Source of the DNA: a virus | DNA length: 30,178 bases | Reading direction: 5' to 3' (one strand) | Virus record (IMG/VR): IMGVR_UViG_3300010430_000342 | Location: 1 to 30,178 of that record | Part shown: piece after piece, positions 1-30,178 of the stretch | Layout: every line of letters begins with the position of its first letter | Position numbering within the stretch: position 1 is the stretch's first letter | Notes under the pieces: generated by a model | Databases searched by the model: none | The model's input: only the letters and a program-made list of their open reading frames with translations | Told to the model about the DNA's origin: nothing | Program-made: the position numbers and the translations under genes

Positions 1-1135
1 CCAGTGCGTCCAGCCGCGCCTCAATAGAAGCCAGCCGCTGTTCAGTTGCAGCACCAACAAACGACATAAGTTCAGGATAGCGAATACCTTTACGGGTCTT
101 CTCTACTGCACCTTCAGGCGCTTCCTCTTGTGTGTCGTGTGTGTGCGTTACCGTGCGTTCAGGCTGCGCTTCAGTTACAACATTGCCTTCCTCGTCCAGA
201 ACCTCGTCAACTGCAGGAATAACCTCAGTGCTTTCCCACCAAGTGCTGCTAATGAAGAACGCATAGTCACCAGCATTCAAGCCAGCAGCAGTCATTGCAG
301 CCTCAACCTCTTGGGCAATTACGCCAGTGTGGGTTCTGGCTGCGTCACCCTTTTCAGCTACTGCGTCATTCCACTTAAAGGTCTTGAACAGCTTGCTGAT
401 GGCCTTAGCTGCATCCATTTCTGCTGCTGTAAGTTCAGCGATCTGCTGCTTTTCGTTGCGGTCAGATGTTTGGATTGTGGCGTTGGTGGCGTAGATGTCA
501 TCCCAGCGTGATGTTAATTTCCCTAAATCCCTCTGGTTATCGCTGTCATTACCACTTGCGTCGCATGGATTTACACCACCATTATAAAAACGTAACCCAC
601 CAGTGCCAGTGTCATTGCTTATATACAGCTTACCACTATTAGCCCCAATACTCCCCACACTAGTGCCGTCTTTGCGGAACTGCGCAATGTCACCGTCTGA
701 GGAGGTTCTGTTTAGCGTCAATGGCTGACCGCCAGAACGTGTCCCCATAACTGCGCCATCAGGACGAAGTTGTGTGCCTACTATAGTAATATCATCAGCA
801 GTCTTACCCACCAGCAAGTTACCGCTGCTGTCGATGCGCATGGCTTCTGAGCCATTAACAGTAAACTCCATGTGGTTATCACTATGGAAATACTGCAACA
901 TGCCAACATTTGAACTGTCTGCGTCAGCAAAGTTAATCTGGGAACTTCCTGCCGTATCTGTGCTAGTAAGAATTAACTGGGCTAGGTCACCGCCAGAGGT
1001 AACGCCAATTTGTGCATTACCTGATGTTGTTCGTGCATCAATCAAATAAGCAGGCGAACTCGTCCCAATGCCAACATTCGACCCGTCAACGGTAACTACA
1101 TCACCAAGGTCAGCAATCTCTCTTGCCTTACTCAT
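1..1135 (-). CDS. Tail fibre/spike protein with S74 intramolecular chaperone, 3' end outside window
   Basis: This minus-strand frame is open from the ATG at 1135 to the window edge (378 codons, no stop), so only its N-terminal part is seen. A strong ribosome binding site (GGGAGG) lies 7 bases upstream. The product begins MSKAREIADLGD and contains the GIGTSSP motif near residue 25, then the MRIDSSGNLLVG motif, both shared with the two other fibres in this window. The second half is an endosialidase-type chaperone (peptidase S74): YATNATIQTSDRNEKQ leads to the Ser-Asp...Lys dyad at about S224 and K229, followed by GVIAQEVEAA. In this family the chaperone drives trimer folding and is then self-cleaved just before the Ser. 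A coiled tail (RLASIEARLDAL) follows. It is probably a host-recognition fibre. Confident as a fibre; receptor unknown. Confidence 0.9.
   Translation of the reverse strand, partial: MSKAREIADLGDVVTVDGSNVGIGTSSPAYLIDARTTSGNAQIGVTSGGDLAQLILTSTDTAGSSQINFADADSSNVGMLQYFHSDNHMEFTVNGSEAMRIDSSGNLLVGKTADDITIVGTQLRPDGAVMGTRSGGQPLTLNRTSSDGDIAQFRKDGTSVGSIGANSGKLYISNDTGTGGLRFYNGGVNPCDASGNDSDNQRDLGKLTSRWDDIYATNATIQTSDRNEKQQIAELTAAEMDAAKAISKLFKTFKWNDAVAEKGDAARTHTGVIAQEVEAAMTAAGLNAGDYAFFISSTWWESTEVIPAVDEVLDEEGNVVTEAQPERTVTHTHDTQEEAPEGAVEKTRKGIRYPELMSFVGAATEQRLASIEARLDAL
802..847. repeat. Copy 1 of a 46-bp direct repeat shared by two fibre genes
   Basis: These 46 bases match 3391-3436 with a single mismatch (A at 806 against G at 3395). 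Both encode the MRIDSSGNLLVGKT motif, in the same frame, in two different fibre genes. A more diverged copy lies at 1960-2000 in the third fibre. The near-identity at DNA level suggests recent duplication or gene conversion and offers a substrate for homologous recombination between fibres. Confidence 0.85.
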
Positions 1136-1172
1136 TGGTCGTTCCTCCCAGTCGCATTACAAATGCTCATCA

Positions 1173-1433
1173 TTACGCACCCCCAATGGTCTGTGCATCA
1201 AGATGCGCTTGGTATGCAGCCTTCACCTCGTCAGTGTGAACTACAGCGGCAAGTGCTTGCACCTCGGCAGTTTCACCTGACACATCATCCAGCGGGCCTA
1301 CCACACGGCGGTGGAAGCTGCGGGAAATCTCTACGCCATCGTCTAGAATGACTGTGGCCTGCCGGATTTGCAGGTGTTTGAACGGCCCGGTAATTTCTAC
1401 CTTGTCGTCGATGATTTGCTTTTCGAGTGCCAT
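1173..1433 (-). CDS. Small fibre-associated protein of unknown function (86 aa)
   Basis: The ATG at 1433 is preceded by a good ribosome binding site (GGAGG, 5 bases upstream). The protein is acidic to neutral and begins MALEKQIIDDKVEITG. It has a beta-rich first half (HLQIRQATVILDDGVEISRSFHRR) and an Ala-rich helical end (EVKAAYQAHLDAQ). It resembles small proteins I recall sitting between fibre genes of marine phages, but no biochemical role is known to me. It lies between two GIGTSSP-repeat fibres on the same strand, separated by 37 and 57 bases, so it is probably a virion or fibre-assembly component. That role is inferred from position only. Confidence 0.75.
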   Translation of the reverse strand: MALEKQIIDDKVEITGPFKHLQIRQATVILDDGVEISRSFHRRVVGPLDDVSGETAEVQALAAVVHTDEVKAAYQAHLDAQTIGGA

Positions 1434-1482
1434 GTTTACCTCCTATGGCTGGACTGTCCACGCACTAGGCGCATTAAGATTC

Positions 1483-1498
1483 AAGTGTTGTTACACTT
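1483..1498 (-). other. Hairpin overlapping a fibre stop codon
   Basis: AAGTGT-AACA-ACACTT forms a perfect 6-bp stem with a 4-base loop on the minus strand, spanning the stop codon of the fibre ending at 1491. No U-run follows it, so it is more likely an RNA-stability or processing element than an intrinsic terminator. It may be fortuitous. Confidence 0.35.
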
Positions 1499-2744
1499 TA
1501 TATGTTACTTGTGCATAGATGTCGGCAGAACCATTTGTGATTTCACTGACAAGTGCATTTCCGTTATCTGGCGTTTTAAATTGAGCAAAAGTATTGCCGC
1601 CGATAATTTGAGTTATTAAACCAGTAGTGCCTGTCCAAGTGTTAATAATTGCCGAGCCGCCATAACGAACAATACCTGAAGCAGTATACGGTAAACCATA
1701 GACACGAATTGCGTCACCAGCAGTTAAACCGCCTTTATTTATATCAATAACTCTCATAAATGCGGTAACAATATCGCCCGTTTTTGTATATAAGCCTATT
1801 GCTGATGATGTAGATGCAGAGTTACCAGAGTTATCTTGAACATCAGGCGTCCACGTCCCCTCTTCATAGTCGTCCAGCAGATTATCCGAAGTGGTGCCGC
1901 CGAGGTAGACCCCGCCACTCGCAACAATCTGATTGGAACCAGAGGGGCTTGTCGTAGTCCCCACCAGCACGTTACCGCTGCTGTCGATGCGCATGCGTTC
2001 GGTGGCGGCAGTCTCAAAGGCCAAATTATCTACGGCACGAAGTTCAAGCTGGTCACCAACCGTGTTCAGTCCGTGTTCAGCTACACTCCCGCCAGTAGTA
2101 GAGTTATCAATCAGGGTGATCGTAGCCCCTGCGTCATTGCTCTCAAACAAACCAGCAAGGTTTGCCAAATTAGAGTTTACATGAAGTACTGCGGCGGGCG
2201 AACTCGTCCCAATGCCTACATTATCGCTGCTATCCACATGAAGCACATTTGAACCACCATTGCGAAACCCAACGGTGTTTGTGTCTGCATCAAAGAATAC
2301 ATTACCGCTTCTTGCGGTCCCTCCCGTGTCATTGGCAGTAAGACGAATACGGGTAGGCGTGCCATTCGTTGACGTAGTTACATCAAGAGTATCAGATGGG
2401 CTGCTTGTGCCAACCCCAACACGATTATTCGTGCTGTCCACATACAGAGTGTCAGTATCGACAGAGAAGTCGCCAGTGAAGTTCTGGCTGTTAGCCTCAA
2501 AGGTAGTGAAGGCTACCATCTCAAGGGTATCATTAAGAGCAGCAGCAGAAGTCAACACAATGTCACTGCCGTTGGTTGCAGTGTAGTCGGTACCATCGAT
2601 CAGCTTAACACCGTTGAGATACACCGAGACAAAGTTAGGGGTGTACCCAAGGGTAGCAAAAGAAGTTTGGCCAGCAGTCGCAGTGAATGTCTGACGGGTT
2701 TGGGTAGCCTGAGGCGTCGGTATGTTTCCGATATATCCGCTCAT
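1491..2744 (-). CDS. Tail fibre/spike protein (417 aa), receptor-binding type
   Basis: The ATG at 2744 overlaps the stop of the upstream fibre gene as TAATG, indicating translational coupling. The N-terminus (MSGYIGNIPTPQATQTRQTF, then a region with VSVYLNGVKLIDGTDYT) resembles a common virion-attachment module of marine phage fibres. The middle carries three GIGTSSP/GVGTSSP-type repeats with the MRIDSSGNVLVG motif. The C-terminus starts with DDYEEGTWTPDV and continues into a beta-rich domain with GLYTKTGDIVTA, a head seen in many phage tail proteins and probably the receptor-contacting part. Unlike its neighbours it lacks an S74 chaperone. It may form a complex with the S74 fibres; this is inferred from the shared repeats and adjacency. 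Confidence 0.88.
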   Translation of the reverse strand: MSGYIGNIPTPQATQTRQTFTATAGQTSFATLGYTPNFVSVYLNGVKLIDGTDYTATNGSDIVLTSAAALNDTLEMVAFTTFEANSQNFTGDFSVDTDTLYVDSTNNRVGVGTSSPSDTLDVTTSTNGTPTRIRLTANDTGGTARSGNVFFDADTNTVGFRNGGSNVLHVDSSDNVGIGTSSPAAVLHVNSNLANLAGLFESNDAGATITLIDNSTTGGSVAEHGLNTVGDQLELRAVDNLAFETAATERMRIDSSGNVLVGTTTSPSGSNQIVASGGVYLGGTTSDNLLDDYEEGTWTPDVQDNSGNSASTSSAIGLYTKTGDIVTAFMRVIDINKGGLTAGDAIRVYGLPYTASGIVRYGGSAIINTWTGTTGLITQIIGGNTFAQFKTPDNGNALVSEITNGSADIYAQVTYKV

Positions 2745-4129
2745 TACATTGCTCCAATAATGAACGCTAGAAGTTCACTGTAGCGAACACCCATGCGTGA
2801 TTTCTCTTCGCCAGTTTCTTCGTCAGTCCAAGTAGAGTGAATGAACATGGCGTAGTCACCAGCATCCAGTCCTTCAGCTTCAAAAGCAGCCTGCAAGTCC
2901 TGTGCGATGATACCAAAGTGAATACGGGCGTCGTCACCCTTTTCCTCTACGGCAGACTTCCAGCGGAACTTACGCAGCAGACCTTTGGCGGCTACGGCTA
3001 CACGTTGCTCTGCGTCAGACAGAACGTCGATGTCCTGCTTTTCGTTAGCGTCAGAGGTTTGGATGGTACCGTTGGTAGCGTAAACGTCATCCCAGCGAAC
3101 GGTCGCTGTACCAAGATCTCTGGTATTATCTGAAGATGCCCCAGAACTGTCTGTTGCAACGAACTGTCCACCACCTGCAATCCCTACACCAGAAATCGAA
3201 CCCCTAACCATGTAAATATTGCCACTGTAAGTCCCAATACTCCCCACAGTGGTGCCGTCTTTGTAAAAGCCAATCAGCTCACCATCGTCGGTTAGCCTAC
3301 GAACTTGCATCGGGACGTCCCCATCACGGGTAATAACCGCATAACCATCTGAACGCATTTCTGCGCCAGCCGAAAGGCCACTAGAACTCGTCTTGCCCAC
3401 CAGCAAGTTACCGCTGCTGTCGATGCGCATGGCTTCACTGTTTGACGACTTGAACGCCAAAATAGAACTGCCAGCTTGGTTGCCAATAGTGGTTACATTG
3501 CTTGATGTCTCAACAATAAAGTTTGCCGAAACACCATCACGAAACTCAGCAAGCGTCCCCGGAGAGCCAACCACGTCAAGAGGTGCAGAGGGGCTGCTTG
3601 TGCCAATGCCTACGTTACCATCGCCTCGCACCATAAATCTAGTAGTGCCACCAGATTGAGCATCAAAAACAGTTGTTCCTGAGCCGACACCTGCTGTGTT
3701 CAGCCTTAGAACGTCAGAGGCTGTTCCGTTTGTGTTGTTAAAATAAACAAGATCTGTGCTGGCTTTGCTGGCTTCAACATGCAAGGTTTGGCTAGGAGAA
3801 CTCGTCCCAATCCCCAACGACTCAGCACTCGCATCCCAGAAGAAATTAGGCGTGGTACCTGTGTCCTCGTAGAAGCTGATGTCGCCGTTGGAGGCTACTC
3901 TAAGTCTTTCCACTGAGTTTGTATCAAGCGTGAAAGTTCCTGCCGCCTCCAAAACTAAAGAGCCAGTTGTAGATGCTACGGTATTTCCATTCACACTAAT
4001 ATTATCAACAGTCAGCGCGTCGCTGGTGATAGTGCCAACAGTCAGATCGCCAGTAATGCTTGCGTTGCCAGTTACATTCGCAGCAGTGGTGCTGAGAAGA
4101 ACTGCTTTAGAACCAAGATATCCAGCCAT
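2744..4129 (-). CDS. Tail fibre with C-terminal S74 intramolecular chaperone (461 aa)
   Basis: The ATG at 4129 overlaps the preceding stop as TAATG. The N-terminus (MAGYLGSKAVLLSTTAANVTG) is a typical attachment segment, followed by a beta-rich shaft with GIGTSSP repeats and the MRIDSSGNLLVG motif. Residues from about 340 form an S74 endosialidase-type chaperone: YATNGTIQTSDANEKQDI with the Ser-Asp...Lys dyad at S359 and K364, then HFGIIAQDLQAAF, ending RYSELLAFIIGAM. The S74 family trimerises fibres and then cleaves itself off. This gene and the fibre at the left window edge have the same domain order, so the phage carries at least two S74 fibres. Confidence 0.93.
   Translation of the reverse strand: MAGYLGSKAVLLSTTAANVTGNASITGDLTVGTITSDALTVDNISVNGNTVASTTGSLVLEAAGTFTLDTNSVERLRVASNGDISFYEDTGTTPNFFWDASAESLGIGTSSPSQTLHVEASKASTDLVYFNNTNGTASDVLRLNTAGVGSGTTVFDAQSGGTTRFMVRGDGNVGIGTSSPSAPLDVVGSPGTLAEFRDGVSANFIVETSSNVTTIGNQAGSSILAFKSSNSEAMRIDSSGNLLVGKTSSSGLSAGAEMRSDGYAVITRDGDVPMQVRRLTDDGELIGFYKDGTTVGSIGTYSGNIYMVRGSISGVGIAGGGQFVATDSSGASSDNTRDLGTATVRWDDVYATNGTIQTSDANEKQDIDVLSDAEQRVAVAAKGLLRKFRWKSAVEEKGDDARIHFGIIAQDLQAAFEAEGLDAGDYAMFIHSTWTDEETGEEKSRMGVRYSELLAFIIGAM
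3391..3436. repeat. Copy 2 of the 46-bp fibre direct repeat
   Basis: This copy is identical to 802-847 except for one base, in the same orientation and reading frame within the 461-aa fibre. See the first copy for the possible role in recombination between fibres. Confidence 0.85.
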
Positions 4130-4437
4130 TAGCTCTGCTCCAGAACTGAAATGATAACGTCTGCACTTGCAGCAGTATCACTTGTCACGACGACAGTATC
4201 AGTGGTCTCCAAGATGATTTTACCGTCAAGCACCGACAGTGACGAACCAGCAGGGATAGCTGCACCCTTCACGAGGTAAGCACCCGCACACTGTACGTCG
4301 ATGGTGATTTGAGAAGCCTCTACGTTAGCTACCGTCATGCCAATCATAACTGCAGTAGTAGAAGCTGGAACAGTGTAAGACGTGCTAGGCGATGTACCCA
4401 CACCAGTGTCTACGTAGTTTTTAAAGACGTTTGCCAT
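4129..4437 (-). CDS. Small beta-rich virion protein (102 aa), probably tail
   Basis: The ATG at 4437 follows a ribosome binding site (AGGATTGCTACA) placed directly after the stop of the large repeat fibre. The protein begins MANVFKNYVDTGVGTSPSTSY and is almost entirely short beta-strand-like segments rich in Thr, Val and Ala, with no predicted membrane segment. I recall similar 100-residue proteins beside fibre genes in marine phages. Its stop overlaps the start of the 461-aa fibre. A tail or fibre-base component is likely from position; the function is unproven. Confidence 0.75.
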   Translation of the reverse strand: MANVFKNYVDTGVGTSPSTSYTVPASTTAVMIGMTVANVEASQITIDVQCAGAYLVKGAAIPAGSSLSVLDGKIILETTDTVVVTSDTAASADVIISVLEQS

Positions 4438-4449
4438 TGTAGCAATCCT

Positions 4450-6486
4450 TTATCCAAGTGCGATGGCCAACGCCAGCGCAGTGCCAGCCTGGTCTACATC
4501 AAGATTTGTTCGTGCTGCGGCAGCGGTCGAAGCGCCAGTGCCGCCAAGGGAAACAGGTAGGTCGGACGTCGACGTAATCTGATCAAGTTCCATCGTTGCA
4601 GAAGTGTTGACCGTCAGGGTTGTGACAGTGGCTGCAGCAGCAGAGGCGCCCCCAATCACAGTCCCGTCAATTGTACCGCCGTTGATGTCAACTGTGGTGA
4701 CAGAACCAAGATCTGACCATGTTCCAGTCAGCGAGCCCCCACCTGTTGCGTTGAGCGTGGTAAACGTACCAGCCGCGGCGGTTGTCGCACCAATAGTCGT
4801 GTTATCGATTGTACCAGCATTGATGTCGGCAGTGGTGGCGACTAACGCACTGGTAGTAACTGCAGCAGGGGTTGTACCGCCAATAGTCGTACCGTCAATT
4901 GTACCGCCGTTAATGTCGGCAGTGGTGAGTACCGAAGATGCAAGAGTAACGACGCCAGTAACATCAGCAATGCTGCCAGCAGATGTACCATCCTTGGCCT
5001 TGATGTTGGTCACTTCAATATTGGTGGTGTCAACCGTTGTGGCATTCACAGTCGTGATATTACCAGTGGTTGCTGTAGCCGTGGTAAAAGTACCAGCCGC
5101 GGCAGACGTCCCACCAATAGTGGTGCCGTCAATGGTGCCTGCGTTGATGTCAGCAGTCGTAGCGACAAGGGCAGTGGTGGTGACTGCAGCTGGTACAGAA
5201 CCACCAATGGTAGTTCCATCAATCGTACCACCGTTAATGTCGGCAGTCGTAGCTGTCAGACTAGAGATTGTCACAGCGTTCGGCAGACCAATGGTAATGG
5301 TCTGACCGGATGCCGATGTTTCAATCTCATTTGTAGTACCGGCAACGGTGAACGTTTGACTGTCTAGATCAACGGCGCCTGTGCCTGTGTCACCAGCAAA
5401 GTCCAGATCCTGGGCCGTGACGTTGTCATCAACGTACTGCTTAATAGACTCCGATGTCGCCAGCGTTGTCGCTGATGCGGTAGCCATTGTGTCATCGTCA
5501 ATAATGCCGTTGATAGTCGTTGTCGCGTTAATCGTCAGGTTGGTCGAAGCCGAAAGAGTAGTGAACGACCCCGCGGCAGCAGTGCCACCACCAATAACAG
5601 AACCGTCAATCGTACCGCCGTTAATGTCCGCTGTAGTCAATACGGCAGACGAAATGGTCATAACACCCGTTACATCTGCGATGGAAACCGAAGCCGTTCC
5701 ATCCTTAGCTTTAATGTTTGTAACTTCTAAGTTGGTGAGATCTGCGGTAGTCGTCGCAATCGTCGACGGAAGGCTGATCGTAAGAGTCTGCCCAGATGCC
5801 GTGGTGTCAATCTGGTTGAACGTGCCAATAATGCTGAACGTCTGACTATCAAGGTCTACAGCACCAGTGCCCGTATCTGCGTCGAAATCCAAGTCTTGGG
5901 CAGTTACCTGCGAGTCAACATAGGCCTTGATCGACTGCTGCGTGGCCAGTGCAGTTGCGCTGTCCGACGCCATGTTGTCTTCATCAAGGATCGCAGTTAC
6001 AGACACGCTGCCTAAACGCAGGCTGTCGAAGTAAGCGTTGTTGAAGACGTTGGCAGCTACCGCGCCCGAACCACCACCATCAAAGTAGACAACTGCAGTT
6101 GTTCCAGCAGGAACCTCATAGTCGTTAGACGCACTGTACGTGCCCTGAAACAGGATAATGCTGCGCGAACCAGACAGGTCGTTGCGGACATACACGATCT
6201 TTTCGGCGTCGTTAGGTGTCAGCTGTACGTAAGCAGTCGCACCCAAGTCCCCACCGTCATCAAAAATAATCATGCGGTTGCGGCCGTTCGAAGCCGTACC
6301 GTCGCTGATAGGCAAAGCGTTAGGAGAACCAGATGTACCAGCCGAAGCCAGCGTTACAGTAACCTGACCGTCAAGAGCGGTGTCGATCAAGTTAAAGTTG
6401 GTGTTCGTGGTGTCGCCCCACGTACCGGACTGTTCCCCGGTCCCGATTAGTTCGATGCCGTTGTTTAACGTATACGTACTAGGCAT
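4450..6486 (-). CDS. Large repeat-built tail fibre (678 aa)
   Basis: The protein opens MPSTYTLNNGIELIGTGEQ, with GEQSGTWGDTTNTNF, an N-terminal module I recognise from phage tail fibres. The body is modular. A unit with SIKAYVDSQVTAQDLDF and TGTGAVDLDSQTF occurs twice, as does NIKAKDGTA..SIADVTGV. The DIN[GA]GTID motif, usually followed by an IGG-type turn, occurs six times in the second half. Such repeats are typical of trimeric beta-helical shafts. No S74 chaperone or enzymatic domain is visible, and the end (SLGGTGASTAAAARTNLDVDQ) matches a common fibre C-terminus. Probably a side fibre; partners may be the three fibres downstream. Confidence 0.9.
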   Translation of the reverse strand: MPSTYTLNNGIELIGTGEQSGTWGDTTNTNFNLIDTALDGQVTVTLASAGTSGSPNALPISDGTASNGRNRMIIFDDGGDLGATAYVQLTPNDAEKIVYVRNDLSGSRSIILFQGTYSASNDYEVPAGTTAVVYFDGGGSGAVAANVFNNAYFDSLRLGSVSVTAILDEDNMASDSATALATQQSIKAYVDSQVTAQDLDFDADTGTGAVDLDSQTFSIIGTFNQIDTTASGQTLTISLPSTIATTTADLTNLEVTNIKAKDGTASVSIADVTGVMTISSAVLTTADINGGTIDGSVIGGGTAAAGSFTTLSASTNLTINATTTINGIIDDDTMATASATTLATSESIKQYVDDNVTAQDLDFAGDTGTGAVDLDSQTFTVAGTTNEIETSASGQTITIGLPNAVTISSLTATTADINGGTIDGTTIGGSVPAAVTTTALVATTADINAGTIDGTTIGGTSAAAGTFTTATATTGNITTVNATTVDTTNIEVTNIKAKDGTSAGSIADVTGVVTLASSVLTTADINGGTIDGTTIGGTTPAAVTTSALVATTADINAGTIDNTTIGATTAAAGTFTTLNATGGGSLTGTWSDLGSVTTVDINGGTIDGTVIGGASAAAATVTTLTVNTSATMELDQITSTSDLPVSLGGTGASTAAAARTNLDVDQAGTALALAIALG

Positions 6487-6497
6487 GGATTAAACCT

Positions 6498-6641
6498 TTA
6501 TGCTGCTATGCGGGTCCGCACCGGCGATTGCAAAGAAACATCTAAGGACCAGCCGGGGGATTGCGTTGGTGTTTCCGGATTGTAACTCGGATCTTCGTTT
6601 GAAACAATCCTACGCAATGCGGACAATCGCGTTAGAAGCAT
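6498..6641 (-). CDS. Possible small protein in the gap before the repeat fibre
   Basis: A minus-strand frame with protein-like composition fills the 123-base gap between two structural genes. It could start at the ATG at 6641 (47 aa, overlapping the upstream gene) or at the TTG at 6617 (39 aa, RRIVSNEDPSYNPETPTQ). It ends SLQSPVRTRIAA just before the ribosome binding site of the repeat fibre. The motif SPGWSLDVSL looks genuine, but neither start has a clear ribosome binding site and I do not recognise the family. It may be a chance open frame. Confidence 0.35.
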   Translation of the reverse strand: MLLTRLSALRRIVSNEDPSYNPETPTQSPGWSLDVSLQSPVRTRIAA

Positions 6642-7044
6642 CGTCGGTGGGAAAGACCACAATGAAGTCTCCAGCCGTAGATGTTTTATCTACGCCAAAA
6701 TCTAAGACTGCAACAGCCGGGTTGCCCGCCGCTGATGAGTTGTAGATCAACGCACCTCGGGCCGTGATCGTTGCAGCCGACCAAGTCACATCCGAAAAAT
6801 CAAGATAGCCAGTAGTGCCGCTCGAGGTGGGTTCTACGTTGGTCAATGCCGCGCCACCCGCAGTGTAACCCGTTCCGCTCACCTCGTTGGTAGCCGAGTA
6901 CGCAGTAGTAGAAGCATCCAGAGTTGCCGAGCTGGTGTACAGAGCAATCTTAAATGTGTCACCGCCAGAAGCTGAAAAGTTGTGAACACCCTTCAAGAGT
7001 TCAACCTTGAAGGATGTACAAAGAAAGTTCCCAGTAAAAGCCAT
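6610..7044 (-). CDS. Virion protein (144 aa), probably tail
   Basis: The ATG at 7044 follows AAGGAG with good spacing. The product starts MAFTGNFLCTSFKVELLKGVHNF and contains FKIALYTSSATLDASTTAYS, a pattern I recall from conserved phage structural proteins of about 140 residues. It is beta-rich and small-residue rich, has no transmembrane helix, and probably builds part of the tail or a decoration. It sits between the adaptor-type proteins and the repeat fibre. The structural assignment is moderately secure; the exact role is unknown. Confidence 0.8.
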   Translation of the reverse strand: MAFTGNFLCTSFKVELLKGVHNFSASGGDTFKIALYTSSATLDASTTAYSATNEVSGTGYTAGGAALTNVEPTSSGTTGYLDFSDVTWSAATITARGALIYNSSAAGNPAVAVLDFGVDKTSTAGDFIVVFPTDDASNAIVRIA

Positions 7045-7056
7045 GATGGTAGCTCC

Positions 7057-7704
7057 TTATGTTCGTTGCTTGCGGAGCTGCCCGTAACGGTATTCGTCCA
7101 TCGTTTCTTGGGCCTCGCCCAGGTTTTTCAAGCGCGAGAGAGCTTCCATGAAACGCTGGCTGTAAAGCCCCAGCAAATTTTGTTCGCCCTTCATAAAGGT
7201 GTATGCCTCTACAAGTGACCCGTAAAGTAGAGTGATCTCGGCATTCTCAGACAGCCAGCTCGTACCGCTGTCGCTGCCTGCCGTCAGACTTGCAGGCCTG
7301 TACAAATAGTGAATATCAACCGTGTAGTTGGCATCAGGTGTTGGAGCGATGATGAACGTATCCACATCGTACTGGGCATAATACTTAGGCTGTCCTGTGG
7401 TTGTAGAATCCGGAGTGTAACTCTGGAGGAAATCCAGATCCTTGAACAACAAGAACTCCTTGCTGCCACTCACGTCAATTGACAACGAAAACGGCGCCAG
7501 GAAATCAGCAGGAGCTGTCAAAAACTCGTCGCCGCTCGTCATGCTGAGAGACTGGTTTTTCTGGAACAGATTAAGCTGCACATTCTTCATTATCCGTTCT
7601 TCCGCTAGGCGGATGAACAAAGGGATGTTGTTGACGAAAGTGCTCTCGTCGTTCTCCGTGTAATCCTGAATGGCCTGCTTCAGTTCGCCGTAGGTCATCG
7701 TCAT
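7057..7704 (-). CDS. Head-tail adaptor / tail tubular-like protein (215 aa)
   Basis: The start at 7704 overlaps the upstream stop by four bases (ATGA). The sequence begins MTMTYGELKQAIQDYTENDE, with an N-terminal helical segment (NNIPLFIRLAEERIMKNVQ) typical of short-tailed phage adaptor proteins of the T7 gp11 type. It continues with a beta-rich middle (DIHYLYRPASL) and ends in helices (YSQRFMEALSRLKNLGEAQ). These proteins usually link the portal to the tail. It follows another adaptor-like gene two genes upstream, supporting a podovirus-like neck. The family call rests on pattern and order, not on an alignment. Confidence 0.72.
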   Translation of the reverse strand: MTMTYGELKQAIQDYTENDESTFVNNIPLFIRLAEERIMKNVQLNLFQKNQSLSMTSGDEFLTAPADFLAPFSLSIDVSGSKEFLLFKDLDFLQSYTPDSTTTGQPKYYAQYDVDTFIIAPTPDANYTVDIHYLYRPASLTAGSDSGTSWLSENAEITLLYGSLVEAYTFMKGEQNLLGLYSQRFMEALSRLKNLGEAQETMDEYRYGQLRKQRT

Positions 7705-8000
7705 GTCGTCACCGTAACTTGTCCGACCTTACCTATAGCACGAATCAAGGTTGCATTGGGAGTTTCAACCGTAATCCGATCCACATAAACCTTCAGGCTT
7801 TCTGCTTGGTCCGGACGGGGATCTTTTAGAGCCTGTGGGTCTGGGCCCGCTTTTGGTGGATACAGTTGAGGATGCTTTTCTTCGTATTCGTCTGGACCAA
7901 CTAACGCACCAGTCCATTCCTTCTTCATGTCGCGAAGACGGTATCGGAAACCAGACCGATCAGAAATACCCCATGCGTTTTTACCAGATGCGAATGACAT
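7701..8000 (-). CDS. Conserved structural-region protein (99 aa)
   Basis: The ATG at 8000 overlaps the stop of the adaptor gene upstream. The protein begins MSFASGKNAWGISDRSGFRY and includes RLRDMKKEWTGALVGPDEYE and HPQLYPPKAGPDPQALKDPR. I recall this RSGF...EW.G..V...EYE.KHPQ pattern from short proteins lying between neck genes of many phages. The second half is beta-rich. It probably sits in the neck or tail, but no specific function is known to me. Tight overlaps on both sides mark it as part of the same translation unit. Confidence 0.8.
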   Translation of the reverse strand: MSFASGKNAWGISDRSGFRYRLRDMKKEWTGALVGPDEYEEKHPQLYPPKAGPDPQALKDPRPDQAESLKVYVDRITVETPNATLIRAIGKVGQVTVTT

Positions 8001-8665
8001 CAGACCCTCAGATAACGAACACTAGGCTGCAGCTTTAGAGGAACGCGGGCTTCATCCTCATCAGCCGCGCGCTTAAACTCTTCTTCGTAAATCGACTTCA
8101 TCATCTGCACGCGATCAGGAGCGCGCTTGATGGCAAGGTAGTAGGCAAGTCCAGAAACCATGCAGGGATAAAAACGGAAAGGAATACCCGTAGTGTTAAT
8201 CAGAGTGCCTGCGTCCTCGATCCGGCGCACATAGTAGTACACCAGCTGATCAGTGGAGTTTTCCGGTGTCTGCCAGAGATTGATAACAGGCGCAATCTGA
8301 CGGTCGTAGTAAAACTGCGATGGACGGCCCTGGTCTGTCTTGTTAGGGAAGTTCAGATAATCCGCGCGGCTGATGCGCTCCATCTCATAGTCCGTGCCGT
8401 CACGGCGCAAGACCATGTCCAGGATATCTACAACATCTTCCGCAAGCGTGTATTGAGACGTGCCTTGCGTCACGGTCGTCGTACCTTGGGCCACGGTCCA
8501 CATATTCAAGCCGCGGTTGGCCCATTCGGCAAACATCAGGTTTAACGAGCGACGAGCCGTCTTGGCGTCATAGCCCGTCCGCACCTCTTGACCGATGCGC
8601 TCAAAAGCCTCTTCAATCGCTTCCGCGACGTCGAGGTTGAAGTCTCGTGTACCTGACGTTGTCAT
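8000..8665 (-). CDS. Head-to-tail connector / adaptor protein (221 aa)
   Basis: The ATG at 8665 overlaps the stop of the 50-aa gene upstream (ATGA). The N-terminal third (DFNLDVAEAIEEAFERIGQE, then TARRSLNLMFAEWANRGLNM) is a helical segment characteristic of P22 gp4/T7 gp11-like adaptors. The middle is beta-rich (TSQYTLAEDVVDILDMVLRR), and the C-terminus is helical (YYLAIKRAPDRVQMMKSIY). Such proteins bind under the portal ring and complete the DNA-filled head. Position downstream of capsid and upstream of fibres is consistent. Confidence is good for the class, lower for the exact homologue. Confidence 0.8.
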   Translation of the reverse strand: MTTSGTRDFNLDVAEAIEEAFERIGQEVRTGYDAKTARRSLNLMFAEWANRGLNMWTVAQGTTTVTQGTSQYTLAEDVVDILDMVLRRDGTDYEMERISRADYLNFPNKTDQGRPSQFYYDRQIAPVINLWQTPENSTDQLVYYYVRRIEDAGTLINTTGIPFRFYPCMVSGLAYYLAIKRAPDRVQMMKSIYEEEFKRAADEDEARVPLKLQPSVRYLRV

Positions 8666-8814
8666 TTTTTCTTCGCCGTTTTGGCCGACTGTTTGAACGC
8701 CTTAGCTGTAGGCGCACCCTTAGAGCCGGGCTTCCTCATCTTCTCGCCAGAGCCAGCAGCAATCCGCTTTCTCTTGGCGTGAATGTTGGCATAGAGTCCG
8801 GGTTTCTTAGCCAT
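8662..8814 (-). CDS. Tiny Lys-rich phage protein (50 aa)
   Basis: Reading the minus strand from the ATG at 8814 gives a 50-residue protein starting MAKKPGLYANIHAKRKRIAA and ending AFKQSAKTAKKK. The ATG overlaps the preceding stop as TAATG, and the stop overlaps the next start as ATGA. The GLYANIHAKRKRIAAGSGEK core is one I recall from many phage genomes, usually near head or tail genes. It is strongly basic and may bind DNA or RNA, but no function is established to my knowledge. Coupling on both sides makes it a confident gene despite its size. Confidence 0.85.
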   Translation of the reverse strand: MAKKPGLYANIHAKRKRIAAGSGEKMRKPGSKGAPTAKAFKQSAKTAKKK

Positions 8815-8954
8815 TACGACATCTTACAGGGCTTAGGACCTTTGCCAGGCATCACAGCGCCGCCGTTCTTGTAGCCCTTAACCATGCCGCCTTTTTTGTA
8901 GCCAGCTTTTACTTTGCCGCCCATCTTCATACCTTTGGATTTGCAACCAGCCAT
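8814..8954 (-). CDS. Tiny KGG-repeat protein (46 aa)
   Basis: The ATG at 8954 is chosen because a near-perfect ribosome binding site (GGAGG) sits 5 bases upstream; a longer frame from 8981 or 9014 lacks one. The product is MAGCKSKGMKMGGKVKAGYK followed by KKGGMVKGYKNGG, ending PKPCKMS. It is very basic, Gly-rich and has two Cys residues. The KGGMVKG motif recurs in the 97-aa protein at 21625-21918 (FAKGGMVRG). Proteins with this motif are widespread in marine phages with unknown function. The stop is coupled to the next start. Confidence 0.75.
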   Translation of the reverse strand: MAGCKSKGMKMGGKVKAGYKKGGMVKGYKNGGAVMPGKGPKPCKMS

Positions 8955-9007
8955 CGGAACCTCCGTTATTTGTTTGGCCATATTACCACGCATCATTGTC
9001 ATTGTCT

Positions 9008-9247
9008 TTACCACAAAGCTTTCGTTGCGAAGAAGGCCGTAATCGCGAGAAGAGTCAGCGCGATCTGTGCGTAAAAGGCCATCGTACCATGATACAGCCG
9101 GTTCTCGACTTTCTCGATGGCATTGGCCAACCGCAACATGTCCTTCTCCATATGAGAAAGATGATTATTCTCAAGACGATCCAGAACGGCCTCAATCTTT
9201 ACAAGGCGCTTGTCGATGTCATGTACATCTTTCTCAATGTCATTCAT
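9008..9247 (-). CDS. XhlA-like coiled-coil membrane protein (79 aa), possible holin component
   Basis: The ATG at 9247 lies 4 bases after the upstream stop; upstream codons of the longer frame overlap that gene and are ignored. Residues 1-53 are a charged heptad-like helix (MNDIEKDVHDIDKRLVKIEA, then LENNHLSHMEKDM). Residues 54-79 form one C-terminal membrane helix (MAFYAQIALTLLAITAFFAT). This layout matches the haemolysin XhlA / phage holin-associated family, whose members help deliver endolysin. It sits among virion genes rather than beside the lysozyme-like gene, so another membrane or tail role is possible. Confidence 0.7.
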   Translation of the reverse strand: MNDIEKDVHDIDKRLVKIEAVLDRLENNHLSHMEKDMLRLANAIEKVENRLYHGTMAFYAQIALTLLAITAFFATKALW

Positions 9248-9251
9248 TGTG

Positions 9252-9497
9252 TCACCACATCTTGCACGACCAATACTTGGCCGACATCTTATCCAATTTT
9301 CCCTTATCACAACCATGACGCGCACGAAACGACTTGCGGCGTTTGGGGTTGTCCTTCTTGATCGTCATGTTGGCATCACCAAAACGAACAATCTTTTCTT
9401 TGCCCTTGTCGCAGGCCTTCACAACAAACTTCTTGCCACCCGAAACCTGACGCTTGGGCTTGTTGCAGGCCATCTTGCTCTTGTCTATCTTAGCCAT
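9252..9497 (-). CDS. DUF5754-like basic Cys-containing protein (81 aa)
   Basis: The ATG at 9497 overlaps the upstream stop as TAATG. The product begins MAKIDKSKMACNKPKRQVSG and contains KKFVVKACDKGKEKIVRFGD, RRKSFRARHGCDKGKLDKMS and YWSCKMW. This matches the pattern of DUF5754, a family spread through phages and large DNA viruses without a known role. Spaced Cys, Lys and His residues may bind metal or nucleic acid. Recognition of the family is from memory and fairly firm; function is unknown. Confidence 0.85.
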   Translation of the reverse strand: MAKIDKSKMACNKPKRQVSGGKKFVVKACDKGKEKIVRFGDANMTIKKDNPKRRKSFRARHGCDKGKLDKMSAKYWSCKMW

Positions 9498-10243
9498 TAG
9501 AGCGGGCCTCCGTTCTTGATCAGGATCATGTCATATGCTGCCGTGGCACGAGCGTTGTTTGAACGCACCGTCGCGCGGACATCGATGTCTGTTTTCTCCG
9601 GTAGAGCAAGGGGGCAAGCAAAGGTGTAGGTATATTGCGCACTTGCAAGCTCGAACGTATGCCCGACGACAAAACGGTCGCCAAGCACACGGTAATAAAA
9701 GAAGCCACTGGCATCCGCGCCTTCCTGCAAGGACATTGTTCCTTGGACCAGGTAAGCAGTGTAGCCTGCAGGTACAGTGTATGTTCCTTTGAAAGATTGA
9801 CCCACACCTGCAATAATGCGGCCTACAGTTGTTGCACCTTTCAGCACATTGATCTGGCCTACATTTGCAGACGTACCGTTCATTCGAACGGTGTCTATGC
9901 GCTTGAAAACAGTGGAGGAGGTGTTGCCAGACGCGGCTGTCAGCGTGATTGTGGTGGAGACAGGATTGTAGTCTGCATCCAGCCCGTAAATTATCACATT
10001 CTTGTCCGCATCAGCGGCGTTTGCACGGCTTACCGTTACAGTGCCTGCGGTATCCCAAGCACTCCAAGGATAAATCGTGTCGTCGACATCCCACAGTGTA
10101 CCAGTTTGGTTCTGTGACATTGCCGAAACACGGCCTTGACGAGAAAGGAAAGAGTGGCCAGGGATCTGACCCCTGGCCACTTGAAGTTCAAACGGCTCAG
10201 AAGTACCGACCTGCGTAATCGATCTGATGTCGTAGGTCGGCAT
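9497..10243 (-). CDS. Beta-rich virion protein (248 aa)
   Basis: The ATG at 10243 has GAGGTG at proper spacing. The protein begins MPTYDIRSITQVGTSEPFEL and is composed of predicted beta strands, including TLWDVDDTIYPWSAWDTAGT and YTVPAGYTAYLVQGTMSLQ. The end (RATVRSNNARATAAYDMILI) resembles C-termini of phage structural proteins that form trimeric caps or decorations. There is no membrane segment or enzyme motif. Together with the two genes upstream it forms a trio of Thr/Ala-rich structural proteins after the major capsid gene. Confidence 0.82.
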   Translation of the reverse strand: MPTYDIRSITQVGTSEPFELQVARGQIPGHSFLSRQGRVSAMSQNQTGTLWDVDDTIYPWSAWDTAGTVTVSRANAADADKNVIIYGLDADYNPVSTTITLTAASGNTSSTVFKRIDTVRMNGTSANVGQINVLKGATTVGRIIAGVGQSFKGTYTVPAGYTAYLVQGTMSLQEGADASGFFYYRVLGDRFVVGHTFELASAQYTYTFACPLALPEKTDIDVRATVRSNNARATAAYDMILIKNGGPL

Positions 10244-10251
10244 CTGGCACC

Positions 10252-10878
10252 TCAGTTGTACATAGCAGTGAAGCTAGAGAACACAGTGGTTCCAGCTGTG
10301 TACGGAAGGTAGATCCCGCTGTCGTACATGATCCCCTCATCAGGGATGATGATGTCACGGTCGCTGCCTGCAGAAGCAACAGTTGCCAGCTGCAAATGAG
10401 CTGTGCCTGTTGCACTGCCGTCAGCGAACGACAACACACCTGCTGTGCCTGAGTGGATCAAGTAGATCCCGCGCAGACGCGCGCGACCAGCATAGATCAC
10501 ATCAATAGCATCGTTTGCCATACCAACAGTGATAGCGCCAGCGGTGTCGTCATCCACAGTCACCTGAGTGACTGTGCGGAAGTACAACGTACCAGTGGAC
10601 GTGCCGGTGTCGGCGCCCGCAATCGTTTCCGTTTGCGCGTCACCGTTTACGTCGGTGCCTGTGATGGTGAAAGTACGACCATCGTCAGCACCTGCGCAGG
10701 CGATTGTGATGAATCGCGCTGCTGTGAACGTAGCAACACCACCAGATGCCAACGCGCCGTTGATGGTGAGATTTTGCTCACCACCACCAGCTGGAGTTTG
10801 CGACTGGCAGACTCCGTCCGCGTCGGCAGCAGTTGTGTCTGCTGCGATGTATTTGGCTTTTACGTCAGAGCCAGCCAT
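10252..10878 (-). CDS. Virion structural protein (208 aa)
   Basis: The ATG at 10878 follows a strong ribosome binding site (AAGGAGG). The protein starts MAGSDVKAKYIAADTTAADA and includes ARFITIACAGADDGRTFTIT and GDAQTETIAGADTGTSTGTL, repetitive beta-type segments of a kind I recall from structural proteins of uncultured phages. The C-terminus (YLPYTAGTTVFSSFTAMYN) is hydrophobic and aromatic but not membrane-like. A decoration, spike or minor head component is plausible from its place two genes after the capsid gene. Confidence 0.8.
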   Translation of the reverse strand: MAGSDVKAKYIAADTTAADADGVCQSQTPAGGGEQNLTINGALASGGVATFTAARFITIACAGADDGRTFTITGTDVNGDAQTETIAGADTGTSTGTLYFRTVTQVTVDDDTAGAITVGMANDAIDVIYAGRARLRGIYLIHSGTAGVLSFADGSATGTAHLQLATVASAGSDRDIIIPDEGIMYDSGIYLPYTAGTTVFSSFTAMYN

Positions 10879-10889
10879 ATCTGACCTCC

Positions 10890-11399
10890 TTACTGGTCAG
10901 CGAAGGCAGGAGCGGTTGCGCCAGTAACGGAACCCCAAACGTACCAGTTGGTGCTGTCCTTCGCCATGATGTTGATGACAGCAGAGCCGGGAACGTTTAC
11001 TTGCAGTTTGCTGTTGGAGTTGCCGTCAGCAAAAACCACCGAAGCTGCGCCATCGTCAGTGTCATTAAACGCGACGTTGCCAATGAAGAAGTTGGTGTCC
11101 GAACCTGCGTCTACGATGAAATCCGTCGCATCCGCTGCGGCACCGCCATAGACAAAGGTGAACATCGCCCCTGCTACAGGGCTTGGCAAGGTGTAGGTGT
11201 TGTCTTGAGTGCCATCCGGAACAACCAAAACACGCCCGCTGTGGGTAGCGTTGGTAAGAGTAACATCGCCGTCGGCCAGTGCTACTGGAGCCCCACCAAC
11301 AGTCGAAATCTCAGTTACCGCACCAGTGGTTGCGCTTTTGGTGATTGTTTTGAACCCGTTCTCGGAGCGAACTGGTCCCGAAAAAGTCGTGTTAGCCAT
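10890..11399 (-). CDS. Virion structural protein (169 aa)
   Basis: The ATG at 11399 has AGGAG six to seven bases upstream. It begins MANTTFSGPVRSENGFKTIT, a start shared with several phage head-associated proteins I recall, and then has repeated short strands (GRVLVVPDGTQDNTYTLPSP; KLQVNVPGSAVINIMAKD) ending in NWYVWGSVTGATAP. This is the first gene after the terminator that follows the major capsid gene, so it may be expressed at a different level. Decoration or surface fibre-like function is inferred. Confidence 0.8.
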   Translation of the reverse strand: MANTTFSGPVRSENGFKTITKSATTGAVTEISTVGGAPVALADGDVTLTNATHSGRVLVVPDGTQDNTYTLPSPVAGAMFTFVYGGAAADATDFIVDAGSDTNFFIGNVAFNDTDDGAASVVFADGNSNSKLQVNVPGSAVINIMAKDSTNWYVWGSVTGATAPAFADQ

Positions 11400-11475
11400 G
11401 GAGATCTCCTGTCGTGGCTAGTGTCAGCCGCACCATGCGACTGTCAGGGATGCCGAAATCATACAGGAGCTGTGC

Positions 11476-11508
11476 AGAAAAAGAAAGGGGCGATCCGAAG
11501 ACCGCCCC
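11476..11508 (-). terminator. Strong intrinsic terminator downstream of the major capsid gene
   Basis: On the minus strand GGGGCG-GTC-TTCG-GAT-CGCCCC forms a 9-bp stem (one G-T pair) closed by a UUCG tetraloop and is followed by TTTCTTTTT. It lies in the 140-base gap just after the capsid stop at 11540. This position would cap the transcript carrying the highly expressed head genes and reduce read-through into the tail genes. Confidence 0.9.
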
Positions 11509-11539
11509 AGTCGATAAGCCACAGGGAGGAGTAGTAGGC

Positions 11540-12454
11540 TTATGCTGCGCCAGGCGAACCGAACACCGCACGGGGGTCCGAGAAGCCAAAGCTGTAACGC
11601 TCACGAGCCTTGAAGCGCATGTTGCCGGTGTCGAAGTCGGCTTCCATGCCGGTCGACAGCGGGGTGCGCTCAAAGTGGATGAAGCCACGAGGCGCGTCAG
11701 TCTTCACAAACCAAGCATCAGGGTCGGTCAGGAAGTCATTGACGGTGTAACCATCGGGCAGCATGCCCATCGAACGGATCGCGTTAACGTCGTTGTCTGC
11801 AGTGCCGACACGCAGGTTCGAAACCATCAGACGCTCAGCAACAAACTGCAGCTGGCGAGGGATGATGAGTTTCATGCCGCGCAGGGCAACTTTCAGACCA
11901 CGCTCGTCAACGAAGCCCGCGATGTTGATCAAGGCGTCTTCCAGCGAGGTTTCGTTCAGGTCAGCAGGAACGCTGGGCTCGTTGGCAAAAGTGCCACCGC
12001 TGGTCAGCGGGTGGTCAGTTGCACACAGAGCTTTGCCGTCGCCACCTGCAGTCGGACCTGCATCAAAGGCGTTGTTCAGCACGGCAGCAGCTTTAACCTG
12101 CTTGGTGTGAGCCATCGAACGAGCCAGCGCACGGGTGTAACGCGAACCCAAGCGGTCATAGAGGTTGTCCTCTACGGCTTCTTCGGTCAGCGAGAACGCC
12201 AGCGCAATCGTTTCGTGATTGTAGCGGGCGGTGTACGCTTCGTTGGCATCGTCAAAGTTGATCGCAGAACCTTCGGATTTGGTCGGTGCCGCGCCGAAGC
12301 CCGACAGCATAACCTCTTCCTCAAATGCACGATCCGACGACTCGGTGGTGTAGATTTCGGAGTGCTGGTTTTCGTACCGACCATACTCCATGCCGAAGAG
12401 GGCGTTAAGACCCGGCTCCAGCTCTTTCGCGAGTTGTGCGCGCGAGATAGCCAT
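11540..12454 (-). CDS. Major capsid protein (304 aa)
   Basis: The ATG at 12454 is preceded by AAGGAGG. The protein starts MAISRAQLAKELEPGLNALF and contains TARYNHETIALAFSLTEEAV, LARSMAHTKQVKAAAVLNNA, a GLKVALRGMKLIIPRQLQF segment and the C-terminal MRFKARERYSFGFSDPRAVF. I recognise this pattern as a major capsid protein frequent in marine phage genomes, presumably with the HK97 fold and distantly related to Mu gpT-type heads. It lies downstream of scaffold-like and decoration-type genes and upstream of a strong terminator, as expected for the most abundant head protein. No cleavable prodomain is obvious. Confidence 0.92.
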   Translation of the reverse strand: MAISRAQLAKELEPGLNALFGMEYGRYENQHSEIYTTESSDRAFEEEVMLSGFGAAPTKSEGSAINFDDANEAYTARYNHETIALAFSLTEEAVEDNLYDRLGSRYTRALARSMAHTKQVKAAAVLNNAFDAGPTAGGDGKALCATDHPLTSGGTFANEPSVPADLNETSLEDALINIAGFVDERGLKVALRGMKLIIPRQLQFVAERLMVSNLRVGTADNDVNAIRSMGMLPDGYTVNDFLTDPDAWFVKTDAPRGFIHFERTPLSTGMEADFDTGNMRFKARERYSFGFSDPRAVFGSPGAA

Positions 12455-12467
12455 ATTTCAGCCCTCC

Positions 12468-13109
12468 TTAAACGCCGGTCGTCGAAACAGTACCACCAGC
12501 AATCGCGCCATTGGGCGAGTTGAAGTGGTTGTTCAGACGAACGATTACAGGAATACCAGCAACGGTGAAATCCGAGTTTTCCGGATCTTCCTGAATGCCC
12601 ATAATGCGCAGGTTCAGGGTGTTGGTGGTGGCGATGGTGTTGGTGTCCAGGTAACCGGTCGAAATGCCAGTGGTGGACGAACCAGCAGTTGCCCCGCCGA
12701 AGTTTGCGTTTGCGAAGATCGCAGCACGCAGCTCAGCTTCGGTATCCCACGAGGTGGTCACGTTGCCAGTGGCAATCACGAACAGTTGTGCGGGATCGTC
12801 ATAGACGAATGCCTTGACGGGGAAGTTCGAGTCAGCACCCGTACCGGGCCAGTAGTTGGACCAGACGGTTTTACCGGTGGTCGAGGAAACGTATTCACAA
12901 CCAGCGAACACACCCAACAGGCCTACTGTCGTATCGTTAGCTGCAATGATGTCAATGACACCTGCGGCCAGCGGGATGACAGGAGTACCCTGATAGATCG
13001 CGTTCGTATTGTCGTATGCAATACGATACTCGGTAGCACCGGTGCTGTTGGTGTTCTGACCCATCTTGCCGATGGGACGAAGACCGAATGCGCCATTGAT
13101 ATTGGCCAT
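12468..13109 (-). CDS. Capsid-associated (decoration or minor head) protein (213 aa)
   Basis: The ATG at 13109 follows AAAGGAG. The product begins MANINGAFGLRPIGKMGQNT and is beta-rich with YQGTPVIPLAAGVIDIIAAN, GKTVWSNYWPG and DDPAQLFVIATGN. It lies 13 bases before the major capsid gene on the same transcript, and proteins of this type and position in marine phages are annotated as capsid or decoration proteins. No catalytic motif is visible. A head surface role is likely but not shown by the sequence alone. Confidence 0.78.
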   Translation of the reverse strand: MANINGAFGLRPIGKMGQNTNSTGATEYRIAYDNTNAIYQGTPVIPLAAGVIDIIAANDTTVGLLGVFAGCEYVSSTTGKTVWSNYWPGTGADSNFPVKAFVYDDPAQLFVIATGNVTTSWDTEAELRAAIFANANFGGATAGSSTTGISTGYLDTNTIATTNTLNLRIMGIQEDPENSDFTVAGIPVIVRLNNHFNSPNGAIAGGTVSTTGV

Positions 13110-13133
13110 TTTTCAGCTCCTTTAGCTTTCAGT

Positions 13134-13595
13134 TTACTCGGCGGAACCACGTCCACCGAATGAGACACGACTTTGCCGACTTTGATGAATCGGCATTGAA
13201 GGATGAGATTCCTTCATCAGGTCCTGATCGACAGCCTGCATTTGTTCGCGGGTCCGGAGCCCGTAATACTCGGATCTTTCGTTAGCAGTTTCGACAGGTA
13301 TACGGCACAGCATCAAGCCACCATTGCCAATTACCCCAGCATACTTGCCATCATCAATGACAGGTGCCTGGTAATCAGGATACTCATCAGCACGGACAGG
13401 TTCCCATCCTTCACGTAGCTTGGTAAAGACGTTCGTCTTATCTTCCTCGCCACGCATTGCGACTCGAATCCAACGATGCACATACCCATCAGGTGCGGGC
13501 GGAGCATCTAGGCGACTGGGCGGTGCCCAAGGTTTACGGCGCGTTTCTTTCTCGCGTGTTTGTGTTGCCCGTGGGGTGCGTGTGTTCTCAGCCAT
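13134..13595 (-). CDS. Conserved head-region protein (153 aa)
   Basis: The ATG at 13595 lies 4 bases downstream of the scaffold-like gene. The protein has an Arg-rich N-terminus (MAENTRTPRATQTREKETRR), then APDGYVHRWIRVAMRGEEDK, LREGWEPVRADEYPDYQAPV and a conserved-looking GNGGLMLCRIPVETANERSE segment, ending in a Ser/Arg-rich tail (RQSRVSFGGRG). I recall this layout between scaffold and capsid genes in marine phages. The WEPVRADEYP motif seems to be a family signature. Its role is unknown; a minor capsid or scaffold partner is plausible. Confidence 0.78.
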   Translation of the reverse strand: MAENTRTPRATQTREKETRRKPWAPPSRLDAPPAPDGYVHRWIRVAMRGEEDKTNVFTKLREGWEPVRADEYPDYQAPVIDDGKYAGVIGNGGLMLCRIPVETANERSEYYGLRTREQMQAVDQDLMKESHPSMPIHQSRQSRVSFGGRGSAE

Positions 13596-13599
13596 CAGA

Positions 13600-14487
13600 T
13601 CAATCCTTTACGTACTTGGCATATTCTTCCAAAGGAACATTCAGCCGTTTCGCAATAGCGATCTGCGAAGGAGTTAGCTTCACGGTCCTGCGCCCCTGTT
13701 TTGTGCTGCGGGATGCTGAAGAGCCAGCGGGTGCGACCTGACTATTCCCCGAAGATTTCGACTTCTTGAACTTGTTCGGAAACTCCGAACGCATTCGACG
13801 GTCGATCTCACTATAGTATTCTTCGGTCTGTGGGTCAAAACCTTCTTCTTCGACCAGCTTCCGATGAATACCAAATGCTGCGTAGGTCATAACTTCGTCT
13901 TGACCAAACCATTCATTCTTTTCAGCCCAAGACTGAGCTTTAGGATCTACCTGTGGCTGATACTCCTGCTGCGGCTGCACATACTGCTGCTGCGGAATAT
14001 ACTGCGCCTGCTTCTGCTCAACCATCATGCGCTGTTCAGCGCGAGCCTTAGCAAGATTATAACGATCCTGATCAGATGTCGCACGCGCCAACGCTTGTTG
14101 GGCCTCGATCATCTTATCCGTGTCACCAGCCTCGTAGGCTTCCTTATAAGAGCGACGAGCAGAGTTGATCTGCGCCTCTAAACGAGCGCCGTACTCATTT
14201 AAGTACCCACTGTCGAGCTGCTTTAACCGCCCTTCAAGCTGCTGCTTCTCAATCAGAAGCTGCTGAGCTACACGAACCGCCTCCTGGCGATCCCGTTCTT
14301 CCTTACGGTACTTTTCCGTAAGGCGAGAAATACGTTTCTGTACGCCTTTACTATAACTCTCAAGTTCGCTGTCACCAGATTCGTCATCATCGGTGTCAGC
14401 AGAAAGCTTTTCCTCCGGCTCTTCCGTCTCTTGTACGATCTCAATTTCCTGATCGTCTTCGACGGCTTGTCTGGCTTCCTCTGCCAT
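13600..14487 (-). CDS. Putative scaffolding protein (295 aa)
   Basis: The ATG at 14487 is selected over an upstream start because GGAGAAGG precedes it. The first 50 residues are highly acidic (EDDQEIEIVQETEEPEEK), followed by a long charged coiled coil (KRISRLTEKYRKEERDRQEA, EKQQLEGRLKQL), a Gln/Tyr-rich linker (YIPQQQYVQPQQEYQPQ), an ordered segment (FGQDEVMTYAAFGIHRKLVE) and a basic C-terminus (LTPSQIAIAKRLNVPLEEYA). Acidic coiled-coil plus basic tail is typical of phage scaffolds that template procapsids and then leave. Position just before the capsid genes agrees. No protease domain is seen. Confidence 0.85.
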   Translation of the reverse strand: MAEEARQAVEDDQEIEIVQETEEPEEKLSADTDDDESGDSELESYSKGVQKRISRLTEKYRKEERDRQEAVRVAQQLLIEKQQLEGRLKQLDSGYLNEYGARLEAQINSARRSYKEAYEAGDTDKMIEAQQALARATSDQDRYNLAKARAEQRMMVEQKQAQYIPQQQYVQPQQEYQPQVDPKAQSWAEKNEWFGQDEVMTYAAFGIHRKLVEEEGFDPQTEEYYSEIDRRMRSEFPNKFKKSKSSGNSQVAPAGSSASRSTKQGRRTVKLTPSQIAIAKRLNVPLEEYAKYVKD

Positions 14488-14497
14488 AACCTTCTCC

Positions 14498-15004
14498 TCA
14501 AACAGATTTAATGTCAGTCGGCTCAAGAACCGTGGCGATCACTTCATCATCATTGATGATGCGAACCTCGCCTCCGTCAATCTTGAATCGAGAGCCGGAA
14601 TACCGGCCAATGCAAACCCAGTCCCCCTGCTTGCACCAAGGAGTACACTCCGATCCAAACTTAGCAGGATCTTGATACGCCAAAGGCCCAACACGAAGAA
14701 CGTACGCCACAACCGTGGCTACCGTTTCTCGCTCCCGGACTTCGTCCGGAATGAACAAACCGCCCTTTGTTTGTACCGCCGTTTGATACGGCATAACCAA
14801 AACCCGCCAACCTGTAGGCTGCGGGAGACGGTCTAGTAGCGGTTTTTCTAAGAGGGATGGATCTAGTACGCGATCAGTCTGATCGACATACGCTTTGTCG
14901 AGAGAAGCTTCCGCGCTGTCCTCTTTCGAGGCTGCTGCCTTTGCAGCTTTCTCAGCGTTGATTTTCTGCGCGACGTGGTCAGGAAGATAAAGTGTCTTCG
15001 TCAT
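14498..15004 (-). CDS. GroES-like co-chaperonin domain protein (168 aa)
   Basis: The ATG at 15004 (MTKTLYLPDHVAQKINAEK) is chosen because the longer frame runs through the upstream gene; it overlaps that gene by 26 bases. After an Ala/Lys-rich N-terminus, residues from about 60 resemble chaperonin-10: TGWRVLVMPYQTAVQTKGGL, FIPDEVRERETVATVVAYVL, then CKQGDWVCIGRYSGSRFKID and INDDEVIATV. The family forms a lid over GroEL and helps fold capsid proteins, as T4 gp31 does. Its place directly before scaffold and capsid genes supports a head-folding role. The N-terminal 50-60 residues are an extension compared with the usual 95-residue GroES. Confidence 0.88.
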   Translation of the reverse strand: MTKTLYLPDHVAQKINAEKAAKAAASKEDSAEASLDKAYVDQTDRVLDPSLLEKPLLDRLPQPTGWRVLVMPYQTAVQTKGGLFIPDEVRERETVATVVAYVLRVGPLAYQDPAKFGSECTPWCKQGDWVCIGRYSGSRFKIDGGEVRIINDDEVIATVLEPTDIKSV

Positions 15005-15191
15005 AGTCCGCGTGATTCTCCAGCAGGGCTTTGATCTCGTCGGCTGCATAGGAGAGGCCCCGTAGCTCCCCAACCAACTTCTTGTATTCTTCCCAGCTGG
15101 GAAGACCGTCGGCAGCAAGTACTTCTTTTATGTCATCCTGCCGCCGACGCAACAACTTATACATGTGTGATGCGAAGTCTACAACATCCAT
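14979..15191 (-). CDS. Small helical protein (70 aa), unknown function
   Basis: The ATG at 15191 overlaps the preceding stop. The sequence is almost wholly helical and charged: MDVVDFASHMYKLLRRRQDD, then LPSWEEYKKLVGELRGLSYA and ADEIKALLENHADYDED. I recall similar 70-residue proteins adjacent to Cys-rich and GroES-like genes in marine phages, but no function is known to me. Its end overlaps the GroES-like gene, indicating translational coupling. Confidence 0.8.
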   Translation of the reverse strand: MDVVDFASHMYKLLRRRQDDIKEVLAADGLPSWEEYKKLVGELRGLSYAADEIKALLENHADYDEDTLSS

Positions 15192-15565
15192 TATAGGTAT
15201 TCACCATGATCATCTTCTATTTCGGATGTGATTGGGCCACCCTCTGCCCACTTATCACATGTGTACTCCGATTCACACACAAATTTGAGAAGCTGGCAAT
15301 ACCCAAGATCACCGGACTCGTCGCCAATGCACTCAAGCATGTCTTCGGTCTGGTTATACGCCGCACAGTTACCGCAAACCTCGGTCAAACGGAAAGCACC
15401 GCTGTCCGCTGGATCTCGGTAGTCAGCAGTCTCTACTGCTTTCTGCTTGTTCTCAGCGTTGAGATCAGCATCCTGAGTAGGAAGAGGACAGCTCTTGCCT
15501 TCTTCGTTCTCTTCCATCTTATCAACGGGGGTCATCTCCCCGAACACAATCGTAATTGCGGGCAT
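15191..15565 (-). CDS. Cys-rich protein with HiPIP-like motif (124 aa)
   Basis: The ATG at 15565 overlaps the preceding stop as TAATG. Residues 1-60 are polar. Residues 61-106 hold six Cys: C64-G-N-C67, C79, GYC90QLLKF, C97 and C103-D-K-W106. The order C-x2-C ... G-x-C-x-L ... C-x2-W resembles high-potential iron-sulphur proteins, which bind a 4Fe-4S cluster through four Cys. The spacing between the second and third ligand is longer (23 residues) than in the classic family, and C79 and C97 are extra, so a zinc site is an alternative. Similar proteins occur near portal genes of marine phages, in my recollection, without a known job. Confidence 0.8.
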   Translation of the reverse strand: MPAITIVFGEMTPVDKMEENEEGKSCPLPTQDADLNAENKQKAVETADYRDPADSGAFRLTEVCGNCAAYNQTEDMLECIGDESGDLGYCQLLKFVCESEYTCDKWAEGGPITSEIEDDHGEYL

Positions 15566-15768
15566 TAGAATACTCCCCTAAAGGTTTGAGGACGGGCGAT
15601 GGGGCTGAATGACTCAATAACCCCACCCTCCGCTTTCTTCTGTTTTTTCGACTTGCCAGCCTTAGACAAGGCAATCGCAACCGCCTGCTTCTGCGGATAG
15701 CCTTCTTCGGTCAGCGTGCCGATGTTAGCCGAAATGGTCTTTTGCGATTTGCCTTTTTTGAGTGGCAT
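15565..15768 (-). CDS. Small Lys-rich conserved phage protein (67 aa)
   Basis: The product begins [20 protein letters not shown] and continues [20 protein letters not shown], ending in a less basic tail. The [12 protein letters not shown]...[12 protein letters not shown] pattern is one I recall as very common beside portal and head genes in diverse phages and some prophages. It probably forms a short helix-turn-helix-like pair of helices. Function is unknown. It lies 3 bases after the Met/Gly-rich gene and is coupled to the Cys-rich gene downstream. Confidence 0.85.
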
Positions 15769-15771
15769 CTT

Positions 15772-16341
15772 TTACCCCATCATATCCGCAATGGTGTAAC
15801 CGCGTGCCGCCATTTCAGGCGTGATACCCCACTGTTGTGCTGTCAGACCGACTGTTGCACGACCCTGCGAGTCACGAACCTGCCTGCCCAATACGTCGTA
15901 CCCATTACCCTCTTTATCGTATCGAATACCTTCAGCGTCGTACCCACCAAAACCAACGGCTTGTCCTGTGGGAAGACCTTGAATACCCATTGACGGGTGG
16001 TATTTGTTCATTGGGTCTGCAGCCGCAGCCGAAATGCGAGCGTTCTCAGCCGCCATTGCTTCAATTTCTGCGTTGGTAGGTTCACCTGCCACAGTGCCTT
16101 GATCCATGGTTGTATCCATGCCTGCACCCGTGCCCGCACCCATGCCTGCGTCCATGCCTGCATTTAAGTAAGCTTCCGTTGCAGGATCCATGTACATGCC
16201 TGGGTCACCATACATGCCATAAATATCTGCACTAGGGTCGTAACCCATAAGTGTATATTCAGCAGGATTGTATTGTTCTGGAGTGTACAAGTCCTGAACC
16301 AGGCTACCAATCCCTAACGATTGCGCGTTGTTATTCATCAT
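15772..16341 (-). CDS. Gly/Met/Ala-rich head-region protein (189 aa)
   Basis: The start at 16341 overlaps the portal stop (ATGA); a second ATG follows directly, so either may be used. The protein has a Tyr/Met-rich N-terminal half (PAEYTLMGYDPSADIYGMYG), a low-complexity stretch of alternating Gly-Met-Asp-Ala around residues 60-80, then FGGYDAEGIRYDKEGNGYDV and a helical end (LTAQQWGITPEMAARGY). I do not recognise a family. Low complexity and coupling to the portal suggest a portal-associated or minor head protein. Confidence 0.75.
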   Translation of the reverse strand: MMNNNAQSLGIGSLVQDLYTPEQYNPAEYTLMGYDPSADIYGMYGDPGMYMDPATEAYLNAGMDAGMGAGTGAGMDTTMDQGTVAGEPTNAEIEAMAAENARISAAAADPMNKYHPSMGIQGLPTGQAVGFGGYDAEGIRYDKEGNGYDVLGRQVRDSQGRATVGLTAQQWGITPEMAARGYTIADMMG

Positions 16342-18839
16342 TGCTGGCCACCTCTTTGCATTGCCATTGCCATTTGAGCAGCGATACGCTCACGGTTCAC
16401 CATGTTGCGATCATCTGCAATATCCTCTTGAAGCTCCAAACGAGCAGCTTCGCCTGCCGCTTTTTGCTCCATCTTTGCCTGCTCCATGGCAAGCTTAGCC
16501 TGGTCCAACTGACCGTCCTGCATCACCTCCTGCTGCTTGAGCTGAAGTTCTGCATTGCGGATCTGAACCAGAGGGTCGGCCATTGGATCTGGCTGCGGCG
16601 GCATGATCTCTGGAAGCATCGTTTCCAACATCTGCTGCTGCAACAGGGCCGCATAATCAGCCGCATGCTTCGGATCTTGAAGCGCCGCCTGAGTCTGCTG
16701 GATTTGCTGCTGACCCTGTTGTGGGTCAACGGCCCCAGTTTGAATTGCCATTTGCATCTGCTGGATCATATCCTGCGTTTGCTGAAGCATCTGCTGACGA
16801 GCATACATGGCAATGTGCTCCATTATATGAGCCAGCAACGCCGTGACAGCGTGCGGAATGGCTTGCACAAACGGAAGCTTAAAGAACTGCACATGCGCCT
16901 TAATATGCGCCTCGTGGTTCTGGTCTTCAAAAGCCTGGAGAGGCGTACCAACTACAGCACGACCATTTTCCATGGCCGGGTCAACGGGCTCTGGCTGCGG
17001 AGGCGGAGGCAGAATCTCGTCAATATTCTGAACCTCAAGAGCCTGATACATACGACGATACGCAGTATGCAAGTTGTGCATCTGCGGATTGGTCTGAGCC
17101 AGCTTTAATTGCTCCTGGGCCAACGCCACACGTTGTGCCATCGAGAAAATGTTCGGATCGCTAACAGGAAGGATGTCTACGCGGCCATCAAAATCCTGCT
17201 GCTTTAGTTGCTGCCCGTCATTTGCCAACTCATACGGGTATGGGTCGGGCATGCTTTCGCCAATGATGCGAGCAAGAATCTTAAACTCTTGCTTCTGGCT
17301 GTAGTGCAGGCGCTTATGAATGGCGGACAAAACTTTCATGCCGCGTTCAAGCAACGCCACAGTTGTACCGACAGGTTGCTCTTGGCCCATGTTCTGAGCC
17401 TGCTGGTCAGCAACAGAAACAAAACGGCGCCCGCCATCGACCAATGCACCCAACAGTTGAGCTAGAGTTGCGGAAGGCTCTTTATACGGCAGAGGAATAA
17501 TAGCGTCACGGATGTTGCCACCCGGTGCATCAATGTCACGGAACTCACCCGGCTGTAACGGCTCGTCGCTATTCGCAAGACGAATGCCGCGGGCCTTAAA
17601 GCCAGCAGGAAGGTTCGACAATGTACCGGCATCAATCAACTGACGCAGGATGCTGGTCGCCGCGCGACCCAAGCCACCAATCATGTGAGTCAGGCCAAAG
17701 CCATAGAAACCCAAACCCGGCAAGAATTTGTAATGCACAAAGTAAGGAATCGATTCCTTGTTGACGTCATCCTCACGATAGTTCCGGCGGATCGACAAAA
17801 CCTCGTTGCTGCCCTCGTCAATCGTTACGATGTACGGCAGCTTGATCCCAGTGGGCTCACCATCCATGCCGACATCTTCGAAGCCGTCCAAGTCCAGCTC
17901 GACATGCATTTCCAGAATGGTGCGGACGTCATCCTTATATGAGGACCGCGACGTGCCCTGCAGCTCGTCCACCTTCTTGGATACGCTATCCTCGTCGTCG
18001 TCAGCACCAGAGGACAACTCTACATCACGATAGAACCCCGAAACTTGGAGCTTGCGGACTTCGTTGTCCGACATCTTCAAAACGTGGGTGATGCGAGGCG
18101 CGCTGCGCAAATCCGTAGCTGAATACGGAACAACAACGTCCTGCGCAGGAACAAACTTGGCTACAGGACGACCCTTGGTTGGGTCAAAGTAAATCTTCTT
18201 AAATGTCGAACCTGACAGAGGCAGGTAAAACAGCATCTGGTCCGTATCAGGATCATACTCTTCCATCCGATCAACGATCAGATAGTTCATGTAATCCTTA
18301 ACGCGCTGGGCCTGCTCAATACGCTCCGGGGTGCTCAGACCAATGACATTGGTCTTCACCGGACCGCCAGCAGGCAAAAGCTCTTTGTAAGCCTGCGCCT
18401 GGAACTGAGTTACACTTTCCGCAACCAAAGGATGGGTTACGCCAGATGCACCCTCAAACGGAGTTGTTCGCTCCTCTGACTTGACGCCTAGAAGATCTAG
18501 ACCCTTCGTGTATGTTTCTTCCCAGTCCTCACGAGAGGCGAGGTCGTCTTCATACGCGCCAACCAGATCAGATGCGATCTCACCAAGAGTATCTTCTTCT
18601 AGAAAATCGGCAAGATTCGAATCAAACGGAATTAACTCTTCTTGCGAAAAGCCATCCATGGGCATACCAGCCAAGGCTTCAATCAGCGCACCGCCGTCAG
18701 GTGTTTCGGTTACTTGAGCGCCGCCAGCAAAGTCCATCGGCATATCTACCGGAACTTCCACACCAGCCCCATCCATCGGACCGATGGGGCCTGCATCACG
18801 CTCTACCATGTTGCCAAACGGCTGCGGTGGTAGCGCCAT
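16338..18839 (-). CDS. Portal protein (833 aa)
   Basis: The ATG at 18839 overlaps the large-terminase stop as TGATG. The N-terminus is acidic, followed by the core from about residue 75: WEETYTKGLDLLGVKSEERT, FEGASGVTHPLVAESVTQFQ, AQAYKELLPAGGPVKTNVIG, then YFDPTKGRPVAKFVPAQDVV and GFYGFGLTHMIGGLGRAATS. These are hallmarks of P22-like large portals that form the dodecameric DNA gate and bind terminase. The last 200 residues are Gln/Met-rich helices (QQMLQQTQDMIQQMQMAIQT), comparable to the helical barrel of long portals. Length exceeds the 700-residue P22 portal mainly through this tail. Confidence 0.93.
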   Translation of the reverse strand: MALPPQPFGNMVERDAGPIGPMDGAGVEVPVDMPMDFAGGAQVTETPDGGALIEALAGMPMDGFSQEELIPFDSNLADFLEEDTLGEIASDLVGAYEDDLASREDWEETYTKGLDLLGVKSEERTTPFEGASGVTHPLVAESVTQFQAQAYKELLPAGGPVKTNVIGLSTPERIEQAQRVKDYMNYLIVDRMEEYDPDTDQMLFYLPLSGSTFKKIYFDPTKGRPVAKFVPAQDVVVPYSATDLRSAPRITHVLKMSDNEVRKLQVSGFYRDVELSSGADDDEDSVSKKVDELQGTSRSSYKDDVRTILEMHVELDLDGFEDVGMDGEPTGIKLPYIVTIDEGSNEVLSIRRNYREDDVNKESIPYFVHYKFLPGLGFYGFGLTHMIGGLGRAATSILRQLIDAGTLSNLPAGFKARGIRLANSDEPLQPGEFRDIDAPGGNIRDAIIPLPYKEPSATLAQLLGALVDGGRRFVSVADQQAQNMGQEQPVGTTVALLERGMKVLSAIHKRLHYSQKQEFKILARIIGESMPDPYPYELANDGQQLKQQDFDGRVDILPVSDPNIFSMAQRVALAQEQLKLAQTNPQMHNLHTAYRRMYQALEVQNIDEILPPPPQPEPVDPAMENGRAVVGTPLQAFEDQNHEAHIKAHVQFFKLPFVQAIPHAVTALLAHIMEHIAMYARQQMLQQTQDMIQQMQMAIQTGAVDPQQGQQQIQQTQAALQDPKHAADYAALLQQQMLETMLPEIMPPQPDPMADPLVQIRNAELQLKQQEVMQDGQLDQAKLAMEQAKMEQKAAGEAARLELQEDIADDRNMVNRERIAAQMAMAMQRGGQQ

Positions 18840-20326
18840 CAATAATACTCCCGTTTACGAGGCGCCTGATCCGCGAAATCAAGCCGCTCTTCATCGTGTA
18901 TAGTCACGAACCCGCCTTGGCGGAAACGCATCAATGCTAGGGTCATACTATCACAAAAGTCATCGTGATCGCCATTCGGAAATGAAGACACCTCTTCAAT
19001 GACCTCTTCTGCAAATCTTTTGTCCTCAGGAGCCCATACCAAGCCCGCCTCAAACAAAGGTGACACCATATGCATTCTAGTTGTCTTATCTACACCACCT
19101 CCGCCTGCACGTCTACCTGGAGAAAAACCCAGGGCGGGAATACCCCGAGCGCGCAGCTCGTCAATCAGAGGTTTACCCGTAGCCTTGGCCTCAATAATGA
19201 CCATGTCCGGTTCCCAGTACTGATGCTCTTCAAAGGCTACTTCTTTTAGCTCCGGAAAGCTCCATCGGCCCCTTTGCGCATCCAAAAGTATCAGGTGATC
19301 CTTGTCCCCCTCCTCGGGTTCAAAGACGCCCCACGTTGTAATGGCACTGTAGTCCGCCGTTTCCTTCTTCGAGAACGCAGTATCGTAGGCTTGAATGATG
19401 TACTTCAGCGGTGGGATCTTCTCTTTCTCCCACTTCCGCCACCACTCGCGGCGCACAATGGCCGAACCCGCACTCGTGGGCTGCTGCTGCCACTGAGCCG
19501 ACCACTTACCAAGCGGAAGTGACGCCTTAATCGACAGAAGTGCGTCTTTTTCCCAAAACTCAGGCCATAGTGGTCTACCAGAAGGCAACAACGCCGGAAA
19601 CTCTACAACTTCCCATTGATCAGCCATGGCATCCGACGTCTGATTTGCTAGCAAACGGCCCGTCAAATCCTTCTTACCCCAACGGGTCATAACCAAAATG
19701 ATGGCGCCGCCAGGCTGAAGACGCTGTCGAGGACCAGAAGTGTACCACTCATAGGCGTGATCAAACGCCGTCTCGCTTAACGCGTCCTGTTCCGAGTGAG
19801 GGTCGTCAATGATGAACAAGTCAGCGCCGCGGCCAGTAACGGCAGCGCCGACACCAGCAGCAAAGTATTCGCCACCCCTGTTAGTGCCCCACTTACCGGC
19901 CCCTTTGTTATCCTCTTTAAGGACGGTGCCTGGGAAGACTTCCTTGTATGCCGGGTCATCAATCAAATCCCTAACCTTGCGACCAAATCGTACCGCCAGT
20001 TCCGTGTTATGTGTCGCTTGAATAATCTTGAGCTTCGGATTCCGGCCCAAAAACCAAGCAGGCATCAAAAATGAAGCAAACTCAGACTTCGAATGACGAG
20101 GCGGCATGTTGATAATCAAACGCTTCAACTCGCCACGCGCAACACGCTCCAGCTTTTCCGCAATAATCCGGTGATGCTCGCCCTCAATGAAGTTCTCATA
20201 CACATGATGCGCAAAGGCCATAAAACTGTTCGTAGCCTTCTCGCGAATATCCAGCTTCTTCTTGGCTTCCGTAAGAGCCAGAATCTCCTTCAGTACCTCA
20301 TCAGGTAAAGCATTAAGATTTGACAT
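18839..20326 (-). CDS. terL: Terminase large subunit (495 aa)
   Basis: The ATG at 20326 is chosen for its ribosome binding site (GGTGGAG) and overlaps the GNAT gene by 14 bases. The ATPase half has a Walker A-like loop PPRHSKSE (75-82), Walker B LFIIDDPHSE (170-179) and a coupling motif LVMTRWGKKD (211-220). The nuclease half has the RNase H-like acidic residues D315 (QAYDTAFSKKETADYS), E379 (MVIIEAKATGKPLIDEL) and the GDHDDFCDSM cluster near 453-459. It pumps DNA into the prohead through the portal and cuts concatemers. The gene is complete and of normal length. Its small-subunit partner lies about 7 kb away on the same strand, beyond the rightward genes. Confidence 0.97.
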   Translation of the reverse strand: MSNLNALPDEVLKEILALTEAKKKLDIREKATNSFMAFAHHVYENFIEGEHHRIIAEKLERVARGELKRLIINMPPRHSKSEFASFLMPAWFLGRNPKLKIIQATHNTELAVRFGRKVRDLIDDPAYKEVFPGTVLKEDNKGAGKWGTNRGGEYFAAGVGAAVTGRGADLFIIDDPHSEQDALSETAFDHAYEWYTSGPRQRLQPGGAIILVMTRWGKKDLTGRLLANQTSDAMADQWEVVEFPALLPSGRPLWPEFWEKDALLSIKASLPLGKWSAQWQQQPTSAGSAIVRREWWRKWEKEKIPPLKYIIQAYDTAFSKKETADYSAITTWGVFEPEEGDKDHLILLDAQRGRWSFPELKEVAFEEHQYWEPDMVIIEAKATGKPLIDELRARGIPALGFSPGRRAGGGGVDKTTRMHMVSPLFEAGLVWAPEDKRFAEEVIEEVSSFPNGDHDDFCDSMTLALMRFRQGGFVTIHDEERLDFADQAPRKREYY

Positions 20327-20777
20327 CCAACTCCACCTTGTAGTTCCCGCCGACAGGCTTAAAACCAAGGCGCTGCAAAAGCTGACCAGTGCGCTCCGCA
20401 GATACCCCGGTCGTTACACCCATGTACAACTCACTAGCACCCATGTCCGTGGCCCAAGATTTAAACTCCTTGAGCAAACGGATCGCGGCCCGTGAACCTC
20501 GGTACTCGGGTTCGATATACCAAACGTAGTCAGAGGCTAACTCTCCGGCACCAAAAAAATATGGGGCCATAGCTCCAGCAATCATACCAACAGGTTTGTC
20601 GCCGTCATATGCCAGCAAACCAAACCCGTTCGGGTTGTTGATAACCATGTGAATGATAGATTGAGCAGCTCTTTCGATGTCAAAAGGGATGACGCTATAC
20701 GCGCCCTCCTGCTGCATGGCGATCCCTAAGGTCAAAATGTCCCGCAAACGCTCGATGGCGAATGTTTTGTATTCCAT
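20313..20777 (-). CDS. GNAT-family N-acetyltransferase (154 aa)
   Basis: The protein shows the GNAT layout: an N-terminal strand and helix, LLAYDGDKPVGMIAGAM (54-70), then motif A DYVWYIEPEYRGSRAAIRLL (83-102) with the acetyl-CoA loop EYRGSRAA, and motif B QLLQRLGFKPVGGNYKVEL (132-150). The family transfers acetyl groups from acetyl-CoA to amines of small molecules or proteins; the substrate here cannot be told. Phage GNATs near packaging genes are known but their targets are mostly unknown. The ATG at 20777 overlaps the upstream stop and the end overlaps terL. Confidence 0.9.
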   Translation of the reverse strand: MEYKTFAIERLRDILTLGIAMQQEGAYSVIPFDIERAAQSIIHMVINNPNGFGLLAYDGDKPVGMIAGAMAPYFFGAGELASDYVWYIEPEYRGSRAAIRLLKEFKSWATDMGASELYMGVTTGVSAERTGQLLQRLGFKPVGGNYKVELDVKS

Positions 20778-21625
20778 TATGCTAAGCTAGCGATCCCAAA
20801 CCGCTGAAGAGCCCTAGTTCCAGCGCCCCCACGAGGACGATAAACACCTGGGCCAACTGATCTCGGGACCGACGGTCCTTTCGCTAGTTGTGACAGGTCT
20901 AAGTATTCTAGTGCATCCGACAAATAACCCATTGCGTCCCCACCCGCAACGTCCCTATTTGCCGCTTTCGATTGTTTCAACATCTCCGCATCCGCCGCAG
21001 CACGCTCTTCCGGCGTGGCGTATACGTCGCCAAACATCCCGTACAATTCTTCCGAAGCCGTAGGCTCCGCACCGCCCATAGTAGAGATACGAGGCGGAGC
21101 ATAACCCCCAGAAAGCTCCTCAGAAGCCAGCAACTGATACCCTTCGGCAATCCGATCATAACCAGACTTGCTGTACTTAGGGTCCGTGCGCCGCCAACGA
21201 ATGTAGTTGTCACCAAGAACGCGGCTCGCGGTCTCCGGATCTACGTCAGGGTTGGACAAAAACTCCTCAACCGTCTTGGCATACGAGGGGTTCTCCTCCA
21301 TCTCCTGGCGAATGAAATCGGTCTGAGCCTGAAGAGCCTCGAAACTAGGCTGAATCGTACCCTTGTCCGTGATCAACCCACGCTCTTCCAAGTACTTCAT
21401 AACCTTAGGAGCGCGAGACCCCTGCCAGCTAAGCATACCCACATTAGTCGCCTTGTTGTACGGATCCGAATGAGACCCAAACAACAACGATGGACGCAAA
21501 CTGTTCTCGCGGTTAATCTCCGCCGTCAAAGCCCGAGACTGCGCATCCGAAAAACCAGAGTTCCGAAACGCAGTGTAGACATCCATAGCGATGTCATTAC
21601 GACTTCTCTCAGCGAAGTTAACCAT
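20777..21625 (-). CDS. Lysozyme-like peptidoglycan hydrolase (282 aa)
   Basis: Residues 10-110 fit the phage tail-lysozyme fold: DVYTAFRNSGFSDAQSRALT, a candidate catalytic Glu at E36 or E40 (AEINRENSLRP), NVGMLSWQGSR (61-71) in place of the usual G-x-Q-W-x-x-R segment, and FEALQAQTDFIRQEME. The C-terminal 150 residues have a DPKYSKSGYDRIAEGYQLLA helix and a Gly/Pro/Arg-rich end (VYRPRGGAGTRALQRFG). There is no signal peptide. It may be the endolysin or a virion-carried lysozyme that opens the wall during entry; the candidate lysis genes upstream favour the first reading, the packaging neighbours the second. Confidence 0.78.
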   Translation of the reverse strand: MVNFAERSRNDIAMDVYTAFRNSGFSDAQSRALTAEINRENSLRPSLLFGSHSDPYNKATNVGMLSWQGSRAPKVMKYLEERGLITDKGTIQPSFEALQAQTDFIRQEMEENPSYAKTVEEFLSNPDVDPETASRVLGDNYIRWRRTDPKYSKSGYDRIAEGYQLLASEELSGGYAPPRISTMGGAEPTASEELYGMFGDVYATPEERAAADAEMLKQSKAANRDVAGGDAMGYLSDALEYLDLSQLAKGPSVPRSVGPGVYRPRGGAGTRALQRFGIASLA

Positions 21626-21918
21626 CAGTACGTGCCCTTGAAGCCCTTACCAGAAACCTGCTCAGATTTGCAGCCGCGGACCATGCCGCCCTTTGCAAAC
21701 TTCTGAGGCATGTCTTCCATCTCACGCTCATAGGACCGACGACCACGCTCCACCGCAGCAGCATCGTCCTCAATATACTTAGGACGAGCCTTCGGGCGAA
21801 CAGAACTCTTCGGCTCAATCGCATCAGGAATAGTAGCTTGATTTGCCGACATCTCATGCTCCGGCAAATATGGGCGATCTTCACGCATCTTAGGGCGTAG
21901 GGATTTTTTGGGAGCCAT
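21625..21918 (-). CDS. Small KGG-motif protein (97 aa)
   Basis: The ATG at 21918 has GGAG 6 bases upstream; a TTG 12 bases further up is less likely. The product begins MAPKKSLRPKMREDRPYLPE, is highly charged and disordered-looking, and ends FAKGGMVRGCKSEQVSGKGF then KGTY. The KFAKGGMVRG...GKGF tail is one I recall from numerous marine phage proteins and echoes the 46-aa protein at 8814-8954. A role in DNA or virion binding is guesswork. Heptamer repeats lie just upstream of its ribosome binding site. Confidence 0.8.
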   Translation of the reverse strand: MAPKKSLRPKMREDRPYLPEHEMSANQATIPDAIEPKSSVRPKARPKYIEDDAAAVERGRRSYEREMEDMPQKFAKGGMVRGCKSEQVSGKGFKGTY

Positions 21919-21926
21919 GTCTATCT

Positions 21927-21946
21927 CCAAGGTCCAAGGTTCAAGG
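21927..21946. repeat. Heptamer tandem repeat (RAGGTYC family), copy a
   Basis: The plus strand reads CCAAGGTCCAAGGTTCAAGG, about two and a half copies of a 7-base unit AAGGTYC. It sits right before the ribosome binding site of the 97-aa gene. Related arrays occur at 23147-23176, 23819-23842, 28708-28730 and inside both nuclease genes. Confidence 0.7.
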
Positions 21947-21950
21947 AACT

Positions 21951-22325
21951 CTAACAGACTTCCATAAATTCCTCAATCGTTCTTCGCTGATTAGCCTCGT
22001 TGAACTCATTAGGCAAGATCCGAAACTTCGCAGTATCAAACGAACCCTCGCGCTTCATCAGCAGCAACTGACGGTCCAAGGCCACAAAACAATACCAGTC
22101 AACAACCGTCTTAGGAGTATGGTACGTGTACATCTCCTTCGTGTCGTTACCATAACGGACAGGCTTGCTGCTCGACTTGACTTGCACCGTGAGTATCGAA
22201 CCTTGGACCTTGCACCAAAGGTCAGATCCCGCGCGGTCCACATGGTGTACCTCGACGCCATACGTCTCCAGGATGTACGCAGCCAGGAACTCGCCTGCCC
22301 GCCCTACACTCGTGCTTTTCGACAC
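21951..22325 (-). CDS. PD-(D/E)XK nuclease-like protein (124 aa)
   Basis: The frame starts with GTG at 22325; no ATG is available and the ribosome binding site is weak. Residues 6-50 match a PD-(D/E)XK endonuclease core of the PF11645 type: SVGRAGEFLAAYILETYGVE (E12), then AGSDLWCKVQGSILTVQVKS with D35 and the Q48-V-K50 triad. The rest has VDWYCFVALDRQLLLMKREG and a C-terminal helix. Such proteins cut branched or foreign DNA, or act as resolvases during packaging. Its nucleotide sequence at 22199-22217 carries a copy of the heptamer repeat. Confidence 0.82.
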   Translation of the reverse strand: MSKSTSVGRAGEFLAAYILETYGVEVHHVDRAGSDLWCKVQGSILTVQVKSSSKPVRYGNDTKEMYTYHTPKTVVDWYCFVALDRQLLLMKREGSFDTAKFRILPNEFNEANQRRTIEEFMEVC

Positions 22326-22389
22326 AACAAATTCCGCGCTTGGGTGTCTTTCGCGCAGACCGTAGCACAGTTTTTATGCGATTACTATG

Positions 22390-22674
22390 TCACAGCAATA
22401 GGTTACGGTAGAGCTCAATCGTCTCTTTCTCTTCCGCTAACTCTCCAGCATCGCGCTTGCGCTCAGCCAAAAGCCTCCGAAGAGCCTTAACGTTGTAACC
22501 CTTCGACTTAACAACAGTCAAAATGTCCTGGCGGTCACGCTGCAAATCCGCCATCTGCGCGTCCAACGACTCTAAATCCTGAACAAACTCCTGAAGCTCC
22601 TTCGCAGCCTCTTCAGTAGCCTTCAGGTTGTGCTTCTTGAAATCGTCGTCATCCTTAAATGGAATCACGGACAT
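22390..22674 (-). CDS. DUF2312 / GapR-like DNA-binding protein (94 aa)
   Basis: The protein starts MSVIPFKDDDDFKKHNLKAT. Residues 20-60 form a coiled coil (KELQEFVQDLESLDAQMADL), followed by the DUF2312 signature GYNVKALRRLLAERKRDAGE and EEKETIELYRNLL. DUF2312 includes GapR, an alphaproteobacterial nucleoid protein that clamps overtwisted DNA and stimulates type II topoisomerases. A phage copy may manage DNA topology in replication or packaging, or interfere with the host GapR; this is inferred. The ATG lies one base after the stop of the upstream gene. The helical length and key basic residues look intact. Confidence 0.88.
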   Translation of the reverse strand: MSVIPFKDDDDFKKHNLKATEEAAKELQEFVQDLESLDAQMADLQRDRQDILTVVKSKGYNVKALRRLLAERKRDAGELAEEKETIELYRNLLL

Positions 22675-22675
22675 C

Positions 22676-23146
22676 TTATCCTCCCGTTCGTGTTCTAAAG
22701 AACTCGTTATATGCGTCTAAAAGCTCTAGCTCCTCGGGACTCGCTTCTCCGGCCTCGGCCTTGCGCTGCAAGGCAAGAACTTCGCCCATGTATAATTCCA
22801 GCATATTTGCATCTGAGTTCGTTGAGCTTGGCTTACCTAGATCAAACGACATGTATTCTTTGGTTTCAGGATCATAGTACGGAAGACCAGGACGGTTATC
22901 AAAGTCATCAGACCCAATAAAATCATCATACCTAAGATCGCGATACGCCTCTGACACCCCCACGGGAATACGGTCTTGTTTCGTCTCCAAAGGAATATGC
23001 CGGGTGGTGTCACGGTTGTCCTGACCAAGGCGGTGGATCTGTCGCTCCGTGGACAAATAACCACCCGTCGGGGCATCACGCATACGCGCAATATCGCCCA
23101 TGCTCAGATACTGCGCAATAATGCCTTCAATTTTGTCGTTAGCCAT
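22676..23146 (-). CDS. Hypothetical acidic protein (156 aa)
   Basis: The ATG at 23146 follows the heptamer repeat array directly, without a classical ribosome binding site. The sequence begins MANDKIEGIIAQYLSMGDIA and contains YLSTERQIHRLGQDNRDTTR, DDFIGSDDFDNRPGLPYYDP and a helical C-terminal part (LELYMGEVLALQRKAEAGEA, LLDAYNEFF). I do not recognise a family. No membrane helix, Cys cluster or enzyme motif is seen. Its place before the GapR-like gene, with one base between them, suggests they are co-translated. Confidence 0.75.
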   Translation of the reverse strand: MANDKIEGIIAQYLSMGDIARMRDAPTGGYLSTERQIHRLGQDNRDTTRHIPLETKQDRIPVGVSEAYRDLRYDDFIGSDDFDNRPGLPYYDPETKEYMSFDLGKPSSTNSDANMLELYMGEVLALQRKAEAGEASPEELELLDAYNEFFRTRTGG

Positions 23147-23176
23147 AGGTCCAAGGTCCGAGGTTCAAGTCCCAAG
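23147..23176. repeat. Heptamer tandem repeat (RAGGTYC family), copy b
   Basis: About four degenerate units read AGGTCC-AAGGTCC-GAGGTTC-AAGTCCC-AAG on the plus strand. The array abuts the start codon of the 156-aa gene and overlaps the 3' end of the tiny membrane-peptide gene. In the sense (minus) direction it occupies the place where a ribosome binding site would be expected. Confidence 0.7.
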
Positions 23177-23272
23177 AACCCTACCATGCATACAAAAATA
23201 ATTCCACAGGCAACCAGAAAAAGCTCCTAGCACGAGCCCGGCCATAAACAGAATACTCAGGCAAATCCTCAC
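23165..23272 (-). CDS. Tiny membrane peptide or lipoprotein (35 aa), possible lysis component
   Basis: A GTG at 23272 overlaps the stop of the 161-aa gene by four bases (GTGA), strong evidence of coupling. The 35-residue product reads MRICLSILFMAGLVLGAFSG then CLWNYFCMHGRVLGT. Residues 3-22 form one hydrophobic segment, and FSGC resembles a lipobox around C21. It could be a small holin-like peptide, an outer spanin fragment, or a membrane anchor. The sequence is too short for family recognition. Confidence 0.6.
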   Translation of the reverse strand: MRICLSILFMAGLVLGAFSGCLWNYFCMHGRVLGT

Positions 23273-23754
23273 GAACCAACATCACCAGGCTCCTCAATCT
23301 GAAAATTCAACATCGGAGGATACGTCACAATCTGCTCACCCTCCGGACAATCATACTTAATCTGAGCCAGCAATGTCGCAGTCCCAGGACGAACCTTGTG
23401 TACATCCATCTCATGCAAAAATACATAAAATCCAAACTTCTCAACCACACCACTCGCAGCTCCGCTAAATCGAGTCGCACTAGGTGTAGCAGGATAAACA
23501 ATGTAGTCAGCATCCCTAATCTCCACAGCAAAACCAACCACCTCACAGTCATCCCGCAACTTGGTCCTCGCAGCTACAACCTTAAACCCACCGTCAGCTG
23601 GACCACCAACAATCTCAAACTGCTCCGGAGCCCACTCCAAAATAGGACGACTCCAGAACTCAAAACCCAACTTGCCGCTCAACGTAACTACACCGCTGAA
23701 CACGCCAACAACCGCGGCCATAATGCCCGCGATAACCTTAATCTCATCCAACAT
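23269..23754 (-). CDS. Membrane-anchored protein of unknown function (161 aa), candidate lysis region
   Basis: The ATG at 23754 (MLDEIKVIAGIMAAVVGVFS) overlaps the previous stop as TAATG, so an earlier in-frame start at 23787 is not preferred. Residues 5-24 are a hydrophobic helix, followed by GKLGFEFWSRPILEWAPEQF and a beta-rich domain (KVVAARTKLRDDCEVVGFAV, FGFYVFLHEMDVHKVR, ATLLAQIKYDCPEGEQIV). The layout is that of a protein anchored by an N-terminal helix with a globular part on one side of the membrane. It could serve in lysis, superinfection exclusion or envelope interaction. No family was recognised. Confidence 0.75.
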   Translation of the reverse strand: MLDEIKVIAGIMAAVVGVFSGVVTLSGKLGFEFWSRPILEWAPEQFEIVGGPADGGFKVVAARTKLRDDCEVVGFAVEIRDADYIVYPATPSATRFSGAASGVVEKFGFYVFLHEMDVHKVRPGTATLLAQIKYDCPEGEQIVTYPPMLNFQIEEPGDVGS

Positions 23755-23948
23755 TAAGCAGGCTCCCCAGAAATCCACTCTAAACAATGACCCCCGGATA
23801 TCTTCGCACCATCAACCAACCGAGGTGCAAGGACCAAGGATCCAGCGTCGAGAGCCGCGTAGCACGACTCTAGGTCCTCGACCATCGGACCTGCGATGGT
23901 CTTACAACCTAGCTCAAGGCTACATATGAGGATCAACGGGACAAACAT
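23754..23948 (-). CDS. Small exported protein (64 aa), possible lysis component
   Basis: The ATG at 23948 is preceded by AGGA at suitable spacing. The N-terminus MFVPLILICSLELGCKTIAG is a short hydrophobic signal; LELGC only loosely fits a lipobox because Glu occupies -3. The mature part has further Cys residues (DLESCYAALDAG; GGHCLEWISGEP) that could form a disulphide. It is the first gene of the long leftward operon and couples to the 161-aa membrane protein. A spanin-like or periplasmic role is possible but speculative. Confidence 0.68.
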   Translation of the reverse strand: MFVPLILICSLELGCKTIAGPMVEDLESCYAALDAGSLVLAPRLVDGAKISGGHCLEWISGEPA

Positions 23949-24050
23949 GCTACCGATCCTACCACAAAGACCCGAACGAAAATATCCCCGCGATTTTTGT
24001 AAGCGGAAAACATGTGGCGCATTTGCCTGATTAAGAGGGGGATGGGTAAC

Positions 24051-24079
24051 TTGTGGTCTACTTGTGGCCCAACGTAATT
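24051..24079 (+). promoter_or_regulatory. Candidate promoter F (TTGTGG, 17 bp, GTAATT)
   Basis: The -35 TTGTGG at 24051-24056 and -10 GTAATT at 24074-24079 are 17 bases apart. The first nine bases are identical to candidate promoter A at 24247. The decamer TAGGTCTGAC begins at the end of this -10, where a repressor could block initiation. Confidence 0.45.
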
Positions 24080-24220
24080 AGGTCTGACATTTTTTATGAT
24101 ACTAATAATAAAGGTCGGCGCGCACGGAGGCGGGGGCGCAAAAAGGGGGGATGGGGGTCGCGCGGTGCGCGGCCCGCGGGCCTTGGTTGGCTGGAGTAAC
24201 CCCGGCACCTACCCTTTAGT

Positions 24221-24235
24221 ATAGGTCTGACCTAT
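24221..24235. promoter_or_regulatory. Operator-like palindrome ATAGGTC-T-GACCTAT
   Basis: These 15 bases are a perfect palindrome around a central T, ending 11 bases before the -35 of promoter A. Its core TAGGTCTGAC recurs at 24079-24088, next to promoter F. The pairing of a symmetric site and a half-like site near two promoters is typical of repressor or activator binding sites. Confidence 0.6.
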
Positions 24236-24246
24236 CCCTCTACCCC

Positions 24247-24329
24247 TTGTGGTCTGGTCACATACCGCTTGCATCTGACATGCATTTGCCCCTACTCTGT
24301 AGGAGTAGGGCGGCGATGGTCGCGGCCCT
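24247..24329 (+). promoter_or_regulatory. Candidate promoter A with two mutually exclusive leader hairpins
   Basis: TTGTGG (24247-24252) is followed 17 bases later by a weak -10 TGCATC, inside the inverted repeat TGCAT-CTGAC-ATGCA (24270-24284). Downstream, CCCTACTC-TGTAG-GAGTAGGG (24290-24310) forms an 8-bp stem. AGGGC at 24307-24311 can instead pair with GCCCT at 24325-24329, enclosing GCGA-TGG-TCGC. The two structures share 24307-24310, so they cannot form together. The second ends 21 bases before the start codon at 24351. Confidence 0.5.
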
Positions 24330-24350
24330 CTTAGCAGAAGGAAAGCCAAC

Positions 24351-24608
24351 ATGGCACAACAGATCACCAAACTACTGAACGCGTTCGTCGCAGCCGAGAC
24401 CGAGGACGAGATCCAGCACGGTTCTCAGCTCGAGGTGGCCAAGGCGGAGCTCGAGGCCCTCGGTCGATTGAAGCGGTCGGTCGACAGCATGATCAAGGCC
24501 TACCGCGAGATGGCAATCGAGGACGGGATGGCCTACCACAAAGAGATCTGGACCGAGGAACACACGGTCAAGGGTCACTTCAAAAAGCGGTTCACTTGGG
24601 TGGACTAA
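24351..24608 (+). CDS. Small helical early protein (85 aa)
   Basis: The ATG at 24351 follows AGAAGGAAAG. The product begins MAQQITKLLNAFVAAETEDE and contains KAELEALGRLKRSVDSMIKA and YREMAIEDGMAYHKEIWTEE, ending HFKKRFTWVD. It is mostly charged helix with an aromatic C-terminus. I do not recognise a family. It is the first gene of the rightward island and has a structured leader, so it may be a regulated early protein, but no function can be read from the sequence. Confidence 0.82.
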   Translation: MAQQITKLLNAFVAAETEDEIQHGSQLEVAKAELEALGRLKRSVDSMIKAYREMAIEDGMAYHKEIWTEEHTVKGHFKKRFTWVD

Positions 24609-24615
24609 CACAACC

Positions 24616-24635
24616 GGCCGGGGGCAACCCCGGCC
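24616..24635 (+). other. Intercistronic hairpin with GCAA tetraloop
   Basis: GGCCGGGG-GCAA-CCCCGGCC forms an 8-bp GC stem closed by a GNRA-type loop just after the stop at 24608. No U-run follows, so it is not a classical terminator. It may block 3' exonucleases, mark a processing site, or separate expression of neighbours. Confidence 0.7.
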
Positions 24636-24661
24636 ACCATCAACCAAAGAGGAATAAGACA

Positions 24662-24829
24662 ATGCAGATCAAACCAATGGGCCTATTCAACACCCCCGAG
24701 GATTGGAAAGTAATTGAAGACTGGATCATGGCGCACGCGCCCGAGGACCGGATGCACCTGTGGACCGCAGCCGGGATGGCGTGGAACCTAGCGGCCAAGC
24801 TGACCGCGCCCGAGACCGAGGACGCATAA
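24662..24829 (+). CDS. Small early protein (55 aa), unknown function
   Basis: The ATG at 24662 is chosen because GAGGAA lies 8 bases upstream and the longer frame enters the hairpin region. The product starts MQIKPMGLFNTPEDWKVIED and has WIMAHAPEDRMHLWTAAGMA followed by WNLAAKL. It is a compact helical, Trp-rich protein. I recall short proteins with a ...PEDWKVIEDWI-like segment in phage early regions but cannot name a family. It shares the leftward neighbour's transcript unless the hairpin stops it. Confidence 0.78.
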   Translation: MQIKPMGLFNTPEDWKVIEDWIMAHAPEDRMHLWTAAGMAWNLAAKLTAPETEDA

Positions 24830-24833
24830 ATAC

Positions 24834-24883
24834 TTGTGGGGTGGTTGTGGCTGTGCTATGATCACCCCATGGCAACCCGCCAT
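24834..24883 (+). promoter_or_regulatory. Promoter B plus 5' hairpin
   Basis: TTGTGG (24834-24839), 17 bases, then TATGAT (24857-24862) gives the best -10 of the set. The hairpin ATGGC-AACCC-GCCAT (24869-24883) begins 7 bases after the -10, where transcription should start. A strong ribosome binding site (AGGAGG) follows for the gene at 24900. Confidence 0.75.
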
Positions 24884-24899
24884 TTTAGGAGGAAATACA

Positions 24900-25211
24900 A
24901 TGGCAAACCCTTTCGCAAAATCCCGCCCGACCATGAAGCCCTATGCAATTTACCAGGGCCCAGGTATCACCTGGCATGTGGTCAAGACATACAAGATGCC
25001 CAAGAGCGAGGCCAAAGATCCCTATGCCCGCTGGCTTGTGGCAGCAAAGAGCGACGCCACGTTCGGCTCGTTCGAGGGTGGCGATACATACAAGCGCGAC
25101 GTCACGTCTTACGGGCGCCTGGTGGCAGCTGATCCAGAGTGGATCCAGGCCTATCGCCCTGGCTTTGATGGCCGCCTGCCCACGCCAGAGGAATACTTGG
25201 CCGACGCATGA
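24900..25211 (+). CDS. Early protein (103 aa), unknown function
   Basis: The ATG at 24900 has AGGAGG 8 bases upstream; the longer frame begins inside the promoter. The protein begins MANPFAKSRPTMKPYAIYQG and contains GITWHVVKTYKMPKSEAKDP, YARWLVAAKSDATFGSFEGG and YGRLVAADPEWIQAYRPG. It looks like a compact alpha/beta domain with conserved-looking Trp and Tyr residues. No family was recognised. Its own strong promoter and 5' hairpin suggest high early expression. Confidence 0.85.
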   Translation: MANPFAKSRPTMKPYAIYQGPGITWHVVKTYKMPKSEAKDPYARWLVAAKSDATFGSFEGGDTYKRDVTSYGRLVAADPEWIQAYRPGFDGRLPTPEEYLADA

Positions 25212-25253
25212 TGCACCGGTGTGGGGCCTGGCAACAGGCCCCCATCCCGTGCA
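25212..25253 (+). other. Long imperfect hairpin with GCAA tetraloop
   Basis: TGCAC at 25212 pairs with GTGCA at 25249, and GGGGCCTG-GCAA-CAGGCCCC (25223-25242) forms the inner 8-bp stem. Most bases between them also pair, giving a long rod directly after the stop at 25211. It has the same loop as the hairpin at 24616 and again lacks a U-run. Confidence 0.7.
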
Positions 25254-25282
25254 CCAGGCACGTTAACTAGAAAGGATACGCT

Positions 25283-25468
25283 ATGACCTACTACATTACC
25301 TGGATTGTGGATGGCCCCGCAATACTTACCGCGATCAATGGCGAGATCGAGCTGACAATCGATCAGCTGATGGAAGCCGCCTTTGCGGTCGAGGATATCG
25401 AGCCCGGCTCAAACTATGAGATCTGCTCGATCATCCGCGCCGATAACGCCCATGAGGTTATATACTAA
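25283..25468 (+). CDS. Small acidic early protein (61 aa)
   Basis: The ATG at 25283 follows GAAAGGA. The product is MTYYITWIVDGPAILTAING then EIELTIDQLMEAAFAVEDIE and YEICSIIRADNAHEVIY. It is acidic, with a beta strand, a helix and a second strand, a layout that could form a small inhibitor-like fold. Acidic early phage proteins often bind host enzymes, but nothing here identifies a target. No separate promoter was seen; it probably shares the transcript from promoter B. Confidence 0.8.
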   Translation: MTYYITWIVDGPAILTAINGEIELTIDQLMEAAFAVEDIEPGSNYEICSIIRADNAHEVIY

Positions 25469-25476
25469 CCAGCCCC

Positions 25477-25521
25477 GGCCCTGGCGCGCTTCACTGTGTG
25501 TGGGTTGCGCGCGCCAGGGCC
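25477..25521 (+). other. 13-bp inverted repeat after an early gene
   Basis: GGCCCTGGCGCGC (25477-25489) is perfectly complementary to GCGCGCCAGGGCC (25509-25521), with a 19-base loop. It starts 8 bases after the stop at 25468. There is no U-run, so it may be an mRNA-end protector or processing site rather than an intrinsic terminator. Confidence 0.7.
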
Positions 25522-25625
25522 TAAGTGCCTGGGCGCCGCGGCCCGAGACCCGCAGGGCGCAGGCCTCGCTTCGCTCGGAAAAATTTGTCAACCCGCAGGG
25601 CGTTGTTTTCTCAATAAAAAAGTTC

Positions 25626-25676
25626 TTGTGCTCTGGTTGTTGACGTGATACAAAACTCTTAGGGCAATACCGCCCT
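25626..25676 (+). promoter_or_regulatory. Promoter C plus 5' hairpin
   Basis: TTGTGC (25626-25631), 17 bases, then TACAAA (25649-25654). The hairpin AGGGC-AATACC-GCCCT (25661-25676) begins 7 bases after the -10 box, and CTTAACCGAAGGA follows as the ribosome binding region for the gene at 25698. The spacer shares TCTGGT with candidate promoter A. Confidence 0.75.
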
Positions 25677-25697
25677 CTTAACCGAAGGAAACATCAG

Positions 25698-25913
25698 ATG
25701 AAAAAATCCTATGTCCAAGAAAACACCCTCAAGGTCACCGTCACCATCGACCTGGGCGAGATCAACGACCTGATCAAAGAGCTCGAGCCGGTCGGCAGCG
25801 ACGAAGGCAGCAACAACTGGAAAGCCCGCGACCTGGTGACGAACCTCAAAAAGATGCGCCGCGAGGCAGCGGAAGAGGCCAAGCGCGAGTTCGAGCGGAT
25901 GGCCCAGGACTAA
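25698..25913 (+). CDS. Small charged early protein (71 aa)
   Basis: The ATG at 25698 has GAAGGA 7 to 8 bases upstream. The product begins MKKSYVQENTLKVTVTIDLG and then EINDLIKELEPVGS, followed by a long charged helix (RDLVTNLKKMRREAAEEAKR). It combines a beta hairpin with a coiled-coil-like helix, a shape seen in DNA-binding or antitoxin-like proteins, but no family is recognised. It is transcribed alone, between promoter C and an intrinsic terminator. Confidence 0.82.
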   Translation: MKKSYVQENTLKVTVTIDLGEINDLIKELEPVGSDEGSNNWKARDLVTNLKKMRREAAEEAKREFERMAQD

Positions 25914-25920
25914 CACCACC

Positions 25921-25946
25921 AGCCGGGGCCTCGTGCCCCGGCTTTT
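25921..25946 (+). terminator. Intrinsic terminator
   Basis: AGCCGGGGC-CTCGT-GCCCCGGCT forms a perfect 9-bp stem followed by TTTCGC, directly after the stop at 25913. The U-run is short, but the stem is strong. It would close the single-gene transcript from promoter C. Confidence 0.75.
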
Positions 25947-26003
25947 CGCGCACCCCACCTGCCAGGCCCTCGGGCCTGGCCCTTTTGTCCTCGGACCTCG
26001 GCC

Positions 26004-26024
26004 CTCTTATACATAGTATAAGAG
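26004..26024. promoter_or_regulatory. Perfect 21-bp palindrome CTCTTATAC-ATA-GTATAAGAG
   Basis: Nine-base arms surround ATA in an otherwise GC-rich gap. The site lies about 100 bases upstream of promoter D. Its AT-rich arms and symmetry fit a protein-binding operator better than a terminator, as no U-run follows. Confidence 0.55.
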
Positions 26025-26028
26025 CCAG

Positions 26029-26117
26029 CGCGCAGGGCGCGCAGGGCCGACGCGCAGGGCGCAGGGCATAACAGAAAAAACCACGGCGCGCAGGGCGCAG
26101 GGCATCGGCCCGCAGGG
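26029..26117. repeat. GC-rich GCAGGGC repeat cluster
   Basis: The word CGCAGGGC or GCAGGGC occurs repeatedly, including GCGCAGGGCGCGCAGGGC at the left end and CGCAGGGCGCAGGGCATC before CGGCCCGCAGGG at the right end. The right end matches the 22-bp tandem unit found at 27191-27256. Smaller copies lie at 25549-25563 and 25591-25602, so every long gap of the early island carries some. Confidence 0.7.
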
Positions 26118-26126
26118 TTTTTTCTA

Positions 26127-26176
26127 TTGTGCTTTGATTGTGGATCTGGCACAATATCCGCGGGCAATTCCGCCCT
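26127..26176 (+). promoter_or_regulatory. Promoter D plus 5' hairpin
   Basis: TTGTGC (26127-26132), 17 bases, then CACAAT (26150-26155). The hairpin GGGC-AATTCC-GCCC starts at 26162, 7 bases after the -10 box, and differs from the promoter C hairpin by one loop base. AGGAG follows for the gene at 26192. Confidence 0.75.
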
Positions 26177-26191
26177 TTAACAGGAGTTAAC

Positions 26192-26872
26192 ATGCAACAC
26201 GCCGTCATTTACAAGGGGCCGAGCCTATTGGATGGCCAGCCAATCGTTGTTATTGCAACTTATTCGAAGCGCAACACCAAAACCGGGCACGTCGTGCAAA
26301 CCTACATCGTGCGGGAAGACATGAACCCGCTGGAAGCCAGCAAAACCGGGGCAGACTATTCTATCTGCGGCGACTGTGTCATGCGCGGCACCCCGACCGA
26401 TGACCCCGCGCGCAAGCAAGCCAAGGGCCGCCGCTGCTACGTTAACTTAGGCCAGGGCGTTTTGATTGTGTGGCGCGCTTATCAGCGCGGCGTATACCAG
26501 GCGGGCAGCGCGCGTGACATGGGCCGCGGCCGATTTGTGCGCGTCGGCACATACGGTGACCCCGGCGCCGTTCCGTCGGCCGTGTGGGATGAACTGCTAT
26601 CAGAGGCCAGCACCTGGACAGCATACAGCCATCAAAGCGGATGGCGCCCCGATATTGCCATGCAGAGCGCGGACAACTACGCCCAGGCGTGGGCCCATTG
26701 GCGCGCCGGGCGCCGCACGTTCCGCGTGGTGACCGGGCTTGACGAGATCGACACCGCCCACGAGGCGCTTTGCCCGGCATCAAAAGAGGCGGGGCGCCGC
26801 GTTCAATGCACCGCTTGCAAGCTGTGCAAGGGCGGCACCGCTGCAAAATCAATCGCAATCGTGGAGCATTAA
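26192..26872 (+). CDS. Conserved phage protein with two Cys pairs (226 aa)
   Basis: The ATG at 26192 has AGGAG 6 bases upstream. The product starts MQHAVIYKGPSLLDGQPIVV and contains DYSICGDCVMRGTPTDDPAR, then RRCYVNLGQGVLIVWRAYQR, and ends with VQCTACKLCKGGTAAKSIAI. I recall this SICGDC...CYVN.GQ..L.VWRAY pattern in proteins of phages and plasmids without assigned function. The CGDC and CTACKLC motifs suggest zinc or metal binding. Aromatic-rich middle segments (HQSGWRPDIAMQS, YAQAWAHWRAGRRTFRVVT) suggest a globular domain. A nucleic-acid-linked early role is plausible but unproven. Confidence 0.88.
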   Translation: MQHAVIYKGPSLLDGQPIVVIATYSKRNTKTGHVVQTYIVREDMNPLEASKTGADYSICGDCVMRGTPTDDPARKQAKGRRCYVNLGQGVLIVWRAYQRGVYQAGSARDMGRGRFVRVGTYGDPGAVPSAVWDELLSEASTWTAYSHQSGWRPDIAMQSADNYAQAWAHWRAGRRTFRVVTGLDEIDTAHEALCPASKEAGRRVQCTACKLCKGGTAAKSIAIVEH

Positions 26873-26874
26873 TC

Positions 26875-27120
26875 ATGTGGAATCGCACCTATTACGCAGT
26901 AAAAACCCGGCACCCCGTAAAGGGGAGCCGTTGGGATGGGCAGCATTTGTTCCGTGTAAGCGCAGACGAGCGGCCGGAGGGCCGCTTGTACTACGCCGCG
27001 TCCGACAACTTCGGATGCGGCAAGACGCACCCCACGCCGGATGGCGCCATTGCGCTATTGGCACAGGACAACGGCGCAGAGGTCTTGAACATCTGCTATC
27101 AATACGAGGATGAAATCTAA
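26875..27120 (+). CDS. Small early protein (81 aa), unknown function
   Basis: The ATG at 26875 is two bases after the upstream stop, with GGAG 9 bases upstream. The product begins MWNRTYYAVKTRHPVKGSRW and contains DGQHLFRVSADERPEGRLYY, GCGKTHPTPDGAIALLAQD and ILN-type strands ending CYQYEDEI. No Walker motif is present despite GCGKTH, since the context is wrong for a P-loop. It forms a two-gene unit with the Cys-pair protein and ends at a strong terminator. No family recognised. Confidence 0.8.
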   Translation: MWNRTYYAVKTRHPVKGSRWDGQHLFRVSADERPEGRLYYAASDNFGCGKTHPTPDGAIALLAQDNGAEVLNICYQYEDEI

Positions 27121-27125
27121 GGACC

Positions 27126-27150
27126 GGGGGCCACGGCCCCCTTTTCTTTC
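27126..27150 (+). terminator. Intrinsic terminator ending the early island
   Basis: GGGGGCC-AC-GGCCCCC (27126-27141) forms a 6-7 bp GC stem followed by TTTTCTTTC, six bases after the stop at 27120. It separates the rightward genes from the convergent nuclease gene. Confidence 0.85.
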
Positions 27151-27190
27151 GCCATTGCTGGCGCAATCACCGACCAAAACACCCAGCCCG

Positions 27191-27256
27191 CAGGGCGCAG
27201 GGCGCAGAGCATCGGCCCGCAGGGCGCAGAGCATCGGCCTGCAGGGCGCAGAGCAC
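27191..27256. repeat. Tandem 22-bp GC-rich repeat at the convergent junction
   Basis: Two full 22-bp units (27213-27234 and 27235-27256), CGGCCYGCAGGGCGCAGAGC plus AY, follow a partial third unit. The last unit ends at the stop codon of the nuclease gene. The same unit occurs in the cluster near 26100. No spacers are present, so it is not a CRISPR. Confidence 0.8.
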
Positions 27257-27675
27257 TAACCCCGACCCAAAACCCCAGCATAATGATCAAAAGACGCAGC
27301 CCGCAGAGCATCCCAAAGCTCACCGTGGCCCTTGAACATCGATCCTTGAACCTCGGACAGGGGTTTCTGCACCAAAGCAACCGCCTCTGACCCCGGAATC
27401 AAATGAATGTAGCCCGAAGAGAGGCTCTTTACCAAGAAAAACGAAAGGCCCCCGCGCGCCCAATATGCAGTGTGCCACGCGACCTGATGGGGAGATACTT
27501 TTGTGATCACATTTTTCTGGACCTTAATCTCAACCCAGAAGGGTAATCCTTTCCACAGCACATGCACATCGGGAATCCCACCACCAGCGCGGTTCTCAAC
27601 CCTCGTCGTCAGTGCGTCCTTTGGTTTGTTTGCTCGAATTGAGTTCCAGAAGTTCGCTTCGGGCCCCTTGCTCAT
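27256..27675 (-). CDS. PD-(D/E)XK nuclease (VRR-NUC / resolvase-like, 139 aa)
   Basis: The ATG at 27675 overlaps the small-terminase gene by 80 bases. The product begins MSKGPEANFWNSIRANKPKD and has RVENRAGGGIPDVHVLWKGL (D36) and PFWVEIKVQ (E49, K51), then SPHQVAWH (Q64). This is the order of the PD-(D/E)XK VRR-NUC type fold that cuts branched DNA. Phages often place such a gene next to terminase, where it can clear branches before packaging. Its 3' region carries a heptamer-repeat copy (27338-27362). The C-terminal 40 residues are less typical. Confidence 0.85.
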   Translation of the reverse strand: MSKGPEANFWNSIRANKPKDALTTRVENRAGGGIPDVHVLWKGLPFWVEIKVQKNVITKVSPHQVAWHTAYWARGGLSFFLVKSLSSGYIHLIPGSEAVALVQKPLSEVQGSMFKGHGELWDALRAASFDHYAGVLGRG

Positions 27676-28252
27676 TTGGTGTGACGTCCTTCATTGGCTG
27701 GGCTTCGATCTGGAAGGCCTGCGGGTATTTCTCCTGCAGCGCAGCCAAGCGGGCAGTGATCTCATCCCGCGACATCTGATCGAGCGTGTTGATATTTTCG
27801 CGACGGTCGATTGTCAGACCGCCCAGCGCAGACCGGATCTTCTCTGCGTTGATGGCAGCGGAAAACTGCCCTGCCTCTTCGGCACCCCTAGAAAGCTTCG
27901 CAAGCCGCTCAAGCTGACCGATGGCTGTCACGCCATACCGACGCTGGCGCTCCTCACGCAGCTCCTGCACACGCTCTGCCACATGGGGGAAATCTTTGCC
28001 GTTCAAAAGTTTCTTGGCGTACTCACCAGCGGTGGCATGAGAGAACCCGGCGCGGCGGGCGCACTCGGTGTTCGAATAAATGCCCTCGGCCACAAGCTTT
28101 GCAAAAGTTTCCTGCCGGGTGGACATGCGGCCCTTGCGGGGATCTGGCTTTCCGTCTGACCGGATATACACACCGTCTGGGTAGTCGTCGTTCTGCACCC
28201 AAGTATCTTCGTTCTTATCCCAGTAGTCTGGTTCGTTCTTTCTATACGGCAT
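27596..28252 (-). CDS. terS: Terminase small subunit (218 aa)
   Basis: The ATG at 28252 is selected because GGAGGA lies directly upstream; an earlier TTG is less likely. Residues 1-40 are acidic and aromatic. Residues 44-85 form a helix-turn-helix (RQETFAKLVAEGIYSNTECA, then RRAGFSHATAGEYAKKLLN), as in terminase small subunits that recognise the packaging site. A coiled segment follows (VAERVQELREERQRRYGVTA) and a polar C-terminus. It initiates packaging with the large terminase, which lies about 7 kb further along on the same strand. The intervening rightward gene island is unusual. Confidence 0.85.
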   Translation of the reverse strand: MPYRKNEPDYWDKNEDTWVQNDDYPDGVYIRSDGKPDPRKGRMSTRQETFAKLVAEGIYSNTECARRAGFSHATAGEYAKKLLNGKDFPHVAERVQELREERQRRYGVTAIGQLERLAKLSRGAEEAGQFSAAINAEKIRSALGGLTIDRRENINTLDQMSRDEITARLAALQEKYPQAFQIEAQPMKDVTPNEQGARSELLELNSSKQTKGRTDDEG

Positions 28253-28312
28253 CTCGTCCTCCAAGATGTTGATCGCCCACAACTTACAACAGGCAGGCCC
28301 ATCCTTTCAAGA

Positions 28313-28328
28313 TGAGTTCCCCTATAGA
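28313..28328 (-). promoter_or_regulatory. Leftward CTATAGGG site, T7-promoter-like
   Basis: The minus strand reads TCTATAGGGGAACTCA. It matches 28573-28588 on the plus strand in 15 of 16 bases. CTATAGGG is the core of T7-type single-subunit polymerase promoters. Initiation at GGG would place the start about 70 bases before the small-terminase ATG. Confidence 0.45.
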
Positions 28329-28387
28329 TCTTTTTCTAGGGCAATTCCCTCAAACAAAAACGGAAAAGTCGCGCGCGGGCGGCCAGA

Positions 28388-28422
28388 CAACTCGTTACAA
28401 CTCGTTACAGCATCGTTACAGG
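28388..28422 (+). repeat. Iteron cluster 1 (CTCGTTACA)
   Basis: Three direct copies of the GTTACA word follow each other at 10-base spacing: ACTCGTTACA, ACTCGTTACA and GCATCGTTACA. Ten-base periodicity places them on one face of the helix, as expected for cooperative protein binding. Confidence 0.8.
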
Positions 28423-28487
28423 TAAAACAAAATAAATGTAACCACTGATTCACCTTTGGAATCAACAACTTACACCTCAAAAATATC

Positions 28488-28510
28488 ACTCGTTACACTC
28501 GTTACAGCAT
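28488..28510 (+). repeat. Iteron cluster 2 (CTCGTTACA)
   Basis: Two copies at 9-base spacing are followed by GCAT, as in cluster 1 (ACTCGTTACA, CTCGTTACAGCAT). An AT-rich segment of roughly 65 bases separates the two clusters. Confidence 0.8.
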
Positions 28511-28572
28511 TTTCAAAATTCCAAATCAGTTAAACCAAAACCCCCAGATAGCGTAACCTATGTAACGACTGC

Positions 28573-28588
28573 TCTATAGGGAAACTCA
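28573..28588 (+). promoter_or_regulatory. Rightward CTATAGGG site, T7-promoter-like
   Basis: The plus strand reads TCTATAGGGAAACTCA, preceded by TGTAACGACTGC. The combination ACGACT then CTATAGGG closely resembles the T7 consensus, but with one extra base between the two parts. It is the inverted partner of 28313-28328. Confidence 0.45.
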
Positions 28589-28684
28589 AAACCACCCCCA
28601 TAAACACCTGCAAACAAACAACTTTTTCAGCCAATCGCCCAGGATTTTGGTTACAAGACCATGTGACGACGGCGTGACGGACCC

Positions 28685-28699
28685 CGTAACGGTGTTACG
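28685..28699. promoter_or_regulatory. Perfect palindrome CGTAAC-GGT-GTTACG
   Basis: The arms are two inverted copies of the GTTAC word found in the iterons. It lies 67 bases upstream of promoter E and may be the symmetrical high-affinity site for the same protein. Confidence 0.65.
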
Positions 28700-28707
28700 A
28701 AAAGCAC

Positions 28708-28730
28708 CGAGGTCCGAGGTTCGAGGCCCG
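28708..28730. repeat. Heptamer tandem repeat (RAGGTYC family), copy c
   Basis: Three units read GAGGTCC-GAGGTTC-GAGGCCC on the plus strand. It is the G-rich variant of the arrays at 21927 and 23147 and lies between the palindrome and promoter E. Confidence 0.7.
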
Positions 28731-28765
28731 ATGTCAGGGGTACACCAACCCCCTAACATTTTATC

Positions 28766-28814
28766 TTGCCAACCCCCGCCATTGCGTGTAGCTTGTTCGT
28801 GGGCAACAACGCCC
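28766..28814 (+). promoter_or_regulatory. Promoter E plus 5' hairpin
   Basis: TTGCCA (28766-28771), 17 bases, then TAGCTT (28789-28794). The hairpin GGGC-AACAAC-GCCC (28801-28814) starts 7 bases after the -10 box, the same spacing as at promoters B, C and D. AAGGAG follows for the gene at 28835. Confidence 0.65.
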
Positions 28815-28834
28815 GTCAACCAAGGAGAAGACAG

Positions 28835-29026
28835 ATGTATATGGTTTCGTACACCTTGAACCATGGCGGTAACAATCTTGAGGACATTTTTGTATTAATC
28901 GAGGATCAGGCTGCGGCTGATCACTACGTAAAGCATACGTTGCTTCCGCTGGACCACCTGCATTGCTGGGCTGTGTCGAAGGTGTTGTCGGCGTCTGAGC
29001 CGCATTGGGTAGAGGAGGCAGCATAA
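28835..29026 (+). CDS. Small early protein (63 aa), unknown function
   Basis: The ATG at 28835 has AAGGAG 8 to 9 bases upstream, and the longer frame begins inside promoter E. The product begins MYMVSYTLNHGGNNLEDIFV and has LIEDQAAADHYVKHTLLPLD, ending CWAVSKVLSASEPHWVEEAA. It looks like a small alpha/beta protein with a strand, a helix and a strand. No family was recognised. Its stop overlaps the next start as TAATG. Confidence 0.8.
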   Translation: MYMVSYTLNHGGNNLEDIFVLIEDQAAADHYVKHTLLPLDHLHCWAVSKVLSASEPHWVEEAA

Positions 29027-29445
29027 TGGGACTGGACATGTATTTGATTGGCGACGAGTACCTCCCTTCTTGGGATGTGAACAATCGCCCAAAGCGTGAT
29101 GGCTACGAGGTGACGAGCTATCGTCTGGACATGGGGTACTGGCGCAAGCATGCCCCTCTGCATTGCTACATCACCAACACCTACACCCCGGGCGTAGACG
29201 ACTGTCACGAGATCCCTCTGGATGCCGAGCAGCTGCGCAACATTGCCGCGGCGCTTCGCAACAACGCGTTGCCTGATGACGACGACTGTCACGGTTTCTT
29301 CTTTGGGACACCTGAGATGTGGACCGAGGACCGAGTTGCGGGTGTGCGTGCCGAGCACGCTGCGGTTTTTGAGCGTGCTGCGGCTTGGTTGGACGAGGAC
29401 CGCGACGACGTGTGGCGTTCTGTATTTTATCAGGCCAGTTGGTAG
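29026..29445 (+). CDS. MGLDMYL-family phage protein (139 aa)
   Basis: The ATG at 29026 overlaps the previous stop. The product starts MGLDMYLIGDEYLPSWDVNN and contains YRLDMGYWRKHAPLHCYITN, DDCHEIPLDAEQLRNIAAAL and FFFGTPEMWTEDR. The MGLDMYL...GYWRKxxxxH pattern is a family I recall from many phages, sometimes misnamed phosphoglycerate kinase. Conserved His, Cys and Asp residues (CHEI, DDDDCHGFFF) suggest a metal or nucleotide site, but the function is unknown. Confidence 0.85.
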   Translation: MGLDMYLIGDEYLPSWDVNNRPKRDGYEVTSYRLDMGYWRKHAPLHCYITNTYTPGVDDCHEIPLDAEQLRNIAAALRNNALPDDDDCHGFFFGTPEMWTEDRVAGVRAEHAAVFERAAAWLDEDRDDVWRSVFYQASW

Positions 29446-29454
29446 GTGGAACAC

Positions 29455-29625
29455 ATGACCGCCCCCATGCACAAGCACCGCCAGCGTTCCAAGCCCATCA
29501 CATTGGGAGCGCGTCTGGCTGCATCGAAGAACGCGCGCAAGCGCAATGGCGACGTCGCTCCGGTGACGTTGTCGAAAGAACCATGGACCAAGAACCGAGA
29601 GGAGAAAACCAAGAATGCCAAATGA
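29455..29625 (+). CDS. Tiny basic protein (56 aa)
   Basis: The ATG at 29455 follows AGGTGG. The product begins MTAPMHKHRQRSKPITLGAR and continues LAASKNARKRNGDVAPVTLS, ending with a Lys-rich tail. It is strongly basic and probably binds nucleic acid, though no family was recognised. Its last 11 bases overlap the next gene, whose ribosome binding site lies within it. Coupling and context support it as a real gene. Confidence 0.7.
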   Translation: MTAPMHKHRQRSKPITLGARLAASKNARKRNGDVAPVTLSKEPWTKNREEKTKNAK

Positions 29626-29812
29626 AGGACGAGGGCTGGGTGAGTACCAGAAGCGCCAGCGCAAGCCAGTGACGATCCGCGGCGTGACCTACGAGAGCCG
29701 CGCTGCTGCAGCTAGGGCGCTGGGTGTGAGCGAGCAGACGGTCAACCGCGCGGTGCGTCGTGGGACCGAGGACCAAGTAGCGATGCGGAAGGAGAAAGCT
29801 GATGGCAATTAA
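29615..29812 (+). CDS. Small helix-turn-helix (NUMOD-like) DNA-binding protein (65 aa)
   Basis: The ATG at 29615 has GAGGAG 10 to 11 bases upstream. After a basic N-terminus the core reads PVTIRGVTYESRAAAARALG then VSEQTVNRAVRRGTEDQV. This fits the NUMOD1-type DNA-binding repeat found at the ends of homing endonucleases: a strand pair with G-x-x-Y-x-S followed by a helix-turn-helix. No nuclease domain is attached, so it may be a regulator or the remains of a homing endonuclease. It overlaps the next gene by 11 bases. Confidence 0.85.
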   Translation: MPNEGRGLGEYQKRQRKPVTIRGVTYESRAAAARALGVSEQTVNRAVRRGTEDQVAMRKEKADGN

Positions 29813-29990
29813 ACTAACAGCAGACGAGGCGTGGACTGTGTATTGCGCGATGGATGACGCGCTGCGCAACCGCCGTAACGGCATGGGGTCGAAGCACGAC
29901 ATCCGGCTGACGGAAGATGAACACTTGAAGCTGCAAGGGCGCTACCTGAACGCTGCTTTGGTTCTGGAGCGTATTGAGGGAGGGAAATAG
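29802..29990 (+). CDS. Small helical early protein (62 aa)
   Basis: The ATG at 29802 follows GAAGGAG. The product begins MAIKLTADEAWTVYCAMDDA and then LRNRRNGMGSKHDIRLTEDE, ending LNAALVLERIEGGK. It is mostly helix with alternating charge and could dimerise. No family was recognised. It lies in a tightly packed run of small genes, overlapping the helix-turn-helix gene. Confidence 0.78.
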   Translation: MAIKLTADEAWTVYCAMDDALRNRRNGMGSKHDIRLTEDEHLKLQGRYLNAALVLERIEGGK

Positions 29991-29992
29991 TT

Positions 29993-30178
29993 TTGGCGAA
30001 ATGGGATCTGAGTAAACTACCCGAGGGGCGCAAGCCGCTGCCTGACGAGTGGTTTCGTGAGCGTGCGCAGATGCAGGAGCGGATCGCGGAACTGCAGGCC
30101 AAGCTGGCGTGGGCGGTGGGAGAACTGGAAGAGATGTTAATGCTTCAAAACAGTGAGGCAGCGTATGGCATCTTGAGG
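29993..30178 (+). CDS. Small coiled-coil protein, 3' end outside window
   Basis: A TTG at 29993, preceded by GAGGGAGGGAAAT, opens a frame of 62 codons without a stop to the window edge. The product reads MAKWDLSKLPEGRKPLPDEW, then FRERAQMQERIAELQAKLAW and AVGELEEMLMLQ. The second part is a clear coiled coil. No ATG is available in this frame upstream, and the TTG start is inferred from the ribosome binding site. Function unknown. Confidence 0.6.
   Translation, partial: MAKWDLSKLPEGRKPLPDEWFRERAQMQERIAELQAKLAWAVGELEEMLMLQNSEAAYGILR

Follow-up and report, generated by a model that had tools for sequence, protein, structure and literature searches.

Repressor operators of the lambda type overlap the -10 and the start site of phage early promoters, and attenuators and translation switches of the trp/ilv type make use of mutually exclusive hairpins. 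Structures at the 5′ ends of transcripts are also relevant here. According to a review (PMC3997798), 5′ structure stabilises mRNA, RppH prefers single-stranded 5′ ends, and RNase E also relies on them.

The sequences compared here favour, with a somewhat better than even chance, a scheme in which host-type early promoters of a phage group give mRNAs with base-paired 5′ ends, and in which the first early promoter bears an operator-like palindrome. Two separate elements would form the promoter and the leader of the first early operon. One is the inverted repeat IR1, the left arm of which contains the -10, while the right arm would reach the transcription start. Host-type polymerase would start within this right arm, and the RNA would fold at once from its first nucleotides into the second element, a hairpin that begins no more than one or two nucleotides from +1. 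Behind it, the Shine-Dalgarno (SD) motif and the start codon would lie in a short unpaired stretch. With such a hairpin the message would lack an unpaired 5′ terminus, the start of decay by pyrophosphohydrolase, RNase E, or 5′ exonuclease would be slower, and the ribosome site would stay as open as without the hairpin. The palindrome would serve as an operator through which the first operon regulates itself.

Both 5′-terminal stabilising hairpins and promoter operators are already known. The E. coli ompA and papA leaders, as described in PMC3997798, likewise have a hairpin that includes the first nucleotide or adjoins it, and then a single-stranded ribosome site. In contrast to these leaders, the phage hairpins recur at several promoters of one phage as well as across the group, are phased to the -10, prefer an AA loop and a C-G closing pair, and are known here from sequence. 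IR1 is similar to lambda-type operators in that an inverted repeat covers the core of the promoter in front of the first early operon and its letters vary between phages. Unlike these operators, the -10 itself is the left arm of the palindrome, one copy is present per locus checked, and no repressor gene, integrase, or second operator was found in the records searched. New, as far as the open-licence literature shows, would be the group-wide occurrence of +1 hairpins with covarying stems together with a palindrome that incorporates the -10 before the first early operon; no prior description of the hairpin set or of the -10 palindrome was found in that literature. If the scheme is true, start sites of early genes in never-grown phages could be placed from sequence alone, because the hairpin would mark +1 and the palindrome would mark the first early promoter. 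The phage group would then use RNA structure at the 5′ end, and not a protein, to protect or tag early messages, an idea that is testable with reporter leaders in laboratory strains.

The phage record and its relatives

The window, i.e. the whole stretch of DNA analysed, is a phage record of 30,178 bases (IMG/VR IMGVR_UViG_3300010430_000342; locus label L001). The structural genes occupy its left part on the minus strand, including tail genes and the genes for the major head protein (11540-12454), the portal (16338-18842), and the terminase large subunit (18839-20368), and rightward small genes begin at 24351. Relatives of the terminase are present in 023Pt_psg01 (61% identity) and Pelagibacter phage HTVC027P (58.6%), and the closest proteins to the gene 26192 product are those of Roseobacter phages CRP-118 (60.3%) and CRP-403 (57.9%). 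A GNAT acetyltransferase gene (20313-20777, minus strand) adjoins the terminase gene. The only Rfam match at gathering score in the whole window was the Mu-gpT-DE RNA (11397-11449, minus strand, 73.8 bits), located where the region of the major head protein ends; no leader hairpin was matched, and none of the four sub-threshold matches in 24000-26250 was located at a leader hairpin.

Searches of 12 partial records of the phage group yielded no integrase and no HTH_3 match over the cut-off; two weak matches occurred in other records. A virulent lifestyle is therefore likely for this uncultured phage with its first early operon at 24351. Its first early gene (24351..24608, plus strand) encodes a protein of 85 amino acids that is predicted to consist of a long helix and a beta-hairpin. 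The model is confident (mean pLDDT 86.5), a Foldseek search with it gave zero matches at E 0.001 or better, and no recognisable DNA-binding fold was found in the model and structure comparisons.

Gene 24351 has eight relatives in viral contigs. Further loci were gathered by the letters of the first-gene hairpin alone, and the families of gene 24900 and gene 26192 added about 148 loci. In two loci (L012 and L014) the leader precedes genes unrelated to 24351, and it is thus conserved for its own sake.

Hairpins at the predicted starts of early messages

Five leaders with a hairpin cap are present in the window, and four of them have exactly 6 nt between the -10 and the hairpin. These four, all on the plus strand, precede gene 24900 (promoter TTGTGG-N17-TATGAT, 24834..24862; hairpin ATGGC(aaccc)GCCAT, 24869..24883), gene 25698 (TTGTGC-N17-TACAAA, 25626..25654; AGGGC(aatacc)GCCCT, 25661..25676), gene 26192 (TTGTGC-N17-CACAAT, 26127..26155; GGGC(aattcc)GCCC, 26162..26175), and the gene starting at 28835 (TTGCCA-N17-TAGCTT, 28766..28794; GGGC(aacaac)GCCC, 28801..28814).

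To quantify the phasing, we used 322 distinct promoter-plus-gene candidates from relatives, which had been chosen without requiring a hairpin; they are distinct by the exact letters from the -10 to the ATG, and related phages are still counted more than once. Of the 322 candidates, 64 carry a hairpin whose start lies 5-7 nt downstream of the -10 (18, 38, and 8 at distances of 5, 6, and 7 nt, respectively), compared to 4.0 expected and 5.4 in a second shuffle set. At other start distances, 37 hairpins were observed versus 31.9 expected. With start sites predicted from the -10, the excess over the 4.0-5.4 expected would favour a stem at or near the 5′ terminus of the message. For comparison, control phage contigs had a hairpin at that place in two of 99 candidates, with 1.4 expected. 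The control comprised 120 phage loci (1.09 Mb) after six of 126 that share family sequence had been dropped; many of these loci had been fetched with a leader-like pattern, which would, if anything, favour a match. The search of viral contigs with the short leader pattern gave mostly chance-like hits among the matches listed, and these loci were kept only as controls. Four promoter candidates in the named phages CRP-118, CRP-403, and HTVC115P included zero with a hairpin, and a comparison of the leader DNA with named phages gave no meaningful match.

The -10 motifs of the phage leaders are weak, which fits the poorly conserved sigma-70 -10 of Sinorhizobium, for which starts 5-12 nt from the promoter end were accepted, as stated in PMC3616915. 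The predicted unpaired probabilities at +1, +2, and +3 are 0.26, 0.08, and 0.05, respectively.

Covariation is clearest for the gene-25698 leaders. All 22 distinct leaders contain the hairpin (mean score 14.7 versus 9.0 for shuffled sequences), and in an alignment of the 19 that have a 6-nt loop, 91.2% of the cells pair. Within the same alignment, 12 cells are changed on both sides, compared to 2.3 in shuffles, and the covariation value of 0.368 (0.113 for shuffled sequences) was reached by none of 500 shuffles. Thus, pairing rather than letters is conserved in these leaders. The fractions are lower for the other two families. Scores of at least 14 were obtained for 33% of the 76 distinct gene-24900 leaders (7.5% in shuffles) and for only 23% of the 86 distinct gene-26192 leaders (5.7% in shuffles), i.e. 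the hairpin is confined to subsets of both families, and many relatives have none. A covariance model built from 30 leaders of other phages ranks the window leaders at 28801 (E 2e-5), 25661 (E 2.8e-5), and 26162 (E 7e-4) first, and scores the gene 24900 leader (24867) at chance (E 9.0).

The 64 hairpins represent 25 distinct stems. The loop starts with AA in 43 of them, the 5′ arm ends in C, giving a C-G closing pair, in 55, and T[TC]AA is found downstream in 47. These preferences amount to more constraint than a mechanical cap needs and would suit an RNA regulon, in which the capped mRNAs are turned on or off jointly by an RNA-binding protein, of the phage or of the host, that recognises the AA loop with its C-G closing pair. 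We regard this possibility as doubtful: the hairpin of the first early gene has a different loop (GCGA-TGG-TCGC), a candidate protein is not known, and the SD motif is equally open with and without the hairpin.

A different role would be an action of the nascent +1 hairpin on RNA polymerase during early transcription, by anti-pausing, antitermination, or promoter escape. An antitermination RNA might well be situated at the extreme 5′ end of early transcripts, as these hairpins are, and PMC9378689 describes a nascent RNA of this kind, the put RNA of HK022, which forms close to the 5′ end of early transcripts, binds the elongation complex, and acts on early genes. The phage hairpins are much smaller than put and less constrained, i.e. 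single stems of 4-9 bp with variable letters. In addition, they occur in many copies at several successive promoters and not once per operon, so that a put-like role appears improbable.

Several further features were observed in the early region. Early promoters often contain two CTTGT motifs, one forming the -35 and the other lying in the spacer at a distance of about 12 nt (e.g. CTTGTGCTTTACTTGTGGATGTGAGACAAT); this doubled motif is found upstream of early genes at 24800-26160 of the window and in many of the loci L121-L189. Clusters of short repeats of the type GCAGGGCGCAGGGC lie between early genes (window 26020-26115 and 27180-27260) and also upstream of gene 26192 relatives. A GTGC..GCAC hairpin followed by GTTAACTAGAAAGGA (25246-25278) precedes gene 25283; the covariance model matches it weakly (E 0.13), and it has no clear promoter. 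In the loci L020-L029 (e.g. L020:6962-6983), a phage dnaK gene is followed by an hsp20-like gene, the leader of which has the hairpin TAGGGCGCCGATGGTCGGGCCCTA 7-9 nt after TATAAT and TTGCT between the hairpin and the SD motif. This leader is reminiscent of a ROSE-type RNA thermometer; Rfam at gathering score gave no match at it in the members scanned. These loci match the pattern of the first-gene hairpin, were handled as a separate case, and were placed only among the controls.

The hairpin of the first early message

The putative 5′-terminal hairpin of the first early mRNA (24304..24331, plus strand) corresponds to the second of two leader stem-loops described in the first-pass annotation. 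Its core, 24307-24329, reads AGGGC.GCGA-TGG-TCGC.GCCCT, in which AGGGC (24307-24311) pairs with GCCCT (24325-24329) and GCGA with TCGC, giving nine pairs and -15.3 kcal/mol for the stem-loop alone. It would start within a nucleotide or two of the predicted +1, and the SD region AGAAGGAA (24336..24343, plus strand) follows.

Stem-loop 2 is kept in all ten aligned leaders, with 98.9% of the pair cells intact. The outermost pair is A-U in seven leaders and C-G in two, and the core is otherwise invariant or compensated; this A-U to C-G exchange is the only pair of 24307-24329 that is changed on both sides. Its own covariation is weak, with 25 of 500 shuffles reaching the same value, because the stem-loop hardly varies. 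When the leaders were folded to the start codon, it formed in 10/10 (0.86-0.96). Upon addition of 45 nt of the gene it was lost in five of the ten (0.09 or less) and had a value of 0.56 in three; ribosomes may prevent the long-range fold with these first 45 nt.

The covariance model from other phages scores stem-loop 2 (24305) at chance (E 9.3), which indicates that it belongs with the other leaders by position and not by loop letters. Judged from sequence, stem-loop 2 is most likely one copy of a hairpin that stands at the start of many early messages in the phage group. A host origin of the element was dropped, since the ten stretches with the exact pattern in genome contigs each lie inside or against a long open frame and were taken as chance matches. 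The short leader occurred in two of 295 genomes of the G012 family, which is at chance level.

An identical stem-loop 2 is present in L030, a locus without an IR1-type palindrome, and its distance from the -10 to GGGC is 9 nt, the same as in the window. L030 belongs to another phage type, and the 23 nt identical to the first-gene hairpin (L030:1421-1443) precede an unrelated small gene. The L030 promoter region contains the palindromes TTACGCGTAA and TTACGTGTAA. Near the hairpin, a long frame of terminase type seems, by eye, to contain an intein.

The palindrome IR1 at the first early promoter

Upstream of gene 24351, the highest promoter score was obtained for TTGCAT-N18-TACTCT, with the -35 at 24269..24274 and the -10 at 24293..24298 (both plus strand). 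Its score of 13.0 corresponds to a moderate match of both motifs, on a scale on which the 39 upstream regions of gene 26192 relatives used for training of the matrix score 10.9-20.0 and the 95th and 99th percentiles of the background are 9.8 and 16.0. The -10 lies within the left arm of IR1, the palindrome CCCTACTC-TGTAG-GAGTAGGG (24290..24310, no strand assigned), which covers the -10 and the predicted start site. IR1 is identical to the first stem-loop of the first-pass annotation. Its arms (24290-24297 and 24303-24310) would form eight pairs (-12.9 kcal/mol alone), and in comparison with dinucleotide shuffles the P values are 0.0025 for 30 nt and 0.019 for 60 nt.

Across relatives with the same leader, the position and the symmetry of IR1 are kept and the letters are changed. 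The arms are CTATGAC/GTCATAG in L005, TACATCC/GGATGTA in L012, CTACACC/GGTGTAG in L014, CCTTCT/AGAAGG in L047, CCATATC/GATATGG in L057, and CCCTCAT/ATGAGGG in L066. In the window, L004, and L014, the promoter with the highest score has its -10 in the left arm, and in L012 the same holds for the second-best. A -10 can also be placed inside the palindrome in L047, L057, L066, and L067; the promoters TTGACC-N17-TAAGAA of L047 and TTGACA-N17-TAATGA of L066 were found by eye and have a low matrix score (3.3). Therefore, stem-loop 1 would not be transcribed from the promoter that it overlaps, and it is most likely a DNA palindrome built on the promoter and not an RNA element. L005 and L010 are exceptions, in which stem-loop 1 would be transcribed from a better-scoring promoter, TTGTGC-N17-CACAAT, just upstream; in L006 and L007 this promoter is weak and its -10 is damaged.

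An inverted repeat with arms of at least 6 covers the -10 region in 38 of the 322 candidates, compared to 6.7 expected. A palindrome phased with the -10 was found in 30 of the 322 (2.3 expected; three of the 30, L063, L105, and L118, are chance-like and were kept in the count) and in one of the 99 controls (1.2 expected). The inverted repeat over the -10 and the start site is thus present beyond chance. Phased palindromes mostly precede a first early operon, and for 29 of the 30 the message behind would have a paired 5′ end. The genes directly behind them mostly belong to one family, characterized by a long helix and a beta-hairpin. An exact copy of the palindrome is present once per locus in 18 of the 19 loci checked; for L182, the search pattern had the wrong spacing. 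Taken together, IR1 is most likely an operator by which an early product would shut off its own first operon.

The first-pass annotation had suggested a search for a phage repressor; in the 12 partial records, neither an HTH_3 match over the cut-off nor an integrase was found. This absence of a temperate-type repressor and of an integrase, the presence of one site per locus, and the different letters in different groups are also compatible with a host regulator site or a promoter-opening feature instead of a phage operator. We consider this alternative possible, if not very likely, because two letter types (CTACATC..GATGTAG and CCATAAC..GTTATGG) recur in many phages with strict phasing on the -10, as for a bound site, and letters that differ between groups are easier to reconcile with a phage protein that evolves along with its site than with an invariant host factor. 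An equally tentative scheme would combine both elements, i.e. the phage group might have converged on compensatorily kept +1 hairpins as a regulon, with one phage or host RNA-binding protein reading the C-G-closed AA loop, while the first early promoter would be autoregulated via the palindrome that has its own -10 as left arm.

The overlap of the two stem-loops

Stem-loops 1 and 2 share the bases 24307-24310, exactly as the first-pass annotation had noted, and the annotation had proposed that the two mutually exclusive hairpins act as an attenuator or a translation switch for gene 24351. RNA starting upstream of 24290 would have to contain both stem-loops, and the choice between them would control the gene. 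The two helices would indeed compete in an RNA starting at 24283, in which stem-loop 1 would beat stem-loop 2 (0.82 versus 0.003), and the well-scored upstream promoters of L005 and L010 could give such transcripts. The shared bases are real, as in trp/ilv-type switches, and a 4-nt overlap recurs in L057 and L067. In contrast to these switches, the 5′ arm of helix 1 is promoter DNA, with the -10 within stem-loop 1 in most groups, and the alternative upstream promoter of the window scores only 8.0. The overlap, 4 nt in the window, amounts to 1-2 nt in L005-L010, L012, and L014 and is absent in L047 and L066. In most groups, with the exception of L005 and L010, the two helices would not share a transcript, and the overlap varies from 0 to 4 nt. 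The first-pass annotation had also proposed covariation as a check; stem-loop 2 is paired in 10/10 leaders and weakly covarying, and the overlap with stem-loop 1 is not kept.

There is also nothing to toggle, as neither a terminator nor a sequestered ribosome site was found. A terminator scan listed nothing at stem-loop 2, which is followed by CTCTTAGC and not by a T-run. Neither hairpin holds the SD motif of gene 24351, and the predicted accessibility of the SD motif does not differ between leaders with the +1 hairpin (0.65) and leaders without it (0.64). The switch is thus highly improbable. The overlap is better explained by the anchoring of both IR1 and the +1 hairpin to the start of transcription.

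The upstream palindrome and the decamer

The first-pass annotation had assigned the operator to the palindrome ATAGGTC-T-GACCTAT (24221..24235, no strand assigned). It is present, but among the palindromes before the first early operon it is stem-loop 1 (24290-24310) that has the operator-like character. The record contains five palindromes of the same shape (7-bp arms with a 1-nt centre), which is not beyond chance, and the 24221 palindrome was dropped as an operator. It is poorly conserved in relatives, with one mismatch in L004 and other letters in L005-L010.

The decamer TAGGTCTGAC was said to have a second copy, and exactly two copies occur in the record (24079-24088 and 24222-24231). The former is part of a conserved upstream element, CTTGTGGTCTACTTGTGGCCCAACGTAATTAGGTCTGACATTTTTT (24050..24095, plus strand), and represents the window version of the conserved block CTTGTGGTCTACTTGT..AATTA......ATTTTTT, which starts with CTTGTGGTCTACTTGT in all 11 listed loci (including the window; the loci had been retrieved by means of these same letters). 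A two-block TTGTG/TTGT pattern was not beyond chance over the window. The motif TCGAAAGATA, which is partly palindromic (TATCGAAAGATA), lies about 60-100 nt upstream of the first-gene hairpin in L005, L057, L066, and L067, approximately at the position of the 24221 palindrome in the window.

Follow-up and report, generated by a model that had tools for sequence, protein, structure and literature searches.

A repeat array between the divergent operons of a marine podophage-like genome: probable replication-origin iterons whose word co-varies, in related phages, with the wing of the phage primase

What is the function of a dense cluster of short GTTAC-type repeats located between two divergent phage operons, and which protein reads it? 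This question is raised by the DNA stretch analyzed here (the window), a linear virus record of 30,178 bp that covers part of a marine podophage-like genome. The late genes, encoding tail, capsid (Pfam Phage_capsid_4) and portal proteins as well as terL (18839–20368) and terS, reside on the minus strand, and the early genes are confined to a short plus-strand stretch from position 28835 onward. The gene for the terminase small subunit, terS (PHROG 51; 27596–28252, minus strand), is the first gene of the late operon and flanks the array; its ATG start at 28252 was set by comparison with the relatives L006 and L005. On the far side lies the first early ORF (28835–29026, plus strand). The first-pass annotation had placed the array in the gap between divergent operons, and this gap was found to comprise effectively 582 bp (28253–28834). 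Its G+C content amounts to 40% in the interval 28380–28660 compared to 53% for the window, the AT-rich segment adjoining the repeats, and a poly-T tract is located near the array in many relatives. No DNA similarity between the array region and known phages was found, and no tRNA was found in the window. The genes terS and terL are usually adjacent; in the window (18839–28252), about 7 kb lie between them. A small early protein encoded at 29615–29812 features weak HTH/NUMOD1 similarity.

A recount gave eleven GTTAC or GTAAC words between positions 28394 and 28698 (starting at 28394, 28404, 28415, 28438, 28492, 28501, 28553, 28562, 28650, 28686, and 28694), the number originally reported. The other 56 copies are distributed over 29.8 kb, corresponding to 0.57 per 305 bp, in agreement with the earlier estimate of about 0.6 expected by chance. 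Equal density elsewhere in the genome had been named as a finding that would refute the proposal, but the array is the window's densest 312-bp stretch for these words. The Poisson probability for eleven words is approximately 3 × 10⁻¹¹ per place and 10⁻⁶ over the window, and first-order Markov versions of the gap contained 1.3 copies on average and at most seven (5000 trials). CGCGC and similar low-complexity GC 5-mers reach 11–13 copies per 305 bp elsewhere in the window; the count by itself does not make the array unique.

The full word is CTCGTTACA, of which four exact copies exist in the 30-kb record, all of them within the array and on the plus strand (28391–28399, 28401–28409, 28489–28497, and 28498–28506). 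The second copy lies 10 bp and the fourth 9 bp past the preceding iteron, and a further plus-strand iteron, ATCGTTACA (28412–28420, 8/9 match), follows the second copy at 11 bp, so that the direct-repeat clusters described previously at 9–10 bp spacing were recovered with a spacing of 9–11 bp. Degenerate inverted copies are also present on the minus strand, namely GTGGTTACA (28437–28445, 7/9 match), an inverted GTAAC word at 28553–28557 representing a weak iteron (GCGTAACCT), and GTCGTTACA (28561–28569, 8/9, one mismatch); an outlying plus-strand iteron, TTGGTTACA (28647–28655), matches at 7/9 positions. The main clusters are bracketed by a pair of 16-bp inverted repeats centred on CTATAG, absent from the first-pass annotation, the left arm of which, TGAGTTCCCCTATAGA (28313–28328), is kept in relatives, and the right arm of which is TCTATAGGGAAACTCA (28573–28588). 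The perfect palindrome CGTAAC-GGT-GTTACG noticed earlier was located at about 28685–28699. Two criteria for an iteron-type origin, tandem short intergenic repeats at approximately helical spacing and an AT-rich segment beside them, are met by this arrangement.

To follow the array beyond the window, TerS relatives were taken from IMG/VR. Relative L005 carries the same array as the window. The next nearest relatives, L006 and L007 (TerS 76%), contain no GTTAC at all; they possess the window's array layout, but built on TGGTACGAG. Each group of relatives was found to have its own word of six to seven bases in 4–12 copies upstream of terS (GTACCA, GTGACA, GTACTCA, GTTCTCA, GTATCCA, GTCCTCA, GTCATCA, GTAATCA, GTAAACA, or TGACTCA), and array position and spacing persist, with the word differing in concert at every site. 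In the window clade, the word takes the form CTCGT-NN-CA, NN being TA in the window, AC in L006/L429, GA in L421/L425/L426/L428, and mixed in L013. Words of the sister clades follow the form GT-x3-x4-x5-CA (GTACTCA, GTTCTCA, GTATCCA, GTCCTCA, GTCATCA, GTAATCA, and GTAAACA) and are usually arranged as three words, a spacer of about 45 bp and three inverted words, complemented by a single word adjoining a CTATAG site and a poly-T tract. The concerted nature of the change is illustrated by L070/L073, in which all words read GTACTCA, versus L072/L077/L084, in which all read GTTCTCA, with nearly the same flanks. Temperate-phage immunity operators (stoperators) are characterized by numerous sites across the genome together with an encoded repressor and integrase; the words considered here are concentrated in a single array, which holds 4 of 13 genome-wide copies of the respective word in G001 and 5 of 20 in G002. 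The search for the motif in related phages proposed previously therefore gave a divided result: the array is kept, whereas the GTTAC word itself is not. Taking the lack of GTTAC conservation literally as a refutation would have misled, because the array persists with another word. Dense short repeats were also observed near terL in L144 (864–1199, with CGAGAA occurring 27 times in 336 bp) and L145 (2567–2902).

The annotation had stated that the binding protein is not evident in the window, which is consistent with our results, since the protein co-varying with the word is encoded outside of it. In the relatives, this protein is a primase of approximately 508 aa (Pfam AEP-TOTE PF22548, 56.9 bits versus a gathering cut-off of 27; PHROG 21866, primase), encoded in the early region about 8–9 kb from the array. 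Near-isogenic pairs were informative in this respect. L199 (GTATCCA) and G002 (GTCATCA) share an AlpA-like protein, a DEAD helicase and other proteins at 99–100% identity, and their primases are 98% identical, with 7 of the 11 differences among 508 positions falling into residues 466–483 (P = 2 × 10⁻⁸). Similarly, TerS, the AlpA-like protein, the RHH protein and the DEAD helicase are 100% identical in L431 (GTAAACA) and L432 (TGACTCA), the primases 97%, and 7 of 14 differences lie within the same 18 residues (P = 2 × 10⁻⁷). For L438/L444, L440/L444 and L438/L440, the corresponding fractions were 8/16, 5/19 and 5/21. No wing clustering was observed between L223 and L225, which differ by one wing change (N481T) among 26 scattered primase differences. 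As judged from these comparisons, the AEP-TOTE primase is the protein following the word in the sister clades.

All variable primase columns (353) were scanned blind, structural information being left aside, and column 471 proved to be the best for base 5 of the word (nMI 0.82, runner-up 0.28; reached in 0 of 300 permutations) and column 481 as the best for base 3 (nMI 0.46, runner-up 0.21; 3 of 300 permutations), the permutation test ignoring kinship. No clear single primase residue emerged from the column scan for base 4. At residue 471, asparagine corresponds to T, alanine or serine to A, and histidine to C at base 5, which holds in 22 of 22 genomes; at residue 481, threonine goes with A, and asparagine or lysine with C or T at base 3, with one exception (L358). 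On a tree of primase residues 1–440, i.e., without the wing, base 5 and residue 471 each change seven times, and all four independent pairs agree, four pairs alone being unable to reach 0.05. The rule was fixed before new genomes were fetched, and it gave both bases correctly in five out of five genomes or groups (L440/L454, L444, L456, L466, and L432/L433), L456 being the least independent of these due to its fairly close relationship to L225. L432 obeys the rule at both bases despite its TG start instead of GT. In the TGACTCA word of L432/L433, the otherwise constant GT start is altered, and their primases carry E470, most relatives having Q at this position. The K481 genomes G001, G003, and L189, as well as L338, combine GTCCTCA or GTTCTCA with two copies of GTACTCA in their arrays, as though a lysine at residue 481 accepted alternative bases at word position 3.

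AlphaFold models of the primase (mean pLDDT 79.6 at full length and 83.8 for the isolated C-terminal domain) predict an N-terminal AEP domain, nearest to CRISPR-associated Prim-Pol (Z 20), and a winged helix at the C-terminus. Residues 471 and 481 are placed opposite each other in the predicted wing hairpin (466–473/479–488). The nearest solved folds for the wing domain are TcpK-oriT and the C-terminal parts of Cch and SaPIbov1 Rep, these matches being weak and tied (Z 6–7).

For the window itself, this partner is inferred from the sister clades, since the array of the window clade (CTCGTNNCA) was not found on one contig with a primase, and no contig of the clade reaches the gene. The window-clade primase was sought via the outermost L005 protein, a promoter-motif scan and a primase search across clade contigs, and the contig scan with a primase query returned distant primases only, the five best of them without arrays. 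That the window's own, unsequenced primase reads CTCGTTACA is consequently an inference.

The array probably represents replication-origin iterons bound by the winged helix of the phage's own primase. Its presence, its conserved placement, the concerted change of the word and the co-variation with wing residues are established at the level of sequence comparison, and binding and origin firing are inferred. Each 9-bp copy would serve as a double-stranded site for the C-terminal winged helix of the AEP-TOTE primase, the beta-hairpin wing of which would read the variable bases of the word. At a spacing of 9–11 bp, equivalent to one helical turn, several primases could load side by side. They may then melt the AT-rich region or mark it, and would at this site prime the DNA synthesis carried out with the UvrD-type helicase and family-A polymerase of the phage. 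The initial proposal, in which an operator array was the alternative to an iteron-type origin, is supported by our data; since the array is kept in relatives and its words co-vary with the primase wing, the iteron/origin alternative is favoured. GC skew, which had been suggested as a check, does not contribute to this preference. The cumulative minimum coincides with the array in G001 (7358) and G002 (34163), moves off it once the mean is removed, and coincides with the switch in gene orientation; no skew switch at terS was detected in the isolates HTVC023P, HTVC027P, and 023Pt_psg01, the genes of which lie mostly on one strand. As the minimum follows gene orientation, GC skew was dropped as evidence.

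Among the other explanations, a pure operator array survives best, but it appears unlikely. In this case, the words would be bound by the winged helix of the primase, or by a different protein, to regulate the promoters of the divergent early and late operons, e.g., by shutting off the early genes, and would have no origin function. The location between divergent operons would suit such a role, as would additional words that some arrays carry near the presumed promoter of terS (L070: CCGTACTCACCGTACTATAACTTG) and word hairpins with T runs that look like terminators. Such hairpins, formed by two inverted group words and followed by a T run, were observed in L006 (2328–2386), in L013 (upstream of terS, at a distance of about 400 bp), and, at the same place, in L425 and L421; they resemble intrinsic terminators built from iterons, and their counterpart in the window, the palindrome at 28685–28699, lacks a T run. 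However, the co-varying protein is a replication primase and not a dedicated repressor, and the dedicated small DNA-binding proteins do not track the word: the AlpA-like protein is identical in L223/L225, L199/G002, L431/L432, and L440/L444 despite word differences, and the RHH protein is identical in L037 and L042, the words of which differ, as well as in L431/L432. Because the array lies between divergent operons, an additional regulatory role at these promoters is not excluded, and a dual use as operator and origin is compatible with the iteron explanation.

Recognition of the words by another early protein, such as a methyltransferase, the GRP-type HTH protein or the product of a variable early gene, is very doubtful. 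Some early genes do diverge more than the primase within pairs, as in L199 versus G002 (MTase 88%, DUF 82%, and GRP-HTH 83% identity). However, the HTH domain of the GRP-type protein, encoded beside a coiled-coil gene, is nearly identical across different words and differs between genomes sharing one word, the methyltransferase was seen in the G002/L199 pair only, and none of these proteins has residues predicting the word. The putative m5C DNA methyltransferase gene (G002 35079–36077; L199 1254–2264) lies near the array and ranks among the more divergent genes of this pair.

Slightly less credible still is a pac/cos packaging site recognised by TerS, the gene of which starts beside the array. 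terS adjoins the array in every relative, and tandem sites at helical spacing could, from general knowledge, suit a TerS ring. On the other side, five genomes (L070, L073, L072, L077, and L084) encode full-length identical TerS proteins next to two different words, and L431 and L432, with 100% identical TerS, have unrelated words (GTAAACA versus TGACTCA). The words are therefore not TerS sites, and this speaks against packaging as their function, although cleavage at some other position within the gap is not excluded. Finally, chance clustering of a short word, for which only the comparable densities of other 5-mers in GC-rich, low-complexity parts could be cited, can be set aside as already refuted by the conserved layout and the concerted word change across many relatives.

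The proposed replication-origin iterons read by a primase wing share features with several known systems. In SaPI Rep, the C-terminal domain recognises short iterons, and residues 400–538 of the SCCmec initiator Cch2 bind AAGTG-containing repeats (PMC7581432). As proposed for the phage, the C-terminal domain of a replication protein acts on iterons, and Cch (5dgk) and SaPIbov1 Rep (8tch) are among the near folds; in SaPI Rep, Cch, and Cch2, the domain is part of an initiator helicase, whereas in the phage it belongs to an AEP-TOTE primase. Since the primase has Pfam matches to AEP only and the UvrD-type helicase is a separate gene, the fused-helicase criterion of SaPI Rep/Cch is not met, and, unlike these systems, the phage has a separate helicase plus a polA gene in a lytic-type genome. 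TcpK of plasmid pCW3 is a winged helix reading a 9-nt tandem repeat mainly via its beta-wing in the major groove (PMC6137059). The TcpK-oriT complex is the best structural match of the primase wing domain (5vfx, Z 7.1, 82 residues), but TcpK is a conjugation accessory protein acting with oriT and not a primase, and at 6% identity no homology is claimed. In PLE RepA, the DNA-binding domain and the iterons co-vary as exchangeable modules, driven by the ICP1 origin-directed nuclease Odn (PMC8263062); RepA belongs to the RepA_N family, has iterons of about 30 bp and exchanges whole domains, in contrast to the 9-bp words and wing point changes of the phages. Sequence-specific AEP initiation has been described for pRN1 ORF904 and NrS-1 PrimPol (GTG, and TTTGGTTA or GTGA, respectively; PMC4234260, PMC8718748). 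These motifs are read on a single-stranded template, their recognition being ascribed to the helix-bundle domain, whereas in the phages it is the C-terminal wing that co-varies, with words scattered over both strands at a helical spacing.

The same TerL/TerS/primase/PolA/DEAD gene set is present in HTVC023P-type pelagiphages, the TerL proteins of which are 50–61% identical to that of the window. The cultured HTVC023P (L166) has 11 CTAGGAA words genome-wide, five of which are gathered in a 91-bp segment upstream of terS (11680–11770), so that an isolate, too, possesses an array, built on a further word. An origin, iterons or the intergenic region are not mentioned in the main text of the publication on these genomes (PMC9599517), the part of it considered here.

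Co-variation of initiators and iterons is already known, e.g., for PLE RepA (PMC8263062). What is new is that the words of these phages switch in concert, that this is assigned to the primase wing, and that a two-residue code applies. The co-variation names both the origin and its initiator; the literature consulted yielded no description of either for these phages. In practice, the word predicts which primase goes with which metagenome fragment. A single small purified domain would suffice for testing the residue-to-base code, and the phages offer a natural series of origin-specificity switches. It seems somewhat more plausible than otherwise that a large group of marine phages repeatedly re-addresses its origin, all iterons and two or more facing wing residues changing together by a simple code, with satellites, rival phages or origin-directed nucleases as possible sources of selection. 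This raises the question of why lytic-type phages diversify their origin specificity so fast, for which replicon incompatibility between co-infecting phages, satellites, and origin-targeting defence are possible drivers.
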